Of a DNA stretch of 64,000 nucleotides, positions 1 to 64,000 are shown in pieces. Below the pieces are notes generated by a model. The model made no database searches, was not told the DNA's origin, and saw only the letters and a program-made list of their open reading frames with translations. A program made the translations under genes and the position numbers. Source of the stretch: Rhodococcus tibetensis (GTDB lineage: Bacteria; Actinomycetota; Actinomycetes; Mycobacteriales; Mycobacteriaceae). The stretch lies in assembly GCF_024438035.1 (NCBI RefSeq), contig NZ_JANFQF010000028.1, positions 1 to 64,000 of the forward strand, given 5' to 3'. The stretch's first letter is position 1, and every line of letters starts with the position of its first letter.

Positions 1-117
1 GCCGCGGACCTTGCTGACCATCAGGTGGCGGACGGAGAAGCCGACGGTGGAGTGGACGGGGTCGATGGCCCAGGTTCCTGCGGTGAGACCGGGCAGCGTG
101 GTGATGGCGGTGGTCAT
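1..117 (-). CDS. YceI family protein (N-terminal part, cut by window edge)
   Basis: The 39 visible residues contain the characteristic YceI opening: Thr-Trp-x-Ile-Asp-Pro-x-His-Ser followed by Gly-Phe-Ser-Val-Arg-His-Leu-Met and Val-Lys-Gly-like residues. YceI proteins are lipocalin-like barrels that bind isoprenoid or amphiphilic ligands and are often induced by stress. The ATG at 117 follows a GAGGAG ribosome-binding site by about 7 nt. No signal peptide is visible, as is common for the actinobacterial cytoplasmic form. An inverted repeat at 155-174 lies just upstream, so the gene is probably controlled by the neighbouring MarR regulator (inference). The C-terminal part lies outside the window. 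Confidence 0.85.
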   Translation of the reverse strand, partial: MTTAITTLPGLTAGTWAIDPVHSTVGFSVRHLMVSKVRG

Positions 118-154
118 GGGGGAACTCCTCTGTAGATGTCTACCGAATGCTGAA

Positions 155-174
155 GTAATTGAACTCGCAACTAC
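155..174. promoter_or_regulatory. Putative MarR operator 1 (upstream of yceI)
   Basis: GTAATTG, 6 nt, CAACTAC. The half-sites match the repeats at 1135-1154 and 1171-1190, with the same 6-nt spacer. It lies 38 bp upstream of the YceI start, where a repressor could block transcription. Assignment to the MarR protein encoded at 655-1116 is inferred from proximity and shared motif. Confidence 0.6.
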
Positions 175-220
175 AACAGTAAAACGGGATTGTTGCGATG
201 TCAACTAAAACTTGGAAGGG

Positions 221-574
221 CTACCGCGTCGAGTCGCGAATGAACTCCAGAATTTCCGGGGTCACCGGGTCGGTGAGGTCCTCGAAGTCGTCGTGCTTCT
301 TCAGGTACGCAGCCACGAGCGGGCAGACTGCGACGATGCGCAATCCTGCGCGGCGTACGTCGTCGAGCGCTTGGCGGATCAGGACGGAGCTGAGGCCGTG
401 ACCGGAGAATGCGTCGTCGATCTCCGTGTGGAAGAAGATGCGACGACCGTCGTTGTCGCGGTATGCGGTGAATCCAACCGGCTCTCCTGAGACGCCGAGT
501 TCGTAGCGGTGCCGTTCGGGCACGTGTGCGACCGTGGTGGACAGTGCGGGGGAGTTGTTCTCGGAGTGCGTCAT
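221..574 (-). CDS. GNAT-like N-acetyltransferase, short YjdJ/NATD1 type
   Basis: A 117-residue protein with the compact single-domain layout of the YjdJ/NATD1 branch of GCN5-related acetyltransferases. The order is Gly-Phe-Thr-Ala-Tyr-Arg strand, then Phe-His-Thr-Glu-Ile, then the acetyl-CoA segment Gly-His-Gly-Leu-Ser-Ser-x-Leu-Ile, and a late Cys-Pro-Leu-Val-Ala-Ala-Tyr-Leu-Lys-Lys-His, which is a hallmark of this subfamily. The ATG at 574 is chosen over an upstream in-frame start because AAAGGA stands 6 nt before it. It lies downstream of the MarR gene on the same strand with an 80-nt gap, so co-transcription is likely. The acceptor substrate is unknown. Confidence 0.8.
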   Translation of the reverse strand: MTHSENNSPALSTTVAHVPERHRYELGVSGEPVGFTAYRDNDGRRIFFHTEIDDAFSGHGLSSVLIRQALDDVRRAGLRIVAVCPLVAAYLKKHDDFEDLTDPVTPEILEFIRDSTR

Positions 575-654
575 TGGTGGTCCTTTTCGTTCGGCAACGG
601 CCAAGGGATGGGGTTCGGTGTGTTCGTTTTTCGCTGCTCGGTCGGTGGGGCCGG

Positions 655-1116
655 TCAGGCGTTGTCCAGCATGTGCGCGCGCATCTCATTGAAGTCGTGG
701 CCGAGGATCGCGACATCCCGGGGGCTGAGCAGGTCGAACATGTTGCTGCGAACCTCCGCCACATGCCCCGGACTGGCGGCGGCGAGCTTGTCGGCGCCGG
801 CATCGGTCAATTCGGCCAACATTCCGCGCTTGTCGTCCTTGCACTCCACGCGGCGGACCCATCCAGCTTCGACGAGCCTGCTGATTGCCCGCGTCACCCC
901 ACTGCGCGTCGTGGTGACGGCCTCCGCCAGTTCGCTCATCCGCAATTGCCGCTGTGGAGCCTCCGAGAGGACCACGAGCAGTTCGAAGTCTGTGAACGAA
1001 ACGCCTGCGTCACGGGTGAGCTGCCGATCGAGCGCTTGCAGCAGCAAGCGAGTGGCATCCAGGTAGGCGCGCCAGGTGTTCTGCTCGGCCGTGCTGAGCC
1101 ATCGAGTTGATTCCAC
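655..1116 (-). CDS. MarR family transcriptional regulator
   Basis: A 153-residue winged-helix protein. The DNA-binding region reads Leu-Arg-Met-Ser-Glu-Leu-Ala-Glu-Ala-Val, then Thr-Arg-Ser-Gly-Val-Thr-Arg-Ala-Ile-Ser-Arg-Leu, followed by the wing with Asp-Asp-Lys-Arg-Gly; this is the normal MarR order. The GTG at 1116 is preferred because the longer form starting at 1170 would read through the inverted repeat at 1135-1154. MarR proteins usually repress their own and adjacent genes and release DNA on binding phenolics, quinones or oxidants. Genes around it (VOC protein, pirin, YceI, GNAT) fit an electrophile or aromatic stress response; this role is inferred. Confidence 0.88.
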   Translation of the reverse strand: MESTRWLSTAEQNTWRAYLDATRLLLQALDRQLTRDAGVSFTDFELLVVLSEAPQRQLRMSELAEAVTTTRSGVTRAISRLVEAGWVRRVECKDDKRGMLAELTDAGADKLAAASPGHVAEVRSNMFDLLSPRDVAILGHDFNEMRAHMLDNA

Positions 1117-1134
1117 TTGCCAAGCATAGCTCAA

Positions 1135-1154
1135 GTAGTTGACACCGCAACTAC
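1135..1154. promoter_or_regulatory. Putative MarR operator 2 (perfect inverted repeat)
   Basis: GTAGTTG, 6 nt (acaccg), CAACTAC: a perfect 7-bp inverted repeat ending 19 nt upstream of the MarR GTG start. Its position suggests autoregulation. It is the best-conserved member of the set of repeats in this window. Confidence 0.7.
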
Positions 1155-1170
1155 ATCGTGTACGCTCCAA

Positions 1171-1190
1171 CTAGTTGAAGGCGCAATTAC
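1171..1190. promoter_or_regulatory. Putative MarR operator 3 (upstream of VOC-pirin genes)
   Basis: CTAGTTG, 6 nt, CAATTAC. Same half-sites and spacer as operators 1 and 2, centred 36 bp from operator 2 (about 3.4 helical turns). It faces the plus-strand VOC gene starting at 1248, so the divergent promoter region carries one site per direction. Confidence 0.65.
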
Positions 1191-1247
1191 CCGCCGGGTG
1201 CAGGTACGGTCTGCGTCTTGATCGAAACCTCGGAAGGGATGACGGCT

Positions 1248-1757
1248 ATGAACACCACACCCGAGCAGCAGCGCTCAGAGGGGTTCGCGGCGCAACGCGA
1301 CCGAATTCGTGCCGAGTACTTGAAGCCCGTGTCGTCGCGGCCCGCGTCTTCGGCCCGCGGCCTCCATCACACCGCGTTGGTCAGCGGGGACGTCGAGCGC
1401 ACGGTGCGGTTCTATCAAGACGTGCTCGAGTTTCCGCTCACCGAACTGATCGAGAACCGGGACTACCCCGGGTCCTCCCACTTCTTCTTCGACATCGGAA
1501 ACCGCAACTTGCTGGCGTTCTTCGACTTTCCCGGGCTCGACGTCGGTCCGTATCAGGAGGTACTCGGGGGCCTGCACCACGTCGCGATCAGTGTCGAACC
1601 CGATCGCTGGGAGCACTTGCGCAACAAGCTGATCGACGCAGGTGTCGAGCTCATCGAACACAGCGAGGTCTCGCTGTACTTCCGCGACCCGGACGGTGCC
1701 CGCCTCGAACTCATCGCCGACCCGCTTGGAGAAATGTACGGCTCCCACGTTCTCTGA
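1248..1757 (+). CDS. VOC superfamily protein (glyoxalase/extradiol dioxygenase-like)
   Basis: A 169-residue protein with two beta-alpha-beta-beta-beta half-modules typical of the vicinal oxygen chelate fold. Candidate metal ligands are the His in Leu-His-His-Thr-Ala near residue 40, the His in Leu-His-His-Val-Ala near residue 110, and the Glu in Arg-Leu-Glu-Leu-Ile near the C-terminus, the usual His-His-Glu set. The ATG at 1248 is chosen because GGAAGGG sits about 9 nt upstream. It is the first gene of a divergent unit with pirin. Dioxygenase, thiol lyase or isomerase activity cannot be decided from sequence; a role in removing quinones or dicarbonyls is inferred from the MarR context. Confidence 0.8.
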   Translation: MNTTPEQQRSEGFAAQRDRIRAEYLKPVSSRPASSARGLHHTALVSGDVERTVRFYQDVLEFPLTELIENRDYPGSSHFFFDIGNRNLLAFFDFPGLDVGPYQEVLGGLHHVAISVEPDRWEHLRNKLIDAGVELIEHSEVSLYFRDPDGARLELIADPLGEMYGSHVL

Positions 1758-1806
1758 GAGCGCATTTCGACAGCCACCACTCCGACACTCGAAAGGTGCC
1801 CCGATA

Positions 1807-2595
1807 ATGACCACCGCCGTGAACCCTCCCCAGTTCGATGTCCGCCGTGCCGACGACCGTTTCAAGACCCGCGCCGGCTGGCTCGACTCGGAGCATTCCT
1901 TCTCGTTCAGCCGCCACTACGACCCCGCCAACACCCACCATGGGGTGCTGATGGTCAACAACGACGACATCGTCGTTCCCGGGATGGGCTTCGACACCCA
2001 CCCTCATCAGGACATGGAGATCGTCACCTGGGTGCTGCAGGGATCGCTGGTGCATCAGGACTCGATGGGGCATTCCGGAGTTATCTACCCAGGCCTGGCC
2101 CAAAGGATGAGCGCGGGCACCGGCATCCTGCACTCGGAGAAAAACGACTCCTGGCGTCTGGACGGTGCCACCGGTGCCCATGCCGATCAGCACAGCGACC
2201 CGGTGCACTTCATCCAGATGTGGGTTGTGCCCGACGAGGCCGGGATCACCCCGAGTTACGAGCAACTCGAGATCGACCACGAATTGCTGGCCGGGGGGCT
2301 GGTGCCGGTCGCCTCGGGGATGTCCGAGTACGCCGACCACTCGGCAATCAGGATCAAAAACAAGTACGCCGCAATGCACGTTGCGCGCATGCAGCCCGGT
2401 CAGGCGCCGATCACCCTGCCCGACGCACCCTTCCTCCATGTGTTCCTCGCGCGCGGTGAAGCGTCGATGGAGGGTGTCGGGGTGCTCGCCGAGGGCGACG
2501 CCGTTCGGCTCGGCGGTGGCGGGGGTCAGCAACTGACGACCGAAACCGGCGCCGAGGTCATCGTGTGGGAGATGCACGCCGAGATCGCCGGGTAG
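1807..2595 (+). CDS. Pirin family protein
   Basis: A 262-residue bicupin. The N-terminal cupin carries Phe-Asp-Thr-His-Pro-His-Gln-Asp-Met-Glu-Ile-Val-Thr, then Ile-His-Ser-Glu-Lys-type residues (Leu-His-Ser-Glu-Lys-Asn), which supply the pirin metal ligands His-His-His-Glu. A second cupin follows with Pro-Asp-Ala-Pro-Phe-Leu-His-Val-Phe. Bacterial pirins are iron-binding, and some (YhhW-like) have quercetinase activity; others bind metabolic enzymes. The ATG at 1807 follows GAAAGG at usual distance, 49 nt after the VOC stop, so the two genes likely form one transcript under operator 3. Confidence 0.9.
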   Translation: MTTAVNPPQFDVRRADDRFKTRAGWLDSEHSFSFSRHYDPANTHHGVLMVNNDDIVVPGMGFDTHPHQDMEIVTWVLQGSLVHQDSMGHSGVIYPGLAQRMSAGTGILHSEKNDSWRLDGATGAHADQHSDPVHFIQMWVVPDEAGITPSYEQLEIDHELLAGGLVPVASGMSEYADHSAIRIKNKYAAMHVARMQPGQAPITLPDAPFLHVFLARGEASMEGVGVLAEGDAVRLGGGGGQQLTTETGAEVIVWEMHAEIAG

Positions 2596-2696
2596 TCGGT
2601 CGGGTTCCGGGGCGTCCGACACCCGTCGGACGTTCCCTCGCCAACTTCCTCCAGCTGTTGGGTGACCTGGGCCACGTTCGGACTCATGCTGGGTGC

Positions 2697-3668
2697 ATGA
2701 CATCATTTCCCACGCTCGATCCCGAACTCGCGGCCGCGGTCACCATGCTCCCGAATGTGGATTTCTCCGACCTGCCCTCCGCACGGGCAACCTTCGACTC
2801 TCTGGTCGGCTCCCTGTTGGCTGATCTGTCCTTCGACGGAGTCCGTGTTCAGGAATTGTCGGTCCCAGGCCTCGGCGATGATCCGGACGTCGGTGTCCGG
2901 TTCTTCACGCCGGAGAACACGGAGGGACCGCTGCCGGTTCTTCTGTGGATCCACGGGGGTGGGTTCGCCATCGGAACGGCGGCCTCCAGCGACCCCTTCT
3001 GCGTCGAGGTCGTGCGGGAACTCGGGTGTGCCGTCGCAAGCGTCGAATACCGGTTAGCTCCGGAAACGCCTTTTCCGGGTCCGCTCGACGACTGCTACGC
3101 GGCCTTGACTCACCTCCACGCCCACGCGGACGAGTGGGGAATCGATCCCTCCCGCATCGCGGTCGGTGGTCAGAGCGCGGGTGGTGGGCTCGCCGCCGGA
3201 ACCGTCCTGAGGGCGCGTGACGAGGGCGTCATACCGGTCGCGTTCCAGCTCCTCGATATTCCCGAGCTCGACGACCGGCTGACCACCGTCTCGATGACGA
3301 CGTTCGTGGACACTCCATTGTGGCACCGCCCCAACGCGATCCTGTCGTGGCAGTACTACCTCGGGACGTCCTACACCGGACCGGAAGATCCGGATGTGTC
3401 GATCTACGCGGCACCGGCCCGCGCAACCGATCTGCGTGGCCTGCCCCCGACCTATCTCTGCACCATGGAATTGGACCCGCTGCGTGACGAGGGGATTGAC
3501 TACGCCCTCGGCCTGCTTCGCGCCGGTATCAGCGTGGAGCTGCATTCGTTCCCCGGCACCTTCCACGGGTCCGGATTGCTGGCGACGGCGGAGGTGAGCA
3601 AACGCGCGATGGCGGAGGCACTCGACGCGCTTCGGAGAGGCTTGCGCGTGGTGTCACCGGCCTCGTAG
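2697..3668 (+). CDS. Alpha/beta hydrolase, hormone-sensitive-lipase type
   Basis: A 323-residue esterase of the HSL/GDXG family. The oxyanion motif His-Gly-Gly-Gly-Phe occurs near residue 87, the nucleophile elbow Gly-Gln-Ser-Ala-Gly-Gly near residue 161 (Gln replaces the more usual Asp), and the acid/base pair is provided by Glu-Leu-Asp-Pro-Leu-Arg-Asp-Glu and the His of Gly-Thr-Phe-His-Gly near the end. No signal peptide, so it acts in the cytoplasm. It starts about 100 nt after pirin and is followed after 9 nt by the PucR-type regulator, suggesting joint transcription. Likely substrates are short-chain esters or lactones. Confidence 0.85.
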   Translation: MTSFPTLDPELAAAVTMLPNVDFSDLPSARATFDSLVGSLLADLSFDGVRVQELSVPGLGDDPDVGVRFFTPENTEGPLPVLLWIHGGGFAIGTAASSDPFCVEVVRELGCAVASVEYRLAPETPFPGPLDDCYAALTHLHAHADEWGIDPSRIAVGGQSAGGGLAAGTVLRARDEGVIPVAFQLLDIPELDDRLTTVSMTTFVDTPLWHRPNAILSWQYYLGTSYTGPEDPDVSIYAAPARATDLRGLPPTYLCTMELDPLRDEGIDYALGLLRAGISVELHSFPGTFHGSGLLATAEVSKRAMAEALDALRRGLRVVSPAS

Positions 3669-3677
3669 CGTTGCTGG

Positions 3678-4739
3678 ATGCAAGGACTGATGTACCGGCT
3701 CGCCGAGCTCGATGCCGACTCGGCGGGCCTGGTACGAGTGATCGACTATTTCGACGCGCTGGTCCGACACGGCGCGGACACGGCCTCGATGCTCCGGGCG
3801 AGTGCCGCGCTGGCCGATTGCGTCGTCGGCATCGACATATCGGGGTGGTCCAGCAGCTCCGAGCCGCGACGCTGCGATCCTCGCGGGCGGTGGTCTCCGC
3901 AGCCTCGGCTCGCGCCCAGTGCATCGAAGGACGTCGTGGTCGACGATGTGGTCGTCGGGTCTGTCTGGATAGAGAGGTCGGGTGCGAGTCTGCCGCTCGA
4001 CGAGATGCTCGTCGATCGAATGGCTCTGACGGCGGCGATCATTCTGCAACCGCGCCGTGTGCTCACCGACGCCGAGCACACGCGTAATCTTCTCTTTCCG
4101 ATGGACGAGCTGGCGGTGCTCACCTCGTGCGCTGCGCTGCGGATCGAACCGTCGACTCCGGTCCGTGTGCTCGTGTACACGGCCGGTGGCGGCGCGCGCC
4201 TACCGCTGTCCGGTGAGCTCGCACCCGGCCGATCCACCGAGATCGAGGTGGACGGCGAATCTCTGATGCTTGTTGCGGATTCGTTCATGCCGACACCGGA
4301 ATTCGTCGACGTGGCCCGCTCTCGATCTGTGCAGGTAGGTATCTCACTGGCGGCCGCGGCGTCGGACGCGAACATGCTTGTCGGCACAGCGAAATTCGCC
4401 CGTAGTCAGGCCTCCGGACCCGAACCGATCGGAAACGCCGACGACCTCGGTGCGCTCAACCTACTGGTGGCGGGGCAGAGCCTCGCGCACGCCGCGATTC
4501 CCGATATTGTTCGCGCTGCCGAACTGCGCGACTCCGAACAGGGGTCGGAGTTGCTGGCGACGCTGCGGGTGTACCTACGATCGGGAACACTGCGGGCCGC
4601 GGCGGAGAGCATGCACCTGCACCACAGCAGCGTTGCGCACCGGCTGACCAAGCTGTCCCGGCACCTGGGCTTCGCTGTCGACGCGGTCGAGAATCGGGCT
4701 CGCACAACGGCACTGATGATGGTGATCGACAACCGGTGA
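3678..4739 (+). CDS. PucR-type transcriptional regulator
   Basis: A 353-residue protein whose last 60 residues form the PucR helix-turn-helix: Leu-Leu-Ala-Thr-Leu-Arg-Val-Tyr-Leu, then Thr-Leu-Arg-Ala-Ala-Ala-Glu, then His-His-Ser-Ser-Val-Ala-His-Arg-Leu. This corresponds to the HTH_30 family found in PucR/CdaR regulators. The N-terminal 280 residues are weakly conserved and would be the sensor part; I recognise no defined GAF or PucR sensor motif. Spacing of 9 nt from the esterase gene implies co-transcription. Target genes are not evident. Confidence 0.75.
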   Translation: MQGLMYRLAELDADSAGLVRVIDYFDALVRHGADTASMLRASAALADCVVGIDISGWSSSSEPRRCDPRGRWSPQPRLAPSASKDVVVDDVVVGSVWIERSGASLPLDEMLVDRMALTAAIILQPRRVLTDAEHTRNLLFPMDELAVLTSCAALRIEPSTPVRVLVYTAGGGARLPLSGELAPGRSTEIEVDGESLMLVADSFMPTPEFVDVARSRSVQVGISLAAAASDANMLVGTAKFARSQASGPEPIGNADDLGALNLLVAGQSLAHAAIPDIVRAAELRDSEQGSELLATLRVYLRSGTLRAAAESMHLHHSSVAHRLTKLSRHLGFAVDAVENRARTTALMMVIDNR

Positions 4740-5005
4740 CGAGTTCAACACCGCTGCCAAGGAAATCAGCGGAAAGAAGCGGCACAAAGTTCTGACGCTC
4801 ATTCACGACACGCTTGGTCAACGTGTCCTCTTCGGCAAAGCGTAGGTAGCGGATCACCTTCGGGCGAGGTGGAGCGTCTCGGTGCTGCGCCGGCAGGCCG
4901 CGTCAAATTTTGGGCTCTCGACCTGCTCTACCGGACTGCGAGCTTCCTCGGTCGGTGGTGTGGTCGTCGAGTCGTGTGGTCAACTCTTCGGCGTAGGCCA
5001 CCTGT
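4740..5005. other. Non-coding / decayed stretch after the PucR gene
   Basis: No intact gene. At 4740-4845 the plus strand can be read as a short peptide with Ala-Ala-Lys-Glu-Ile-Ser-Gly-Lys-Lys-Arg-His and a later Asp-Thr-Leu-Gly, loosely like the Lys-Arg-His...Asp-Thr-Leu-Gly core of IS5-type transposases, but too short to call. Confidence 0.3.
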
Positions 5006-5197
5006 TTACGGAGCTTGCTGCAGCTTTCCTCGGCCCGAGTCCGCGACGATCTCGTTGCCACCAGGGGCGGGGTGCTCGCCGCGACGGTGGTGATGCCCAA
5101 TCGCGGCAACCCGGCGCGAGAGCGTCGCCGGCCCGTAGGCGCGGTCGCCGGACTCGGTGTAGGTGTCGGCGACGAGGCGTAGGGACGGCGGGTGTTC
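5006..5197 (-). pseudogene. Tyrosine recombinase (integrase) N-terminal remnant
   Basis: About 63 codons on the minus strand read like the SAM-like core-binding domain of an XerD-type integrase: a helix with Leu-Arg-Leu-Val-Ala-Asp-Thr-Tyr, then Tyr-Gly-Pro-Ala-Thr-Leu-Ser-Arg-Arg-Val-Ala-Ala-Ile-Gly-His-His-His, then Pro-Ala-Pro-Gly-Gly-Asn-Glu-Ile-Val. The segment matching Pro-Ala-Thr-Leu-x-Arg-Arg-Leu-x-Ala-Ile-x-x-x-His is highly typical. No catalytic Arg-His-x-x-Arg-Tyr domain follows in any frame, so the gene is truncated and inactive. It belongs to a zone of decayed mobile DNA that extends to about 7.15 kb. Confidence 0.5.
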
Positions 5198-5878
5198 TCC
5201 GCGCGCGACCGCTGTATGGCGCCGGTGATCTGGGACCGCCTTCCTCGCACGCTCCGACGACACCATGAATTCAGTCTGCGCGGCCGCACGGCATCTCCGA
5301 TCCGGCAGTCCACGGAGGTCAAATCGATCTGCAGAATGCGCGACCCCGAAATCGGCACGGCGCCGTCCGTTCCTCGAAGGAACGGCGTCTTGGACGAATC
5401 GGACGGACCAGCCCATCGACCGGTCGCCCCCGAGGCTGAATGTAACGGCATCACCGTCCAAGGTCCGTTCGAGATCGACCGAATCCAGCCTGGGTCGAGC
5501 CGGACCGGGCACGTGTTCGCCAGGTTGCGCTGGCACCAACCCAGTACGAACCGGCGGAGGATTGCCGACGAGGAGTTGCCCGGAGAACGACGCGAACTGT
5601 TGACACTGCCCGTCTCAACAGCGTCAGTGCTCGGGTGCTTCTCGTCCGGCACTCCGCATGCGGTCGACAAGGTCAGAACCGGAAAACAAAGGGCGAGGGC
5701 TACCGCGCTTTACGTTGTTTCGCTTGGCTGCAAGCATGCTGCAATTTTCTGTGTCAGCGTTCGCAAGGGATATCGTTCACCAGGTCTATCGTCAGAGAAT
5801 TTCGTTCCGTTCCACCAGAACCCATAGCCCCAGTGGGTGAGGCCGTTGCCGTTAACGGAACCCTGACCGGAGGGACTG
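5198..5878. other. Unassigned decayed region
   Basis: Several overlapping open frames occur on both strands, but none has a recognisable domain, a ribosome-binding site or consistent codon use. I regard it as degraded accessory DNA between the integrase remnant and the frameshifted gene at 5879. Confidence 0.4.
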
Positions 5879-6747
5879 GTGCGCCGCCTGCGATCACCGG
5901 GCGGTGCCGGCGCAGCCGAGTGTGCCGCCGAGTTCCTCGCCGAACATCTCGCCACCGACGGGACGCAACGACGTCGGTTCACCGCGATCAACACCGTTCA
6001 CACCGAGGCCGAGTTGCCAGCACCGGGGCGTGCCGAGGTGATCCGGCAGCTGCTCGACACCGCCCGCGCCGACCGGCTGGCCCGGACGCGGGAGCGGGTG
6101 GCGCAGGTGGTCCGGCGGATTCCAGTCATCGGGTGGCCGGGCGGGCTGTTCGGGCGCCGCGACGCCCTGCTGCTCACCCTGGCAGCCGCGGGCCTGAGTT
6201 TCGAGCAGATCGCCCGACTACGAAGCACGGACGTCACCGCGGACCATGATGCTCTCGCTATAGAGGTGGGGGAGAACTGGATTCGCGTCACCGTCGAATC
6301 TGGCATCGGACCCATCGTCGCGTTTCAAAGTTGGGTGGAGGTGCTCGGCTTCCTGGACCGGTACCCGAGCACCCAACTCGTCGCCGACCACCTCGACAAA
6401 GGTGCAGACCTATCAGCGTTCGCAGACAGCGCGCGCCGCGACGAACGCCCGCTGCAAAACACCCAATCCGTCACCGTCCTAATCCGCGAGCACCTGGCCG
6501 GGCAAGCGCCGATAGACAAGCGGCCGCCGGCCAGGAGATTGCGACGCCGTCACGCGAGAACGCGCGGGTCCCGGACTTGGTTGACGTCGAGCTGGACCAG
6601 GGCTACTACGAACGCGGCATCGCCGCCCGCCGTGACGCCCACACCCACCTCGAGGACGTCACCGACATCCTCGACGGCATCGAGGACGAAGCCGACGAAC
6701 TCCTCGCCGACCTGCTTGCCATCCTCGACCGCACCGAAGGGGACTGA
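5879..6747 (+). pseudogene. Frameshifted hypothetical gene, recombinase-associated type
   Basis: Reads from a GTG at 5879 (GGAGGG 4 nt upstream) through about 215 residues including Gly-Trp-Pro-Gly-Gly-Leu-Phe-Gly-Arg-Arg-Asp-Ala-Leu-Leu-Leu and Ala-Gly-Leu-Ser-Phe-Glu-Gln-Ile-Ala-Arg-Leu, which resembles the start of a tyrosine-recombinase catalytic domain. Near 6525-6545 the coding signal moves to another frame, continuing as a convincing acidic C-terminus with Leu-Asp-Gly-Ile-Glu-Asp-Glu-Ala-Asp-Glu-Leu-Leu to a stop at 6747. One small indel therefore appears to have broken it. I do not recognise its function; similar proteins seem to accompany integrases in actinobacteria (recollection, not checked). 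Confidence 0.45.
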
Positions 6748-6868
6748 CTTAGAGCTGGTTCCGACGTCGGGGTAGCTGCTAACTGAAATTATCGTCGCCG
6801 AGTGCGCACAAACCCATGAGTGACGCGGAGGCGTCCTAAGGTCACGTCGTTTTCGACGTGGCGGCGCG

Positions 6869-7124
6869 GTGGCCCGTCGGCTGCGGCCGGCAAAGTTCGA
6901 ACAACAGGCGACCTTCGAGGACTTCGATTTCACCGCAAACCCTAAGCTCCCGGCGACGGTGCTGCGGGTCTGGCTGCGCTGTGCTCGCCCGATGCCGGCG
7001 AATCGGCCATCCTTTTACGGAATCATCAGCGTTAGCAAAGCCTATGTGGCACAGGCGCTCGGGGCATCATGTCGCCCGCCGTGGCGGGGACGTGTGGTTC
7101 GTCAAGGTGTGGGAGACTATGTGA
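6869..7124 (+). pseudogene. IS21-family IstB helper ATPase remnant
   Basis: The plus strand reads Ala-Arg-Arg-Leu-Arg-Pro-Ala-Lys-Phe, then Phe-Glu-Asp-Phe-Asp-Phe-Thr-Ala-Asn-Pro, the well-known IstB segment preceding Walker A. A later stretch gives Ser-Val-Ser-Lys-Ala-Tyr-Val-Ala-Gln-Ala-Leu-Gly and, after a +1 frame change near 7066, His-His-Val-Ala-Arg-Arg-Gly-Gly-Asp-Val-Trp-Phe-Val-Lys. The Walker A core (normally Gly-x-x-Gly-x-Gly-Lys-Thr/Ser) is corrupted to Ser-Val-Ser-Lys. IstB supports IstA in IS21 transposition; here it is internally deleted, frameshifted and without IstA, so non-functional. Confidence 0.6.
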
Positions 7125-7176
7125 CGGACGCGCCTTGGGGTTCTACGTGACGGCCGACATCGTCGGTCACGCAGAG

Positions 7177-7353
7177 TCATTCAAGGGACGGCTCGGATGA
7201 CTCTTCTTGCAGATTCGCGATCATTGCCAACGATCGTGCATTGACTCGTATGATGGCAATATCGGTGAGGATTCGTTGAATCAATGCCATGCAGTGGCGC
7301 GGAGTGATGAATCTGGCACCCGCGAGTACAGCGTGAATGATGAAGACCGGCAT
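7177..7353 (-). CDS. Small tautomerase-like protein (4-oxalocrotonate tautomerase type)
   Basis: A 58-residue product beginning Met-Pro-Val-Phe-Ile-Ile-His-Ala, so that after Met removal Pro1 would be N-terminal, as needed for tautomerase catalysis. A helix with Ala-Leu-Ile-Gln-Arg-Ile-Leu-Thr-Asp-Ile matches the family's first helix. AGGAGG lies 10 nt upstream of the ATG at 7353, supporting translation. It is shorter than typical family members (60-80 residues) and lacks a clear second strand, so it may be truncated. It sits alone at the edge of the mobile-DNA remnant zone. Confidence 0.45.
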   Translation of the reverse strand: MPVFIIHAVLAGARFITPRHCMALIQRILTDIAIIRVNARSLAMIANLQEESSEPSLE

Positions 7354-7759
7354 ATGAAAAGGACCTCCTGCTGAATGCGGCATCGATGCCAAAGTTGCGA
7401 TCGCGCACAACATGATCCGTTACCCGATGGCAGATCGTTTCTCCTAGGGCTGGGACGTGGCCATTCGACGGAATGTTGTCTTCGGTACGTTCATTGATGC
7501 GTACGCGTGCCCTGCTAGCCGAACTGGGTGACGACACCGGGCCGCGACGGCAGGGACTGAAACAGTTCTCGCCGTCGCGTCCAGTGTCACCGATGTTTCG
7601 GTCACCGTACCCAGGCTTTTATGGGGTCCTATTGCACCCGCTCGAGGTGCGGGGTCTGTCGATTCGGTAGCTGCTCAGCCGAGAGATGGTGATTGGCTGT
7701 TCACCCCGCGGCATTTGGCATGCGGAGAAATAGGGACCTTCGGTCGGCGTTCGGATCAA
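7354..7759. other. Intergenic stretch without recognised gene
   Basis: Upstream region of the tautomerase-like gene and downstream region of the hydrolase at 7760. I see no domain, RNA gene or strong hairpin. The plus-strand frame at 7473-7670 has no ribosome-binding site and unremarkable composition. Confidence 0.4.
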
Positions 7760-8440
7760 TCAGCTGGAAACCGCGTTCGCCGCATCCATGATTACCTGCG
7801 CCACTTCGCGGGGGTGTGAGACCAGCGACCCGTGGGGAGCGGCGATCGAGGTGGTGGTGGCATTCATTCTTGCGGCCATCATACTCAGCGCAGCAGGTGG
7901 AATCATCGCATCGTTTTCCGCGATCTGGAACCAGGAGGGCTTGGACTTCCATGCTGGCGGTCCGATTTTGTCAGTGAGGCAATGCACCGACGTCGGTTTT
8001 TGTGTTGCGGCCATGACGGCGACCGCAGATGGGTCGTAGTCTGGAAGGAACCCTCCGGCGAAGTCGGCCCGATCGATCAGGATGAAACCATTCTCGTCAG
8101 GAACGAGATTCGCGAGGGTTCCGTAGCTCTCCAGGAGGGTCGCGGGGCTCTCGTCCTGGGCGAGTCCGAGAGCGGCAATGTATACGAGTGCGGCTACGTT
8201 ATCCTCCTCCGTCGCCGCAGCGGTGATCACGGCGCCTCCATAGGAATGGCCAACCAGGACGGTTGGGCCTTGTTGCCTGGCAAGGACGCTGCGTGTGGTT
8301 GCTACGTCGTCATCCAATGACGTCAGGGGGTTCTGTACGGCGGTGACATAGAACCCTTGGGCCTGCAGCTCGCGGATGACATGTGTCCACATTGAGCCAT
8401 CGGCCCAGGCTCCATGCACCAGCACTATGTTCGGTTTCAT
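7760..8440 (-). CDS. Alpha/beta hydrolase (EstC/MES-like)
   Basis: A 226-residue hydrolase opening with Ile-Val-Leu-Val-His-Gly-Ala-Trp-Ala-Asp-Gly-Ser-Met-Trp, the signature of the small esterases related to plant methylesterases and actinobacterial EstC. The nucleophile elbow is Gly-His-Ser-Tyr-Gly-Gly near residue 74; candidate Asp is in Ala-Glu-Asn-Asp and catalytic His in Ala-Pro-His-Gly-Ser near residue 205. The ATG at 8440 follows AAGGAG. It is divergent from the LuxR-type activator at 8728, which may control it. A C-terminal fragment of a close relative survives as a pseudogene at 18301-18423. Confidence 0.85.
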   Translation of the reverse strand: MKPNIVLVHGAWADGSMWTHVIRELQAQGFYVTAVQNPLTSLDDDVATTRSVLARQQGPTVLVGHSYGGAVITAAATEEDNVAALVYIAALGLAQDESPATLLESYGTLANLVPDENGFILIDRADFAGGFLPDYDPSAVAVMAATQKPTSVHCLTDKIGPPAWKSKPSWFQIAENDAMIPPAALSMMAARMNATTTSIAAPHGSLVSHPREVAQVIMDAANAVSS

Positions 8441-8727
8441 CTTGGTTCTCCTTGTAGCTATGAATGGCGTTAGAGGGCGGTCTTGGTCGGCTCGACCCGG
8501 GCAGTTGGCGAGGTTGATCGCGGTAGTGGCCGTGAAGTCCTTGCGCTCGTCGAGGGGATGCACAAAGCGCCGTCCACGAGGCTAAGCCGGGGGCGTCGTC
8601 CGCAAATCGGCCGTCGAATAGGTCATGTGGTCGATGTTTGCGTTGCGGCGTGCAGGCCGATCACCGATGAGGTGTCTTCGGTGACGGCGTCGGGCGGGGC
8701 GTCCCGATTCGTCGCTATTGTTCAGGA

Positions 8728-11391
8728 GTGTCGCAGGAGATCTATGGCCGCAGCGAGGAGCTGGGTCGCCTTCGTGCTTTGCTGCACGGCGCGGCCGGTG
8801 GCACCGGGCAGGCGCTGGTTGTGACGGGAGACCCGGGGATCGGCAAGAGCGCCCTCGTCGGCGCCGTTGTCGTCGAGGCGGCAGGTTTCACGGTGCTCAG
8901 GTGCGCAGCTGCGCAGAGCGAGTCCCAGCTGGCCTTCGCCGCGCTGCACGAGCTCTTGTGGCCCGTCCTCGATCGCATCGAGGGACTGCCTCCGCCGCAG
9001 CGGCGTGCGCTGAGCGGCGCACTGGGCTTGACCGACGACGCGGCGGACCGCTTCCTAGTCTCCGTGGCCGTACTGACCTTGCTCTCCGACCTGTCGTCAG
9101 TAGAGACGCCCGTGCTTGTTGTAGCCGATGACGCGCAATGGCTTGACTCGTCCACGGCCGAATGCCTTGCGTTTGTCTCGCGCAGGGTGCGCTGGGACGC
9201 AGTCGCGTTGCTGGCTGTGGCAAGCTCGCATAGCGAGACGGCGTTGGGGGAAATTCCCACCCTCCCCGTCGGCCCTCTCAGCAACGATGACGCTGCCAGG
9301 CTCCTCTCTGCCCGCAGATCGGAACTGGACCGGTCTTCGCGGGACTACGTTATCGCGGTCTCGCAGGGCAACCCACTGGCGCTGCTGACCCTCTCACCGC
9401 CAGTCGGCGCCTTGGATCCGACGGCTCCCGCGCCGGTGAGCGCGCGCATCCGAGACGCGTTCCGCTCCCGCGTCGGCGCGATGTCGGCCCAGGTGCGTGG
9501 CCAACTGCTCGTCGCCGCTGCCCAGGACGGTGCCACGCTCAGCAGTGTGCAGTCGGTGTCACGGCGTCTGGGGCTTGGCGACTGGGCGCTGGACGACACC
9601 ACCCAACCAGGGGTGGTCGGTGTCCTAGACAACAGGGTGTTGTTCCGCCATCGCCTAGTTCAGTCCGTCGTCTACGATGCGGCCACCCCGCTTGAACGGA
9701 CACAAGTACATCTGTCCTGGAGTGAAGAGCTGGCGCACGACGGCGACGAGGATCGGCGGGCATGGCACCTTGCCGCGGCCTCAGATGGTCCCGACGACGA
9801 TGTAGCGAACCTGCTCGAGGCGTCTGCGAATCGCGCCTGGCAGCGCGGCGGCCCCCAAGCGGCTGCGGCTGCCCTGCGATCGGCGGCCGAGTTGACCCGG
9901 GACCGCTCGGCCGCCGGAATGAGGCTCGCCCGGGCAGCGCGAGCGGAGTGGGAGGCGGGCAGGGTCGCCGCGGCTCGCGACCTGCTGTCCTCTTCGGTGG
10001 CGCGGATCGGATCTCGAGCCGGCCTCGTGAGCGGGGGGTTGGAGGGTTTGATCGAGTTCACGCGGGGCGACTGCGTGCGGGCGCACAAGTTGCTGCTCCG
10101 CGATGCGCGGCTCGACCCGGAAGGACCCCTGGGGCTGGAGCTGGCGGTGCTTGCGATGCGTGCGGGGTGGGCAGCCTCGCAGGTCGACCTGGAAAGTGAC
10201 GACACTATCGAGACGGCTCTGGGGCATCCTGTTCTTGCGGACATGGTGGGACGGCTGCTCGCATGGTGGCGCAGAGGCGAGGGTGTCGAGGCGTTCGCTC
10301 CGGAGGGGGAAGTGAAGGCGTGGCTGCTACCGCCCGCCCCCTATGCGGCGGTATGGGGTCTGAGCGCCGACATGCAACACCAGTACCGCTCGGTGGCCGA
10401 GCGCAGCCGTGCTGAGGGCTCGACCTCGGCGCTCGCCTTCACTCTCTCGCAGCTCGCCACAGCGGAAATATTGGGTGGGCGGTGGCAGGAAGCCGCCGCC
10501 GCCGCGACGGAGGCGCTCGAGATAGCGGAGGTGACGCAGCTAGACAGCGTCATTGCACAGTGCCACAACTCTTTGGCGTGGCTTGCCGCACTGCGCGGGG
10601 ATGTCGAGACGACGGAGAAGCTGGCCAGCGTCTCGGCGCGCATCGCGCAGCGCACGAGTGTGCGCGCTCTCGTAGCTGCCGCCCAGTGGCATCGGGGGGT
10701 GGCGCACCTGGTGACCGGGGTGCCCGCGGAGTCACTCGCGCTACTCGCTCCGATCCGCCATGTCGGAACCAGCACACATCACCCGACGTTCGCGTTGTTG
10801 GCTGCCCCCGATGCCGCCGAGGCGGCAATCCGGGTGGGTGATCGCGACGAAGCCCGAGCGCAGATTGATCTGCTGGAGCAGTGGGCCGCGCGCTCCGGGG
10901 CGCCATGGGCACGCTCGGCGCACCTAAGATCGATGGCCATGCTGTCCGACGGTGCCGAGGCAGAGCGGCTCTTCCGTGAGGCTCTTGCAGTACACGACAG
11001 CGTTGACCGGCCGCTACACCACGCCCGCACCGAGCTGTTGTTCGGGGAGTGGCTGCGACGCATGCGACGCAGACAGGAAGCCCGCCCGTACCTCGCCCGC
11101 GCCAGCGAGATGTTCGGTCGCCTCGGGTCCACCCCGCTGCTGCTGCGCGCCAAAGAGAGCCTCGATCTGGCCACCCAGGCACCACGCGGCCGTGAGTTGG
11201 TTGCCTTCAACGAGCTGACGGCGCAGGAGCTGCGGGTCTCACGGTTAGCAGCCCTCGGTAGCACCAACCGACAAATCGCGGCGCAGTTGTTCATCAGTCC
11301 CCGCACAGTCGGCCACCACCTCTCAGCGGTCTTCGCAAAACTCGGTATCACGTCGCGCGCGGAGCTGCGTGGGCGCGACTTGGGCGGGTAG
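8728..11391 (+). CDS. LuxR family (LAL-type) transcriptional activator with AAA ATPase domain
   Basis: An 887-residue protein. Walker A Gly-Asp-Pro-Gly-Ile-Gly-Lys-Ser lies at residues 34-41 and Walker B-like Val-Leu-Val-Val-Ala-Asp-Asp-Ala-Gln-Trp near 130-140, followed by a long helical repeat region and a C-terminal LuxR helix-turn-helix with Leu-Thr-Ala-Gln-Glu-Leu-Arg-Val and Asn-Arg-Gln-Ile-Ala-Ala-Gln-Leu-Phe-Ile-Ser-Pro-Arg-Thr-Val-Gly-His-His. LAL regulators activate catabolic or secondary-metabolite genes in response to an unknown ligand. The GTG at 8728 has only a poor ribosome-binding site immediately adjacent, so translation may be leaderless. Position suggests control of the divergent hydrolase and of the downstream catabolic genes (inference). 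Confidence 0.9.
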   Translation: MSQEIYGRSEELGRLRALLHGAAGGTGQALVVTGDPGIGKSALVGAVVVEAAGFTVLRCAAAQSESQLAFAALHELLWPVLDRIEGLPPPQRRALSGALGLTDDAADRFLVSVAVLTLLSDLSSVETPVLVVADDAQWLDSSTAECLAFVSRRVRWDAVALLAVASSHSETALGEIPTLPVGPLSNDDAARLLSARRSELDRSSRDYVIAVSQGNPLALLTLSPPVGALDPTAPAPVSARIRDAFRSRVGAMSAQVRGQLLVAAAQDGATLSSVQSVSRRLGLGDWALDDTTQPGVVGVLDNRVLFRHRLVQSVVYDAATPLERTQVHLSWSEELAHDGDEDRRAWHLAAASDGPDDDVANLLEASANRAWQRGGPQAAAAALRSAAELTRDRSAAGMRLARAARAEWEAGRVAAARDLLSSSVARIGSRAGLVSGGLEGLIEFTRGDCVRAHKLLLRDARLDPEGPLGLELAVLAMRAGWAASQVDLESDDTIETALGHPVLADMVGRLLAWWRRGEGVEAFAPEGEVKAWLLPPAPYAAVWGLSADMQHQYRSVAERSRAEGSTSALAFTLSQLATAEILGGRWQEAAAAATEALEIAEVTQLDSVIAQCHNSLAWLAALRGDVETTEKLASVSARIAQRTSVRALVAAAQWHRGVAHLVTGVPAESLALLAPIRHVGTSTHHPTFALLAAPDAAEAAIRVGDRDEARAQIDLLEQWAARSGAPWARSAHLRSMAMLSDGAEAERLFREALAVHDSVDRPLHHARTELLFGEWLRRMRRRQEARPYLARASEMFGRLGSTPLLLRAKESLDLATQAPRGRELVAFNELTAQELRVSRLAALGSTNRQIAAQLFISPRTVGHHLSAVFAKLGITSRAELRGRDLGG

Positions 11392-11490
11392 TTCCTGCGC
11401 AGCGCACGCGGAAGGCATGACCGATTCGGCGACCGATGCGCCCACTGGCTTGGGAACGCTTGACTCGACGAGGGCTCGGTCAACGTAGTT

Positions 11491-11528
11491 CCTGCTCCGT
11501 GTGGTGGTAACACCCCGTACGGAGCAGG
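11491..11528. promoter_or_regulatory. Long hairpin between the LuxR and NAD(P)-binding genes
   Basis: A perfect 10-bp stem, CCTGCTCCGT paired with ACGGAGCAGG, encloses an 18-nt loop that itself contains GGTG-4-CACC. It begins 100 nt after the LuxR stop and ends 75 nt before the next gene. There is no T-run, so either a weak terminator or a protein-binding/leader structure is possible. Confidence 0.4.
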
Positions 11529-11602
11529 CCTCGCCGACCGCGCCTCCCACCTCGGCGAGCCATATCCGCGCGCCTATAAATACACATCGGGAGGAGTCAC
11601 CT

Positions 11603-12241
11603 GTGACCACCGCGATCATCGGGACGGGAAACATCGGAAGCCGCCTGGCGGCGGATCTTGTCGAAGGCGGCGAGCCCGTCTTGTTGGCAGGCAGGGAGAT
11701 CGCGAGCGCGCAGTTGCTCGCCGCCTCGTTGGGCGAGAACGCGACCGCTGTCACTATCGACGACGCGTTTACTCGAGCGGACGTCATCATCTTCGCGGTC
11801 TGGCTCGACACGACCAAAACTCTCTTGACGAGGCACGCGGACTCGCTGGCAGGCAAGATTCTCGTGGATCCCTCGAATCCCATCGAGCCTGACGGAAACG
11901 GGGGCTTTGTCAAAAACATCGCAGTCGGCGATTCCGCCGGACTGATCTTGTCCGGATTACTGCCAACCGGCTCAAGGCTGGTCAAGGCGTTCGGCACGCT
12001 CGCGGCCGAGACGCTCACCTCGGCGTCGCGAAGGACTCCGGAGCTCGCGGTCGGCTTCTACGCAGCCGACGACGACTTCGCCGGTGCCACGGTCGCCCGG
12101 CTGATCGCCGCGGCGGGTTTCGACCCGATCAAGATCGGTGGCATCGACCAATCGATTCGCATCGAAGTCTTCGGCGACCTCCACGAGTTCGGTGCCTTGG
12201 GCAAGGCGGTGAACCGCGCCGAGGCTCTCGCAGCGCTCTGA
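11603..12241 (+). CDS. NAD(P)-binding oxidoreductase, NADPH:F420 reductase-like
   Basis: A 212-residue Rossmann protein starting Ala-Ile-Ile-Gly-Thr-Gly-Asn-Ile-Gly-Ser-Arg-Leu, the GxGxxG dinucleotide motif at the extreme N-terminus. Further landmarks are Val-Ile-Ile-Phe-Ala-Val-Trp, Leu-Val-Asp-Pro-Ser-Asn-Pro and Leu-Val-Lys-Ala-Phe-Gly-Thr, in the order seen in F420-dependent NADP reductases and related proteins. GTG at 11603 follows GGGAGGAG. It is a paralogue of the gene at 25046 (shared Ile-Phe-Ala-Val-Trp-Leu-Asp-Thr and Val-Lys-Ala-Phe-Gly-Thr blocks). It might supply reduced cofactor or act as a dehydrogenase; the substrate is unknown. Confidence 0.8.
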   Translation: MTTAIIGTGNIGSRLAADLVEGGEPVLLAGREIASAQLLAASLGENATAVTIDDAFTRADVIIFAVWLDTTKTLLTRHADSLAGKILVDPSNPIEPDGNGGFVKNIAVGDSAGLILSGLLPTGSRLVKAFGTLAAETLTSASRRTPELAVGFYAADDDFAGATVARLIAAAGFDPIKIGGIDQSIRIEVFGDLHEFGALGKAVNRAEALAAL

Positions 12242-12574
12242 GACCGGGGTTGCCCCATGACCCCCAACTGAACAGGGCTTCGCCCGAATCGTCGGTAATG
12301 CCTTCCGCCGCCTCACGCGTGCCGCTCACGGACGCGTCGGAGCGATCCTGGCCTTGACTTGTGTGCCGATACGCAGGTCGAGATCTAGCGACGGCAATCT
12401 ACTTACCGACGCACTCGATCCGCCCCAACACGGAAGTCCTTCGAGGTGGCAGACCTGGAGAGATCCCGCGTTTGCGGTGGCGACCGCGCCGTCGTGGCTG
12501 CGAAGCCGGATTCAAGTTCGTACCAAGTTCGCTCCGACCACCGCGTCGGAGCCGCAAAGCGGAGGAATGATGTG
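12242..12574. other. Intergenic region before the aldehyde dehydrogenase
   Basis: 333 bp with no supported gene. It would hold the promoter of the catabolic set beginning at 12575. I found no convincing repeat or operator. An upstream in-frame extension of the dehydrogenase to 12446 exists but is not supported by a ribosome-binding site. Confidence 0.4.
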
Positions 12575-14038
12575 ATGACCGCAATAGAAAAAAACGGCGC
12601 CGCCCTGCACTGGATTGACGGTGAATGGGTCGATTCACCCGAGCACGGCACGAGTGTCAACCCTGCGACGGGCATCGAGATCGGCACGTACGCCATTGGT
12701 GGGGCGGCAGAGACCGAGCACGCGATCGACATCGCGGAGCGGGTCTTCAAGACTACCTCCTGGCGTTTCGACCGTCCGCTTCGAGCGAGGGTCCTCAACG
12801 CCATGGCCGCCCGCTTCGAGGCCAGGGCAGACGAGTTGGCGACTCTGCTCTCGCAGGAGAACGGCAAGATTCTTCGTGACGCCCAGTTCGAGGTGGGCAT
12901 GGCCGCACCGGTATTGCGATTCAACGCGGCCCTCGCTCTGACCGACACTGGGAGGAGCAGCCAGGTTCAGGCTGGCAGGCTCGGACTGATGGTCCGGGAC
13001 GCGGCCGGAGTGGCGGGGGTGATCGCGCCCTGGAACGCACCCGTCGCCTTGGCTTTGAGATCCATCGCTCCAGCCCTCGCGGCGGGAACAACAACTGTGG
13101 TGAGCCTGCCTGTCCAGACCGCGCAAACGAACGCGCTAATTGCCGAAATCATCGCTACCACACCAGAACTCCCTAAGGGAGTGGTGAACATCATAAATGG
13201 CGGCTTTGCAACAGGCGACACGATCGTCAGGTCGTCCCGGGTTCCGGTCATCAGCTTCACCGGTAGCACCAAGACTGGCAAAGCCATCATGTCCAACGCG
13301 TCTGCAAACCTCAAGAGAGTGGGGCTCGAGCTTGGCGGAAAGGCACCCATGATCATCTTCGACGATGCAGACCTGGATGTAGCGATCCCCAAAGTGGTCG
13401 CAGCGCTTACCGTCTTCGCTGGCCAGTTCTGCATGACCGGTAGCCGTCTGCTGGTTCAGTCTGGTGTCGCGGAAAAGGTTCGTGAAGCGTTGGCGTCACG
13501 GTTGGAGGAGATCAAGGTAGGTCCTGGACTAGACCCAGCCAGCGAGATGGGTCCGATTATCGACAAGAAGAACGTCGAGCGCATCGACGGGTTGGTCGAG
13601 GACGCGATCGCAACTGGAGCGGAGGTGATCGTACGCGGCGGACCCATCACCGACGGGCCGCTCGCGGCGGGGTCCTTCTACCGGCCAACGCTTCTCGCGG
13701 TCACCGACCCGAACCTGCCGATCGTCCAGTCAGAAGTCTTTGGGCCGGTGCTGTGCATGGAGACGTTCGAGACCGAGGCCGAGGCAGTCGCGCTCGCGAA
13801 CAACAGCGAGTACGGGCTGAGCGCGAGCGTCTTCTCCCGCGACATAGACCTTCCTCTCCGGGTTGCGCTGCAACTGGAGTCCGGAACTGTGTGGATTAAC
13901 GACTGGGCGGCATTGCAGGACCAGTTCGAAGAGGGTGGGTACAAGGCGAGCGGACAAGGTCGCATGCGAGGATTCGCGGTAATCGACGACTTCATCGAGT
14001 TCAAGCACATCGCGTTCACGCCCGGGCTGCCGTCGTAG
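12575..14038 (+). CDS. Aldehyde dehydrogenase family protein
   Basis: A 487-residue NAD(P)-dependent aldehyde dehydrogenase. Visible motifs in order: Pro-Trp-Asn-Ala-Pro-Val (cofactor/substrate loop), Phe-Thr-Gly-Ser-Thr-Lys-Thr-Gly (Rossmann), Leu-Glu-Leu-Gly-Gly-Lys-Ala-Pro with the general-base Glu, Phe-Ala-Gly-Gln-Phe-Cys-Met-Thr with the catalytic Cys, and Glu-Val-Phe-Gly-Pro-Val-Leu. Length is normal. ATG at 12575 follows GGAGGA. It heads a run of plus-strand catabolic genes and would oxidise an aldehyde made by the GMC or zinc alcohol dehydrogenases encoded downstream (inference). Confidence 0.92.
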   Translation: MTAIEKNGAALHWIDGEWVDSPEHGTSVNPATGIEIGTYAIGGAAETEHAIDIAERVFKTTSWRFDRPLRARVLNAMAARFEARADELATLLSQENGKILRDAQFEVGMAAPVLRFNAALALTDTGRSSQVQAGRLGLMVRDAAGVAGVIAPWNAPVALALRSIAPALAAGTTTVVSLPVQTAQTNALIAEIIATTPELPKGVVNIINGGFATGDTIVRSSRVPVISFTGSTKTGKAIMSNASANLKRVGLELGGKAPMIIFDDADLDVAIPKVVAALTVFAGQFCMTGSRLLVQSGVAEKVREALASRLEEIKVGPGLDPASEMGPIIDKKNVERIDGLVEDAIATGAEVIVRGGPITDGPLAAGSFYRPTLLAVTDPNLPIVQSEVFGPVLCMETFETEAEAVALANNSEYGLSASVFSRDIDLPLRVALQLESGTVWINDWAALQDQFEEGGYKASGQGRMRGFAVIDDFIEFKHIAFTPGLPS

Positions 14039-14449
14039 CCTGCAAGCGACGGAGCCCGATCGAGGTGGGGCAGTTCACGCATTGTATTGCCGCTGTGCGG
14101 CTATCGGGTTCGCGCCAACGGTTTCAGAGTCACGCACAAATCGTCACCAACCGGCATGGGTCGAGATGCCGAGAATGTCAGGCTCGTCGCGTTGCTTCGG
14201 ACCAGGTCTGAAAGACATTGCCTTCCCACCCTACCCATTCGATGACGGATTCGCTCCGCGAGAGGTTCGTGCATTCTGTTTCGGGACAAGTCCGGGAATT
14301 TGAGTGGTCCGCTACAGAATCTCCTCCGAGTTCGCCCGATTTTCGGGCGGACCGCCCTAATGCCTTCCGCATGTCACGGGTTCCGGCGACTCATCCTTTT
14401 CGTCCATCTTTGTTCACCCGCTATCGGCAATTGAAGGGAGTTTGCCTAA
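14039..14449. other. Intergenic region before the decarboxylase gene
   Basis: 411 bp without a supported gene. A short inverted repeat (gattttCGGGCGG-acCGCCCtaat region at about 14338-14360) could be a terminator for the aldehyde dehydrogenase or a leader structure. Small open frames on both strands lack ribosome-binding sites. Confidence 0.4.
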
Positions 14450-15454
14450 ATGATCGACAAGATTGCACTCGAGGAGCACGTCAGCACGCCGTTGAACAAC
14501 TCGCTGTGGAATTCAGAGGGCGAGGCGGCCCGCAACGGCCGCGACTACATGGCGGCGGTTGAAGCTGATCTGCTTGATGTCGACAACCGTATCCAGCGGC
14601 TCGAGGCGAACGGCGTCGGCTACTCGATTCTGTCGCTGACGTCGCCGGGCATCCAAGGCATCACCAACGCGGCCCAGGCAACCGCGGTGGCCCGGGAAAC
14701 CAACGACTACGTGAAGACGGTGTATGTCGACAAGTACCCGAAGCATCTCGGCTTCTTCGCAGCGGTGGCGATGCAAGACCCCGAGCGTGCGGCGGACGAG
14801 CTCGAGCGGTGCGTCAAGAGCCTGGGCGCCCACGGCGCCCTGATCAACGGCTACACCGACGTCGAGGGTACCGAGGATGGTCATTACCTCGACGGCGAGG
14901 AATCCGTCGTGTTTTTTGCCAAGGCTGCGGAACTGGGAGTGCCGATTTACCTGCACCCCCGTGAGCCGCATCCGCGGGATCAGAAGATCTACGCCGAATA
15001 CACCGCCCTCGTCGGGTCGGCGTGGGGTTTCGCACACGAGACCGCGACGCATGCGATCCGCCTGATCTTGTCCGGGTTATTCGACAAGGTCCCCGACACG
15101 CAAATCATTCTGGGCCACCAAGCCGAAGGGCTGCCGCTCATGCTGCCCCGCCTGACGCACCGTCTGTGGAAACAGCGCGAGGGAGTGGGACTCGGCAGGA
15201 ACGAGCGCCCCGCCGAGGAAGTCTTCCGCAACAATTTCTACGCCACCACCGCCGGCCACTTTCACACCAACGCTCTCCAGAACACCATCGCGGAACTCGG
15301 TGTCGACCGCACTCTGTTCTCCATCGACTACCCATACGAGGACATCGAGCAGGCCACCGAATGGTTCGACCAGGCCCTGATCCCCGAGGACAGCCGCGTG
15401 AAGATCGGCCGCACCAACGCCGAGCGCCTATTTGGATTGGAGATCACCAAGTGA
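14450..15454 (+). CDS. Amidohydrolase-family decarboxylase, gamma-resorcylate (2,6-dihydroxybenzoate) decarboxylase-like
   Basis: A 334-residue metal-dependent decarboxylase of the amidohydrolase superfamily. It starts Lys-Ile-Ala-Leu-Glu-Glu-His, giving the Glu-x-His metal ligands typical of gamma-resorcylate, 2,3-dihydroxybenzoate and salicylate decarboxylases. Other landmarks are Tyr-Leu-His-Pro-Arg (ligand His), Glu-Thr-Ala-x-His-Ala-Ile-Arg-Leu, Ile-Ile-Leu-Gly-His-Gln-Ala-Glu-Gly (catalytic region) and Phe-Ser-Ile-Asp-Tyr-Pro-Tyr-Glu (ligand Asp). These enzymes reversibly decarboxylate hydroxybenzoates without a redox cofactor. The gene overlaps the following GMC gene (GTGA), so the products probably act together. 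Which hydroxybenzoate is used cannot be read from sequence. Confidence 0.85.
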   Translation: MIDKIALEEHVSTPLNNSLWNSEGEAARNGRDYMAAVEADLLDVDNRIQRLEANGVGYSILSLTSPGIQGITNAAQATAVARETNDYVKTVYVDKYPKHLGFFAAVAMQDPERAADELERCVKSLGAHGALINGYTDVEGTEDGHYLDGEESVVFFAKAAELGVPIYLHPREPHPRDQKIYAEYTALVGSAWGFAHETATHAIRLILSGLFDKVPDTQIILGHQAEGLPLMLPRLTHRLWKQREGVGLGRNERPAEEVFRNNFYATTAGHFHTNALQNTIAELGVDRTLFSIDYPYEDIEQATEWFDQALIPEDSRVKIGRTNAERLFGLEITK

Positions 15455-16914
15455 ACAACACCGTCGTAATCGTCGGCGGCGGCTCAGCCGGCGCCGTGCT
15501 TGCTTCCCGTCTTTCGGAGAATCCCGGCCGTCAAATAACTTTGGTTGAGGCAGGGCCCGCCTACCGGGCCGCCGAGTTCCCCCAGACAGTCACCAACGCC
15601 CAGCTCCTGGGTGCCTTCACAGGGGCCGACTGGGGTTACCAGTCGGCCCCCGGAGCCCTCGATCACCCGATTGCGCTTTACCGCGGGAAGGTCCTCGGCG
15701 GAAGCTCGGCAGTCAACGGCTCGGTGTTCATTCGCCCCACCACCGCCGACATCGACCGTTGGCGGGCGGCAGGGGCGGCTGCTTTCACACAAGGGGCCTT
15801 CATCGAGGCTTTCGAGCGAATCCAGGTGCCAGTCCACACCCTTGAACGGGACGAGCTCAGCAAGGTTCAGCGCAGCTTCACGGACGCGGCCGACCGTGCA
15901 GGCGTGCCCGAGTCCAAGGGCTTCAACTCCGCGAATCCCGCTGGCTGGGGCGCCTACCCGATGAACGTGGTCGACGGCGTACGCGTGAACACCGCCCTCG
16001 CCTACCTCACCGACGAGGTCCGCAGCCGACCGAATCTGACCGTCCGCGGCAATACGACTGTCGACGCCGTGGTGTTCGAGGAAGGCACCACTACCGCCAC
16101 GGGTATCCGCCTGACGGACGGGGAGGTCATCGCCGCCGACGAAGTCGTCCTCTCCGCGGGCACTTACGGCTCGGCCGCAATCCTCCTGCGTTCCGGAATC
16201 GGCCCTGCGCGCGGCCTCGCCGACCTCGGTATCGCCACGGTCGTGGACGCACCAGTCGGAAAGCATATTCAGGATCACCCGTTCTACTACAACGCCTACG
16301 CCGCGGATGCACAGAAAATCGGCACTCAGACGCCGGTTATCGGCGCCAAGGTCTGGGCCGCAGGCACAATGGCGGCCGCCGGCGAGTTCGACATCCATAT
16401 CACCGCGACCCACCTCATCGACCAAAGCCTCAGTCCCACCGGCGCGGCTTTCGTCCTAGCGGTCGCTTTGACCAGGCCTGCCTCCCGTGGAACCATCACC
16501 TTGGCTTCGAAGGATGCGAACGTCGCTCCGATAATCGACCTCAATTTGTTGGGGGAGCAGAGCGACCGGGACCGCCTCGCTGAGGCAATCCAGCTCGCTC
16601 GCAGGATCGGTCGGACCGCACCGCTGAGCGACCTCGTCGTCGCAGAAATGATGCCCGGCGCCGACGCGACCGATACCGACATCACGAAGTCGGCCCTTCA
16701 CACACTCGATACCTACCACCATCCAGTCAGCTCTGCGCCCATCGGCCCACAGGGAACGGAGTACGCGGTCGTCGACACCCATGGTGGGGTATACGGGACA
16801 ACCCGGCTGCGTGTCGTGGACGCCTCGATTCTGCCGGACGCACCCTCCGTCGCCACCAACCCCTCGGTCATCTCGGTTGCGGAAATAGTCGCTGCCAGGG
16901 TTTACGGCGCTTGA
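15451..16914 (+). CDS. GMC family FAD-dependent oxidoreductase
   Basis: A 487-residue flavoprotein beginning Val-Val-Ile-Val-Gly-Gly-Gly-Ser-Ala-Gly-Ala-Val-Leu-Ala, the FAD-binding motif, followed by Gly-Lys-Val-Leu-Gly-Gly-Ser-Ser-Ala-Val-Asn-Gly, the GMC signature. The C-terminal active-site region reads Tyr-His-His-Pro-Val-Ser-Ser-Ala-Pro, not the usual His-x-x-Gly-Thr, and the last His/Asn position is Ala-Thr-Asn-Pro-Ser. GTG at 15451 overlaps the decarboxylase stop by 4 nt, so translation is coupled. GMC enzymes oxidise alcohols, often aryl alcohols. The altered C-terminal motif suggests a substrate different from that of the second GMC protein at 18646. Confidence 0.88.
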   Translation: MNNTVVIVGGGSAGAVLASRLSENPGRQITLVEAGPAYRAAEFPQTVTNAQLLGAFTGADWGYQSAPGALDHPIALYRGKVLGGSSAVNGSVFIRPTTADIDRWRAAGAAAFTQGAFIEAFERIQVPVHTLERDELSKVQRSFTDAADRAGVPESKGFNSANPAGWGAYPMNVVDGVRVNTALAYLTDEVRSRPNLTVRGNTTVDAVVFEEGTTTATGIRLTDGEVIAADEVVLSAGTYGSAAILLRSGIGPARGLADLGIATVVDAPVGKHIQDHPFYYNAYAADAQKIGTQTPVIGAKVWAAGTMAAAGEFDIHITATHLIDQSLSPTGAAFVLAVALTRPASRGTITLASKDANVAPIIDLNLLGEQSDRDRLAEAIQLARRIGRTAPLSDLVVAEMMPGADATDTDITKSALHTLDTYHHPVSSAPIGPQGTEYAVVDTHGGVYGTTRLRVVDASILPDAPSVATNPSVISVAEIVAARVYGA

Positions 16915-16962
16915 CGGACGCCTTCGCTCACGACCACAAGACCTTCCACACAACAACAACGT

Positions 16963-17207
16963 CGGCTCGTGCGCTTCATAGGCGCGGCCGAGATCTCAGC
17001 TGCCATCGGACTGATCGCCGGAATCTTCTGGTAACCCATCGGAATCGCCGCAAAGGTCGGTTTCGCGCTGTTGCTGGTTGGTGCTGTGGCCTTTCATGTT
17101 CGCGCGGGCGACTGCAAAACTCCGGAGACCCGCGGCGCGGCAGCGGCCCCAACGTTTTGATCGCGCTCTCGTCGGCGGTTGCCGTCACTCTCACCCCGGC
17201 CAACTAG
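16963..17207 (+). pseudogene. DoxX-family membrane protein remnant
   Basis: Reads Val-Arg-Phe-Ile-Gly-Ala-Ala-Glu-Ile, hydrophobic helix, Gly-Ile-Phe-Trp, then a TAA stop at 17032-17034 where the intact gene at 27358 has Gln-Pro-Ile-Gly. It continues Pro-Ile-Gly-Ile-Ala-Ala-Lys-Val-Gly-Phe-Ala-Leu-Leu-Leu-Val-Gly-Ala-Val and Thr-Pro-Glu-Thr-Arg-Gly, then changes frame near 17153 and ends Ala-Val-Ala-Val-Thr-Leu-Thr before TAG at 17205. The 5' part is missing. It is therefore a dead paralogue of the DoxX gene at 27358-27729, carrying one nonsense change and one frameshift. Confidence 0.8.
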
Positions 17208-17287
17208 CGCAAGGTCAATGCCCTCGTATCGAACGTGCCTCGCTAGGAATTCAACCCGCTGGCCAGTAGACCTTAGGAGTTCCCTGT

Positions 17288-18187
17288 ATGAACAACATCG
17301 ACCTGCGGGAATTTGTGCGTGAAATGCGCGAAAACTACCTGTCCCTCATCCCGTCCGCGGGATCGCCTGACCCAGTGGCCGACGTGCGGGTGATCGCCGT
17401 CCCGGCGTCGACTACGCCCCAGCGTGAAGTTTCAGTGCGGGCTTATCAACCGCTCGCTGCCGGGAGCGGACCCCACCCGATCATGGTCTTCGTCCATGGC
17501 GGTGGCTTCAGTGCTGGTGATCTCGACACCCACGACGTGTTATGCCGAGCTCTCGCCAACGGGGCCGGGGTGATCGTGCTTTCTGTCGACTGGCGTCTGG
17601 CTCCAGAACATCAATTTCCCGCCGGCATCGACGACGTGTACGAAGTGCTCACTTGGGCCCACCGCCACGGCGAGAGCATCGGCGGCGATACGTCACGACT
17701 GGTCATCTGCGGCGACAGCGCAGGCGGCAACCTCGCTGCCGGAATCGCGATCCTCGCACGGGATCGCAATGGACCTACGATCGCCGCGCAGCTGCTTTTC
17801 TATCCGACGGTCAGCAACAAGATGGACACGCCGTCCTGGGCCGAATTCGGCGATACCAACTTTCCGACGCGCACGGTAATGACAAATGTGATCGCGGCGT
17901 ACGTGCCCGACGACGTCGGTGTCTTCGACCCTCGGGTAGCCCCTCTATGGGCGAACCTCGAGAATTTACCGCCCGCGCTCGTGCAGGTCGGCGAACACGA
18001 TCCCCTCCGCGATGAATGTCTCGCATACGGCGCGGCGCTCACCCGCGCCGGAGGAACTGCCGAAGTAAAGGTCTACTCGGGCGCCGAACACGGATTCATC
18101 CAGTTTTTCAAAGACACGTCCACTCACCCCGAAGGCAAACGGGGCGTAGACGACGCCACCAAGTTCCTGCGCGACGTCCTCGCCTGA
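17288..18187 (+). CDS. Alpha/beta hydrolase, hormone-sensitive-lipase type
   Basis: A 299-residue esterase with Val-His-Gly-Gly-Gly-Phe (oxyanion hole) near residue 76, Gly-Asp-Ser-Ala-Gly-Gly (nucleophile) near 144, Glu-His-Asp-Pro-Leu-Arg-Asp-Glu (Asp) near 238 and Gly-Ala-Glu-His-Gly-Phe (His) near 268: a complete HSL/GDXG catalytic set. AGGAG precedes the ATG. It lies between two GMC oxidoreductase genes in a co-directional catabolic set, so it may hydrolyse an ester or lactone entering or leaving that pathway (inference). It is a different subfamily from the esterase at 2697, which has Gln at the nucleophile elbow. Confidence 0.88.
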   Translation: MNNIDLREFVREMRENYLSLIPSAGSPDPVADVRVIAVPASTTPQREVSVRAYQPLAAGSGPHPIMVFVHGGGFSAGDLDTHDVLCRALANGAGVIVLSVDWRLAPEHQFPAGIDDVYEVLTWAHRHGESIGGDTSRLVICGDSAGGNLAAGIAILARDRNGPTIAAQLLFYPTVSNKMDTPSWAEFGDTNFPTRTVMTNVIAAYVPDDVGVFDPRVAPLWANLENLPPALVQVGEHDPLRDECLAYGAALTRAGGTAEVKVYSGAEHGFIQFFKDTSTHPEGKRGVDDATKFLRDVLA

Positions 18188-18205
18188 GCCGCTCGGCTCG
18201 CGCGG

Positions 18206-18234
18206 GGAGTTCTCGAAGGAGTTCTCGAAGGAGT
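18206..18234. repeat. 12-bp tandem repeat, 2.4 copies
   Basis: The unit GGAGTTCTCGAA is repeated twice without change and followed by a partial third copy GGAGT. It lies 19 nt after the esterase stop. Its origin may be slippage; a function is not apparent. Confidence 0.8.
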
Positions 18235-18300
18235 GGTGCGCCATTAAGAAAGTCATCGATGAGTTGTTTTCAGTCGCTCCATCGCCGACAGTTGACGGCG

Positions 18301-18423
18301 CAGCGGATGATGGCCGCAAGGATGCAAGCCACCACTACATCGATCCCCACCCCAGGGGTCACTCGTCACGAATCCCCGGCGCAGGTAATCATGGACGCTG
18401 CGAACTCGGTCGCCGCTGAGTAG
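18301..18423 (+). pseudogene. C-terminal fragment of an alpha/beta hydrolase
   Basis: About 40 codons encode Met-Met-Ala-Ala-Arg-Met-x-Ala-Thr-Thr-Thr-Ser-Ile, and later Ala-Gln-Val-Ile-Met-Asp-Ala-Ala-Asn-Ser-Val, nearly the same as the C-terminus of the hydrolase at 7760-8440. The catalytic His-Gly-Ser segment is replaced. The rest of the gene is missing, so this is the tail of a lost paralogue, not a separate small gene. Confidence 0.75.
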
Positions 18424-18645
18424 GTTCCGAATACTGAGTAACCACACCGAGCGCGCGAGCAGCCGCCGCATTCGTTTCCCGTGACGGCCTCATCAGTTCA
18501 CTGGCATACCGAAATTTGCCCCATGGCGTACATGCAGCGCCGACAACGGCCGACCACCATCCCTGCTCAGAAGCCGGATACCGCGTTCATCGGCGCGTCC
18601 ACAGATTGTTTACGCGTGTGCAAAAACCAGTCATGGAGGAATAAG

Positions 18646-20187
18646 GTGCCAAACAGTTCAGCAATTGCAGCAGCAGACGTAGTCGTCATCGGTGCAGGAT
18701 CAGCAGGCTCGGTGGTCGTACGTCGTCTCCTCGACGCCGGGATGCAGGTCACGGTCATCGAAGGAGGACCCGTCGATTCCAAACCCGAAATCCACGACCC
18801 TCTCGGATCCATCGGGCTGTGGGCCAGCGAGGTGGACTGGGACTACCAGACGGTCCCGCAACCCTTCGCGAACGGTCAGACCATCCCCCAGCCACGAGGG
18901 AAGACCCTCGGCGGATCGAGCGCCTTCAACGGCATGATCTACGTCCGCGGCAGTGCCGCCGACTACGACATGTGGTCGATGCTCGGCGCCGCGGGGTGGG
19001 ATTGGAACTCGGTCGAGCCCTACTTCCGCAAGCTCGAAGACTTCGAAGGCGGAACGGACGGCGGACGCGGCATCGGCGGACCCCTTCACATCCAGCGGAA
19101 CCCGGCCGTCAACGAACTAACCAAATGTTGGGTGGAGGCAGCTGAGCAGGCCGGCTTCCCCTACAACGCGGACTACAACTCCGGCAGCAGCGAAGGCGTG
19201 AGCTACACACAGCACACCATCAAAGACGGCCGACGCTTCACCTCCTGGGTCGGCTACGTCCGTCCCATAGAGGACCACCCCAACCTCACCGTCATAACCG
19301 AAACGCTCGTATCTGAACTGACCTTCGACGGCACCCGCGTCATCGGCGTCAATTTCATCAAAGACGGTGTTGCCCAAACTATTACAGCGGACCGCGAAGT
19401 GGTGTTGGCAGCGGGCACACTGGGCACCCCCGCGATTCTGAACCGTTCCGGCATCGGCGCGCCCAACGAGTTGGCCCCTCTCGGTATCGTCGTCAAGGCA
19501 GACCTTCCCGGCGTCGGAAAAAACCTGCAAGACCACTTCTCGAGTCCCATCATTTGGGAGACACACGGGGAGATTCCCCCAGCAGGGGCGCAAGCGCTCG
19601 AGGCCCAGATTTTCGCCAAATCCCGGCCGGGCATTGCTGTCCCCGATCTTCAGCCACTGTTGATGAATTTCGTGTATCCCTTCATCGCCGGAGACCTACC
19701 CGAACACGGGTTCACTGCGGTCAGCCAAATCCTGCACCCCCTCAGCCGCGGAGAAGTCCGACTGCGATCCGCCCACCCCGACGCCGCCCCCCTCATCGAT
19801 TCGCGAGTGTTCTCCGAACCGGCTGACCTCGAAGCAATGATCGACAACATGGATCTTCTACGCGAAGTCGCATCTCAACCCGCGATCACGAAGTGGATCA
19901 AGGAAGAAGCGCGGCCAGGCAAAGACGCCACCACCCGCGCGGAAATGCGCGAGTACGTGCGCACCACCACGGTGTCAGGGCATCACCAGGTCGGGACAGC
20001 GAAAATGGGTGTCGATTCGATGTCCGTGGTCGATCCGCAGCTACGTGTGCACGGCATCGAGGGTCTGCGCGTAGCGGACGCGTCCGTAATGCCCACGATC
20101 ATCACCGGTAACACCAACGCACCGGCAATCATGATCGGCGAGCGCGCAGCCGATTTCATCATCAATGACAATGGATCGGCCAAATGA
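18646..20187 (+). CDS. GMC family FAD-dependent oxidoreductase (choline/aryl-alcohol oxidase-like)
   Basis: A 513-residue flavoprotein with Val-Val-Val-Ile-Gly-Ala-Gly-Ser-Ala-Gly-Ser near residue 11, Gly-Lys-Thr-Leu-Gly-Gly-Ser-Ser-Ala-Phe-Asn-Gly (GMC signature 1), and the canonical C-terminal Gly-His-His-Gln-Val-Gly-Thr-Ala-Lys-Met-Gly with the active-site His, followed by Gly-Asn-Thr-Asn-Ala-Pro-Ala-Ile-Met-Ile-Gly-Glu. GTG at 18646 is chosen for the GGAGG 6 nt before it; longer frames lack support. Its stop overlaps the next ATG (ATGA), coupling it to the zinc alcohol dehydrogenase. It likely oxidises a primary alcohol or reduces none-quinone acceptors; the substrate is not known. Confidence 0.9.
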   Translation: MPNSSAIAAADVVVIGAGSAGSVVVRRLLDAGMQVTVIEGGPVDSKPEIHDPLGSIGLWASEVDWDYQTVPQPFANGQTIPQPRGKTLGGSSAFNGMIYVRGSAADYDMWSMLGAAGWDWNSVEPYFRKLEDFEGGTDGGRGIGGPLHIQRNPAVNELTKCWVEAAEQAGFPYNADYNSGSSEGVSYTQHTIKDGRRFTSWVGYVRPIEDHPNLTVITETLVSELTFDGTRVIGVNFIKDGVAQTITADREVVLAAGTLGTPAILNRSGIGAPNELAPLGIVVKADLPGVGKNLQDHFSSPIIWETHGEIPPAGAQALEAQIFAKSRPGIAVPDLQPLLMNFVYPFIAGDLPEHGFTAVSQILHPLSRGEVRLRSAHPDAAPLIDSRVFSEPADLEAMIDNMDLLREVASQPAITKWIKEEARPGKDATTRAEMREYVRTTTVSGHHQVGTAKMGVDSMSVVDPQLRVHGIEGLRVADASVMPTIITGNTNAPAIMIGERAADFIINDNGSAK

Positions 20188-21284
20188 AGGTTCAAGCACT
20201 GGTCAAACGCGGCATCGACAACGTCGTTCCTGAAATGCTCGAACTCGAAGATCCTCGCGCTGACGAGGTTCTGGTGCGGATCGTATCGGCTGGAATTTGC
20301 CGTACCGACCTCGAAGTTCTCGACGGTCACCTGACCAATGTTCCCGACTCGGTGGTGCTCGGCCACGAGGGCGCCGGAGTCGTAGAGGAGATCGGGTCGG
20401 AGGTAACCACTGTGTCGGTCGGGGACGTGGTGGTGCTCGCCGAGGGCGCGTGCGGAACCTGCGATCGTTGCCGCTCCGGGCGGTACCCATACTGCGTTAA
20501 CCACGATCGCATCAACTTCAGCGGGCAAAGGCTCGATGGCTCCACCGCGCTGACCGATGAGTCCGGCGACATCGTGCACAGTCACTTCTTCGCGCAGTCG
20601 TCCTGGTCATCACATGTGCTGGCGCATCAGTCGAACACCATCAAGGTGTCGCCCAAGGCGGATCCGATGATGCTCGGGTCTTTCGGCTGCGGGATCCAGA
20701 CCGGCGCCGGCGCCGTCCTCAATGTTCTCGACGTCCAAGCTGGCAGCACCGTGGCCGTCTTCGGAGTCGGTATGGTCGGTCAAGCTGCCATCATGGCCGC
20801 GAGAGTGGCTGGCGCCTCGACGATCATCGCAATCGGGCAGAGCAGCGAAAGCCTCCAGCTCGCACGGGAAGTCGGCGCGACACACATCATCAAATCGGAA
20901 CCCAGCATGGACCTGGTCGCGACAGTTCATCGGATCGTCGGAGACGAGGGCGTCGACTACAGCGTCGAAGCGACGGGTGCACCGTCGATCATGGCTGCCG
21001 CCGTCAACGTCCTCAAAGAAACCGGCCACGCCGCGATCACAGGCGTCGCGGCCGGGCAGTCGATCGAAATCGATGCTTGGACGTTGATCAAGGGACGCAC
21101 CATTCACGGCACAGTTCTCGGTGATTCTGTTCCCTCGATTTTCATACCCCGATTGGTGGAGCTCTATTTGCAAGGGCGATTCCCAGCAGACAAGCTGATG
21201 ACCCATTACACGTTCGGCGAAATGAAAGAGGCTCTGTCCGACGCAGACAAGGGAAAAGTTGTAAAGGCAATACTGCATCCATAA
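20184..21284 (+). CDS. Zinc-dependent alcohol dehydrogenase (aryl-alcohol dehydrogenase type)
   Basis: A 366-residue medium-chain dehydrogenase. Catalytic zinc ligands are in Gly-Ile-Cys-Arg-Thr-Asp and Leu-Gly-His-Glu-Gly-Ala-Gly, the structural zinc loop is Cys-Gly-Thr-Cys-Asp-Arg-Cys with a fourth Cys in Tyr-Pro-Tyr-Cys, and the Rossmann motif is Phe-Gly-Val-Gly-Met-Val-Gly. The Phe-Gly-Cys-Gly-Ile-Gln-Thr-Gly-Ala-Gly segment is typical of benzyl-alcohol dehydrogenases and supplies the third catalytic ligand. The ATGA overlap with the GMC gene suggests one operon. It is a paralogue of the divergent-strand gene at 21421 and converges with it. Confidence 0.9.
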   Translation: MKVQALVKRGIDNVVPEMLELEDPRADEVLVRIVSAGICRTDLEVLDGHLTNVPDSVVLGHEGAGVVEEIGSEVTTVSVGDVVVLAEGACGTCDRCRSGRYPYCVNHDRINFSGQRLDGSTALTDESGDIVHSHFFAQSSWSSHVLAHQSNTIKVSPKADPMMLGSFGCGIQTGAGAVLNVLDVQAGSTVAVFGVGMVGQAAIMAARVAGASTIIAIGQSSESLQLAREVGATHIIKSEPSMDLVATVHRIVGDEGVDYSVEATGAPSIMAAAVNVLKETGHAAITGVAAGQSIEIDAWTLIKGRTIHGTVLGDSVPSIFIPRLVELYLQGRFPADKLMTHYTFGEMKEALSDADKGKVVKAILHP

Positions 21285-21360
21285 CCGTGAATCCTCGTAA
21301 TCGACTACTCGGTCCACCCGGCATGATTTAGGACTCCTTACTTCTTGTTCGAGTCGCACG

Positions 21361-21395
21361 GGGTCGGCGCAGGCTGTCGCGGCCTGCGCCGACCC
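21361..21395. terminator. Strong bidirectional terminator hairpin
   Basis: A perfect 14-bp GC-rich stem (21361-21374 paired with 21382-21395) with a 7-nt loop, located in the gap between two convergent alcohol dehydrogenase genes. There is no long T-run, as is usual for actinobacterial terminators. Confidence 0.85.
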
Positions 21396-21420
21396 GCGGT
21401 CGAAGCCGAGCTTGCCGGGC

Positions 21421-22527
21421 TCAGAAGACGATGACCGGTTTGATGATCTTGCCGCTTTCGGAGTCGGCGAAGGCGGTGTTGATGTCGTCGAGGGCGTAGG
21501 TCTGGATGAGCTTGTCGAAGGGGAAGCGGCCCTGCTGCCAGAGTTTGACGAGGCGGGGGATGAAGACCTGCGGCACGGCGCTGCCCTGAATGATCGTCTT
21601 GAAGGTCCATCCCTTGACTAGGGATGAGCCGATCTCGAAGCTGACGTCGGTGCCGGGCTTGGCCGCACCGACGAGGGCGAGGGTGCCGCGGATCGAGAGG
21701 GCGGCGGCGGCCTGGCGCAGGACGGTGGGCACCGCGGTGGTGTCGAGTGCGTAGTTGACGCCCTCGCCGCGGGTGATCTTCGCGATCTCGGCGACGACGT
21801 CGGTGGTGGCCGGGTTGATGGTGTGGGTCGCGCCGATCTGTTCGGCGAGGTGCAGGCGGGAGTCGTGCAGGTCGACGCCGATGACGGTGGTGCAGCCGGC
21901 GACGCGTGCGGCCATGATGGCGGCGGAGCCAACCGCGCCGACGCCAAAGACCACCAGCGAGGTCCCGGCCTCGGGGCGCAGCTCGTTGAAGACGGCACCC
22001 GCGCCGGTCTGCAGGCCGCAGCCGAGCGGGGCCAGGGCGGCGAGCGGGACGGTGGGGTCGACCTTGATGATGCTGGTCTCGACGACGTTTGCCCGTGTGG
22101 CGAAGGCCGACTGGCCGAAGAAGTGCGAGGAAATGGGCCCCGTCTCGGAGGAGAGGGAGGTGCTGCCGTCGCGGCGGCGGCCGCCGAAGTCCTCCGCCAT
22201 CAGGTTCTCGCAGTAGGCCACCAGCCCGGCGCGGCAGTTCTTGCAGTGACCGCAGTACGCGGCGGACAGCACGACGTGGTCACCCGGGGCCACGGTGATG
22301 ATGGCGCTGCCGACCGCTTCGACGATGCCGGCGCCTTCGTGGCCGAGCACAGCGGGTAGCGGGGTGGGGTAGATGCCGTCGCGCACGATGGCATCGGTGT
22401 GGCAGATACCGGTGGCCACCATGTGCACCCGGACTTCGTCGGGGCGGAGGTCGTCGAGCTGGAGCTGCTGGATGGTCAGGGGCTGGCCGGTGCCCGGAGC
22501 GACAGCGGCGGTGACAGTCGTGGACAT
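21421..22527 (-). CDS. Zinc-dependent alcohol dehydrogenase (aryl-alcohol dehydrogenase type)
   Basis: A 368-residue enzyme with the same architecture as the gene at 20184: Gly-Ile-Cys-His-Thr-Asp, Leu-Gly-His-Glu-Gly-Ala-Gly, zinc loop Cys-Gly-His-Cys-Lys-Asn-Cys, Leu-Gly-Cys-Gly-Leu-Gln-Thr-Gly-Ala-Gly and Phe-Gly-Val-Gly-Ala-Val-Gly. Insertion-like residues Gly-Gly-Arg-Arg-Arg-Asp-Gly-Ser-Thr match benzyl-alcohol dehydrogenases. The ATG at 22527 follows GGAAG. It is separated by 78 nt from the quinone oxidoreductase gene upstream on the same strand, so the two may be co-transcribed. Confidence 0.9.
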   Translation of the reverse strand: MSTTVTAAVAPGTGQPLTIQQLQLDDLRPDEVRVHMVATGICHTDAIVRDGIYPTPLPAVLGHEGAGIVEAVGSAIITVAPGDHVVLSAAYCGHCKNCRAGLVAYCENLMAEDFGGRRRDGSTSLSSETGPISSHFFGQSAFATRANVVETSIIKVDPTVPLAALAPLGCGLQTGAGAVFNELRPEAGTSLVVFGVGAVGSAAIMAARVAGCTTVIGVDLHDSRLHLAEQIGATHTINPATTDVVAEIAKITRGEGVNYALDTTAVPTVLRQAAAALSIRGTLALVGAAKPGTDVSFEIGSSLVKGWTFKTIIQGSAVPQVFIPRLVKLWQQGRFPFDKLIQTYALDDINTAFADSESGKIIKPVIVF

Positions 22528-22605
22528 GGGTGTCTCTCTTCCTGGTGTGGAGGGTGGCGTGGCGTCTGCTGACTCCCGGCACTCGGGGAGGCCGGGAAGC
22601 CATCC

Positions 22606-23589
22606 TCAGAGGCCGAGCAGTACGCGCCCGCCTCCACCGCGCTCGATGTGTTCGTGAGCGGTGGCGATGCGGTCGAGGGGGAGCCGCTCGGAGATAGAGA
22701 TCCGCAGGCCGCCGTCGAGGAGCGCGGCGGTGAGTTCGGCGGCGGCGTGGGCCTTCACTGCGGGGGCGAAGTCGTCGCTGCCCAACAGACGGAGGTTGGT
22801 GTCGGCGAAGCCGAGCGGCCAGTAGGGGATGTGTGGCCGGGCGTCCGAGGAGTAGTAGGAGCTGATGGTGGCACCGACGGCGACAATCTTGGAGTTGAAC
22901 TCGATGTGTCCGGCGAAGTCGACCTCGGCGATCCGGTTCACTCCGTCCGGTGCAGCCTTCCGGACGTCTGCGAGGAGGTGCGGATCGCTGGTGAGGAACA
23001 CCTCATGTGCGCCGAGGCCGCGCACGAAGTCCTGTTGTGCGGGGGTGCGGACGACGCCGATGACCCGGGCTCCGTCCCTGACGGCCATCTGGGTGGCGAT
23101 GGAGCCGACTCCGCCTGCCGCGCCGTAGATCAGGGCGGTCAATCCGTCCAGCGGACCGTCAGCGAACAGTGCTCGGTACCCGGTGATACCAGCGATGCCG
23201 AGGCAGGCGGCCTGGTCGAGGAGGATGGTGTCGGCGTCGTCCGGCAGCCGCACGGCCAGGGCGTCGGGGACGACGCAGTACTCCGCGGCAGTGCCGAACG
23301 GCCGGTAGGACTGTGCGCCGTAGCACCACACGTTCTGCCCCACCCGCTGGCCGTCGACACCGGAACCGACGGCATCGATCACACCTGACCCGTCACTGTG
23401 CGGGATGACCCGCGGGAACGGCATGGGCGCGCCGGGCAGGCCCCAACGCTTGCCCACATCACCGGGGTTGATACCTGAGGCGCTGGTACGGATGCGGACC
23501 TCGCCGGGTCCGGGTTCGGGATCCGGTAGATCACCGACTTCCAGAACCTCGCGGGCTCTGCCTTTGCGGTCGTACCACGCTGCGCGCAT
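22606..23589 (-). CDS. NADPH:quinone oxidoreductase-like zinc-free MDR protein
   Basis: A 327-residue member of the quinone oxidoreductase branch of the medium-chain dehydrogenases. It lacks the zinc-ligand Cys-His-Glu set and structural Cys cluster, and has Ala-Ser-Gly-Ile-Asn-Pro-Gly-Asp, then Ile-Tyr-Gly-Ala-Ala-Gly-Gly-Val-Gly-Ser-Ile-Ala as the NADPH loop. Such enzymes reduce quinones or activated alkenes. It lies among several redox genes (alcohol dehydrogenases, nitroreductase, OYE fragment) that together suggest an electrophile-handling group. The start ATG at 23589 has AAGGAA upstream. Confidence 0.88.
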   Translation of the reverse strand: MRAAWYDRKGRAREVLEVGDLPDPEPGPGEVRIRTSASGINPGDVGKRWGLPGAPMPFPRVIPHSDGSGVIDAVGSGVDGQRVGQNVWCYGAQSYRPFGTAAEYCVVPDALAVRLPDDADTILLDQAACLGIAGITGYRALFADGPLDGLTALIYGAAGGVGSIATQMAVRDGARVIGVVRTPAQQDFVRGLGAHEVFLTSDPHLLADVRKAAPDGVNRIAEVDFAGHIEFNSKIVAVGATISSYYSSDARPHIPYWPLGFADTNLRLLGSDDFAPAVKAHAAAELTAALLDGGLRISISERLPLDRIATAHEHIERGGGGRVLLGL

Positions 23590-23791
23590 CAGAGTTCCTT
23601 ATCTGTGATTCGGATCCAGTCCGGGTGGGGGATCCATTGGCTGTTTCCGGTGTGCCCTCGTCGTCGCCCGGCGCCTGGTCGCATGGGGACCGCAACCGTG
23701 TCAAGGTGGAGCGCCCGCAGCGCCAGCGAGGACGAAACCACTTTGCGACCGGCGAGGATCGAGCTGAGGGGTCCTCATCACATGCCTTCTT

Positions 23792-24826
23792 TCACTGGCT
23801 GGTGCGGGGGAGTGGTTCCTCGGTCATGGCGGCTTCGCCGGCTTCTTTGAGACCGGACGGGGTCAAGACCACGATTTTTCCGCTGATGCTGTTGGTCGCC
23901 ACGGCGTGATGGGCGTCGCGGATCTGGTCCATGCTGTAGGTGCGGAGGGGGCCGAGGCCGAATGCGCCGTCGCTTATTCGGTCCAGGTAGCGCTGCAGCA
24001 CCGGTGCGGGAAGGTCCGCTGAGCCTCCGCTGTAGGACGTGAGGCGCACGCCGCGGGGGATGTACGCGATGGGGTAGAAGTCGCGCACGGTCCACTGGTC
24101 GGACAGCATTCCGGCGAAACACACCGTTCCGTGGATCCGAGTAGAGACCAGGGTGTCGGGGAGGGTCGGGGTACCCACCAGTTCCAGCGCGGCGTCGACT
24201 CCGCCGGGCTTGATGCGGTGGACCTGGTTCGCGATGGCGCCGTTGTCCAGGATCGGATGGTCGACTGCGTGAGTCTCGAGGTTATCGAGTCGGTCGGGCT
24301 GCCGGGTGGTGGCCAGTACGGTGGCACCCAGGTCGTGGGCCAGGGCCGCCGTCGCGAAGCCGAGGGCGGAGGTGCCGCCCCGGATCAACAGGGTCTGACC
24401 GGATTTCAGATCCAGCCCCGTGGTGAGCGAACCGTAGGCGGTCTGCAGGGTCTCCGGAACAGCGCCGAGAACATCCCATGGCAGACAGGAGCGGAACGGT
24501 ACCACCGAGCTGCGCGGCACGACCGTGTACTCGGCATACCCGCCGTTGTAGGCGCGGCCCATTCCGCCCATCAGCGCGGCGACCTGTTGGCCGGGACGCA
24601 GATCGCTGCCGGGCGCGGCATCCACGACGCCGACGGCCTCCAGCCCGGGCACGATGGGATAACGCACTCCTTCGGCGAGGCCCATGCGCATGTGATAGTC
24701 GGAACGGTTGAGTCCGAACGCCTTCACCGCGATCCGCACCGAGCCCGGTCGCGGTTCGGGAACCGGCAGTTCTCGGATCTGCAGCTTCTCGACGGGGCCG
24801 GGCTCGGTGAGCACGACCGCGCGCAT
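23792..24826 (-). CDS. Zinc-binding-type alcohol dehydrogenase / quinone reductase family protein
   Basis: A 344-residue MDR protein starting Met-Arg-Ala-Val-Val-Leu-Thr-Glu-Pro-Gly-Pro, with Gly-Leu-Asn-Arg-Ser-Asp, then Leu-Ile-Arg-Gly-Gly-Thr-Ser-Ala-Leu-Gly-Phe-Ala as the nucleotide loop (quinone reductase branch). No zinc-ligand cysteines. A good AAGGAGGG lies 19 nt before the ATG but only 8 nt before an ATC codon in frame, so the true start may be earlier and unconventional. An inverted repeat of the MarR-operator type sits at 24909-24928, between this gene and the divergent gene at 25046. Confidence 0.82.
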   Translation of the reverse strand: MRAVVLTEPGPVEKLQIRELPVPEPRPGSVRIAVKAFGLNRSDYHMRMGLAEGVRYPIVPGLEAVGVVDAAPGSDLRPGQQVAALMGGMGRAYNGGYAEYTVVPRSSVVPFRSCLPWDVLGAVPETLQTAYGSLTTGLDLKSGQTLLIRGGTSALGFATAALAHDLGATVLATTRQPDRLDNLETHAVDHPILDNGAIANQVHRIKPGGVDAALELVGTPTLPDTLVSTRIHGTVCFAGMLSDQWTVRDFYPIAYIPRGVRLTSYSGGSADLPAPVLQRYLDRISDGAFGLGPLRTYSMDQIRDAHHAVATNSISGKIVVLTPSGLKEAGEAAMTEEPLPRTSQ

Positions 24827-24908
24827 CGTCCTGGCGATGGTCGATCCCTCCTTGTGCGGAGTAGTTCCTGGCGCGACCGGCGCGCCGTCCCCGCCACCGA
24901 TGCGGCGA

Positions 24909-24928
24909 GTAGTTCGCACTGCAACTAT
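24909..24928. promoter_or_regulatory. Putative MarR operator 4 (divergent promoter region)
   Basis: GTAGTTC, 6 nt (gcactg), CAACTAT. Half-sites and spacer match operators 1-3 at the left end with two differences. It lies 83 nt upstream of the minus-strand oxidoreductase and 118 nt upstream of the plus-strand NAD(P)-binding gene, and could serve either. It may bind the MarR protein of 655-1116 or of 25858-26361. Confidence 0.5.
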
Positions 24929-25045
24929 ACTCACAAAGACGATTCTCCTCGCAATTAATCGTCGAGGCGCGTCCGTCACCTGACGGCGCGGGTGACGCCC
25001 GGGGTCTTCTTGGGTGATCCGGATAACGGACGAAAGGAGCAAGTC

Positions 25046-25699
25046 ATGGCGACGGCCATCATTGGGGCGGGCAATGTCGGAGCTCGGCTGGCGCGTGGAC
25101 TGGTGTCTGGTGGCGAACGCATCGTCATCGCTACCAGGAATGTGGCTCAGGGGGAGTCGCTGGCCAAAGAGCTCGGGTCGCTGGCCGAGTCGGCCTCGGT
25201 GCCGGACGCCATCGCCAAGGCAGACACGGTGATCTTCGCGGTGTGGCTCGACACTATCCAGGACATGGTGCAGCAGTACGCCGACGTCCTGCCGGGCAAG
25301 ATTGTCGTCGACGCCTCGAACCCGCTCGCCGCTGATGGCAAGGGTGGCTTCCGGCGCACGCTACCGGAGAGCGAGTCCTCCGGCGAGCTCGTGGCTGGCT
25401 TGGTGCCGCAGGGCGCGTACTTCGTCAAGGCCTTCGGCACGGTGGGGGCCGAGTCGCTGAGCGCAGATGCCAACCGCAAGCCCGAGCGCGCGGTGCTGTT
25501 CTATGCCACCGCCCACGCGGCCGCCGAGTCGACGGTCGAGCGTCTCATCACGGCGGCCGGCTTCATGCCGTTGAAGGTGGGCGGCGTCGAGGTGTCCGGC
25601 CGGATCGAGGTCGGCGGCGACCTGCACCAGTTCGGCGGCCTGGGCGGCCGGGTCGTAAGCCTTTCCCAGGCGAAGGAAGCCCTGGCTTCCGCGAGCTGA
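25046..25699 (+). CDS. NAD(P)-binding oxidoreductase, NADPH:F420 reductase-like
   Basis: A 217-residue Rossmann protein with Ala-Ile-Ile-Gly-Ala-Gly-Asn-Val-Gly-Ala-Arg-Leu at the N-terminus, Val-Ile-Phe-Ala-Val-Trp-Leu-Asp-Thr near residue 68, Ile-Val-Val-Asp-Ala-Ser-Asn-Pro-Leu and Phe-Val-Lys-Ala-Phe-Gly-Thr. It is a paralogue of the protein at 11603. AAGGAG stands 6 nt before the ATG at 25046. Divergent from the MDR gene with a shared operator candidate between them. Substrate unknown; a cofactor-reducing role is one option. Confidence 0.8.
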   Translation: MATAIIGAGNVGARLARGLVSGGERIVIATRNVAQGESLAKELGSLAESASVPDAIAKADTVIFAVWLDTIQDMVQQYADVLPGKIVVDASNPLAADGKGGFRRTLPESESSGELVAGLVPQGAYFVKAFGTVGAESLSADANRKPERAVLFYATAHAAAESTVERLITAAGFMPLKVGGVEVSGRIEVGGDLHQFGGLGGRVVSLSQAKEALASAS

Positions 25700-25713
25700 G
25701 CGCGCTGGTTCGA

Positions 25714-25747
25714 GGGGCTGCGGCGGCGTGCCCGATGACGCAGCCCC
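25714..25747. terminator. Terminator-like hairpin between convergent genes
   Basis: GGGGCTGCG at 25714-25722 pairs with CGCAGCCCC at 25739-25747 across a 16-nt loop. It lies 15 nt after the NAD(P)-binding gene and upstream of the convergent MarR gene end at 25858. Confidence 0.6.
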
Positions 25748-25857
25748 CATGACGCAGCCGGAAGGGTGGACGTCCCCGCTGCTCGGGCGGCCTCCGCCGG
25801 TGGGGAGGCGATCACGGGCCGTGGGCAGAGACCCCGCTGTCGCCCCGGAGTCGTTCC

Positions 25858-26361
25858 TCAGGAAGTGCTTTGCCCGTGGGGGTGGTAGTGACGCAGTTCG
25901 TTGCTGTCGGGGGCGAGTGCGGCGATGACGGAACCGAACACGGCGGCTAGTGTCCGGGCCTGCTCGGGGCTGGTATGCGCAGCGAAATGTTCTCTTACTC
26001 CGGCGGCATGCACCGGCCAGGCGTCCTCCAGGGCCGCCACGCCGTCATCGGTGAGCACGGCGTACCAGGATCGGCGGTCGCTGCTGCTGCGCTCCCGGGT
26101 GACCAATCCCCGGCGCTCGAGCGAGTCGACCAGGCGCGTCAGGCCACTCCGGCTGTATACGACGGCTCGGGCCAGGTCCGCCATCGACAGGCGGCGCTCC
26201 GGAGCCTCGGACAGCTGCACCAGGACGTCGTAGTCGATCAAGGACATGTCCGTCTGTTCTCGCAGGTCCGCGTCCAAGCGGGCCACTAACAGGGCGTGTC
26301 CCTTGAGTGCTGCGCGCCAGGCGTGCTCCCGATCGGGGTCCAAGACGTCTTCTTCTGTCAC
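25858..26361 (-). CDS. MarR family transcriptional regulator
   Basis: A 167-residue winged-helix protein: Leu-Ser-Met-Ala-Asp-Leu-Ala-Arg-Ala-Val, recognition helix Ser-Arg-Ser-Gly-Leu-Thr-Arg-Leu-Val-Asp-Ser-Leu, wing Ser-Ser-Ser-Asp-Arg-Arg-Ser. The GTG at 26361 is chosen because a start at 26427 would place the near-perfect inverted repeat 26381-26404 inside the gene; there is no ribosome-binding site at 26361, so leaderless translation is possible. It is divergent from the nitroreductase gene at 26586, a typical arrangement for a local repressor of redox enzymes. Confidence 0.87.
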   Translation of the reverse strand: MTEEDVLDPDREHAWRAALKGHALLVARLDADLREQTDMSLIDYDVLVQLSEAPERRLSMADLARAVVYSRSGLTRLVDSLERRGLVTRERSSSDRRSWYAVLTDDGVAALEDAWPVHAAGVREHFAAHTSPEQARTLAAVFGSVIAALAPDSNELRHYHPHGQSTS

Positions 26362-26380
26362 AGGGGAATGATACTCGAGG

Positions 26381-26404
26381 CGATGGTTGTTATTGCAATC
26401 ATCG
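26381..26404. promoter_or_regulatory. Putative MarR operator (second regulator)
   Basis: CGATGGTTG, 6 nt, CAATCATCG: a 9-bp inverted repeat with one mismatch, immediately upstream of the MarR gene at 25858-26361. Its TTG-N6-CAA core has the same geometry as operators 1-4, though the flanks differ. Confidence 0.55.
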
Positions 26405-26585
26405 GCATGCGAATGATATTGTTCCAATCAAGGTGACCTCGCAGTGACATGCGTCGGCCGGGCGCGTGCAGCCTTGCGGGTCGTACCTGCGGCCGCACAA
26501 CAGTGCCGGTATCCCGCCGGGATCGGTGGACCAGCAATCAAGGGGCTACGGCTCCTCATCCCATCCAATCTGACCAAGGACAGTC

Positions 26586-27176
26586 ATGCCTTTCGCTCTC
26601 GACTCCACCGCCCTGGATCTCCTGTTCCGCGAGGCCCACACCACGCACGCGTTCGCTGACGAGCCAGTGACCGACGAGCAGGTGCAGGCCATCTACGACC
26701 TGATCAAAATCGCCCCGACCGCCTTCAACCAATCCCCGCTGCGCCTGACGGTCGTCCGCTCGTCTGAGGCGCGGCAGCGTCTGGTGCAGCACATGGCCGA
26801 GGGCAACCAGGCGAAGACCGCCGCCGCCCCGCTGGCCGTGATCCTGTCCGCGGACGCCGAGTTCCACGAGGAACTGCCGCGGCTGTTCCCCGCCTTCCCC
26901 GCGGCCAAGGACGCGTTCTTCTCCGAGCGCTCGGTCCGTGAGCAGTCGGCCGTGCTGAACGCGGCGATGCAGGCCGCGTACTTCATCATCGGCGTCCGTG
27001 CCCTGGGCCTGGCGGCCGGTCCGATGAACGGCATCGACCACGCCGGCATCCAGAAGGAGTTCCTCGACGAGGACCACCTCCCCCTGATGGTCGTCAACAT
27101 CGGCAAACCCGTCGCCGACGGCCACTTCGCGCGTTCGCCGCGTCTGGACTACGCCGAGGTCCGCACGACTCGCTGA
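26586..27176 (+). CDS. Nitroreductase family protein (malonic semialdehyde reductase RutE-like)
   Basis: A 196-residue flavoprotein of the RutE/HadB branch. Markers are the early Arg-Glu-Ala-His-Thr-Thr-His-Ala-Phe (FMN phosphate region, Arg-Thr-x-Arg in other nitroreductases), Ala-Pro-Thr-Ala-Phe-Asn-Gln-Ser-Pro, Met-Gln-Ala-Ala-Tyr-Phe-Ile-Ile and Gly-Pro-Met-Asn-Gly-Ile-Asp. Such proteins reduce malonic semialdehyde, quinones or nitroaromatics with NAD(P)H. The ATG at 26586 follows AAGGA (ccaaggacagtc). It is divergent from the MarR regulator and followed by DoxX, suggesting a stress-inducible operon. Confidence 0.9.
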   Translation: MPFALDSTALDLLFREAHTTHAFADEPVTDEQVQAIYDLIKIAPTAFNQSPLRLTVVRSSEARQRLVQHMAEGNQAKTAAAPLAVILSADAEFHEELPRLFPAFPAAKDAFFSERSVREQSAVLNAAMQAAYFIIGVRALGLAAGPMNGIDHAGIQKEFLDEDHLPLMVVNIGKPVADGHFARSPRLDYAEVRTTR

Positions 27177-27357
27177 CCGTGCCGTGGGGGTGACCCGGAG
27201 CTCTGATCCGGGGCGCCGCCCAGCCGTGTCGCTCACGGTCATCACGTGCCCGAATCCGTCCACACGCGCGGCCGGGTTCTGCCCAGCTCCATCGAGAAAA
27301 CACCGCATGACGCACGTCTGCCGACGCCGCGTCGAACACCTGAAAGGGATTCCCCGC

Positions 27358-27729
27358 ATGCACATCGCCGCTGCCGTCCTCAGCGTTCTGCTGGGCCTCG
27401 CGACGCTCGCTTCCGGCGCCCCCAAGGCGCTCCTCAAGGGAGACGTGCCCGCCATGCTGCAGTCGCATATGGGCCTCAGCTCCGGCCTGGTCCGCTTCAT
27501 CGGACTGGCCGAGGTCGCGGCCGCCGTCGGCCTGGCCATCGGCCTCTTCTGGCAGCCCATCGGTGTCGCCGCTGCCATCGGTTTCGCCCTCCTGCTGGTC
27601 GGCGCAGTGGGCTTTCACGCAAAAGCCGGCGACTACGCGGACCCCAAGACCCGCGGCAATGCTATGGCTCCCATCCTCCTCGTGGTGATCTCCGTGGCCA
27701 CGGCCGTCACCCTCACTCTCGCTCAGTAG
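27358..27729 (+). CDS. DoxX family membrane protein
   Basis: A 123-residue integral membrane protein with four hydrophobic segments (about residues 3-20, 44-62, 68-88 and 105-122) and the family-typical Phe-Ile-Gly-Leu-Ala-Glu-Val-Ala-Ala-Ala and Gly-Phe-Ala-Leu-Leu-Leu-Val-Gly-Ala-Val. ATG at 27358 with GAAAGGG upstream. DoxX-type proteins participate in oxidative-stress complexes in mycobacteria and in quinone-related electron transfer elsewhere. It follows the nitroreductase gene on the same strand. A dead copy lies at 16963-17207. Confidence 0.88.
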   Translation: MHIAAAVLSVLLGLATLASGAPKALLKGDVPAMLQSHMGLSSGLVRFIGLAEVAAAVGLAIGLFWQPIGVAAAIGFALLLVGAVGFHAKAGDYADPKTRGNAMAPILLVVISVATAVTLTLAQ

Positions 27730-27742
27730 GAGGCGACCGGTC

Positions 27743-28264
27743 ATGCCCACCGATTTCGACCCCGAAGTCTGGGCAGCAAGCGCTTGGCCAAGCGCATCGT
27801 GATGGCTCCGCTGACTGGCCGACGTGCCTACGGTCCAGGCGAGCCCCCGACGGAGCTGAGGGCGTCCGCCGGCCTGATCATCGCCGAGGCGCCGTCGGCG
27901 ATCGCGGCACACGGCCAGACGTCCCCGCGCAAGGGCCACAAGGACTTCCAGGTCCGAAGGAGCTGACCGAGGACGAGATCCGCGAGATGATTGCCGACTT
28001 TGGGCCAATACCCAGCCCGACCACCGGCGGGGACATGATGCCCACGATCCGCGCCGGCGACCCGCACCCGGCCACGCGGGATGTCTGTTCCGCCATCTAC
28101 CAGGTGTTCGAGGGTCCCGGGCGGTTCGTTCTCGCCGGCGAGGTCCGTCAGGTTGGCACGGCGACATGATCGTCGTCCCGTCCTGGACGGAGTGGTCGAT
28201 CGAGGCCGGCACCATCGTCGAGTGCCTGCACTTTGATCGCACGTTCATTTCCGAAGGAGCCTGA
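27743..28264 (+). pseudogene. Chimeric remnant: old yellow enzyme fragment joined to gentisate dioxygenase C-terminus
   Basis: The 5' part reads Met-Pro-Thr-Asp-Phe-Asp-Pro, then after a frame change Ser-Lys-Arg-Leu-Ala-Lys-Arg-Ile-Val-Met-Ala-Pro-Leu-Thr, the start of NADH:flavin oxidoreductases, with internal deletions down to Glu-Leu-Thr-Glu-Asp-Glu-Ile-Arg. Around 28010 it becomes Thr-Thr-Gly-Gly-Asp-Met-Met-Pro-Thr-Ile-Arg-Ala, which matches the second cupin of the gentisate dioxygenase at 35404, with a frameshift near 28160 and a roughly 45-nt deletion. It ends Phe-Asp-Arg-Thr-Phe-Ile-Ser-Glu-Gly-Ala in the same context as the intact gene. Neither part can be functional. Confidence 0.75.
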
Positions 28265-28919
28265 AACCTCATGAAGCTTGCCACCTTGCGCCACGATGGG
28301 ACCACCGTCGCCGTCCGTGTCGATTCCGACACCACAGCCACGATCATCGACGGGTATCCGGACCTGTCGGCGTTGTTGGGCGTCCCGGACTGGAAGACGA
28401 TCGCGCAGAACGCCTCCGGTGCCACCGTCGACCTCGATGGTGCGGATTACGCACCCGTGGTCCCGGGGAAGATCATCTGCGTCGGGTTGAACTACGTCAA
28501 CCACATCCAGGAGATGGGCCGGGACCTGCCGGAGTATCCGACCCTGTTCTCGAAGTTCAAGGAAGCGTTGACCGGCCCGTACGACGACGTGGTCGTCCCG
28601 TCGTATGCGGCCGCGCGGTTGGATTGGGAGGGGGAGTTGGCGTTCGTCGTCGGTAAACCGGCCTATCAGGTCTCCGAAGCGGACGCCGAGTCCTACATCG
28701 CCGGGTATTCGGTGATGAACGATTACACGATGCGCGATTACCAGTACCGGACGCTGCAGTGGGATCAGGGCAAGACGTTCGAGAAGACCAGCGGTTTCGG
28801 ACCGTTCCTGACGACCACCGACTCCTACACGTTCGGTGGGACCCTGGTCACCACACTGGAGGGGCAGGTGGTGCAGACCACCACGACCGACGATCTGGTC
28901 TTCACCCCGGCGAAGTTGG
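28226..28919 (+). repeat. Direct repeat, partner of 36436-37134 (gentisate/fumarylpyruvate hydrolase segment)
   Basis: About 690 bp nearly identical to 36436-37134 in the same orientation, 8.2 kb away. Differences seen: a 6-nt deletion (Asn-Pro codons) at about 28466, Ser for Ala near 28549, a short diverged patch at 28675-28690, and single substitutions near 28799 and 28878. Similarity at nucleotide level fades after 28912, although the peptide stays alike for a few more codons. Confidence 0.85.
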
Positions 28920-28984
28920 TGGAGTACAAGTTTACGGCGGCGGCCGGATCGACCTCCGTACCGGTGACTCGTGGCCGGCGGTAA
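28271..28984 (+). pseudogene. Truncated fumarylpyruvate hydrolase copy
   Basis: An open frame of 237 codons that starts exactly like the intact fumarylpyruvate hydrolase at 36481 and follows it to Phe-Thr-Pro-Ala-Lys-Leu-Val-Glu-Tyr, then runs into unrelated residues and stops. The missing 55 C-terminal residues include Gly-Asp-Val-Val-Ile-Thr-Gly-Thr-Pro-Gly-Gly-Val-Gly, an essential part of the FAH fold. The Glu-x-Glu and Asp metal ligands in Trp-Glu-Gly-Glu-Leu and Asn-Asp-Tyr-Thr-Met-Arg-Asp are still present. It is therefore probably inactive. The truncation point coincides with the start of the UPF0158-like remnant at 28930. Confidence 0.8.
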
Positions 28985-29125
28985 TCGTGGACGAGCCGTT
29001 CGGCGAGGATGCGGATGACCTCGATCGCTGGCTGTATGTGCAGTGCGCCGGATCGCGTGCCGGCTACCGCGACATGGAGTCGTTTCATCGCCTCGGTCAC
29101 CGATTCTGACCTTATCGACCGGCGG
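28930..29125 (+). pseudogene. UPF0158-family protein remnant
   Basis: In the frame starting at 28930 the DNA reads Ile-Asp-Leu-Arg-Thr-Gly-Asp-Ser-Trp-Pro-Ala, then Asp-Leu-Asp-Arg-Trp-Leu-Tyr-Val, Gly-Ser-Arg-Ala-Gly-Tyr-Arg-Asp-Met-Glu, and after a +1 shift near 29080 Phe-Ile-Ala-Ser-Val-Thr-Asp-Ser-Asp-Leu. This order matches UPF0158 proteins, which have Leu-Asp-Leu-Arg-Thr-Gly and Ser-Arg-x-Gly-Tyr-Arg-Asp-Met blocks. Both ends are missing. It marks a recombination junction with the truncated hydrolase. Confidence 0.6.
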
Positions 29126-29539
29126 TGGACGAGTCGGCGGGGCGGGCTCGCGTCATCGACGTAGTGGATTCTGATTCGATTGGGTACGAGTCGTTTCGAG
29201 CGAAGGTCGTGACGTTCGGGTAAAGCGGGCCATCGGCCGATCGCACCCCGGGGATCGGGACGGTCCGAGCGCGGCCGGCCGAAGTGCTTCCTGCGCCCGG
29301 AATCCGGGGGTGGCATGTTTGGTGTGGGGCACCAACGCTAGGCGGCGCAGCACGGCTCTTCCTACGGACGTTCTCTCCACACATCTCTCACGAGTGTGGG
29401 CCCAATGTCTATGTTGGCCGGAACTTTTCCTTCGTAGTGTGGCGTCTATCACCTTCGGATGTTTCCGTCGGCCGGACCCACGCCGAGCGGCCGAGGGGGA
29501 CGCCCCTTCATCTTCACACCTTCACGAGGAGTTCGACGT
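29126..29539. other. Upstream region of the MFS transporter gene
   Basis: 414 bp without a supported gene. It must contain the MFS promoter. A short inverted repeat CGGA-4-TCCG at 29457-29468 is present but differs in geometry from the IclR-type repeat at 35314. Nothing else stands out. Confidence 0.4.
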
Positions 29540-30919
29540 ATGACCATGACAAACGCTGGTGCCACAGCCAGTGCCAACGAGGGGATGGCAATGGAAACAC
29601 GGGTGGTGAAGAAGGTTGCCCGCCGCCTGATTCCATTCTTGGCAGTGCTGTATTTCGTCAACTACCTCGACCGAACGAACATCGGGTTCGCGAAGCTCAC
29701 CATGGGAGCGGAACTCGGAATGACCGAGACCATGTTCGGTCTCGCGTCGGGCCTGTTCTTCGTCGGCTATCTAATCTTCGAGGTGCCGAGCAACCTTGCC
29801 CTGCACCGCTTCGGTGCCCGGTTGTGGATTGCCCGGATCATGCTTACCTGGGGCATTCTCGCTGCGGCGCTCGCCTTCGTTCCCAATGTGGGCAGTTTAT
29901 ACGTTCTGCGGATTTTGCTCGGTGCGGCCGAGGCGGGGTTCTTTCCCGGTGTGATGCTGTATCTGACGTTCTGGTTTCCGAAGAAGTACCGGGTGCGCCT
30001 GCTTGGGCTGTTTCTCCTCACCCTGCCCGCGTCGTCCGTGATCGGCGCACCGCTGTCGGCGGCGATCATGCAGTTCGGTGATGGACTCTTCGGACTGTCC
30101 GGCTGGCGCGTGATGTACCTGATCGAGGGCCTACCCGCTGTCCTTCTCGCCTTCGTGGTGTGGTTCTACCTGACCGACCGACCTTTTCAGGCGAAGTGGC
30201 TGGACGACCAGGAGCGTGCCTGGCTCGTCGACACGATGGCCGCCGAAGAGCACGAGACCGCGGCACATCAACCCCGCACCTCCGTACTGCGAACTCTGTG
30301 CAATCCCCGAGTCCTCGGGTTCGGGTTCGTGTACTTCGGTATCACCTACGGTCTGTACGCGCTGAGTTTCTTCCTGCCGACCATCGTCGCCGGCCTCGCG
30401 ACGACCTTCGGCGCCACGTACTCGGTGTTTCAGACCGGGCTCATAGTCGCGGTGCCATTTTTGGTCGGTGCGGTGGCGATGGTGCTCTGGAGTCGGCACT
30501 CGGATCGCACGGGGGAGCGGGTGTGGCACGTGGCGGCCCCCACGCTCCTCGGAGCGGTGTCGATTCCGGTTGCCTTGTACCTGGATTCGCCGTTCGCGGC
30601 GATGGCGGCCGTGACCCTGTGCGCCGTCGGCGTGCTCTGCGCGATGCCGGTCTTCTGGTATCTGCCGACGACCTTCCTCGCGGGAACCGGCGCTGCGGCG
30701 GGTATCGCGATGGTCAACTCGATCGGAAACCTCTCCGGTTTCGGGGCGCCGTATGTGACGGGCTGGCTCACCGACCTCACCGGCAGTGTCAAGGCCGGGC
30801 TCTGGGTGGTGGGAGCTGTCATGCTGATTGCGGCCGTCCTGACGGTCGTGTCGCAGTCGCGACGGTCGGGGTCCGCGGACTGTCCAACGGAGGAACAACC
30901 CGAGGCGCGGCTGCGGTAA
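29540..30919 (+). CDS. MFS transporter, ACS family (aromatic acid or organic anion uptake)
   Basis: A 459-residue membrane protein with twelve predicted hydrophobic helices. The first loop reads Phe-Val-Asn-Tyr-Leu-Asp-Arg-Thr-Asn-Ile-Gly-Phe-Ala, the signature of the anion:cation symporter family, and the region after helix 3 has Leu-Arg-Ile-Leu-Leu-Gly-Ala-Ala-Glu-Ala-Gly-Phe-Phe-Pro-Gly. Members import phthalate, tartrate, hydroxybenzoates and similar anions with protons. The ATG at 29540 follows GAGGAG by 7 nt. It faces the GAF/PucR regulator gene tail-to-tail and lies in the gentisate region, so uptake of gentisate or a hydroxybenzoate is likely but inferred. Confidence 0.88.
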   Translation: MTMTNAGATASANEGMAMETRVVKKVARRLIPFLAVLYFVNYLDRTNIGFAKLTMGAELGMTETMFGLASGLFFVGYLIFEVPSNLALHRFGARLWIARIMLTWGILAAALAFVPNVGSLYVLRILLGAAEAGFFPGVMLYLTFWFPKKYRVRLLGLFLLTLPASSVIGAPLSAAIMQFGDGLFGLSGWRVMYLIEGLPAVLLAFVVWFYLTDRPFQAKWLDDQERAWLVDTMAAEEHETAAHQPRTSVLRTLCNPRVLGFGFVYFGITYGLYALSFFLPTIVAGLATTFGATYSVFQTGLIVAVPFLVGAVAMVLWSRHSDRTGERVWHVAAPTLLGAVSIPVALYLDSPFAAMAAVTLCAVGVLCAMPVFWYLPTTFLAGTGAAAGIAMVNSIGNLSGFGAPYVTGWLTDLTGSVKAGLWVVGAVMLIAAVLTVVSQSRRSGSADCPTEEQPEARLR

Positions 30920-30932
30920 CCCGCTGACGGGG

Positions 30933-32801
30933 TCACCGTTGAGTCAGTCGGGCAGAGCCGCCACGGAGCCGGAGCAGGAGTTGCAGATCGAACGCCTGCT
31001 CCGGCTCGCGCCAGCCCACACCGATGAGTCGGTCGATCGACTCCAACCTTTGATAGAGGGTGTTGACGTGAATGCCGAGATCCGCGGCGGTGGCCGCGTG
31101 CCGACGATCATGCTCGAGGTAGGACGTCAGCGTGTCGATCAGCGGAGCCCCCCGCGGCTCCTGTTCGCGCAAGAGCGGGCCGAGTGTCTGCTCCGCCACC
31201 GCTTCGAGCTGTTCCCTGCTCGTCCGGCTGAGGAGGACTCGGTAGATGCCCAGCATGCTCGCCGGCACCACCTGGGAGCGGCGCCCGAGAGTCTCGAGGA
31301 CGTCCACTGTCTGCTCGGCCGCGGTGAAGGCCTGTGCCAATCCGTCGCCACCTCGGGCAGGATCGGCCAGTCCGACGGTGGGCTCGGTATCGGGCTGCAC
31401 CCACGCCTCCACGACGTCGGCCGGTTCCATGCTCGGGACGAGGACAACGACGCGGGACCCGTACTCGGCGACCACCGTGCTAGACGGCAGGTCGATCTGT
31501 CCGATTGCCGACCGGGTTCGCCCGACATCGTCCGCGGGGCGGGCGACGACAACGGTGTATGTCCGGTCGGGGTTCAGCCCGGCGAGGCGGAACTGCTGAC
31601 GGCTCTCCTTCTCGACGGATGAAGGGCGAGTGAGGAGGTCGATGACGAACGCATCCCGCGCGCGACGAGTTACCTCGTGGGCGGCGCGCTCCCCGACCAA
31701 CGCCAGCGCGAGGGCGGGGGCCGATCGGTCAAGGATGAGCAGGCGACCGGCACCAGGTTCCTCATCCCGGCACAGCATCAGCAGGACACCGAGTCGATCG
31801 CCGGCGGCACGCACCTCCCGGCCGACGACGATGTAACCGTCCCCGCGGGGCCGCATCGCCGTATTCTCGGCGCTGTCGGTGTCGAGCATCGCGAAGAGCT
31901 CGGCGACAGCCTCTTTCGAGCCGTCCAACCCCTCAGGTAGATCGCCTGGCTGGGATACGAAGAACATCGGACAGCCGGTGGAGGAGGACATCTCCCGGAT
32001 CAGGTCACGCACACCACCGCCGCGCAGAACCACCTCGGTCAGGGAACGGTCCCATCGCAGTGTCTGCTCGAGCACTTCGGTGCGCCGAGCCAGTTCGGCA
32101 TTCGCGGCGTTGACTTCGTCGACGGTCGCCCGGTACTGCTCCAGCGAGCGGAGATTGTCGATCGCTACGGAGGCATGCGCCGCGAGCGCCGACAACAAGG
32201 CGATCTCATCGTTGCTGAAGGTACGCTCCTGCCGTTTGCATGCGGTGAGGGCACCGAATACCCTCCCGCCCAACTGAAGTGGCACGGACAACAGGCCACG
32301 CATGTTCTCGGAGCGCGCGGCGGCGTCCGCCTTTCCAGTGTGTGGAAACGACGGGTCGTGGGGGTAATCGGATGTCCACACCGGCTCACGTCGCGCGATC
32401 ACCCGACCCATCAATCCCTCGTGCCGGGGCAATTCCAGACCCTGCAAGTGAGAGGTGTAGGCCCCACTGGCGACTTCGATGATCAATCCCTCACCGCTGA
32501 TAAGGCCGATATACGCCAAGTCGACGCCCAGGAGCCGCTTGACCTGACTGACGATCTCCGTGAGCAGTGCGCGGTGATCGTGCATCGTCGTCAACTGCGT
32601 GGAGATGTCGTTGAGCGCGGCCAACTCCGTCGCTCGCTGGCGTCGCTGATCGAGCAGGGCCCGGAGTTCGAGGGTGGCGTTCGCCGCCGCGGTGACCTGG
32701 GAAGGGTCCGTTTCTGGCATCGACAGCAACGCGTCGCGGTGGGCGATCAGTTCCTCGGCAGTCGTGTCACCGAGCAGGAGCTCGAGCCAGCCTTCTTGCA
32801 T
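30933..32801 (-). CDS. GAF-domain PucR-type transcriptional regulator
   Basis: A 622-residue regulator. Residues about 60-215 form a GAF sensor domain (Leu-Leu-Thr-Glu-Ile-Val-Ser-Gln-Val-Lys, Gly-Leu-Met-Gly-Arg-Val-Ile-Ala, Leu-Leu-Ser-Ala-Leu-Ala-Ala-His-Ala). A middle PucR/CdaR-like region follows, and the C-terminus carries the helix-turn-helix Leu-Glu-His-Asp-Arg-Arg-His-Ala-Ala-Thr-Ala-Ala-Asp-Leu, His-Val-Asn-Thr-Leu-Tyr-Gln-Arg-Leu. Similar large GAF-HTH proteins regulate aromatic and amine catabolism in actinobacteria. It ends 13 nt from the MFS stop. The class II aldolase gene lies upstream on the same strand (246-nt gap), and may be a target. Confidence 0.85.
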   Translation of the reverse strand: MQEGWLELLLGDTTAEELIAHRDALLSMPETDPSQVTAAANATLELRALLDQRRQRATELAALNDISTQLTTMHDHRALLTEIVSQVKRLLGVDLAYIGLISGEGLIIEVASGAYTSHLQGLELPRHEGLMGRVIARREPVWTSDYPHDPSFPHTGKADAAARSENMRGLLSVPLQLGGRVFGALTACKRQERTFSNDEIALLSALAAHASVAIDNLRSLEQYRATVDEVNAANAELARRTEVLEQTLRWDRSLTEVVLRGGGVRDLIREMSSSTGCPMFFVSQPGDLPEGLDGSKEAVAELFAMLDTDSAENTAMRPRGDGYIVVGREVRAAGDRLGVLLMLCRDEEPGAGRLLILDRSAPALALALVGERAAHEVTRRARDAFVIDLLTRPSSVEKESRQQFRLAGLNPDRTYTVVVARPADDVGRTRSAIGQIDLPSSTVVAEYGSRVVVLVPSMEPADVVEAWVQPDTEPTVGLADPARGGDGLAQAFTAAEQTVDVLETLGRRSQVVPASMLGIYRVLLSRTSREQLEAVAEQTLGPLLREQEPRGAPLIDTLTSYLEHDRRHAATAADLGIHVNTLYQRLESIDRLIGVGWREPEQAFDLQLLLRLRGGSARLTQR

Positions 32802-33047
32802 CCGATCTCCTCGGCGTCAGTCTATGGAGATTTAGTCACCCTATCGGCACACCTCACCGAGTGGGTGCGAGTGGGTTTGGCCGATGGTGGGGAGGAGAGG
32901 CGGTCGAGGGTCGCCGAGCGCGTCCACCGCAGATCCCGTGACGCGTCGGTGCAAGTTCGAGGCGCTCTCGCACCGCGCAGCGACCAGCGGCTGCCGCGCC
33001 GGGAATCGGCGAGTTCAGCGCCGATTCCCGGCGGCACCGCGTCCGCG

Positions 33048-33878
33048 TCAATCGAAGAGGTCCGGCTGTTCTGTGATGATCTCGTCCCACAGCGGCCGGA
33101 AGCTGAGCCAACCCGCGAAGTGAGTTCCCACCTCGTTGTAGGAGAATCGAGCCGTCTCATGATCCATCTCCAGCGCCTGGCCTGCGGCCATGGCCGCTAG
33201 TTGCACCTGCGCGGTGCGCTCCATCGCGATGAACCACCACGCCGCCTCGCCCACGGAATGCCCGGTGGTGATCAGGCCATGGTGCTGCAGCACCGCGGCC
33301 TTCTTGTCGCCGAGCGCGAGCGCGATCCTTTGTCCTTCTTCCTGATATCCCGCGGGACCGCCGTAGTAGTCATAGAGTGCGTGGTCCTCGAAGAAGGCGG
33401 TGGAATCTTGATTCAACGGCAAGATCTTCTGGCCGAGAGAGGCAAGGGCCCGGCCGTGCACCGAGTGTGTATGCGCGGCTGCTACGACGTCGGGGCGCGC
33501 CTTGTGTACCTCGGAGTGGATGTAGAAGCCAGCCAGATTGACCGTGCCGCGGCCTTCCACTACCTTGCCCCTTTCGTCCACAAGGATCAGATCAGAGACA
33601 CGGATTTGGTTGAAGCTTCGGACGAATGGATTGACCCAGAAGTGGTCGTTTAGCTCGGGGTCGCGCACTGTCATGTGGCCGGCGACTCCTTCGCCGAACC
33701 CGAACTTGCCGAACAACCGGAACGAGGCAGCCAGCTCGCGCTTACGGAGCAGCCGCTCTTCATCAACAGACAGCTCCGTCGGAGGCTGCGGAATCCCTTC
33801 TTGCGGAACAAGCACGCTGGCAGACCGGAAATGATGCCCACCCTCGCTCGATGTGCTGAGGTCTGCTGCAACCGTCAT
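33048..33878 (-). CDS. Class II aldolase/adducin family protein
   Basis: A 276-residue protein of the fuculose-aldolase/adducin fold. Metal-site markers are Ala-His-Thr-His-Ser-Val-His-Gly (two zinc-binding His) near residue 145 and Gln-His-His-Gly-Leu near 205; the Arg-Val-Ser-Asp-Leu-Ile-Leu-Val-Asp block is typical. The ATG at 33878 follows GGAGAAG. Substrates of this subfamily include sugar phosphates and 4-hydroxy-2-oxo or hydroxy-acid compounds; some act as decarboxylases of hydroxybenzoates or on aromatic degradation intermediates. Its link to the gentisate pathway is positional only. Confidence 0.85.
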   Translation of the reverse strand: MTVAADLSTSSEGGHHFRSASVLVPQEGIPQPPTELSVDEERLLRKRELAASFRLFGKFGFGEGVAGHMTVRDPELNDHFWVNPFVRSFNQIRVSDLILVDERGKVVEGRGTVNLAGFYIHSEVHKARPDVVAAAHTHSVHGRALASLGQKILPLNQDSTAFFEDHALYDYYGGPAGYQEEGQRIALALGDKKAAVLQHHGLITTGHSVGEAAWWFIAMERTAQVQLAAMAAGQALEMDHETARFSYNEVGTHFAGWLSFRPLWDEIITEQPDLFD

Positions 33879-34461
33879 TGAACTTCTCCGATCTTTCCGG
33901 TGCGGGTCATGCGCCACAGTGTCGCGAGGACCTCGGCAAACTCAGGCCGACGCAATCCCGCAAAACGGTGCCCCCACCCGTGACCCCACGCGCAATGGGT
34001 GGTTTCGTAACTTGGGACGAAGGGCGCCCGTAATCGGGCCCGAGGGAAACGCTACGACGCCAAGTGAAGCGGAGTAATGGACGACCTCACTACGATCCTG
34101 ACTGTCATGTGGAGGATCCGTACACATGACGGTGCCGTCCCGACATCGCGCAGGACGGAACGATCGTCATAATTGCCAGGCGTTGAAGATCATCCAGCGT
34201 GAGGCTGTTCGACCTCGTGGACATTCAGGGGCCGATCTCGCGGCCACCGACGTCAATCTCCTCGATGAGTGCCGCACCTTCGGCGCCCTGGAGGTCCGCC
34301 GATCCCGGATCGTCGGACCCTTCCCAGTCCCACAGCAAACTATCGTCAGAAAAGTACGGGAGTGATCGATGAAAGATCTGCCTCCTGCGTACCGCCACTG
34401 TGCGTTCGCGACCGTCTCCACTCTCATGCCTGTCTCGACCATTGGGCAATATAGTTCTGCC
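33879..34461. other. Divergent intergenic region between aldolase and IclR genes
   Basis: 583 bp. It contains both promoters. An in-frame upstream ATG for the IclR gene exists at 34369 with GGGAG before it, but the TATAGT sequence at 34451-34456, 5 nt before the ATG at 34462, suggests a -10 box with a leaderless start there. A minus-strand frame at 34225-34449 has an acidic, gene-like composition but no ribosome-binding site or known domain. Confidence 0.4.
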
Positions 34462-35301
34462 ATGCAGAACACTAGTCCGGGTCGGAAGGCGGGAAGCGCG
34501 ATCACCCGGCCTTCATACCCTCTGGAATCGGTCGACAATGTGCTGCGGCTGCTGCAGCTGCTCCGCGACGTCGGCGCTCTACGACTGAAAGACGCAGCCG
34601 AGGAACTCGGAACCGCGCCGTCCACCGCACACCGGTTGCTGGCCATGCTCGTCTACCGGGGATTCGCCGTGCAGGACGAGAAACGTCGCTACCACCCCGG
34701 ACCGGCGATGGGGGTGGGTCCAGCGCGATACGACTGGACCCGCGAACTGACCGACGTATGCCGACCACACCTGGATGCGCTGGCCACACTGACCGGCGAG
34801 ACGGTCAACCTGGTCATCCGTGTGGGGTCCCAGGTGCGATTCCTCTACTCGGCCGAGGCGGTATCCATGTTGCGGGTGGGGGACCGGCAGGGCCAGGTAC
34901 TGCCCGCCGAACGTACCGCCGGAGGGCGGATCTTGTTGGCCGAGCTACCCCGGCACACCCTCGAGCAGCTCTATCTGAGGCCGGCCGCGGAACCGCACGT
35001 AGATCCGCGGCCGGATCCGAGTTATGACGTGGACCGTCGGTTCTCACCGGGGGAGTTCGAGATATTCGCCAGCGAACTGGCGGCGGCGCACACCGTAGGA
35101 TTTGCGGTGAATGTCGAGCAGACGGAGGCCGGGGTCGCCGCGTTCGGACTGACACTGCGCAACGGCCGGCGTCGGTCGATCGCCGCGCTCACAGCGTCCG
35201 TGCCGACAACCCGGTACCGGCAACACCTACACGGTCCTCTAATCGCCCAGATGCGCAGCGTCGCGCGTGACATCGAGATCGAGATCGCGCACACCGGCTG
35301 A
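34462..35301 (+). CDS. IclR family transcriptional regulator of the gentisate genes
   Basis: A 279-residue protein. The N-terminal winged helix reads Ser-Val-Asp-Asn-Val-Leu-Arg-Leu-Leu, Leu-Lys-Asp-Ala-Ala-Glu-Glu-Leu, Ser-Thr-Ala-His-Arg-Leu-Leu-Ala-Met-Leu, and the effector domain contains Thr-Ala-Gly-Gly-Arg-Ile-Leu-Leu-Ala and Val-Glu-Gln-Thr-Glu-Ala-Gly-Val. It resembles GenR of Corynebacterium glutamicum, an IclR regulator that controls gentisate genes there (established for that species). It lies 102 nt upstream of the gentisate dioxygenase gene with a perfect inverted repeat between. Start at 34462 is preferred because TATAGT precedes it at a distance that fits leaderless transcription; 34369 is the alternative. 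Confidence 0.85.
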   Translation: MQNTSPGRKAGSAITRPSYPLESVDNVLRLLQLLRDVGALRLKDAAEELGTAPSTAHRLLAMLVYRGFAVQDEKRRYHPGPAMGVGPARYDWTRELTDVCRPHLDALATLTGETVNLVIRVGSQVRFLYSAEAVSMLRVGDRQGQVLPAERTAGGRILLAELPRHTLEQLYLRPAAEPHVDPRPDPSYDVDRRFSPGEFEIFASELAAAHTVGFAVNVEQTEAGVAAFGLTLRNGRRRSIAALTASVPTTRYRQHLHGPLIAQMRSVARDIEIEIAHTG

Positions 35302-35313
35302 GCCGACGCCCAG

Positions 35314-35330
35314 ATTCCGTAGAACGGAAT
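35314..35330. promoter_or_regulatory. Putative IclR-family operator upstream of gentisate genes
   Basis: ATTCCGT-aga-ACGGAAT, a perfect 7-bp inverted repeat with a 3-nt spacer, 74 nt upstream of the gentisate dioxygenase ATG. The TTCCG...CGGAA form fits known IclR-family sites. Confidence 0.7.
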
Positions 35331-35403
35331 TTAATAACTCCTTCGATGCTGTCGTGCCTACGTTGAGCACGACGTCGCACGCGAGTGCTCACGAGGAGAA
35401 GCC

Positions 35404-36474
35404 ATGACTACCGCCCACGCCAACGATTCAGAACTGGATCGGCTGTACGCCGATTTCGAAACCGAGCACCTGAATCCGTTGTGGACCCAGCTCGGTGATC
35501 TGATGCCGATGACGCCGGCGTCGCGGGCGGTGCCGTTCGTGTGGAAGTGGTCGACGTTGTATCCGTTGGCGCAGCGGGCCGGGGATCTGGTGCCGGTCGG
35601 TCGTGGCGGCGAGCGGCGCGCCATTGCGCTAGCCAATCCCGGTTTGGGTGGGGTGCCGTATGTGACACCGACGTTGTGGGCGGCCATCCAGTATTTGGGC
35701 CCGAAGGAGGTGGCCCCCGAGCATCGGCACGCGCAGAACGCATTCCGGTTCGTCGTCGAGGGGGAGGGGGTATGGACGGTCATCAACGGGGACCCGGTCG
35801 CGATGCGGCGCGGCGACTTCCTGCTCACCCCGGGCTGGCACTTCCACGGCCACCACAACGAAACGGATCAGCCGATGGCCTGGATCGACGGCCTCGACAT
35901 CCCGTTCGTGCACTACACCGACACCGGGTTCTTCGAATTCGGGTCCGAGAACGTCACCGACGACTCCACCCCGGATGCTTCCCGGTCGGAACGCCTATGG
36001 GCGCACCCAGGGCTGCGGCCACTGGTCGGGTTGGACGCGAAAACCAGTTCGCCGATCGCGGCGTACCGGTGGGAGCACACCGACGCCGCACTGCGCGAGC
36101 AACTGCAACTCGAGGACGAGGGGTTTGCGGCGACCACCGAACCCGGCCACGCCGCGGTCCGGTACACCAACCCCACCACCGGCGGCGACGTGATGCCCAC
36201 GATCCGCGCCGAGTTCCACCGCCTCCGCGCCGGCGCGCGCACGCGGCCGCGCCGCGATGTCGGGTCGACGGTGTATCAGGTGTTCGAAGGATCCGGCCGG
36301 TTCCTCCTCGGCGGCCAGACCCGCGGGGTCGGCATGGGCGACATGATCGTCGTCCCGTCGTGGACGCAGTGGTCGATCCAGGCCGATACCCAGTTCGACC
36401 TGTTTGCGTTTTCCGACGCCCCGATCGTCGAGCGCCTGCACTTTGATCGCACGTTCATTTCCGAAGGAGCCTGA
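35404..36474 (+). CDS. Gentisate 1,2-dioxygenase
   Basis: A 356-residue bicupin that opens the gentisate ring between C1 and C2 to give maleylpyruvate, using Fe(II) and O2. The first cupin has Pro-Glu-His-Arg-His-Ala-Gln-Asn-Ala (two His ligands) and Trp-His-Phe-His-Gly-His-His (third His). Other family landmarks are Leu-Ala-Asn-Pro-Gly-Leu, Thr-Pro-Thr-Leu-Trp-Ala-Ala-Ile-Gln-Tyr, and the second cupin Val-Tyr-Gln-Val-Phe-Glu-Gly-Ser-Gly. GAGGAG precedes the ATG. It is first in a three-gene operon with fumarylpyruvate hydrolase and maleylpyruvate isomerase, under the IclR-type operator. The C-terminal coding region has a damaged copy at 28010-28264. Confidence 0.95.
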   Translation: MTTAHANDSELDRLYADFETEHLNPLWTQLGDLMPMTPASRAVPFVWKWSTLYPLAQRAGDLVPVGRGGERRAIALANPGLGGVPYVTPTLWAAIQYLGPKEVAPEHRHAQNAFRFVVEGEGVWTVINGDPVAMRRGDFLLTPGWHFHGHHNETDQPMAWIDGLDIPFVHYTDTGFFEFGSENVTDDSTPDASRSERLWAHPGLRPLVGLDAKTSSPIAAYRWEHTDAALREQLQLEDEGFAATTEPGHAAVRYTNPTTGGDVMPTIRAEFHRLRAGARTRPRRDVGSTVYQVFEGSGRFLLGGQTRGVGMGDMIVVPSWTQWSIQADTQFDLFAFSDAPIVERLHFDRTFISEGA

Positions 36475-37134
36475 AACCTCATGAAGCTTGCCACCTTGCG
36501 CCACGATGGGACCACCGTCGCCGTCCGTGTCGATTCCGACACCACAGCCACGATCATCGACGGGTATCCGGACCTGTCGGCGTTGTTGGGCGTCCCGGAC
36601 TGGAAGACGATCGCGCAGAACGCCTCCGGTGCCACCGTCGACCTCGATGGTGCGGATTACGCACCCGTGGTCCCGAACCCGGGGAAGATCATCTGCGTCG
36701 GGTTGAACTACGTCAACCACATCCAGGAGATGGGCCGGGACCTGCCGGAGTATCCGACCCTGTTCGCGAAGTTCAAGGAAGCGTTGACCGGCCCGTACGA
36801 CGACGTGGTCGTCCCGTCGTATGCGGCCGCGCGGTTGGATTGGGAGGGGGAGTTGGCGTTCGTCGTCGGTAAACCGGCCTATCAGGTCGCGGAGGCCGAG
36901 GCGGAGTCCTACATCGCCGGGTATTCGGTGATGAACGATTACACGATGCGCGATTACCAGTACCGGACGCTGCAGTGGGATCAGGGCAAGACGTTCGAGA
37001 AGACCAGCGGTTTCGGGCCGTTCCTGACGACCACCGACTCCTACACGTTCGGTGGGACCCTGGTCACCACACTGGAGGGGCAGGTGGTGCAGTCCACCAC
37101 GACCGACGATCTGGTCTTCACCCCGGCCAAACTC
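36436..37134 (+). repeat. Direct repeat, partner of 28226-28919
   Basis: Covers the last 13 codons of the gentisate dioxygenase, the 6-nt gap and most of the fumarylpyruvate hydrolase. This copy lies in intact genes and is presumably the functional one; the other copy is truncated. Confidence 0.85.
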
Positions 37135-37308
37135 ATCGAATACATCTCGCACATCGTGACGTTGCAGCCCGGTGATGTGGTGATCACCGGCACCCCGGGC
37201 GGGGTCGGGCACGCGCGCAAGCCCGGTCTCTACATTCAGGACGGTCAGACCGTCGAGGTCACCATCGAGGGCCTGGGCACCGTCCGCAACACGACGATCG
37301 TCAAGTAG
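36481..37308 (+). CDS. Fumarylpyruvate hydrolase (FAH family)
   Basis: A 275-residue FAH-fold enzyme that splits fumarylpyruvate to fumarate and pyruvate. Visible features: Cys-Val-Gly-Leu-Asn-Tyr-Val-Asn-His near residue 75, metal ligands in Trp-Glu-Gly-Glu-Leu-Ala-Phe-Val and Asn-Asp-Tyr-Thr-Met-Arg-Asp-Tyr-Gln, and the C-terminal Gly-Asp-Val-Val-Ile-Thr-Gly-Thr-Pro-Gly-Gly-Val-Gly. The ribosome-binding site GAAGGAG lies inside the end of the dioxygenase gene. The FAH family is broad, but placement between gentisate dioxygenase and maleylpyruvate isomerase fixes the role. Confidence 0.93.
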   Translation: MKLATLRHDGTTVAVRVDSDTTATIIDGYPDLSALLGVPDWKTIAQNASGATVDLDGADYAPVVPNPGKIICVGLNYVNHIQEMGRDLPEYPTLFAKFKEALTGPYDDVVVPSYAAARLDWEGELAFVVGKPAYQVAEAEAESYIAGYSVMNDYTMRDYQYRTLQWDQGKTFEKTSGFGPFLTTTDSYTFGGTLVTTLEGQVVQSTTTDDLVFTPAKLIEYISHIVTLQPGDVVITGTPGGVGHARKPGLYIQDGQTVEVTIEGLGTVRNTTIVK

Positions 37309-37313
37309 GAGGC

Positions 37314-38033
37314 GTGAGTTTCCACGATCTTCCGCTGGCTGAGCGGTTGCTGATCGCCCGCCGTGGCACCGCATATTTCGCGCAGCGCCTCGCTGAGCTG
37401 TCCGACACCGACCTCGACGGTGACACCGTCTTGTCTGGGTGGTCGCGGCGACACCTGGTCGCGCACGTCGGTTACAACGCGGCCGCGTTGTGCCGGCTGC
37501 TGGACTGGGCCGCCACCGGGGTGCAGACCCCGATGTATGCGTCGCCGGAGCAGCGGGGCCGGGAGATCGCCGAGGGCGCCACCCTGTCGGCGGCGGCGCT
37601 GCGGAACCTCTTCGACCACACCGTCGCCCGGCTCGACGAGAAATGGCGCAACCTGCCCGCCTCGGCGTGGGATGCGCAGGTCCGCACCGCGCAGGGACGG
37701 CTCGTGCCGGTGTCGGAGACGGCGTGGATGCGCACCCGGGAGGTGTGGATCCACGCCGTCGACCTCGACAACGGCGGCCGGTTCGGCGACTTCCCCGGCG
37801 TGGTCCTCGAGTCGCTGCTCACCGACATCGTCGGGATGTGGCGGCGCAAGGACCTCGGCGCCGGACTCGTGCTCGAGATCAACGGCAGCGCGCCGATTGC
37901 ACTAAGCCCAGAGTCGCCGACCACAACGAAGATCTCCGGGCCGCCCTCGGCCGTGGTGCGGTGGGCCGCGGGCCGTGGAGCCGTCGGCGTGGCCATCGAC
38001 GGCGACGCCGGGGAACCGCCGCGCTGGCTGTAA
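37314..38033 (+). CDS. Maleylpyruvate isomerase, mycothiol-dependent
   Basis: A 239-residue DinB-fold enzyme converting maleylpyruvate to fumarylpyruvate with mycothiol. His51 (in His-Leu-Val-Ala-His-Val-Gly-Tyr-Asn), Glu143 and His147 (in Thr-Arg-Glu-Val-Trp-Ile-His-Ala-Val-Asp) line up with the zinc ligands His52, Glu144, His148 known for the C. glutamicum enzyme. GTG at 37314 directly follows AGGAGG, which overlaps the hydrolase stop. Dependence on mycothiol is a strong sign that the host is an actinobacterium. Confidence 0.92.
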   Translation: MSFHDLPLAERLLIARRGTAYFAQRLAELSDTDLDGDTVLSGWSRRHLVAHVGYNAAALCRLLDWAATGVQTPMYASPEQRGREIAEGATLSAAALRNLFDHTVARLDEKWRNLPASAWDAQVRTAQGRLVPVSETAWMRTREVWIHAVDLDNGGRFGDFPGVVLESLLTDIVGMWRRKDLGAGLVLEINGSAPIALSPESPTTTKISGPPSAVVRWAAGRGAVGVAIDGDAGEPPRWL

Positions 38034-38090
38034 CGCCGGAGAGCCGGGGCTTGCTTAACCCGGTCCGCCAACACCAGCGAGGAGTGTCTA

Positions 38091-38258
38091 TTGCTCGGCG
38101 TTACATCATCGTCGAACGGGTCCTGGTTCCGGGAGACTCTCATCGCGGACGGTGAACGCGAGACCGATCAACTGCGCCCCGAACTGGACACTCGCACCAC
38201 ACTGAGCCAAGCGCTGGTCACGTATTCGCAGCACCGCAATGTGAAACTGCGGGAATAG
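38091..38258 (+). CDS. Short hypothetical ORF with TTG start
   Basis: A 55-codon frame beginning TTG, preceded by GAGGAG at 6 nt. The product has Thr-Asp-Gln-Leu-Arg-Pro-Glu-Leu-Asp, then Thr-Thr-Leu-Ser-Gln-Ala-Leu-Val-Thr-Tyr, faintly reminiscent of small ribbon-helix-helix or antitoxin proteins, but no domain can be assigned. It follows the isomerase gene and ends before the DUF1360 gene on the other strand. It may equally be a fragment of a larger lost gene. Confidence 0.3.
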   Translation: MLGVTSSSNGSWFRETLIADGERETDQLRPELDTRTTLSQALVTYSQHRNVKLRE

Positions 38259-38319
38259 CGTCCGACATCGTCGACAACTCCACGGCCGAGTCGGAGGGCC
38301 GGGAGTGCACCGCCGCGAA

Positions 38320-38826
38320 CTAGCCTTCCGCTATGCGTTGGGCGGTGGCATACGAGAGTTGCAGGAAGTCCGCGCCGGCCAGAGCTGCCATCGCGTCGGC
38401 CACCAAGCGTGTCGCCCGGGGCGCGAAGACGTGCCCGATGGTGAACCCGGTGATCACCCAGACGTCGAAGCAGAACGGACAGGTCAGCAATTCGCCGATG
38501 CTGTGCATGATGCCGTCGGAGGCCTGTGGCTTCTCCATCACCTCGCCGGGGCCCCCGTCCCCGGCGTGCTCGGTGAACGGTGCACGGAGCGGTGTGGTGA
38601 TGGCGTCCTTGGTTACCGTTCGGGAAACCTTGTGCGCTGCAAGCGCCGTGATGACGAGTTCGCGCACGGTCATGGCACGCGGAAGTTGCCGGTTGGTGAG
38701 AGCGCCGAGCACTGTGACTACGGCGACGACGAAGGTGTAGATCGCCATCGTCGCCACATAACCGTTGAGTTGGCTGCCGCTGTCGGTCGAATCCCGTTCG
38801 CGCTCGGGGGCGTGTGCCACGTTCAT
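38320..38826 (-). CDS. DUF1360 family membrane protein
   Basis: A 168-residue protein with three hydrophobic segments and the family block Leu-Thr-Cys-Pro-Phe-Cys-Phe-Asp-Val-Trp-Val plus Ala-Gly-Ala-Asp-Phe-Leu-Gln-Leu near the C-terminus. The Cys-Pro-x-Cys motif within a membrane segment suggests redox or metal chemistry, but no function is established. ATG at 38826 with AGAGGA upstream. It is downstream of the DUF5709 gene on the same strand (34-nt gap), so co-transcription is likely. Confidence 0.8.
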   Translation of the reverse strand: MNVAHAPERERDSTDSGSQLNGYVATMAIYTFVVAVVTVLGALTNRQLPRAMTVRELVITALAAHKVSRTVTKDAITTPLRAPFTEHAGDGGPGEVMEKPQASDGIMHSIGELLTCPFCFDVWVITGFTIGHVFAPRATRLVADAMAALAGADFLQLSYATAQRIAEG

Positions 38827-38860
38827 CTGGTTTCCTCTGTTCGCTGTGCCGAGTGTCGAG

Positions 38861-39286
38861 TCAATCCACGATGGGAAAGAAGGAGTCCCTGCCTTCGGGA
38901 GTGCCGTCGATCTGACCTTTGTCGACCCGCGAATCTTCGACGATCACGCCGTCGACCACATCCGCCGACTTGCTGCCGTCGCCCGGCACCTCGACGTCGT
39001 CATCGAGAACTCGGTCGACATCGTCCTCGGTCAGGGACTCGTTCGGCGCGGCTGCCACGGGAATTTCCGGCGGTACCTCGACAGGCACGTCGGGCTCTTC
39101 CTCGGACAGTTTCTGATCGAGAGATTCGCCTTCACGCTCTTCGCGTGGTGTCGTGCCGAACTTGTCGGCTTCACTCCAGTGTTCCGGCGGATCCACGACG
39201 TCGTCGCCGTCGTTGTTCCGTACCTCGTCCGCGTCGAGGCTCTCGGCAGGGTTGAGGGTGTCACCAGGACCGTCTTCGATACTCAT
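38861..39286 (-). CDS. DUF5709-type acidic hypothetical protein
   Basis: A 141-residue, very acidic protein with Asp-Thr-Leu-Asn-Pro-Ala-Glu-Ser-Leu-Asp, Asp-Lys-Phe-Gly-Thr-Thr (shown as Ala-Asp-Lys-Phe-Gly-Thr-Thr), and Arg-Glu-Gly-Glu-Ser-Leu-Asp-Gln-Lys-Leu-Ser-Glu-Glu-Glu-Pro-Asp, the typical DUF5709 pattern. It has no membrane segment and is likely disordered. Function unknown. The ATG at 39286 is chosen by family alignment; a ribosome-binding site is not obvious. Confidence 0.65.
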   Translation of the reverse strand: MSIEDGPGDTLNPAESLDADEVRNNDGDDVVDPPEHWSEADKFGTTPREEREGESLDQKLSEEEPDVPVEVPPEIPVAAAPNESLTEDDVDRVLDDDVEVPGDGSKSADVVDGVIVEDSRVDKGQIDGTPEGRDSFFPIVD

Positions 39287-39329
39287 ACTTGTTGCGTGCC
39301 CGATCGGGTCACCGCCGAAACATCGGCGG

Positions 39330-40499
39330 TCACGGACGGAAAACGGCACGGACACACCCTTCCTGCTTGTTCTTGAACACCTCGTAACCGCGGACTGCCT
39401 TCTCGAGGGGCATGTCGTGGGTGATGAGGTACGACGGATCGAGGTCGCCTTGCTGGATGTAGTCGAACATCCGCGGCATGTACCGCTGACCATGTTGCTG
39501 TGCCGTCCGGATCGTCAGGCTTTTGTTGGTCACCACACCCATGGGGAACTTGTCCCTCAGCCCATAGATGCCGAGGATAGACACGATCCCGCCCTTGCGG
39601 CAGGAGAGGATTGCCTCGCGCAACGGGGTCGCGCGGTCCGATTCGAGCCTCAGGAGTTGTTTGGCGCGATCGTAGAGTTGCTGCAGACCCGTGCCGTGTC
39701 CCTCCATGCCGACAGCGTCGATGCACGCGTCCGGGCCGCGGCCGCCGGTGGTCTCGCGTAGTGCCTCCAACACGCTGTCGACGGACGTGTAATCGATGGT
39801 TTCCGCACCGAATTCCCGGCGCGCCAGTGCAAGTCGCTCGGAGTAGCGATCGATGACGATGACCCGGTCCGCGCCCAGGAGTCGAGCGGTGTGTGCAGCC
39901 ATCAGCCCGACACCGCCGCTGCCCCACACCGCGATCGTGTCACCGGGCGAGATGTCGCAGAAGTCCGCTCCCATGAGGCCGGTGGGTACGGCGTCGGAGA
40001 GGAACAGGGCCTGCTCGTCGGTGATGCCTTCGGGAATGGTGAAGCAGTTGACGTCACCGAACGGCACGCGGATGTACTGCGCGTGGGATCCCTGGTATCC
40101 GCCGAACGGGTGAGTATACCCGTAGATTCCGCCCGTCGGATAGCCGAAAACCGCTTGCTGCAGTTCGGCATTCGGATTCGTCGTGTCACACACCGAGTAC
40201 AAGTCGTGTTCGCAGTACCGGCACGAATTGCATCCGATGAACGATGGAACGACCACGCGGTCACCCACCCTGGTATCCGTGACTTCGGGGCCGACGTCCA
40301 CCACTTCACCCATGAACTCGTGCCCGAACACGTCACCTTCCCGCATGCCCGGCAGGTACCCGTCGATGAAATGAAGGTCGGAACCGCACGTGGTGGTCAA
40401 CCGTACCTGCACGATGACGTCGTGCGGATTGACCAGTTCGGGGTCGTCGACGGTCTCGACCTTCAGGTCGTTGACACCGTTCCAGCAGAGTGCGCGCAT
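39330..40499 (-). CDS. Zinc-dependent alcohol dehydrogenase, glutathione-independent formaldehyde dehydrogenase-like
   Basis: A 389-residue MDR enzyme. Catalytic zinc residues occur in Thr-Cys-Gly-Ser-Asp-Leu-His and Phe-Gly-His-Glu-Phe-Met-Gly; the structural loop is Cys-Asn-Ser-Cys-Arg-Tyr-Cys with a later Cys; the Rossmann motif is Trp-Gly-Ser-Gly-Gly-Val-Gly. Pro-Thr-Gly-Gly-Ile-Tyr-Gly-Tyr and Cys-Ile-Asp-Ala-Val-Gly-Met-Glu are typical of the formaldehyde dehydrogenase (FDH-like) branch common in actinobacteria and proteobacteria. ATG at 40499 with AGGAGA upstream. The SRPBCC gene lies 13 nt upstream on the same strand. Confidence 0.88.
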   Translation of the reverse strand: MRALCWNGVNDLKVETVDDPELVNPHDVIVQVRLTTTCGSDLHFIDGYLPGMREGDVFGHEFMGEVVDVGPEVTDTRVGDRVVVPSFIGCNSCRYCEHDLYSVCDTTNPNAELQQAVFGYPTGGIYGYTHPFGGYQGSHAQYIRVPFGDVNCFTIPEGITDEQALFLSDAVPTGLMGADFCDISPGDTIAVWGSGGVGLMAAHTARLLGADRVIVIDRYSERLALARREFGAETIDYTSVDSVLEALRETTGGRGPDACIDAVGMEGHGTGLQQLYDRAKQLLRLESDRATPLREAILSCRKGGIVSILGIYGLRDKFPMGVVTNKSLTIRTAQQHGQRYMPRMFDYIQQGDLDPSYLITHDMPLEKAVRGYEVFKNKQEGCVRAVFRP

Positions 40500-40512
40500 C
40501 AAATCTCCTAGT

Positions 40513-41043
40513 TCAGCGAGCGGCCTTACGCGCGCTCGGATTGTGCCTGAGGGTGGGCAGTTCGCCGGTCTGCAGCAGCGCGCGTGCGCGGTAGATGGCC
40601 TTGAACAACGCTGCCCCGGTGAGGATGTCGGGTAGGGGTGTCTTCGCCCGGATCGTCATTTCGGTACCGAGATCGTGCGGTGCGTCGCGAAACGTGAGCT
40701 CGATCTCGGGGGAATCGGCTGCGGAGTCCTCGCCCGCCGCAGAGCCGACGAACAGCAGATTGCCGTCCCCCTCGATAAGTGTGGTGTTCCACGTGGTGTG
40801 CTCGTCGGCCCCGACGTTCAGCGTCCACTCGTAGCTACCCGGCTTGGTCGACCGGACCTCGGCCACATCACCGAGCACCTCGGACAAGTTCTCGGGGTCG
40901 CGCCAGAACTGTTCGACCTCCGGGCGGGACCTACTGACCGTCAGCGTCTGACTGTTCCCGCCGCCGCCGGTGGTGGAATCGACCACCTTCCCGACGAGGT
41001 CGGTGAGCTGCCCTCTCGCCTTGTCGATGTAGTGCACGGGCAC
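40513..41043 (-). CDS. SRPBCC family protein (cyclase/dehydrase-like)
   Basis: A 176-residue protein. Residues 30-150 show the START/Bet v1-like pattern Thr-Val-Ser-Arg-Ser-Arg-Pro-Glu-Val-Glu-Gln-Phe-Trp-Arg-Asp-Pro-Glu-Asn-Leu, then Trp-Thr-Leu-Asn-Val, then Ala-Pro-His-Asp-Leu-Gly-Thr-Glu-Met-Thr. GTG start at 41043 follows AAGGGAG. Such proteins often bind hydrophobic ligands. Its position next to the FDH-like dehydrogenase gene is a recurring pairing (recollection). Function unproven. Confidence 0.78.
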   Translation of the reverse strand: MPVHYIDKARGQLTDLVGKVVDSTTGGGGNSQTLTVSRSRPEVEQFWRDPENLSEVLGDVAEVRSTKPGSYEWTLNVGADEHTTWNTTLIEGDGNLLFVGSAAGEDSAADSPEIELTFRDAPHDLGTEMTIRAKTPLPDILTGAALFKAIYRARALLQTGELPTLRHNPSARKAAR

Positions 41044-41201
41044 TCCCTTCGTCTGTTCCTCGCGTTACCCGAAATTTTCGAGGGGAAACAGTCGGAGCGG
41101 GGCGCGTTCACGCCCTGCTGTGGTACCCGCCGGATCGTCGGCCGAATCTGCGGTTTCGTGAGGAGTCGTTCGTCCCGGCGCGGATGGGGTACACGCAGTC
41201 C

Positions 41202-41639
41202 ATGACCGACCAGCAGATCCCGAATCCCCCTGACCATGCGCGGCCTGAGCGAGCGACGGACGAACAGGTCGCTGCGGCCGGGAAGTTATCCGAAGCCCTC
41301 GAGACCGTGGAACGTGCGCGCGGACGTCTGTACGACTTTCACCAGCTGATCGGTCATGCCGATCTGATGCTGGACGAGGCCGTCCAGAAGTTGCGTGAGG
41401 CGGGCCGCGACGACATCGCCGAACAAGTGGAAAAGGAGCTGGTCGGCCGTAACGTCCTGCACGGTCGATGGATGTTCCAGATCGTTGAGGACTTCGACGA
41501 CCACTACTGGTCCACCTTCCGGAGCTGTGAGGCCACCGTGCGCGGTGAACTGTGCGGCGGACGGCGGCACGTATTCGAATCCGAGATGAAGGAGGCCCGT
41601 CGAACGCACGGGCACCCCAGGCACGAGGCCCGGCCGTAG
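41202..41639 (+). CDS. Conserved hypothetical protein
   Basis: A 145-residue soluble protein with a helix-rich core: Ala-Leu-Glu-Thr-Val-Glu-Arg-Ala-Arg-Gly-Arg-Leu-Tyr-Asp-Phe-His and Gln-Leu-Ile-Gly-His-Ala-Asp, then Arg-Trp-Met-Phe-Gln-Ile-Val-Glu-Asp-Phe-Asp-Asp. Resembles proteins annotated as hypothetical in mycobacteria and rhodococci. An alternative start lies at 41184; neither has a clear ribosome-binding site. It is divergent from the SRPBCC gene and 58 nt upstream of the YihY gene. Confidence 0.6.
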   Translation: MTDQQIPNPPDHARPERATDEQVAAAGKLSEALETVERARGRLYDFHQLIGHADLMLDEAVQKLREAGRDDIAEQVEKELVGRNVLHGRWMFQIVEDFDDHYWSTFRSCEATVRGELCGGRRHVFESEMKEARRTHGHPRHEARP

Positions 41640-41697
41640 ATACCGACCCTGTCCCCGCCGCCGTTTCCGGTAGAGAGTTCCCGGGTAGTAGAAGACG

Positions 41698-42771
41698 ATG
41701 GTCGATGAAAAACAAGCCGAACCGGATCCCGATGATCCCCGCAAACCGGACTCGCCGACGGAGCTGACGAAGCCGTCGTGGGGTTACGTCCTGCGGAAGA
41801 CTGCGCACGAGTTCAGCCGCGATCAGTGCACCGATCTCGCTGCGGCGTTGACGTACTACGCCGTTCTGTCACTGTTCCCTGCCCTGCTCGCGCTGGTGTC
41901 GCTTCTCGGCGTGTTCGGGCAGGGACAGCGCACTACCGATTCGGTGTTGCAGATCGTCGACGACCTCGGACCGTCGTCGGCCGTGGACACGCTGCGTGAT
42001 CCCATCGCCCAACTTGTTCAAACACCCACTGCGGGTGTGGCACTCGTGTTCGGACTTCTCGGCGCTGTGTGGTCGGCGTCGGGATACATCGGTGCTTTCG
42101 GTCGTGCCATGAACCGGATGTACGAGGTCGACGAGGGGCGTCCGGTGTGGAAGTTGCGCCCGTTGATGCTGCTGGTCACCCTGATCGGACTTCTGCTCGT
42201 GGCGGCGGCCGCCGTCATGTTGGCGCTGAGCGGGCCCGTTGCTCGTTCGGTCGGTGATGCGATCGGATTCGGCGACTCCGCCCTCACCGTGTGGAACATC
42301 GCGCGGTGGCCGTTCGTGCTGGGAATCGTCGTGGGCGCGGTCGCCATCCTCTACTACGTGACACCCAATGTGAAGCAACCGAAGTTCCGCTGGATCAGTG
42401 CAGGTGCGTTCCTAGCGATCCTGACGTGGATCGTGGCCTCCGTGCTGTTCGGTCTTTACGTCTCGAACTTCGGCAGCTATAACAAGACCTACGGTTCACT
42501 TGCCGGTGTCATCGTCTTTCTGCTGTGGCTGTGGATCACCAACTTGGCGTTGCTGTTCGGGGCCGAGCTCGATTCGGAACTCGAACGGGGCCGGGAACTG
42601 CAAGCCGGGCTGCCGGCAGAGGACGAGTTGCAACTTCCGCCGCGGGACACCCGCGTGTCGGACAAGAACGCCGAGAAGTACCAGAAGTACATCGAGCAGG
42701 GACGAGCACTTCGAGAGAGCGACGGGAACACGACAGAACCGGACGCGGTGCCGGAAGAACAACAGCGCTAA
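41698..42771 (+). CDS. YihY/BrkB family inner-membrane protein
   Basis: A 357-residue membrane protein with about six hydrophobic helices and the family motifs Leu-Ala-Ala-Ala-Leu-Thr-Tyr-Tyr-Ala-Val-Leu-Ser-Leu-Phe-Pro, Tyr-Tyr-Val-Thr-Pro-Asn-Val and Ser-Tyr-Asn-Lys-Thr-Tyr-Gly-Ser. Formerly mislabelled ribonuclease BN. The C-terminal 65 residues are charged and cytoplasmic. Function unknown; possibly a transporter-like or envelope protein. Confidence 0.9.
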   Translation: MVDEKQAEPDPDDPRKPDSPTELTKPSWGYVLRKTAHEFSRDQCTDLAAALTYYAVLSLFPALLALVSLLGVFGQGQRTTDSVLQIVDDLGPSSAVDTLRDPIAQLVQTPTAGVALVFGLLGAVWSASGYIGAFGRAMNRMYEVDEGRPVWKLRPLMLLVTLIGLLLVAAAAVMLALSGPVARSVGDAIGFGDSALTVWNIARWPFVLGIVVGAVAILYYVTPNVKQPKFRWISAGAFLAILTWIVASVLFGLYVSNFGSYNKTYGSLAGVIVFLLWLWITNLALLFGAELDSELERGRELQAGLPAEDELQLPPRDTRVSDKNAEKYQKYIEQGRALRESDGNTTEPDAVPEEQQR

Positions 42772-42845
42772 TTTCATCAGCGGCATTTCCGCGGGCGGAT
42801 TTTCTCGTCCGATCGCGTGTGGATCGCTGACCCGAGCAGAGACGA

Positions 42846-43964
42846 ATGGATACGGTGGTCGTCATGGCGGAACGCGGTGCTCGTCCCAAAGTCCCCGTAG
42901 TGCGCAGATTCATGCTGCGCGCCGTGCGGCACTTGTTCAGCCCCCTTCGACCGGACGACTATCTGGAACTGATCAATCCGCTGTGGACCACCCGCGAATT
43001 GCGGGGACGGGTGGAGCGAGTCGAGCCAGCCAGCGCGGACTCCGCCACCGTGGTGATCCGTCCTCAGTACGAATGGTTCGGGCACGAAGCCGGGCAGTAC
43101 GTGCGCCTCGGCGTCGTCCTCGACGGGGTCTACTACTGGCGCGCCTACTCGCTCACCTCGGACCCCGACCCGGACGACGGCCTGATCAGCATCACCCCCA
43201 AGTTGGTGGAAAGCGGCAAAGTGTCGCCGTACCTCGTCCGCGACATCCGCCCCGGAGACATCGTGCGTCTCGGTGAGGTCGAGGGCACGTTCACCCTCCC
43301 GGATCCGTTGCCCGAAAAAATGCTCTTCATCAGCGCAGGCAGTGGCATCACACCGATCATCAGTATGTTGCGCAGCCTCGACCACAAGAAGGCGGTCGAC
43401 GACGTTGTCGTCTCGCACTCGGCACGGACCGAGGAACAGGTCATGTTCGATTCGACGCTCCGGGATCTCGACCGCCGGCACGACGGGTTCCAGCTGGTGC
43501 TACGCCTCACCGGGAAGCAGGGCCGGCTGACGCCGGATGCGCTCGACGAAGTCTGCCCCGACTGGCGCGAACGCGAGGTGTTCGCGTCGGGCCCGGGCGA
43601 GATGCTCGATCAGCTGGTCGAGTATTGGAACGACCAGGGTGACCCGAAGCGGCTGCACATGGAACGCTTCCAACCCGTCATCGGTGGCGACGACGCCGGC
43701 GGCGAGGGTGGTGAAGTCCACTTCGCGGACAGCGACGTGAAGACCGAAGTCGACGGAGGTACACCGATCCTCGTGGCCGGTGAGAACGCCGGCTTGAAAC
43801 TCCCGTTCGGTTGCCGCATCGGGATCTGCCACACGTGTGTCGGGACTTTGAAGTCCGGCCGACTCCGCGACCTGCGAACCGGGGCCGTGGTCGACGACGC
43901 CGCCGGACAGGCGGTCCGCACGTGTGTCCACACCGCAGAAGGTGACATCGAGATCGAGCTGTGA
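42846..43964 (+). CDS. Ferredoxin reductase with C-terminal 2Fe-2S domain (Rv3230c-like)
   Basis: A 372-residue electron-transfer protein. Order: FAD domain with Arg-Ala-Tyr-Ser-Leu-Thr-Ser, NAD domain with Ile-Ser-Ala-Gly-Ser-Gly-Ile-Thr-Pro, and C-terminal plant-type ferredoxin Gly-Cys-Arg-Ile-Gly-Ile-Cys-His-Thr-Cys with the fourth Cys in Arg-Thr-Cys-Val-His. This matches the mycobacterial reductase partner of the acyl-CoA desaturase DesA3 (Rv3230c with Rv3229c). The desaturase gene follows after 20 nt with a strong ribosome-binding site in the gap, so they probably function together: NADPH to reductase to desaturase. Confidence 0.92.
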   Translation: MDTVVVMAERGARPKVPVVRRFMLRAVRHLFSPLRPDDYLELINPLWTTRELRGRVERVEPASADSATVVIRPQYEWFGHEAGQYVRLGVVLDGVYYWRAYSLTSDPDPDDGLISITPKLVESGKVSPYLVRDIRPGDIVRLGEVEGTFTLPDPLPEKMLFISAGSGITPIISMLRSLDHKKAVDDVVVSHSARTEEQVMFDSTLRDLDRRHDGFQLVLRLTGKQGRLTPDALDEVCPDWREREVFASGPGEMLDQLVEYWNDQGDPKRLHMERFQPVIGGDDAGGEGGEVHFADSDVKTEVDGGTPILVAGENAGLKLPFGCRIGICHTCVGTLKSGRLRDLRTGAVVDDAAGQAVRTCVHTAEGDIEIEL

Positions 43965-43984
43965 AGATAAGGAAGGACCTGCTG

Positions 43985-45370
43985 GTGAGCATTGACATCG
44001 AGAGCCCGCTCGCACATCTGAGTGACGAGACCATCGAGGCGCTCGGACGCGAGTTCGACGCCATCCACGACGAGATCTACGCCGATCTCGGAGAGCGTGA
44101 CCGCAAGTACATCAAGTCCGTCATCGCCGCACAGCGCCAGTTGGCCGTCGCCGGCCGCGTCCTGTTGCTCGGCTCGGTGAACAAACCTGCCTGGCTGGCC
44201 GGAACTGCCTGTCTGGGAATGGCGAAGATTCTCGAGAACATGGAAATCGGCCACAACGTGATGCACGGCCAGTGGGACTGGATGAACGACCCCTATATTC
44301 ATTCGTCCACGTGGGACTGGGACACGGCGTCGACGGCGAAAGCGTGGAAGCACTCGCACAACTACATCCACCACACGTACACCAATATCCGCGGTAAGGA
44401 CAAAGACCTCGGATACGAGATCATGCGGATCGACCCGAAGCAGCGGTGGCATCCCGTCTATCTCGCCCAGCCGTTCTACAACGTTCTGCTGATGGCGTTC
44501 TTCGAGTGGGGTGTCGCGCTCCACGACATGGACCTCGAGGCGGTCCGCTCCGGTGAGAAGTCGTGGAAGGAAGTGTGGCAGGACCTCAAGGGGATCGGTG
44601 GTAAGGCTCGCGCCCAGGTCGTCAAGGACTATGTCGGCTGGCCTCTGATTAGCGCAGGCGCGTTCGGACTCGCGCAACTCACCACCCGCGGGCGACTCGG
44701 GCAGCCGGCGATGTCGAGGGTGGGCCGACTGCTACGCGGGAAGCGGGCCCGCGGCCGGTTGTCGTCGGTCGCGGACGTGTTCGACCGCACGTTACCCGGG
44801 ATGGAGCGGACCTTTCTCGCCACCGCGCTGGCCGACTTCACCGCCAACATCATCCGCAACGTGTGGGCGCACGGCATCATCTTCTGCGGCCACTTCCCCG
44901 ATCAGACGTACACCTTCAGCGAGAAGGAGGCGGAGGACGAAACTCGTGGTGGCTGGTACGTACGTCAGCTGGTCGGCGCCGCCAACATCGACGGCAGCCC
45001 GCTGTTCCACATCATCAGCGGAAACCTCGGGTACCAGGTCGAGCACCACCTCTATCCGGACATGCCGAGCACCCGCTATTCCGAGGTGGCGCCGAAGGTG
45101 AAGGACATCTGCGAACGGTACCAATTGCCGTACAACTCAGGGCCTTTGATGCAGCAGTGGGGCATGGTGCACCGGACGATCCTGCGGTTGGCGTTTCCGG
45201 GCGGCAAGCCGCGTCCGAAGCCAGGGCCGTACCGCGGGGAAAAGGGTACCGACGCCGGCAAGCGAAGCGAAGCGGCGGCGTTCCGTAACCGCGTGCCTGC
45301 CGACCACCCTGTCGCCGGACCCGAACACGACTCCGGCGGAGTGGAAGTGTCGCCGCCACCGCGGGACTGA
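43985..45370 (+). CDS. Acyl-CoA desaturase (DesA3-like)
   Basis: A 461-residue membrane di-iron enzyme introducing a double bond into fatty acyl-CoA. Histidine boxes are His-Asn-Val-Met-His, His-Asn-Tyr-Ile-His-His and Gln-Val-Glu-His-His, with Gly-His-Phe-Pro-Asp in between. The GTG at 43985 is chosen for AAGGAAGG about 8 nt upstream; an earlier GTG at 43961 overlaps the reductase stop. It forms a two-gene unit with the reductase. The C-terminal 60 residues are hydrophilic and longer than in the paralogue at 46792. Confidence 0.92.
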   Translation: MSIDIESPLAHLSDETIEALGREFDAIHDEIYADLGERDRKYIKSVIAAQRQLAVAGRVLLLGSVNKPAWLAGTACLGMAKILENMEIGHNVMHGQWDWMNDPYIHSSTWDWDTASTAKAWKHSHNYIHHTYTNIRGKDKDLGYEIMRIDPKQRWHPVYLAQPFYNVLLMAFFEWGVALHDMDLEAVRSGEKSWKEVWQDLKGIGGKARAQVVKDYVGWPLISAGAFGLAQLTTRGRLGQPAMSRVGRLLRGKRARGRLSSVADVFDRTLPGMERTFLATALADFTANIIRNVWAHGIIFCGHFPDQTYTFSEKEAEDETRGGWYVRQLVGAANIDGSPLFHIISGNLGYQVEHHLYPDMPSTRYSEVAPKVKDICERYQLPYNSGPLMQQWGMVHRTILRLAFPGGKPRPKPGPYRGEKGTDAGKRSEAAAFRNRVPADHPVAGPEHDSGGVEVSPPPRD

Positions 45371-45438
45371 CAGGCCGGCGCGCCGGGTGCCGTAGTTCAC
45401 GTTGGACGCCTACCCCGTGTCTCGGACGCCAATGACGT

Positions 45439-46146
45439 TCAGGTACGCGTGGACGGATCTTCACCGCTACGCAGCGGTGGCAGGTGCTCGATGGCGCCGG
45501 CGACCGTCGCGAGGGCTTGGCTCGTACGACGGCACCCCGCCGCCAACGGGGACGGCGCCCGGCGTGATACGTGATCCAGACGGTCCCGCGAACGATCCAA
45601 CCCGGTCAGCGGGAGAGCGGCGAGGGCATTACCCGGCAATCGCCGGGCGACCGTCGGATGCGGCCGGGTAGGAGCCGTGTATCGAACCACCTGCCACATC
45701 CGTCCCACCCGGCGTAGTGCGCGTGGATCCAGCGCTTCCTGCAGTTTCGGAAGGAGAACGTCTTCCTCGTCACGTACGTCTTGCCGGAGTAGTTCGGTGA
45801 TCTCGGCGAACAGTTGATGATGTTCGGAGGTATCCGGGTCGAGGGTATCGAGTTTCGTGAACAGCTCGTTGATCTCCTGATGTTCCTGTTCGATTTCCAG
45901 TGTCAGCTTCTCACCGTCCCGAAGTGTGCGGCGCGCCAGCGGCCATAACACGGCTTCCTCCGCGAACGCGTGCGGAAAAACGAGACGGCACAAAGACGTC
46001 AGTTCATCCTGACGTCGGTTGCCGCTGCACTTGTCGATGCGCTGGAGTAGTACATCGAGTTCTCGGTGGTCTCGTCGCTGGAGGGTCAGGACACTGTGGG
46101 GGCCACCGAGTTCGGTTTCACTCTGGTCGGCAAGGGGCCGTGGCAT
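45439..46146 (-). CDS. Hemerythrin HHE cation-binding domain protein
   Basis: A 235-residue protein. Residues 20-160 contain the hemerythrin iron ligands: Arg-Arg-Asp-His-Arg-Glu, His-Ala-Phe-Ala-Glu-Glu, Glu-Gln-Glu-His-Gln-Glu-Ile, and Asp-Glu-Glu (Val-Arg-Asp-Glu-Glu-Asp). These bind a di-iron centre for O2 or stress sensing. The C-terminal 70 residues are Arg/Pro-rich and lack a known domain. ATG at 46146 with GGAGAA upstream. It lies tail-to-tail with the desaturase. Confidence 0.85.
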   Translation of the reverse strand: MPRPLADQSETELGGPHSVLTLQRRDHRELDVLLQRIDKCSGNRRQDELTSLCRLVFPHAFAEEAVLWPLARRTLRDGEKLTLEIEQEHQEINELFTKLDTLDPDTSEHHQLFAEITELLRQDVRDEEDVLLPKLQEALDPRALRRVGRMWQVVRYTAPTRPHPTVARRLPGNALAALPLTGLDRSRDRLDHVSRRAPSPLAAGCRRTSQALATVAGAIEHLPPLRSGEDPSTRT

Positions 46147-46791
46147 CGTTGTTCTCCTTCTCGGGCGTTCTGCAGTGTGCCGAACGCCTACCCCCACGTC
46201 GGAAACACAAACTACTCTTGTTTACCTCGACGTCGTTGCAGCGCGCCGCGGGTTCGGGTTTCCTCGCCGCTGTCGACACCCCCGGCGCTTCGATCGCCGA
46301 GCTGTTGTGGGTGTTCTACCCGTACGCTCTGCTCACCGTCGGATCCAGGGTGAGCGTTCCCGTGCGGCGCACGCTTCCGACCCGACGCACTCACCTGAGG
46401 GTGTTGGCCCGTTCATCAGTCACGAGCTGAGTGCTCGTCAAGTCGGCCAAGTCTGCTCGACCATCGTCACGTCTGAAACATTTGTGCAATTGAGGGCGGT
46501 GTGTACGTCGCCCCGGCGGATACTCGTTCGAGAACATCGTCCCCGGCCGATCCGGTGGCCTCACTCCCCGGAGCTCCCACGGCACACAGAGTTCGGGTCC
46601 GGAAGGTGACGACCTGCATCGAGTGATCGGGTGACCGCCGATCCCTGACTGGTCAGGCCACCCCTCGGAAAGCACATAAACCGCCTTCCGCCCTGACAGA
46701 TTCGGCTCGACATCGTTGACCTGGGTCAGAGCGTCCCCGCGAGATTCTCGAACGGTCGCCAATGCTCGAGTGGCACCACGGTGCGGCAATG
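46147..46791. other. Intergenic region without recognised gene
   Basis: 645 bp between the hemerythrin start and the end of the second desaturase. Open frames on the plus strand (for example 46019-46609) are out of register with good codon use and lack ribosome-binding sites. No RNA gene or array seen. Confidence 0.5.
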
Positions 46792-48000
46792 TCAGACTCC
46801 CACACGGTCGCGGATTGCTGTCAACAGCCCGCGGCGCACGCCCGTGGCCGGGTCGATCCGCGGCCTGGGATCGGTGAACTTGCGTTCCGACGCGGTTTCG
46901 GGCGCGTCGTCGGCGGTCGCTTGCAGAAACTGGTTCGGCAGCGCCAGCTTGGCGATGGTGCGCCAGGACTGCAGGTACTGAACGGGCAGCGATCCGGTCG
47001 TGTAGGGCAGGTCGTACCTTTCGCACAGCGCACGCACGCGCACGGATATTTCGCGCAGCCGGTTGCTCGGCAGATCGGGGAACAGGTGATGCTCGATCTG
47101 GTAGCAGAGGTTGCCGCTCATGAACTCCACGACCGGCCCCGCCTCGAAATTCGCGCTGCCGAGCATCTGGCGCAGGTACCACTGCCCCCGCGTTTCGTCC
47201 TCCACGTCGGCCTCGGTGAACTTCTCCGCGCCGTCGGGAAAATGCCCGCAGAAGATGACCATGTTGGTCCAGACGTTGCGGATCATGTTCGCCGTCAGGT
47301 TCGCGGTGAACGTGGACAGGAACGCCGGACCGGTCAGTGCCGGGTAGACGAGATAGTCCTTGGCGATCTGCTTGCCGACCTTCTCGAGCACCTCGCGGCC
47401 TCTGCGCACGAACTCGACACGATCGACACCGCCCTTGGCTACCTTGCCCAGCTCCAAGTGCTGGAACGCCACGCCGTACTCGAAGAACAGTTGCAACAGC
47501 AGGTTGTAGACAGGATTGCCGACGCTCCACGGCTGCCAGCGCTGATCGCGGGTGACGCGAAGCAGGCCGTAGCCCACATCGTCGTCCATCCCGAGCACAT
47601 TGGTGTACTTGTGATGGATGTAGTTGTGGGTCTGCTTCCAATGCTCTGACACTCCGGCAATGTCCCACTCCCACGACGACGAGTGGATCTCCGGATCGTT
47701 CATCCAATCCCACTGACCGTGCATGACGTTGTGGCCGAGCTCCATGTTCTCGACGATCTTGGCGGTGCCGAGCAGCGCCGTGCCGGCAAGCCAGGCCGGG
47801 GGAAACCAACTCGCGAACAACACTGCGCGACCACCCGTTTCGAGGGACCGCTGTAGCCGGATCGTGGTGTGAATGTACCGGGCGTCCCGCTCGCCACGCG
47901 AGGCTTCGATATCACGCCGGATCGTGTCGAACTCGCCGCAAAGCGCCTCGACATCCGCTTCGGTCAGGTGGGCATAGTCCGTAACATCGGAAATCGCCAT
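46792..48000 (-). CDS. Acyl-CoA desaturase (paralogue of the DesA3-like enzyme)
   Basis: A 402-residue di-iron desaturase with the same boxes: His-Asn-Val-Met-His, His-Asn-Tyr-Ile-His-His, Gly-His-Phe-Pro-Asp, Gln-Ile-Glu-His-His. It shares long blocks with the protein at 43985 but lacks its extended tail. It has no dedicated reductase gene beside it and may use the reductase at 42846. A tandem pair of small palindromes immediately upstream (48013-48040) is likely its operator. Confidence 0.92.
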   Translation of the reverse strand: MAISDVTDYAHLTEADVEALCGEFDTIRRDIEASRGERDARYIHTTIRLQRSLETGGRAVLFASWFPPAWLAGTALLGTAKIVENMELGHNVMHGQWDWMNDPEIHSSSWEWDIAGVSEHWKQTHNYIHHKYTNVLGMDDDVGYGLLRVTRDQRWQPWSVGNPVYNLLLQLFFEYGVAFQHLELGKVAKGGVDRVEFVRRGREVLEKVGKQIAKDYLVYPALTGPAFLSTFTANLTANMIRNVWTNMVIFCGHFPDGAEKFTEADVEDETRGQWYLRQMLGSANFEAGPVVEFMSGNLCYQIEHHLFPDLPSNRLREISVRVRALCERYDLPYTTGSLPVQYLQSWRTIAKLALPNQFLQATADDAPETASERKFTDPRPRIDPATGVRRGLLTAIRDRVGV

Positions 48001-48012
48001 GAGTCAACGCTA

Positions 48013-48040
48013 GCGTAGGTTACGCAATCGTAGGTTACGC
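48013..48040. promoter_or_regulatory. Tandem palindromic operator upstream of desaturase
   Basis: GCGTA-GGT-TACGC at 48013-48025 (perfect 5-3-5 palindrome) is followed by TCGTA-GGT-TACGC at 48028-48040. The 12-bp CGTAGGTTACGC is thus repeated exactly with a 15-bp period. It lies 13-40 nt upstream of the minus-strand desaturase ATG, a good repressor position. Confidence 0.65.
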
Positions 48041-48889
48041 GCAGATGAGATGTGAGTTAGCTGGAACGGTACTTGCTTCCTCCGTGCGGGCATTCCGGCG
48101 GCGACCGGCGGGAACCGGGGAAATGCCGACTGATGTCCAGTCGAGGAACCCGCGCCGGGACGAAGGGGCGTCCCAGCGGCAGTTCGCCCTCGTTCCGTAA
48201 GCGGATCCCTCTGTGGGACAGATTGGGCGGTCATGTCGCCATACCGAAATGAACTCGTACCACGGCCCGCCGATGTGAGTTGCGGTGAAATCGTCGAATC
48301 CGGCAGGCGTACCGCTCGGGGAGTAAGCCCACCCGCTGCTCGCCGTCAGGCCGAGTCCTCCGTCCTTGATGAAGTAGACGACGCCATCGCCCGACATGGC
48401 GGTGCGCATATCGAACCGGCCGATCTCGAGCTGGCTGTGGAGCGGCTCCGGATCGGCCAGCAACTCGCGCGCTACCTGCTCGAACTCGGGACGTGTGTCG
48501 TCGAACGACGACCGTGGCGCGAGCGGCACCGTGGCGACAGCGAGGAGTACGACCGCCGGTGCGGGCACGATCCACCATGACCACCGCCGGTCCGCGCCGA
48601 TGACATACAGCGTCCGCACTGTCCACACCAGCCCGACGACGGCGAGGACCAGCAACGCCGCTGCACCAAACAACAGAGGATCGGCCCAACCCGAGCTGCC
48701 GTAGCGAGAGGGCCACCAGTCGTAGTAGATGCACACCAAGATCAGGATTGGGACCACGATGAAGGCCAAGTGGATCGGTCCGGGAGGCTTGTTCGGCTTG
48801 TCGTAGCTGATCAGCGCAATCAGCCTCGACGGCCTCCTCGCCTCCGAACTGCGCGAGAACGTCAAGGCCGCCGCCCGCGCCTCCGGCAC
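48035..48889 (-). pseudogene. Membrane protein gene, 5' end lost
   Basis: The frame encodes two or three hydrophobic helices (Leu-Ala-Phe-Ile-Val-Val-Pro-Ile-Leu-Ile-Leu-Val-Cys-Ile and a later Leu-Leu-Phe-Gly-Ala-Ala-Ala-Leu-Leu-Val) followed by a soluble domain with Asp-Gly-Val-Val-Tyr-Phe-Ile-Lys-Asp-Gly-Gly-Leu-Gly and Gly-Pro-Trp-Tyr-Glu-Phe. I do not recognise the family. There is no plausible start near 48829, and the in-frame ATG at 48889 lies inside the RAMP-like remnant read on the other strand. The gene therefore seems to have lost its beginning at a junction near 48810. Confidence 0.55.
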
Positions 48890-49424
48890 CGACTACACCC
48901 CCTACAGCCCCGACACCCTGCCGGAGGACCTGGAGCTGCCGCTGGCCCGCTGCACCGGAGACGGTGACAAGGGATGGCATTGGGCTGCGACCTTCGCCTA
49001 CCCGGAGGACGAGATCCCGGGCCCGCACGTGCAGATCTCCTCGCGCCGATCGTGTCGATCGGGAAGAAACGCAGCGCCGGCCACGGCCACATCCTCGACT
49101 GGACCATCACCGAGCACCCCGGCGCCGACCGATGGGAGTACGCGCACCTGCACCCCGACGGCACCTTCGGCCGCACCGCCACCCCGGGCTGCCTGCACGA
49201 GCGGGAGGTCCGAACAGGTGGGGGCGGGCAGATGGGGTTGCGGCCGCCGTACATGCATCCGGGTTGCGCCGACAGGTGTTTCTGCCGGCCCGCTGATCCC
49301 TGCCAGGGCGCGAACAGGAAGGGACGTGTCATCAGCACGCGGACAAAGAAGCAAGGTGGGCTGCGGGCCAAGAAGCCGCGTGCGGTCTTCGCCCCCTGTA
49401 CTCGAGGGCCAAACGTGGAGTAAA
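48813..49424 (+). pseudogene. Possible type IV CRISPR-associated Csf3/Cas5-like (RAMP) remnant
   Basis: Reads Ile-Ser-Leu-Asp-Gly-Leu-Leu-Ala and, further on, Pro-Leu-Ala-Arg-Cys...Gly-Trp-His-Trp-Ala-Ala, then after a frame change near 49040 continues Ile-Val-Ser-Ile-Gly-Lys-Lys-Arg-Ser-Ala-Gly-His-Gly-His-Ile-Leu-Asp-Trp and Gly-Thr-Phe-Gly-Arg-Thr-Ala-Thr-Pro-Gly-Cys-Leu. An N-terminal Leu-Asp-Gly-Leu-Leu-Ala plus a Gly-rich Gly-Lys-Lys-x-x-x-Gly-x-Gly-x-Ile loop is the usual pattern of Cas5/Csf3-type RAMP proteins. The C-terminus has several Cys (Cys-x3-Cys-x-Cys). Without a start codon and with a frameshift it is not functional. The family call is tentative. Confidence 0.25.
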
Positions 49425-49971
49425 TACCGCTCCTCGATCGGCGGATCGTGGTCCTCGCCCAGTGCCTTTTCCGGTTCACCTCGTGAGCGCGGACTCGATA
49501 AAATCCAGCACCTCTCGATGTCACCGATCGGTGAAAAATGCCAGGTACGTCAGCGGCGAGCGGGTAGTAGTTGCCGGCTGCCGCCCTTGTGAATGCGCTC
49601 AACGCGCGGAACCCGATCTCTTCGACTGTCTCCCATTCCTTCTGCGGGCAAGCCCTCCGTGTGTTCGCGCCCGTATGCGGGTATGACTCATAGATTCGGT
49701 GTAGTCCGTACCCACTGTTGGGCTTTCCCAGAAGGCCCGAGTTCTGGGCCCATAGAACATGGTCGAGGAGTTAAGGCCTCAGCACTGCCCCGGCATTTAT
49801 TTCGAGGATCGAGCGGCCCTGGGGGGCACGCAGCCGACGTTGTTGATCGCGGTGGCGCCGTCGCAGCGTACTTGCGGATACACGAACGTCTCGGTGGTCG
49901 TTTCCTACGCTATGAGCAAGTTCGAAGTGTCGAAGTTAGGGGTCGCGTGAGCAAGTATCGGGCGTATAGAG
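49425..49971. other. Border region of the PKS-NRPS cluster
   Basis: 547 bp downstream of the free carrier-protein gene (minus strand). I see no intact gene. Composition is lower in GC than its neighbours in parts, consistent with decayed DNA at the edge of an acquired cluster. Confidence 0.4.
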
Positions 49972-50244
49972 TCACAAATCGCCAGTGCCGCCCGCAGCCT
50001 GAGCAGCCAGTTCAGTATGTATCCGTTCGGATTGTCCATGCAGAGTCGGGTCGTCGAGCAACCAACTGAGCTTGTAGTCGATCCCGAACTCACGCTCGAC
50101 CCGTTCGACCAGTCGGACAGCCAGGATTGAGGTTCCACCCAGTCCGAAGAAGCTATCGTCACGGTTAATGGGGATGGCCTCCCCGAAGAGGCGCTGCCAA
50201 AGTTCGACCAAGGCATCCTCAATCGAATTGTTGTTTTGAGTCAC
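49972..50244 (-). CDS. Free-standing peptidyl/acyl carrier protein
   Basis: A 90-residue carrier protein. The phosphopantetheine site is Ser39 in Asp-Asp-Ser-Phe-Phe-Gly-Leu-Gly-Gly-Thr-Ser-Ile-Leu-Ala, the typical PCP motif. GTG at 50244 follows AGAGAGG. It is the last gene of the minus-strand cluster, 34 nt after the acyl-CoA-dehydrogenase-like gene, and could carry the substrate of that enzyme. No separate adenylation gene is present in the window to load it. Confidence 0.9.
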   Translation of the reverse strand: MTQNNNSIEDALVELWQRLFGEAIPINRDDSFFGLGGTSILAVRLVERVEREFGIDYKLSWLLDDPTLHGQSERIHTELAAQAAGGTGDL

Positions 50245-50278
50245 AGGGTTGCCTCTCTGCAGGTAGATGGCGGGCGGC

Positions 50279-51388
50279 TCAAGAAAGAACGAGCCGCCCG
50301 CCGTTGTAGTAGTTGAGCAACGCAGGAATTCCGTCTCGAGTGCCCCCGGGGTGGAAGGCAAGTGCTCGAGCGGCGGCCGCAGCCCGGAAGTTGTCGGGAG
50401 TGGCATGTATGCCCAGCACTCGCAGTGCGTGACTGGTTGACTCTCGGATTGCGCGCTGTGCCGCCACGCGGCAGATGATGCCGTCGGCCAGGGCGGACTG
50501 CCCGCGGTCCCCGGCGTCCACGCGTTGCGCGAGCCCACGTACAGCTAGGTAGGCCCCTTCGAGCATCGCTATGGAGTCGAGGACCGTTTCGATGCCGGCT
50601 CCCGGTGCATTCGCGGCTGCCTCGACCAGTCCGCTTGCGGCTCCCAAGTATGCTGCCGTGATTAGGATTTCAAACCAGATTAGGTTCGCGCTGGCTCCCT
50701 TCCCTGCGGTGTCCGCCCCGATCGGGATGATCGCCTCGGGAGGGACGTACACGTTCTTCAAACGGATCTCGTCGGTCTGCGAGGCGGCGAGTGCGTCGTT
50801 TAGCCACAGTTCGTGTCGGTGCAGATGCGGATGGTCGGCGTCAATGAGGAGGATTGCCATCTCTCCGGACATTGGGTGGCCGTCGGGTAGGCGGACCAGC
50901 ATGGAAAGAATGCCCATGTCCCATACCAATGAGCACGGCCGCTTGACCCCGTTGACGACCACACCGCTGTGGTGCTCGCGGACTTCGATTCCTGGATTGA
51001 AGACGCCGCCGGTTTGCTGTCCTTCTGCCCCGCAGGATGCAACCAGAAGTCGTTGCCGCGCAATGCGCTCGAGGATGGGCGCACGCAGTTCCGGTTGCAG
51101 TGTCTCGGCCAGCCAGGCAATCTTGTAGTGGTGCATGGTGGTTCCCACGGCCACCGATGCGCTACGACTGCCGAGGGCACGCATCACCTCGGTGGCTTGG
51201 GTTGCGTTCGCCCCCAAGCCACCGTGCTCTCGGGGTACCAGCAGTCCAGCGCCACCGGCTGCAGCAAAGTCCCGGATCACGCTGGATCCTCGGGCTTCGA
51301 GGTTCGCCGGTTCCTGACGAGAGAGCTGCTCGTCGAACCCGGGCAAGAGCCGTGCGAGTTGCTCACGCTCACGGTGCAGAAACGTCAT
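50279..51388 (-). CDS. Acyl-CoA (acyl carrier) dehydrogenase-like flavoprotein
   Basis: A 369-residue protein of the acyl-CoA dehydrogenase fold: N-terminal helices with Gly-Leu-Leu-Val-Pro-Arg-Glu-His-Gly-Gly-Leu-Gly-Ala, middle barrel with Asn-Gly-Val-Lys-Arg-Pro-Cys-Ser-Leu, and C-terminal bundle. The family's usual FAD-loop residues are weakly conserved. In natural-product clusters, such enzymes oxidise carrier-bound thioesters (for example prolyl-PCP). ATG at 51388 follows AGGAGG and overlaps the acetyltransferase gene by 20 nt. It is homologous to the shorter, more divergent protein at 53315. Confidence 0.8.
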   Translation of the reverse strand: MTFLHREREQLARLLPGFDEQLSRQEPANLEARGSSVIRDFAAAGGAGLLVPREHGGLGANATQATEVMRALGSRSASVAVGTTMHHYKIAWLAETLQPELRAPILERIARQRLLVASCGAEGQQTGGVFNPGIEVREHHSGVVVNGVKRPCSLVWDMGILSMLVRLPDGHPMSGEMAILLIDADHPHLHRHELWLNDALAASQTDEIRLKNVYVPPEAIIPIGADTAGKGASANLIWFEILITAAYLGAASGLVEAAANAPGAGIETVLDSIAMLEGAYLAVRGLAQRVDAGDRGQSALADGIICRVAAQRAIRESTSHALRVLGIHATPDNFRAAAAARALAFHPGGTRDGIPALLNYYNGGRLVLS

Positions 51389-51941
51389 GCCCACCTCCTG
51401 ATGTCGATTTCTCGATGTCTGGTGTGGCGATCGGTTCGAGCGACCGCACGAAGCAGACTCGATCAAGGCCTTTGCCGTCGTAGTCCGGTTGCACGTCGAA
51501 CCCGCCGGAGTGGGGACGGCCGGTGGCGACCTCGAACCCCAGGGCACGGTGGAATCCGATCGATCTGATGTTTCCTGGGCTAGTCACGCAGGACACCCTT
51601 GTCGCCCCTCGACTCGCGCACAATTCGAAGAAGCGCCGGTAGAGCCGTCCTCCAAGTCCGTGCCCGCGCAGATCGGGATGCACTCCGACGAAATGAATGT
51701 ACGCCTGGCCGGCGCGGGATTGAGACATGAAACCGATTAGGTAAGCGGCCACCTCGTCACGAGGGTCGGTGACGACCATGGAGATGTCCGCGAAGTGTTG
51801 GAAGAACAACCGTGGGAGGAGCAACATCCGTTGGTTCGCTGCTTGCGGATCACCCCAGTCGTCCCACCATGCGGTCAGTGTGCGATGGATGGGGAGGAAG
51901 TCGTCCTCCTCCAGGGGTCTGATCGGGTAGCCGCTGGTCAT
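51369..51941 (-). CDS. GNAT family N-acetyltransferase
   Basis: A 190-residue acyltransferase. Acetyl-CoA motif: Val-His-Pro-Asp-Leu-Arg-Gly-His-Gly-Leu-Gly-Gly-Arg-Leu (Arg-x-x-Gly-x-Gly/Ala type) near residues 90-103, preceded by Tyr-Ile-His-Phe-Val-Gly-Val and followed by Asn-Ile-Arg-Ser-Ile-Gly-Phe-His-Arg-Ala-Leu-Gly-Phe. ATGA overlap with the PIG-L gene. Its link to the deacetylase suggests modification of an amine of the pathway product or its self-protection (inference). Confidence 0.85.
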   Translation of the reverse strand: MTSGYPIRPLEEDDFLPIHRTLTAWWDDWGDPQAANQRMLLLPRLFFQHFADISMVVTDPRDEVAAYLIGFMSQSRAGQAYIHFVGVHPDLRGHGLGGRLYRRFFELCASRGATRVSCVTSPGNIRSIGFHRALGFEVATGRPHSGGFDVQPDYDGKGLDRVCFVRSLEPIATPDIEKSTSGGGHDVSAP

Positions 51942-52681
51942 GTTGCCAGTGTCACCTTTTCGAACTCGACCGCGTACTCTGCACCGTACCGCCGCCCGGT
52001 TTCTTGGGCGAGGGTACGCACGTAGTCAATGGCATCGAAGTCGCCGAGACCGGCGAGGTATTCCTTGTGCTCGGCCAGTGAAGCCAGCGCCGACTCGATG
52101 TGCTCTGTCACATCGACTCCAATGGTCGATCGGGGAGAGTGCGCAGCCAGAAGCCACTGGGTACCTGCCCACGGTTCGAGGCCCTCGTCCAACAACTCTC
52201 GGAACACCCACCGGTTGGCGGCGTCTCGTACGCCGTCGAGAAGTGCTTGCCCGGTTGCGATGTGATCGGCCTGATTCAATTCGCCGGTGTCCCAGACATC
52301 TCGGAAATTGTTGGTGATGATCACTTCGGGGCGGGTCTGGCGAACTACACGGCTGATTGCGCGTCGCAGCGGCAGCCCGTATTCGAGTACGCCGTCGGGG
52401 AAGTCGAGGAACCTCACGTCGTTCACCCCGACCAGGCGAGCAGATGCCACTTGTTCGAGGGCGCGAATTTCGCCGGCTTTGTCCGGGTCCATGCTGTCGA
52501 TCCCGGCTTCGCCGCGGGTCACCATGCAGTAGGTGATCTGCCGGCCTTCGCTGGTCCAACGGGCGATTGCCGCGGCGGCGCCGAATTCAAGGTCGTCGGG
52601 GTGTGCGACCAGAGCCAACCCTTTGGACCAATTCTCGGGCTCCTCGTCTCGGGTGATCTGTGGCTCGGGTGTGGCGTTCAT
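51938..52681 (-). CDS. PIG-L family deacetylase (LmbE-like)
   Basis: A 247-residue zinc amidohydrolase. The metal motif Ala-His-Pro-Asp-Asp-Leu-Glu lies near residue 27 and the third ligand is the His in Gln-Ala-Asp-His-Ile-Ala-Thr near residue 140. Relatives include MshB and Mca of mycothiol metabolism and deacetylases of natural-product pathways. ATGA overlaps with both neighbours show tight operon structure. It may remove an N-acyl group or cleave a mycothiol conjugate formed during biosynthesis; both are inferences. Confidence 0.88.
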   Translation of the reverse strand: MNATPEPQITRDEEPENWSKGLALVAHPDDLEFGAAAAIARWTSEGRQITYCMVTRGEAGIDSMDPDKAGEIRALEQVASARLVGVNDVRFLDFPDGVLEYGLPLRRAISRVVRQTRPEVIITNNFRDVWDTGELNQADHIATGQALLDGVRDAANRWVFRELLDEGLEPWAGTQWLLAAHSPRSTIGVDVTEHIESALASLAEHKEYLAGLGDFDAIDYVRTLAQETGRRYGAEYAVEFEKVTLAT

Positions 52682-53328
52682 CGGATCTGCCCTGCTTCCT
52701 CTGTTCGGCGAACGTCGGCCACTTCGGCCATGTGTTCGGCAAGTTCCTGTTGAGTGTGAGTGCCGCCGCTGAGGTATTCGACCTGACGGTCAAGGTCCGT
52801 GCTTGTCTTGTTCTGGCTGAGCTTGAACGCACCTTCGACTTCGGCCATCGGCAGCTCGAAGGCGATCACTCGGGCCAGGAACCCCTCGAACAGGTGCAAC
52901 GGTCCGGAGCGGATGTCGACTGCGTCGGGTCCCGGTATGGGCCCCTCGCTGGTATCTATCAGAGTGCGTAGGAAGCGCACGGTTTCTGTGCGGTCGAGCC
53001 CGCGGAGCGCTCCGCGGACGTGAACGATGGAATAGTTCCACGTCGGGAAGTGCGCGGCCGGTTCCAGATAGTGGCGAGGGCTGATGTAGCTTTGCGGGCC
53101 GACGAACGCGGCTGTGGCCTCTGCGCCGGACCGTACCGCTTCGGTCAGGGGGTTTGCGAGCGCAAAGTGTCCGAGTAGTCGATCACCGTCTTCATCGAGC
53201 ACGAAAGGGATGTGCACGACTGCGGGCCGCTCATTGACCAGCGCGATCAGGGTTGCGAAAGGGTGTGCCCGAATCAGGGTCCGGATCGCCTGCGGATCGT
53301 TCTGTCGGTAGTGCTCAGGGATGTACAT
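52678..53328 (-). CDS. FMN-binding negative regulator-like protein (PaiB family)
   Basis: A 216-residue protein starting Met-Tyr-Ile-Pro-Glu-His-Tyr-Arg, with Ile-Pro-Phe-Val-Leu, His-Phe-Ala-Leu-Ala-Asn-Pro-Leu, Phe-Val-Gly-Pro-Gln-Ser-Tyr-Ile-Ser-Pro and Phe-Lys-Leu-Ser-Gln-Asn-Lys, all hallmarks of the PaiB split-barrel family. GGAGGAACC precedes the ATG at 53328. Family members bind FMN or haem; within biosynthetic clusters they may act as oxidases or reductases instead of regulators. It overlaps the preceding gene by 14 nt. Confidence 0.88.
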   Translation of the reverse strand: MYIPEHYRQNDPQAIRTLIRAHPFATLIALVNERPAVVHIPFVLDEDGDRLLGHFALANPLTEAVRSGAEATAAFVGPQSYISPRHYLEPAAHFPTWNYSIVHVRGALRGLDRTETVRFLRTLIDTSEGPIPGPDAVDIRSGPLHLFEGFLARVIAFELPMAEVEGAFKLSQNKTSTDLDRQVEYLSGGTHTQQELAEHMAEVADVRRTEEAGQIR

Positions 53329-54364
53329 GGTTCCTCCCATCCGCGCCGCGTGTACTGGCATCTTCGATCAATTGGGGAATCAGCGTAGTTCCGGCGGTCG
53401 GGAAAAAGCTGCCAGGTAAGGCAATCCGGGCGAGCGCAAGCTGCGCAACGGACGGAGAGTTCCGGGAAAAGGACATTCCACCGAGTGCCTCCAAGGCCCA
53501 GTCGCTCAGATCCTCGATGGTCTGGCCTACGGCTTGGTTCGTGAGGAACGCCATGGCGAGTTCCCGTTTGCCGGTTTCTCCTGACTCGACGGATCGAAGT
53601 ACACCGCGTAGTGCCTCCCGCGCCATAGCGAATTTTCCGATCACTGATCCTGCGGTCGCTCGATGCCTGTGGTCAGCGACCAATCCGTCCAGTACTCCGG
53701 CTACGACTCCTGTGGCTGCCGCCGTCAAGACCGTCACTGTGAGTGCACGTAGACGATTGAGATCACCCGCATCGAGCGATTGAGAAAGGACCTCTCTCTC
53801 CCGCAAGTCCGACGTCGCCAGTGTGAGGGTCAATCCATCCCGGCCCCAACGTCCCAGGCGAGGATCACCGGCATTGTCGGTGAGATCGGCGGTGAAGAGA
53901 TGGACTAGTCGGTAATTCTTGATTTCTCGGATCAGTACAGAGACCGTTGGTGGGACCGGTCCTGGTAGGTGGACCACACGAAGCTCATTGCCGTCCGATG
54001 GTGCAACGAAAGTCGCATGCTCGAGGTCAGCCATACCGCGCTCGACTCCGCACCCAACTCGCCCTGCCAAAGCAGACAGCAGTACATCCCGAGCCGGGCT
54101 TGGCGGCTGGCTACACGCCCATAGCGTTTCGGCCAGTTGTCCGGCGACATCCACAGCGGCCGCCGGAGCGTGCACGCCTAACGCAGCCAGTCCAGCGACA
54201 GCGTCAGCGCCGACAGCACCGGTGCCGCCGTGCGAGGTAGGGAGAGCCAATGTTGCCCCTCGGCGTCGGAGTTCCGTGGGGTCTTCAGCGGTGATCGCCT
54301 CCACCGTGGTGTACTCGGGCAACAGTCGGGCGAGCACGGCTCGATCACCCTCCAGCGGAATCAT
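53315..54364 (-). CDS. Divergent acyl-CoA dehydrogenase-like protein
   Basis: A 349-residue protein similar in outline to the gene at 50279: Leu-Ala-Leu-Pro-Thr-Ser-His-Gly-Gly-Thr-Gly-Ala (compare Val-Pro-Arg-Glu-His-Gly-Gly-Leu-Gly), and a C-terminal bundle with Ile-Glu-Asp-Leu-Ser-Asp-Trp-Ala-Leu-Glu-Ala-Leu-Gly-Gly. The central barrel is poorly conserved, so it may be a partner subunit without FAD, as in heteromeric acyl-CoA dehydrogenases. ATGA overlap with the NRPS gene stop. Pairing with 50279 is an inference. Confidence 0.6.
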   Translation of the reverse strand: MIPLEGDRAVLARLLPEYTTVEAITAEDPTELRRRGATLALPTSHGGTGAVGADAVAGLAALGVHAPAAAVDVAGQLAETLWACSQPPSPARDVLLSALAGRVGCGVERGMADLEHATFVAPSDGNELRVVHLPGPVPPTVSVLIREIKNYRLVHLFTADLTDNAGDPRLGRWGRDGLTLTLATSDLREREVLSQSLDAGDLNRLRALTVTVLTAAATGVVAGVLDGLVADHRHRATAGSVIGKFAMAREALRGVLRSVESGETGKRELAMAFLTNQAVGQTIEDLSDWALEALGGMSFSRNSPSVAQLALARIALPGSFFPTAGTTLIPQLIEDASTRGADGRNHVHP

Positions 54365-57300
54365 GAAGTCCTCCCTGACAACCTGCTCAGGTGGTCGGAG
54401 ATCAGTTCGCTGAGCTGTTGTCGAGCCGGCTCCGCCATGATCGAGTAGTGGTCGGTGTGCGCAATCGTGTGCATCTCATGGCCTTCCGGTCGAGGCGCGA
54501 GCCGGGAGAATGCCGCTCGGTTCTGTGCGCCGATGGAGAGGGTCGGCGGATCTGTGTCGTCCAATTTGGTGTAATTGACCAGTGCCTCGGCGTTGGCCCG
54601 GTGGACGCGGAAGAGGGTGAGTAGTTGCGCTGGCTCGAACGGTTCCACCAACAGTCCGGCCCGTACCAGCTGATCCTGACCAGTAGTGAGATGCTCGGCG
54701 GGGTTTGCTGAAAGTTCGGTGTCACTGACTGGGCGCAACAACTCGCGGACTGGGCCCCCGCCAGTAATGTTCTCGAAAAAGCCCACGAAAGCGTCGGTGT
54801 GGGGGCCGGAATTCTCACCTCCAGGACCGTAGCTGTCGATCGCGACGACGGCTCCCACCTCGCGTCCCGCGGCTGTCAGCCGTGCAGCCAACAGCCTTGC
54901 CAAGATCCCTCCCATCGACCAACCAACCAGGTCAATTGACCCTTCGGGAATGGTGCGGGCCACTTCCTGTGCTGCGATTGTCGAGATTTCATCTAAGTCT
55001 CCGATGGGGTCCTCGCCTGGAGCCAATCCGGGTGCACGGAACGCGTGGAATCCCCAGTCAGCTCCCAATGTTTGAGCGAGCGCGTCAGCGAGCTCGGCGT
55101 AACAGACAATGTTTCCTCCCACCGGATGCGGCATGAGGACGTGCCTCAGCCTTCCCGGCGTCAACGTAACGATTACCGGATTCCGTTGCTCGGCTGCGCT
55201 GACGGCGGACGCCATCTCGGCTAGGGTGCGGTTCTCGAAGATAAGACTCAGCGGTACATCGCGTCCCCACACTCGGCGAATGCGGTTTACCAGCCGCATA
55301 CCGGCCAGCGAATTTCCTCCGCAAGCGAAGAAGTCCGACTCGGTGTCGAACTCGAATGGTGGGATAACCTCGGCCCACATGCGCGCCAGGTCCTGTTCCG
55401 GCTCGGTCAAGACTTTCCGCGGGCCGGTCGCGCTTTGTTGCTGGGACATGTCTGTCCGTACTAACCGGGACACGGCGTTTCGGTCTACTTTGCCGTTGCC
55501 GCTGAGTGGCAACGCCTCGATCACGGTGATGGCTCGGGGGACCATGTACGGGGGTAGGTCGCGTCCTGCTGTAGCCCGCAGTCCCCGTGGGTCGATGCTG
55601 CGCCCGTCCTCGACCACCACGGCCGCCACTAGGATACGGGAGTTGTGGTCCTCCAGGACGACAGCGACTGCGGCTGCAACTCCGGGGGCTCCTCGTAGGC
55701 TAGCCTCGACTTCTCCCAATTCGATGCGATATCCGTCGATCTTGACCTGGTTGTCTTTACGGCCCAAAAATTCCAGGACTCCCCCCGGCCGGTAACGTGC
55801 CCGGTCGCCGGTTCGATAGAGCCGCCCGAGTTCGGGATGCTCTATGAAGTGATCGGCTGTGCGTTCCGGGTCGTTCAGGTAGCCCCGAGCCAGGCCGACG
55901 CCCCCGATGTAAAGGTCGCCGGGAATCCACTCAGGCGCCGGCGATCCGTCTTGGTGTAGTACGTGCATCTGCTGGTTGGCGAGTGGAAACCCGTACGGGA
56001 TCGATGGCCAATCGGGCGGTGTCTCGGCGGTGTCGAAGGAGTTCGACCAGATCGCGGCTTCGGTTGCCCCGCCCAGGCTGTGGACGGCTGCTTGGGGGGC
56101 TACTCTGTGCAATTCGGTCACCAGGCTGGGCGGTACCCAATCGCCGCTCAGCATCACCAGTCGTAGCTCGGCAAGTGTGTTGGTCGCGTTGTCGCCGAGA
56201 TGTTCGAGTAGTAGTTGCATCAACTGGGGAACGGAATTCCAGACGGTTACTCGATGTGTGCGGATCAGATCGGCCCATTCCTCGGGGGAGGGTCCACCGC
56301 GATCGGCCGGGATGACGAGCCGTGCGCCGACGCGTAGCGTCGCGAAGATGTCGAAGACCGACAGGTCGAAGGCGATCGAAGAGACACCCAGGACCGTGTC
56401 GTCTGATCCGAGGTCGAACCGGCCGATTAGGTCACTGATCGTATTGGCGGTGGCCCGGTGGCTCATCGCAACACCTTTGGGGGTGCCGGTGGACCCTGAG
56501 GTGTAGATGACGTAGGCGAGGTCGTCCACGCTGCGGAGCGTTGAGTCTTCGGTTTCGCCGTCTGGTGCGCTTTGGGCACTTGGGCCGGGTGTGATGCCGA
56601 GACCACCATCCGGCGCCGTAGTCACTAGCACGACAACCCGACTGTGCTCGAGGATCGTACGAATTCGGCCGTCCGGCCAGGACGGGTCGGCGGGTAGGTA
56701 AGCGGCGCCTACTCGTTGCACGGCCAGTGCGGCCACCACCTGGTCGCGGCCGCGTGGCAGGTGCAGGCCCACCAGGTCTCCGCTGCGGACGCCGGTACCG
56801 ATCAGTCGCGCAGCCAAGGAGTCGACCTGGTTGACCAGGTCGACATAGCTGAGCGTTCCACGGGAGTCGACGATAGCTGTACGGCTCAAACTGATTTGAC
56901 CTTGAGTGAGTACGGGTCCGTCCAGTGTTACCGGGCGCAGGTTCTGGGCAGTGTTATTAATCCGGGTGCGGTCAAGCAGATCGCCTGGTGCGACATGGAG
57001 CACTTTCTGTGTGGTCCACGCCTTCGGATCCGTGGACAGGGAGTGGAGTGCGGACTCGTAGACCTTGAGGAACGAGTCGATCAGCGTGGGCGAGAACATC
57101 GTTTCATCGAAATCGGTGGTGCAGACGAGTGCGCCGTGCTCGAGGTCGACCTGCTGGTCGAGGGACACCTGTGGGGTGCTCAAACTGCTGGAGACGAGTT
57201 CGCTACCGGGAAGGTCCAAGATGAATCCTGGTCCGCTCTCGGGTACGAGGTCGATTCCGCTGGTGAAGACCACCAGATTGCCGGTTGGGCCGGTCACCGC

Positions 57301-58488
57301 AGTCCGTTGCCGGATCCGGCTGATTTCCACACCGCCGACGGACTGGTGTTCCAGTGACTCGAAGAGTGCTTGTTGGTGGGCGCGGGCACGTTCGACGAAC
57401 GGCCCGTTCGTGTTTCGGGTCACTACTGGGGTGGTCATCGAGCAGTTTCCCCAGACCGTGTCGAGGTCGGGGTCGCCGGTCGATCGCTGGGTCAGAAGCA
57501 CCGTGATCGTGCCCGCGTCTTCGCCTGACCACCGCTGGGCCAATTCTGCAAATAGGCCGAACAGTGCGGACACGTTCGGGATTCCGTGGCGGCGAGCGTT
57601 TTCACTGAATGCCTGCCAGGAGGGTGCACTCAGTCTGATGGTGCGGCGCACCAGCGCCTTCCCTGTCGGGTGTGGGTCGGATGACGCCACGGACGGCCAA
57701 CGCAGCGGCCCTGGCAAATCGCCGGCTCTTGAACGCCAGTAAGACAACGCATTTTGATATCTCACACCCTCGCGGGCGTGGCTGCGAGCGGCCACGAAAT
57801 CGCCGAAAGTCGCACGCTCGGCTGAGGGCCTGTACTCGGCGTCGAGGTAGCAACGTGTGATCTCGCGCAGCAACATCAGGGTGCTCGCTCCGTCGAAAGC
57901 GATCAGGCGCAGCGCGAGCTGCAGTCTGTCGCCTTCCGGGCAGCGGAGTAGACGGAACAGGTATGGCCGTCCCGATGTCAGCGGTGGAAGATCCCGGATC
58001 AGATTGGTTCGCAAGGCTGTCAGGTGCTCCGAGTCGGTGACATCGACTACCACCAGAACCGGATCGTTGTCAGGCGGCGTCACCCATTGGCGTCCTTCCG
58101 GGTCGAAAGCCAACCGCATCGCCGAACGCCGAGAACGAATCCGACGTAGCGCACCGTCGAGGAGTTCGGAATCGACTCCGTCCACGGAGTACTCGTGGTA
58201 CATCACCGCTGGGCGTTTTCCCTCCAGGCCCTGCTCTCCCACCATGTAGGCCTGTTGAAGATCCGTCAGCTCGAACGACTCGTCTGTTCTGTTCTGTCGG
58301 CGGGTTCTGTGCCAGTTCTCGTCAGCAGCGAGCATTCGTAACAGGGCCGCCTTGTGCTGTGCGATCTTTCCGCGCAGCCCATCGTCCACCGCGTCCGGCG
58401 GGCCGGTGTACTTGATACGGTCCCCGACAAGCCTCAGCCTTACACCCTTCGTTCGAAGTTGATCGAGTAGTGCGTCAGTCTTGGTCAT
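54361..58488 (-). CDS. NRPS: TubC docking - heterocyclization - adenylation (Cys) - PCP - thioesterase
   Basis: A 1375-residue synthetase. Residues 1-55 match the TubC N-terminal docking domain (Leu-Leu-Asp-Gln-Leu-Arg-x-x-Gly-Val-x-Leu). Residues 60-490 are a cyclization domain: Thr-Asp-Leu-Gln-Gln-Ala-Tyr, Pro-Gln-Val-Ser-Leu-Asp-Gln-Gln and the Asp-x4-Asp-x2-Ser site, in which the first Asp is Arg194 (Arg-Leu-Ile-Ala-Phe-Asp-Gly-Ala-Ser). The A domain (515-1005) has Tyr-Thr-Ser-Gly-Ser-Thr-Gly-Thr-Pro-Lys-Gly; the ten pocket residues read D-L-F-N-M-S-L-I-W-K, close to the cysteine code D-L-Y-N-L-S-L-I-W-K. PCP Ser1060; thioesterase Gly-Trp-Ser-Met-Gly-Gly (Ser1191) and His-Thr-Asp-His-Tyr. 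ATG at 58488 overlaps the previous gene. Confidence 0.92.
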   Translation of the reverse strand: MTKTDALLDQLRTKGVRLRLVGDRIKYTGPPDAVDDGLRGKIAQHKAALLRMLAADENWHRTRRQNRTDESFELTDLQQAYMVGEQGLEGKRPAVMYHEYSVDGVDSELLDGALRRIRSRRSAMRLAFDPEGRQWVTPPDNDPVLVVVDVTDSEHLTALRTNLIRDLPPLTSGRPYLFRLLRCPEGDRLQLALRLIAFDGASTLMLLREITRCYLDAEYRPSAERATFGDFVAARSHAREGVRYQNALSYWRSRAGDLPGPLRWPSVASSDPHPTGKALVRRTIRLSAPSWQAFSENARRHGIPNVSALFGLFAELAQRWSGEDAGTITVLLTQRSTGDPDLDTVWGNCSMTTPVVTRNTNGPFVERARAHQQALFESLEHQSVGGVEISRIRQRTAVTGPTGNLVVFTSGIDLVPESGPGFILDLPGSELVSSSLSTPQVSLDQQVDLEHGALVCTTDFDETMFSPTLIDSFLKVYESALHSLSTDPKAWTTQKVLHVAPGDLLDRTRINNTAQNLRPVTLDGPVLTQGQISLSRTAIVDSRGTLSYVDLVNQVDSLAARLIGTGVRSGDLVGLHLPRGRDQVVAALAVQRVGAAYLPADPSWPDGRIRTILEHSRVVVLVTTAPDGGLGITPGPSAQSAPDGETEDSTLRSVDDLAYVIYTSGSTGTPKGVAMSHRATANTISDLIGRFDLGSDDTVLGVSSIAFDLSVFDIFATLRVGARLVIPADRGGPSPEEWADLIRTHRVTVWNSVPQLMQLLLEHLGDNATNTLAELRLVMLSGDWVPPSLVTELHRVAPQAAVHSLGGATEAAIWSNSFDTAETPPDWPSIPYGFPLANQQMHVLHQDGSPAPEWIPGDLYIGGVGLARGYLNDPERTADHFIEHPELGRLYRTGDRARYRPGGVLEFLGRKDNQVKIDGYRIELGEVEASLRGAPGVAAAVAVVLEDHNSRILVAAVVVEDGRSIDPRGLRATAGRDLPPYMVPRAITVIEALPLSGNGKVDRNAVSRLVRTDMSQQQSATGPRKVLTEPEQDLARMWAEVIPPFEFDTESDFFACGGNSLAGMRLVNRIRRVWGRDVPLSLIFENRTLAEMASAVSAAEQRNPVIVTLTPGRLRHVLMPHPVGGNIVCYAELADALAQTLGADWGFHAFRAPGLAPGEDPIGDLDEISTIAAQEVARTIPEGSIDLVGWSMGGILARLLAARLTAAGREVGAVVAIDSYGPGGENSGPHTDAFVGFFENITGGGPVRELLRPVSDTELSANPAEHLTTGQDQLVRAGLLVEPFEPAQLLTLFRVHRANAEALVNYTKLDDTDPPTLSIGAQNRAAFSRLAPRPEGHEMHTIAHTDHYSIMAEPARQQLSELISDHLSRLSGRTS

Positions 58489-59416
58489 CGACGCTCCCCA
58501 GTAGGAGCGCGGCACTATGAGCTACCCCGAGCCCCATCAGTAAGCAGGTGGCCCCCTCGTCCGGGTGGGCGGTCTGCAGGTCGACCAGGTTGATCAACGG
58601 GTCGCTGCCCAAGCAATGCCCGTGTGTGGCTATGTTTTCGAGGAATAGTGCGTCCTCGCGGTAGCCGACATCGTCGAGGTAAGTAATCAGTAATCGCCGC
58701 GCAAGATTACTGGGCAACACCATGTCTGGGCGTCGCCACCATGCGCCGGTCGTCTTCTTCAATTGACCGTGGAGCCGACGTTGGGCTGCTATCCGCAGCC
58801 TGAGCTGTTGATGGGGGGGCAGGTCCTCGTTAATCAAGTCGGGGCTGTAGTCGAAGGCCGCTCCGAGTACCGTACGACCGGGTCCTTCAGTGCCGATCAG
58901 AACGGCGGCGCCGGCGTCGCTGGCCACAGCGCTTCCGCCGGCGACGATCCGTGTTCCTTCGGCGGCGATTTCCGCGACGTCGCCGGAAATGACCAGCGCG
59001 TTGCGGTATATGCCTTTCTCGACCATGGCTGCCGCGGTCGCTATCGCGACAACTGGTGCGGCGCAGTCGAGCAGGCCCACGGTGGATGGTGTCGCCACCG
59101 GCAGGTGCAGCTCGGTGGCCAAAGTACGCACTTCGTCGTGCGCACTCCGGGTCCGCGCGAGCGAGTCTGTGGCGAGCAGGACGGCGTCGATCTCCTCCGG
59201 AATCACTCCGGTGCTCGCCAGGACCTTCTCTGCTGCTGCGGTCATGAGCTCGAGGACGGATCCGTCAGTCGAGCGGATCGTATGGAATCCGCCGTCCTCA
59301 CCGAGTAGAAAATCTCGGAGCTGCGGTGTCTGGTTCAATTCCTCGAGATCTGACGCCAGCTCGGAGTGTTCTCCCAGTTCGTATGCGCACGCGAGGATCC
59401 GTGCTGGGCGGTTCAC
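58475..59416 (-). CDS. KAS III-like ketosynthase / acyltransferase (thiolase fold)
   Basis: A 313-residue protein of the KAS III branch. The nucleophile is the Cys in Val-Gly-Leu-Leu-Asp-Cys-Ala-Ala-Pro-Val near residue 117; Val-Leu-Pro-Ser-Asn stands at the usual Pro-His-Gln-Ala-Asn position (His replaced), and His-Gly-His-Cys-Leu-Gly-Ser-Asp-Pro near the Asn/His loop. Such divergent KAS III proteins make C-C, ester or amide bonds using carrier-bound substrates in several actinobacterial clusters. GTG at 59416 overlaps the condensation gene stop (GTGA). Confidence 0.8.
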   Translation of the reverse strand: MNRPARILACAYELGEHSELASDLEELNQTPQLRDFLLGEDGGFHTIRSTDGSVLELMTAAAEKVLASTGVIPEEIDAVLLATDSLARTRSAHDEVRTLATELHLPVATPSTVGLLDCAAPVVAIATAAAMVEKGIYRNALVISGDVAEIAAEGTRIVAGGSAVASDAGAAVLIGTEGPGRTVLGAAFDYSPDLINEDLPPHQQLRLRIAAQRRLHGQLKKTTGAWWRRPDMVLPSNLARRLLITYLDDVGYREDALFLENIATHGHCLGSDPLINLVDLQTAHPDEGATCLLMGLGVAHSAALLLGSVDDQD

Positions 59417-60798
59417 GAGCCGGTTCCCGCCGTGTGCCGCGCGCTCTGCACCGTTCCGTCGGCGCTGGAGGCGCCGAGCCGCTCGCACTCGGCGGCGAGG
59501 CGCCCACCCAGATCAGCGATCGTTTCGGCGTGATACCGCGAAGTGTCGTATTCCAGCCATAGCTGCGCGCCGTTCGGTCCTGAATCGACGGTTATGGTCA
59601 GGTCGTATCGGGCGGTTGCCCGGGGAATATCGGCAACCACCTGATGGCTCCATCCTGCGGAAGTGGCTGCAGCCATCTCTTCATGGACCAGGACCCAGTC
59701 GAACAGCGGATGTGCGTGTGCGATTCCCCGCGTCCACCGTTCGGCTACGATTTCTCCCGGATAGGCACCGAAGCGCTGCGCGGAGCGGATGGCGGCCCAT
59801 GCGCCCTGGACTCGTTCACGAACCGTGCCGCCCAACTGAAGCCTCAGCGGGACGACGTTCAGCAGGTATCCCACTGTTCCTTGGCTGGCGGGCTGTTCTC
59901 GGTTCGAGGTGAAGATCCCGATCAGTACGTCGTCGGTGCCGCCGTACCGGGCGGCCACCGCGTGCACCGCTGTGGCCCAGACCGAGAACACGGAGCATGA
60001 TGCACGCTGTGCAAGGGAGGTCATGCAGTCGGTTGTCACCTGAGGGATGTCTACCACCAGGCGGGCGCCGTCCCGGGTTGCCTCTTGGCTACGTCCGGCG
60101 TCGCACGGTAGCGGCATCGGCGGGCTCTGGACTATCTCTCGCCAGCGTTCGGCAGCATGGGTGCCGTTCTCGTGATCGATCCACGCCCTTTGCCAATCGG
60201 CGAAGTCCGGGAAGGTCGCCGACTCGGGGGTGTTCTGCCCGTCTAGTGCTTCGCGCAACAGCTGGAACGACCAGGCGTCGAAGACGATGTTGTGCACAGC
60301 AACGAGGCACCAGGAGCTGCCATCCGGACCGGGAGATACTTGGGCCCGCAGCAGCGGCCCGTCGTCTAAATCGGTGGTGGCTGCCGCCAGCACGATGACG
60401 GCAGAGGCGGCCTCGGCTTCCGAACTCACCGGCTCACCAACTGAAAGGGCGACTCGCGGCTGACCGTTGACCACCTGCCGGACACCCTGAGGGGTTCGCT
60501 CGAACCGAAGCCGGAAGGCCTCATGTCGCGTGCAGAAATCCTCGAGTCTCTTTAGCGCTTCTAGGGGTTCGGTGTCGGGCAGGTGAACAGTCTGGCTGAC
60601 CACGTCAATCGGTTTGCCTGGGAACTGTTGTTGCACTGTCCACAACCGTTCCTGTCCCGCGGTCAGTGGCAGCGGCCGGTCTACTGGGACACGCCCAGGA
60701 GTCAGTCGTGTGACATCGCGGCGAACGGCTACCAGTGCCTCCAGTCGCGAGCGCTGTGCTGGGGTCAGGGCTCGTAGCCGTTGGTCGATCGGAATCAC
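59413..60798 (-). CDS. Free-standing NRPS condensation domain, altered active site
   Basis: A 461-residue condensation-domain protein (Leu-Thr-Ala-Gly-Gln-Glu-Arg-Leu-Trp start, Arg-His-Glu-Ala-Phe-Arg, Val-Gly-Tyr-Leu-Leu-Asn-Val-Val-Pro-Leu-Arg, Arg-Tyr-Asp-Leu-Thr). The catalytic motif, usually His-His-x3-Asp-Gly, is His169-Asn170-Ile-Val-Phe-Asp174-Ala175. The second, catalytic His is replaced by Asn. Its partner carrier is not evident; likely partners are the upstream PKS or the free PCP. It might lack condensation activity, serve as a scaffold, or catalyse a different reaction. GTGA overlaps on both ends. Confidence 0.85.
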   Translation of the reverse strand: MIPIDQRLRALTPAQRSRLEALVAVRRDVTRLTPGRVPVDRPLPLTAGQERLWTVQQQFPGKPIDVVSQTVHLPDTEPLEALKRLEDFCTRHEAFRLRFERTPQGVRQVVNGQPRVALSVGEPVSSEAEAASAVIVLAAATTDLDDGPLLRAQVSPGPDGSSWCLVAVHNIVFDAWSFQLLREALDGQNTPESATFPDFADWQRAWIDHENGTHAAERWREIVQSPPMPLPCDAGRSQEATRDGARLVVDIPQVTTDCMTSLAQRASCSVFSVWATAVHAVAARYGGTDDVLIGIFTSNREQPASQGTVGYLLNVVPLRLQLGGTVRERVQGAWAAIRSAQRFGAYPGEIVAERWTRGIAHAHPLFDWVLVHEEMAAATSAGWSHQVVADIPRATARYDLTITVDSGPNGAQLWLEYDTSRYHAETIADLGGRLAAECERLGASSADGTVQSARHTAGTGS

Positions 60799-61844
60799 TG
60801 CTGGCTCCCCTCATCTCCGTACTTGGTGGCGAGTTCGACCACATGTTTGAGGCTCTGGAGAACCAGGTCCTCGTCCACCCCGAAGTCGATCAGGCAGGCG
60901 ATCTCGGTGACGCCCATTCCTGCAAATCGCTCGACAACCGCGCTGCACGATTCGACGGTGCCCAGCAGCGAGCCCTTGTCGAAGTATTTCTGGAAGGCGA
61001 AGTCGATCAATTCGTCTTGGTCGCGTAAGTCCATGTCGCGGACCCCCGCTCCCGGTGCCATGTTCTGCTTCTGAGAGTCGACGACCTTCAAAAAGGACTT
61101 CAGATACTGCGTGAATGGTTCCGCAACGATGTCGCGTACCTCGTCACGGTCCTCACCGATGAAGGTGTGCAGCATGAGGGTGACTTCGGCGTCTTCACGG
61201 TCGTAACCGGCCTGTTCCCGCGCGTCCCAGTAGAGGGGCAGTTTCTGTTCGAGTTCCTCATTGGTCATGTCGATCAGTCCGGTCAGCACGTTGCATCCCA
61301 GTTGGCCTGCTGTGCGGAAAGTGTCGGCGCTCTTCGTGCAGGTCAGCCAGATCGGTAGGTCGGGCTGCACAGGTTGGGGGTGCAGCTCTACCTCTACCTG
61401 GTTTCCCAGTCCATCAGGAACGAAGACGGGGTTGCACTCCCACAATTCGCGGATCGTTTCGACGGCATTGAAAGTGCTCTCGCGCCTGTCGGCCCAGGCG
61501 CCGGGTTGCAGGGAGAAGTCCACCGGGCTGAACCCGGTTGCGAGCGCTACGCCGGCCCGGCCGCGGGACAGATTGTCGATGACCGCCCAATCCTCCGCGA
61601 TCCGGATCGGACTGTACAGCGGTGCAATGACGCTGCCCGCTCGAATTCCGAGCCGGTTGGTGGTCATCGCGAGCGCCGCTCCGAGAACGGCTGGATTGGG
61701 GTAGAGACCGCCGAACCGGTGGAAGTGTCGTTCCGGGGTCCAGATTGCGTGCAGACCGTTATCGTCGGCGAACCGGGCAGCGTCGAGCACAAATCGGTAC
61801 TTCTTCTTCTCGTCGCCGGAGAAGAAGATCAGGCTGAACTTCAC
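60795..61844 (-). CDS. LLM-class flavin-dependent monooxygenase (natural-product MupA/Atu3640-type)
   Basis: A 349-residue luciferase-like protein: Met-Lys-Phe-Ser-Leu-Ile-Phe-Phe-Ser, Trp-Thr-Pro-Glu-Arg-His-Phe-His-Arg-Phe-Gly-Gly-Leu-Tyr-Pro-Asn-Pro, Ala-Gly-Ser-Val, Ala-Glu-Asp-Trp-Ala-Val-Ile-Asp-Asn-Leu-Ser-Gly-type (Ser-Arg-Gly-Arg-Ala-Gly-Val), and Ala-Thr-Gly-Phe. This is the subfamily that occurs as stand-alone proteins or as domains in PKS/NRPS lines, where it hydroxylates carrier-bound acyl chains. GTG at 61844 overlaps the PKS stop (GTGA). It is therefore expected to act on the PKS-bound intermediate. Confidence 0.88.
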   Translation of the reverse strand: MKFSLIFFSGDEKKKYRFVLDAARFADDNGLHAIWTPERHFHRFGGLYPNPAVLGAALAMTTNRLGIRAGSVIAPLYSPIRIAEDWAVIDNLSRGRAGVALATGFSPVDFSLQPGAWADRRESTFNAVETIRELWECNPVFVPDGLGNQVEVELHPQPVQPDLPIWLTCTKSADTFRTAGQLGCNVLTGLIDMTNEELEQKLPLYWDAREQAGYDREDAEVTLMLHTFIGEDRDEVRDIVAEPFTQYLKSFLKVVDSQKQNMAPGAGVRDMDLRDQDELIDFAFQKYFDKGSLLGTVESCSAVVERFAGMGVTEIACLIDFGVDEDLVLQSLKHVVELATKYGDEGSQQ

Positions 61845-64000
61845 TTGGCCGGTACTCCTGTCGTCGGTTCTGTTGGCGGGGTCACCATGTCGAAAAGGTC
61901 GTCGACCTCTGCTGCGGAGAGCTGCGCGAGCATGTCGGCGAGGTCGCCGTCCGTGGAGTTGCCCGCTGGGCCAGGGGCGCCGTTCGGTACCGGACGGCGG
62001 ACCTCGATCAGGTCGGCCAGGTGTCCGGCGGTTGGCTGGTCCAGTGCATCCGCCAGTGGGATCTGTACGTCGAAGGTGCGTCGAATGTCCGACAGGAGCC
62101 GCACGATCAGTAGCGAGTCGCCGCCTCGTTCGAAGATGTCGTCTCCGGCGGCCATGTCCCTCGCACCGAGCGCGTCCCGCACGATGCCCAGTACGTGTTC
62201 CTCAGCGCTGCTGCCTATTGCGGGACGCTCAGCGGCTCCTGGGTCGTCTGAGGGTTGGCTTGTTCCGGGGTCGCGAACCCAAAGGTCGAGCCGGTGCTGA
62301 AGATCCCAGGTTGAAACTGCAATCGGTCCCGCACCGGAGAGTGCCAGGAGCCGCCGGATGATTTCCAGGCCTTCGTCCGGCTGAATTGCCTTGTCGTCCA
62401 TACCCCGGCCGATCGCGGAGATAGCTCGCTTCTCATCCTGGTGGTGTTGCCACACATCCCAACCTGCACTGATCCAGGTCGTGCCGTTCTCGCGTCGGTT
62501 GGCGCGTTCGGCGGCTGCGTCCATGAATCGGTTGGCAGCGCCATAGGCCATGAGTCGGAGCCCTCCGAGGACACCGGCGAGTGAGGACATCATCAGACAG
62601 AAGTCGACTGTTCTTGTGCGCAGTACGTCCTCGAGGGCTTGCTGTCCGTGTGCTTTGGCCTCAAAGTGCCATGCACACTGCTCTGCGCCGGATGCCGTTA
62701 CCGCGCGGTCCCATTTCTCGCTGGGTAGTCCTGCGGCGTGCACGACACCGTTGATCGGGCCGAGCACTGCCTCCACTTCGTCGATCGCTCTGCCGAGTTG
62801 AGTCGGATCAGCGACATTGGCGACGACAACCACGACTCCTGTTCCTGCTGCCTCTAGTTCGCGGAGGCGGCGGACCCGTAGGACGGGGGCGTCGGGATCG
62901 ATCAACGCGTCGCTTTGCGCTGCTGCATCTTCAGCGGCGGCGATTATGTCGTCCCATTCCTCCCGCGGGGGGACCGGGGTGCGCACCACAAGCCCCAATC
63001 GTGCTTGGCACTCTGACTGCAACATTCGACCGACTGTGGCCCCGATCTCACCGAGTCCACCGGTGATCAGGTAGGTGCCTGCGTCGTGCAGCGGTGAGCG
63101 GCGTGGGCGAGTCCAGTCAGCCTGTACCCTTTCGAAGTCCCGCACCCACCGCCCTCGACCGCGTAGAGCCTGGCCGGATTCGTGCACGACCCTGGTCGCC
63201 AACAACCCGGTGAGGGTCTGCAAGCTGACCGGGTCCAGGTCCAGAGGCAGGTCCCAGTGCAGCGATTCGATGTTCGCCTGTTCCTGCCCAACGACTTTCG
63301 CCGCTACTTCGAGCGGTACCCGTTCCGCCACAGGGTCAGGGTCGTCGTCGGTCACGGAGTAGGCGCCTGCGCTGATCAGGTCGAGGCGGATCGCCCCGGT
63401 AACGTTGTGTTCCGTCAACGCCTTCACCAAGGCGACCACACTGTGCAGGCCACGTTCCAACTCCTGCTCGAGTATTGCTGCCGGACCCCCTTCGGGTGTG
63501 CCGACCGACCATGCCATCACGATTCGGGTCGGGAGGTTGTCCTGCTCGCGCAACTGGTCGATCAGCGCTGAAAAGTCTCCTTCGTTCCCCGGCCGGATAG
63601 TGCCGTCCTGGTCATTGGTCGGAAGCCCATAGCAGTCTCCAGCGTGCACAGTGAAGAACCGCGATCCCACGTAGCGCTCGGTGAGGAGTGCCTTCAGAGC
63701 CAGGGGACGGTGGTTGTCCTCGAAGAGCAAGAAGACCTCAGAGCTGGGGTCGGTATCGTCGAGGTAGTCGACGCGGACCTGCTGCTGGTGCCAAACCGGG
63801 GTCCACATCCAGTGATCCACTGATTGTTTGTTGGATATGGCGGGAGAGGAACCGGCGGGCAGCGTCGCTTCGCCCGGCTCGACCCAGTAGCGGTGAGACT
63901 CGAATGGGTACGTCGGCAGCGGGACGCGGCGGCCGGTGCCGAGCCGATCCCAGTGCATCGTCAGACCTGCACACCATAGGCGGGCGTGGGCGGCGAGCAA
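61841..64000 (-). CDS. Type I polyketide synthase, C-terminal part (AT end - KR - ACP), cut by window edge
   Basis: At least 719 residues; the N-terminus is beyond the window. The segment starts at the end of an acyltransferase domain, including the post-AT linker Pro-Thr-Tyr-Pro-Phe-Glu-Ser-His-Arg-Tyr-Trp. It continues with a ketoreductase (Tyr-Leu-Ile-Thr-Gly-Gly-Leu-Gly-Glu-Ile-Gly; Tyr and Asn in Ala-Tyr-Gly-Ala-Ala-Asn; the B-type Leu-Asp-Asp motif is absent) and an ACP with Gly-Gly-Asp-Ser-Leu. No dehydratase is seen. The last 45 residues are Leu/Asp-rich and resemble a C-terminal docking segment. The first gene of the visible operon, it presumably feeds the NRPS at 54361. Confidence 0.9.
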   Translation of the reverse strand: MLAAHARLWCAGLTMHWDRLGTGRRVPLPTYPFESHRYWVEPGEATLPAGSSPAISNKQSVDHWMWTPVWHQQQVRVDYLDDTDPSSEVFLLFEDNHRPLALKALLTERYVGSRFFTVHAGDCYGLPTNDQDGTIRPGNEGDFSALIDQLREQDNLPTRIVMAWSVGTPEGGPAAILEQELERGLHSVVALVKALTEHNVTGAIRLDLISAGAYSVTDDDPDPVAERVPLEVAAKVVGQEQANIESLHWDLPLDLDPVSLQTLTGLLATRVVHESGQALRGRGRWVRDFERVQADWTRPRRSPLHDAGTYLITGGLGEIGATVGRMLQSECQARLGLVVRTPVPPREEWDDIIAAAEDAAAQSDALIDPDAPVLRVRRLRELEAAGTGVVVVVANVADPTQLGRAIDEVEAVLGPINGVVHAAGLPSEKWDRAVTASGAEQCAWHFEAKAHGQQALEDVLRTRTVDFCLMMSSLAGVLGGLRLMAYGAANRFMDAAAERANRRENGTTWISAGWDVWQHHQDEKRAISAIGRGMDDKAIQPDEGLEIIRRLLALSGAGPIAVSTWDLQHRLDLWVRDPGTSQPSDDPGAAERPAIGSSAEEHVLGIVRDALGARDMAAGDDIFERGGDSLLIVRLLSDIRRTFDVQIPLADALDQPTAGHLADLIEVRRPVPNGAPGPAGNSTDGDLADMLAQLSAAEVDDLFDMVTPPTEPTTGVPAK

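Follow-up and report, generated by a model that had tools for sequence, protein, structure and literature searches.

Eighteen genes on the minus strand of contig NZ_JANFQF010000028.1 of Rhodococcus tibetensis form a single operon between positions 49972 and 76358 of the contig, which itself reaches 82259; eleven of them lie within the window (the whole 64-kb stretch of DNA that was analysed, positions 1 to 64,000) and seven beyond its edge. The sequence-only reading of the window had described a compact PKS-NRPS operon of eleven minus-strand genes with unusual tailoring enzymes, most of them joined by ATGA or GTGA overlaps. This description is supported, all eleven genes being real, but it is incomplete, as the run totals 18. 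The genes past the window edge and the recurrence of the gene set as a family were out of its sight. Overlaps of 4 bp are found at 11 of the 17 junctions of the whole run and, as ATGA or GTGA, at six of the ten in the window, where the other junctions include overlaps of 14, 14 and 20 bp and one 34-bp gap before the gene of the free PCP. Genes were taken from lists of open reading frames, several start codons being chosen by eye. Base composition gives no sign of import (GC of 0.630 versus 0.644), and profile matches place no transporter or regulator family among the 18 genes.

Outside the window the run comprises, in the direction of transcription, genes for a carbamoyltransferase (contig 74400-76358), a methyltransferase (73294-74403), an FrhB-like enzyme (72089-73297), an EPSP-synthase paralogue (70725-72092), a class III aminotransferase (69424-70728), an MDR-type dehydrogenase (68387-69427) and, upstream of the PKS, an A-PCP protein (66541-68394). 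The PKS with a KR-ACP end noted at the window edge is confirmed as the 3' part (61841..64000) of a gene spanning contig 61841-66535, the full KS-AT-KR-ACP protein starting at contig 66535; its AT is of the malonyl type (HAFH) and the catalytic motifs looked at are intact. There follow a MupA/Atu3671-family FMN-dependent luciferase-like monooxygenase (LLM, 60795..61844), a free condensation domain (59413..60798), a KAS III-like protein (KASIII, 58475..59416), an NRPS composed of a TubC docking domain and Cy-A-PCP-TE (54361..58488; TE motif GWSMGG), a short, divergent protein termed ACAD1 (53315-54364), a PaiB-type FMN-binding protein (52678..53328, PF04299), a PIG-L family deacetylase (51938..52681, PF02585), a GNAT acetyltransferase (51369..51941), an acyl-CoA-dehydrogenase-like flavoprotein with an ACAD N domain match (ACAD2, 50279..51388) and the free PCP (49972..50244; LGGTS motif, GTG start set by inspection). 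The presence together of a KS-AT-ACP module and of A-PCP and C-type modules, recognized by Pfam domains and catalytic motifs, makes this a hybrid PKS-NRPS cluster. The gene families initially assigned hold for each of the eleven genes except the "divergent acyl-CoA dehydrogenase" ACAD1, which has no match in Pfam, NCBIfam or the PDB; its kinship to ACAD2 is weak and its length reduced, the relatives read yielded no full-length counterpart, and its AlphaFold model is of low confidence (mean pLDDT 43.2, no residue at or above 70).

The operon belongs, as a divergent member, to a family of hybrid PKS-NRPS clusters found in actinobacteria; its gene content and gene order, its motifs and its place in the family are directly observed. 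Nine core genes (EPSP, aminotransferase, FrhB, dehydrogenase, A-PCP, PKS, LLM, condensation domain and KASIII) stand in one order in all 16 fully read relatives. R. tibetensis carries all nine in one run on one strand and departs from that exact order in FrhB, which precedes EPSP here and follows the aminotransferase in the 16, the other eight being ordered alike; its cluster is a lone long branch in the family tree (which omits the contig-cut S. diastatochromogenes; locus L045 is left out of the family counts). Chance does not explain the gene set, nine of the 18 genes being found as a group in 16 further clusters, ordered alike but for FrhB. The LLM of the operon, a member of its family by score (438.8 bits, TIGR04020 cut-off 244.45), is 72-75% identical to those of the family clusters. 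A generic LLM neighbourhood was ruled out: none of 18 loci whose LLMs are more distant (41-50% identical; three of these loci are short, 5.6-13 kb) has the EPSP, aminotransferase, FrhB, dehydrogenase or KASIII gene, which are the five non-generic members of the core. The cluster of Dactylosporangium vinaceum NRRL B-16297 (L040, L064, L065 and L083) shares 17 of the 18 genes, with identities of 54% for the carbamoyltransferase, 62% for PIG-L, 75% for the LLM, about 40% for the Cy NRPS and a weak 29% for the free PCP; it differs in lacking ACAD1, in carrying a flavin reductase and in how the tailoring genes and FrhB are arranged. Clusters of the S. rimosus/noursei type have the nine core genes and GNAT in common with R. 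tibetensis, but contain a pair of KASIII-like genes, an A-PCP-C NRPS where R. tibetensis has the Cy protein (Pfam on G666 and OK074), an MFS transporter and an FMN dehydrogenase (Pfam on S. rimosus) and, in five members, an S15 peptidase. To our knowledge, no product is assigned to any cluster of this family, R. tibetensis included.

The free condensation domain lacks the catalytic second histidine in all 15 clusters, HN or PN, and DA, replacing the residues of the canonical HHxxxDG (HNIVFDA in R. tibetensis), and if this reading holds it would be a condensation domain working without its catalytic histidine. In the KASIII-like proteins the cysteine is invariant (22 of 22) within an HC.GSDPLI signature, HCLGSDPLIN in R. 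tibetensis, and by eye the histidine and asparagine sites of the Cys-His-Asn triad of KAS III (FabH) look changed; alignment A4 omits D. vinaceum, the KASIII gene of which crosses the cut between loci. A search of 397 genomes of the same order gave a KASIII match in 221 at E<=0.001, the best non-self match being 31% identical; the 19 top-ranking non-self loci, taken with 1.5 kb on either side of the match, contained nothing but KAS- or PKS-type matches, and no KASIII match was found in plasmids. The A pocket of the Cy-A-PCP-TE protein reads, by eye, D-L-F-N-M-S-L-I-W, the pyochelin cysteine code being DLFNLSLIWK, which agrees with the cysteine-type pocket claimed from the window. The Cy assignment also stands: eight PDB matches are all Cy domains or Cy-containing NRPSs, including yersiniabactin- and pyochelin-type synthetases (6lta and Irp2 we take to be of this kind), and the Thr-Asp dyad and the Gln helper, mapped by motif, are kept. 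According to the part of PMC9547227 available to us, Cy catalysis relies on the Thr-Asp dyad, and the Asp residues of the DxxxxD motif are held structural. Here DxxxxD is replaced by RLIAFD (in GE..RLIAFD) and its partner Arg by Glu, so that the structural salt bridge appears to be inverted, as it does in five of five members; if so, this Cy domain would have its salt bridge reversed. Given the Cys-like A pocket and the catalytic residues kept in the Cy domain, a thiazoline in the product is plausible.

The EPSP paralogue scores 275.5 bits against TIGR01356, below the AroA cut-off of 287.25, and all 14 cluster EPSPs compared have an altered PEP loop (GSSAAAR or DNSATTAR, versus xGTxxR in five other AroA-like copies); it thus has neither the score nor the unchanged loop of an EPSP synthase (AroA), and, the PEP loop being changed, its chemistry may differ. 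K22, R27, R124, Q171, D313, R344, H385 and R386 (E. coli numbering) are kept in 14 of 14 cluster EPSPs, E341 is Asp in R. tibetensis, and the equivalent of G96, a position of EPSP synthase linked to glyphosate tolerance, is replaced in the cluster copies. The R. tibetensis protein is 31-33% identical to the 13 others compared. All 15 genomes that were searched contain, besides an EPSP homologue of the family type, one or more additional AroA-like genes; the family-type copy of S. diastatochromogenes and the locus are on different contigs. The pocket letters of the A-PCP protein are identical in 15 of 15 clusters, which argues for one shared starter, and this pocket carries the Asp that usually reads an alpha-amino acid.

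We hypothesize that the operon directs the assembly of a shikimate-derived amino-carbocyclic starter, its extension by malonyl and cysteine units, and carbamoylation, the likeliest of the routes considered, with a probability of about 0.37. The EPSP paralogue, the FrhB-like Fe-S/flavin enzyme, the MDR-type dehydrogenase and the class III aminotransferase would convert a shikimate-pathway intermediate into an amino-carbocyclic acid of the cyclohexene or cyclohexane type, which would be loaded by the A-PCP protein; the PKS would add one malonyl unit and reduce the ketone, the LLM may oxidize beside a carbonyl, and the Cy-A-PCP-TE protein, docked through its TubC domain, would add cysteine as a thiazoline and release the product. 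The free condensation domain, the KASIII-like protein, the free PCP and the ACAD proteins may handle the transfer and oxidation of an acyl or aminoacyl side group, carbamoylation and methylation would also take place and, in the least certain step, GNAT and PIG-L would put on and remove an N-acetyl mask for self-protection. It is the kinship of the EPSP paralogue, and that alone, which points to a ring in the starter. The shared order of the core genes, the invariant A-PCP pocket, the intact PKS motifs and the kept Cy dyad speak for the scheme; the altered PEP loop, the Asp of the A-PCP pocket, the free condensation domain's missing histidine, the scarcity of the carbamoyltransferase and methyltransferase among the relatives and the lack of transporter or regulator families speak against it. 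At its core the proposal supposes, tentatively and with the odds somewhat against it, a shikimate-pathway branch not described so far, in which the EPSP paralogue with its rebuilt PEP loop and the FrhB-type Fe-S flavoprotein (by reductive deoxygenation or double-bond reduction) would yield an amino-carbocyclic acid fed directly to the A-PCP/PKS line, while the condensation domain and the KASIII-like enzyme would work through non-canonical active sites. If true, a small conserved gene set, fully read in R. tibetensis and 16 other actinobacterial genomes, would make an unassigned amino-acid-like building block by a new biosynthetic route, and several related products would vary at a single exchangeable end (cysteine, another amino acid, or others); a product search would then have a defined group of strains to draw on, some of them bearing culture-collection numbers.

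The same assembly line might, however, receive a non-ring amino acid, for instance a beta- or gamma-amino acid, from the EPSP-aminotransferase-FrhB-dehydrogenase cassette, in which case the EPSP relative would have been co-opted for a different reaction of the enolpyruvyl or elimination type. The altered PEP loop, the Asp at position 341 and the alpha-amino-acid Asp of the A pocket are consistent with this alternative, as is BsnM of bisenarsan, another antibiotic-cluster EPSP homologue, proposed in the available part of PMC12159101 to act on arsenate; the eight residues kept in all cluster EPSPs speak against it, and we regard it as doubtful. Self-resistance, with the cluster EPSP serving as a resistant copy of AroA and with a product that inhibits EPSP synthase, is improbable: the second AroA-like gene in every genome searched and the replaced G96 equivalent would suit such a role, but the company of aminotransferase, FrhB and dehydrogenase genes in all 16 full relatives fits a biosynthetic gene, and the low identity between the R. 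tibetensis copy and the others also argues against it. The family product may be an already characterised compound, its known pathway lying in a new host, which is unlikely, though compatible with the other readings; among the hosts are intensively studied Streptomyces, S. rimosus and S. noursei for example, but the gene set was not recognised in the open-access full-text literature, among the matches listed, and we know of no publication on it. As for the thiazoline- or thiazole-containing polyketide-peptide (siderophore or antibiotic) initially suggested for these genes, the thiazoline remains plausible, but a siderophore is highly improbable and was rejected: a Cy-A-PCP-TE protein with a Cys-like pocket and yersiniabactin- and pyochelin-type relatives would accord with one, yet two relatives tested carry an A-PCP-C NRPS on the same core, and no salicylate (aryl-acid supply), hydroxamate or siderophore-transport family is found among the 18 genes.

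Dithiolopyrrolone (holomycin-type) clusters contain a Cy-A-PCP NRPS, an ACAD, a free condensation domain and an acetyltransferase, as does the R. tibetensis operon, which has a PKS and an EPSP cassette instead; phosphopantothenoylcysteine-decarboxylase-type and thioredoxin-oxidase-type families give no match at the cut-off among the 18 genes, and a holomycin-type cluster was rejected on this gene set. Cyclohexanecarboxylate starter pathways of the ansatrienin/phoslactomycin type use an EPSP-synthase homologue for the alicyclic unit, and the operon differs from them by its aminotransferase, FrhB-like enzyme and A-PCP loading. The bisenarsan cluster likewise combines an EPSP homologue (BsnM) with PKS genes inside an antibiotic-type cluster, but, in the part of PMC12159101 available to us, it differs by its arsenic chemistry, which involves a mutase and a decarboxylase. 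A link to stravidin/amiclenomycin was dropped, "EPSP" and "luciferase" being absent from the main text of PMC13336041 as far as it was available.

Among the tailoring proteins, ACAD2 has DszC and a prolyl-PCP dehydrogenase as nearest solved relatives, and defence-system models gave no match for ACAD1, PaiB or PIG-L. GNAT has a counterpart in 14 of the 17 cluster regions of relatives, and eight of these 14 also carry a hydrolase (PIG-L in one, S15 in five, M17 in two); the idea of an N-acetyl mask is weakened by the other six, which showed none of these hydrolases, and by genome G1149, in which no GNAT is found within 40 kb. PIG-L enzymes usually deacetylate amino sugars. A chorismate-mutase-like small protein suspected by eye in S. 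rimosus (L081:7454-7765) had no Pfam match and was dropped. PaiB counterparts occur in D. vinaceum, AC1-42W and S. dysideae (40-42% identity) and, among the relatives compared, a PIG-L counterpart in D. vinaceum only, while the carbamoyltransferase is present in three of 17 relatives and the methyltransferase in one.

All eleven genes that the sequence-only reading had placed in a hybrid PKS-NRPS operon were found on the minus strand, but the operon does not stop at the window edge: seven further genes lie upstream on the contig, of which the window is the first 64000 of 82259 bases (genome, 5.81 Mb). The 18 genes (contig 49972-76358) encode, in order of transcription, a carbamoyltransferase, a class I methyltransferase, an FrhB/FdhB-like protein, an EPSP-synthase homologue, a class III aminotransferase, an MDR-type dehydrogenase (a weak family match), an A-PCP protein, a PKS (KS-AT-KR-ACP), a luciferase-like monooxygenase (LLM), a free C domain, a KASIII-like protein, a TubC-Cy-A-PCP-TE NRPS with a heterocyclization (Cy) domain, a divergent acyl-CoA-dehydrogenase-like protein (ACAD1), PaiB, PIG-L, GNAT, a second acyl-CoA-dehydrogenase-like protein (ACAD2) and a free PCP. 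After adjustment of the gene starts, in part by eye, 11 of the 17 junctions are 4-bp overlaps, five range from a 20-bp overlap to a 5-bp gap, and the remaining junction has a gap of 34 bp. ACAD1 gave no family match, and its structure model was too poor for use (mean pLDDT 43.2). The GC content of the cluster is 0.630 versus 0.644 for window positions 1-49000, and no Rfam families or tRNA were found in the 64-kb window.

A search with the LLM across 394 genomes of the class, its own included, returned a 74% match in one other genome, G666, where the core genes are also present; the remaining matches at E<=1e-90 showed 43-51% identity. When two peptide patterns from the LLM were run against the species-genome collection, 22 loci came up, a count that may understate the family since exact short peptides were required. 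Identity was 73-75% in 14 of these, belonging to 11 named Streptomyces, actinobacterium OK074, Dactylosporangium vinaceum and Umezawaea tangerina. Twelve of the 14, those readable in full, together with G666 and three genomes of its genus (G1118, G1134 and G1149), constitute 16 full relatives, all of which carry on one strand, and in this order, the genes for EPSP, aminotransferase, FrhB, dehydrogenase, A-PCP, PKS, LLM, C and KASIII. The R. tibetensis operon keeps the same nine core genes and order, save that frhB (contig 72089-73297) stands ahead of the EPSP gene, rather than after the aminotransferase gene as in the 16 relatives. Part of the core is also present in three loci cut by contig ends (L041, L045 and that of genome G1222). 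The control set comprised 18 loci with an LLM of 41-50% identity (10 from the class search, eight from the scan); these contain generic PKS or NRPS modules, and at E<=1e-6 none of them matched EPSP, aminotransferase, FrhB, dehydrogenase or KASIII, nor carbamoyltransferase, methyltransferase, PIG-L, GNAT, ACAD or PaiB. Within the genus of G666, a KASIII profile built from the family found matches (E<=1e-60) in eight of 295 genomes. Four are new; the other four are G666 and three genomes whose hits coincide in position with OK074, S. sulfonofaciens and S. rimosus, all of them already represented in the profile. Among the matches listed in the open-access full-text literature, in a search limited in part to Cy domains and D. 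vinaceum, no paper was recognised as describing this gene set; the cluster is of hybrid PKS-NRPS type, in a family with no product link recognised.

The pocket letters of the A-PCP protein (contig 66541-68394, L001:6541-8394), read by motif position as D-S-Q, S, A-G and A-C-A, are identical in 15 of 15 proteins, which makes one common substrate likely across the family. The Asp of this pocket is more in keeping with an alpha-amino acid than with a ring-bearing one, and the carrier motif is GLNS here versus GGTS in 14 relatives. The starter would be supplied by the neighbouring EPSP, aminotransferase, FrhB and dehydrogenase genes. Each of the 15 genomes has at least one further AroA-like gene besides the EPSP homologue. 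In E. coli numbering, K22, R27, R124, Q171, D313, R344, H385 and R386 are kept in 14 of 14 EPSP homologues, while E341 is Asp in the R. tibetensis copy alone; the loop is xGTxxR in five further AroA-like copies but GSSAAAR in 13 cluster copies and DNSATTAR here. The FrhB-like protein is related to the beta subunits of F420 hydrogenase and shows weak kinship to 7-hydroxymethyl chlorophyll a reductase, whose reaction takes off a hydroxyl. The Fe-S Pfam matches of the FrhB-like protein fall below their cut-offs, but members of the family share two Cys-rich motifs. From these features we tentatively infer that the starter is an amino-carbocyclic acid.

The KS, AT, KR and ACP motifs looked at in the PKS are intact in 15 of 15 clusters, and the AT motif, HAFH, which under the specificity rule denotes malonyl, points to a malonyl extender. 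The LLM is a member of the MupA/Atu3671 family, for which alpha-hydroxylation is the precedent, and it may catalyse the same reaction here. Cysteine would be the unit added by the Cy-A-PCP-TE NRPS, in which the A pocket, read by eye, is D-L-F-N-M-S-L-I-W. Each of the eight PDB matches to this Cy region is a Cy domain or an NRPS with such a domain, the best being EpoB (E 5.6e-38), and the first Asp of the DxxxxD motif is replaced by Arg. In EpoB-Cy a helix-1 Arg bridges to this first Asp (PMC9547227); here that Arg is Glu, and in five of five members read the Arg-Asp pair has become Glu-Arg. Judged by motif, the dyad Thr and Asp are retained along with the Gln helper (T418, D453 and Q455, longest-ORF numbering), and we read the domain as a putatively working one with an inverted bridge. 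In the free C domain, the second His is Asn and the Gly is Ala in 15 of 15, and the KASIII-like proteins keep a single Cys and an HC.GSDPLI motif in 22 of 22 aligned, as well as in D. vinaceum. The roles of the free C and KASIII-like proteins in the pathway, and those of ACAD1 and PaiB, are putative.

The D. vinaceum cluster has 17 of the 18 R. tibetensis genes, only ACAD1 being missing. Those of Streptomyces AC1-42W and S. dysideae have in common with R. tibetensis the Cy NRPS (39-43%), carbamoyltransferase (54-55%), ACAD2, PaiB, a PCP and GNAT; they carry an M17 aminopeptidase, and no match to PIG-L or the methyltransferase was found in them. A third subtype combines two KASIII-like genes with an NRPS of A-PCP-C type, as seen by Pfam in G666 and OK074. 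Within it, the G666 cluster has a double GNAT, and the S. rimosus cluster additionally encodes an S15 peptidase, an MFS transporter and an FMN dehydrogenase. The S. tauricus and S. dioscori clusters have GNAT and ACAD2. The OK074 cluster alone has a second class III aminotransferase (32%; L061:8848-10089) behind the NRPS. G1134, read as far as ACAD2, has the Cy NRPS, ACAD2 and GNAT; downstream of its core (L093-L094) are another NRPS resembling the Cy-containing one (35%) and ACAD-like (34%) and PaiB-like (32%) stretches, and two related assembly lines may stand there side by side.

Among 17 relatives, some of whose loci are truncated at the end of a contig or of the fetched stretch, GNAT occurs in 14, S15 in five, M17 in two and PIG-L in one, and the carbamoyltransferase and methyltransferase genes are confined to three and one, respectively. 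N-acyl masks that are later removed are known in other self-protecting producers; likewise, GNAT could N-acylate the product and a hydrolase take the acyl group off later. The presence of PIG-L, S15 or M17 hydrolases in eight of the 14 GNAT-bearing relatives weakly suggests such a mask, but the idea is weakened because none of the three was seen in the other six and GNAT was not found in G1149.

The nine core proteins of 14 clusters were aligned over 4828 columns; in the unrooted tree the R. tibetensis cluster stands alone on a branch 1.6 substitutions per site long, about equidistant from all others. Among 400 sampled genomes of its bacterial family, no other has this LLM at E<=1e-110, and ACAD1 was found in none of 27 other genomes of the genus (E<=0.001). 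This lone branch, together with the absence of LLM and ACAD1 from the sampled kin, fits a horizontal gain of an old lineage. On the upstream side of the operon, close to where the contig ends, an ORF with an integrase core (rve) domain (contig 78028-78978, L001:18028-18978) is a possible mobile-element trace. Downstream, genes for a 2Fe-2S/FAD reductase-type protein (42846-43964, plus strand), a fatty-acid desaturase (43961-45370, plus), a hemerythrin-domain protein (45439-46197, minus) and another fatty-acid desaturase (46792-48000, minus) group together at window 42846-48000. In the host genome the mycolate Pks13 scores above cut-off (2782.7 bits), which makes the host a probable mycolic-acid actinobacterium. 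Five very long open frames of 7,418 to 9,843 codons, on several contigs, hit the Pks13 profile in its C-terminal part and suggest giant NRPS genes.
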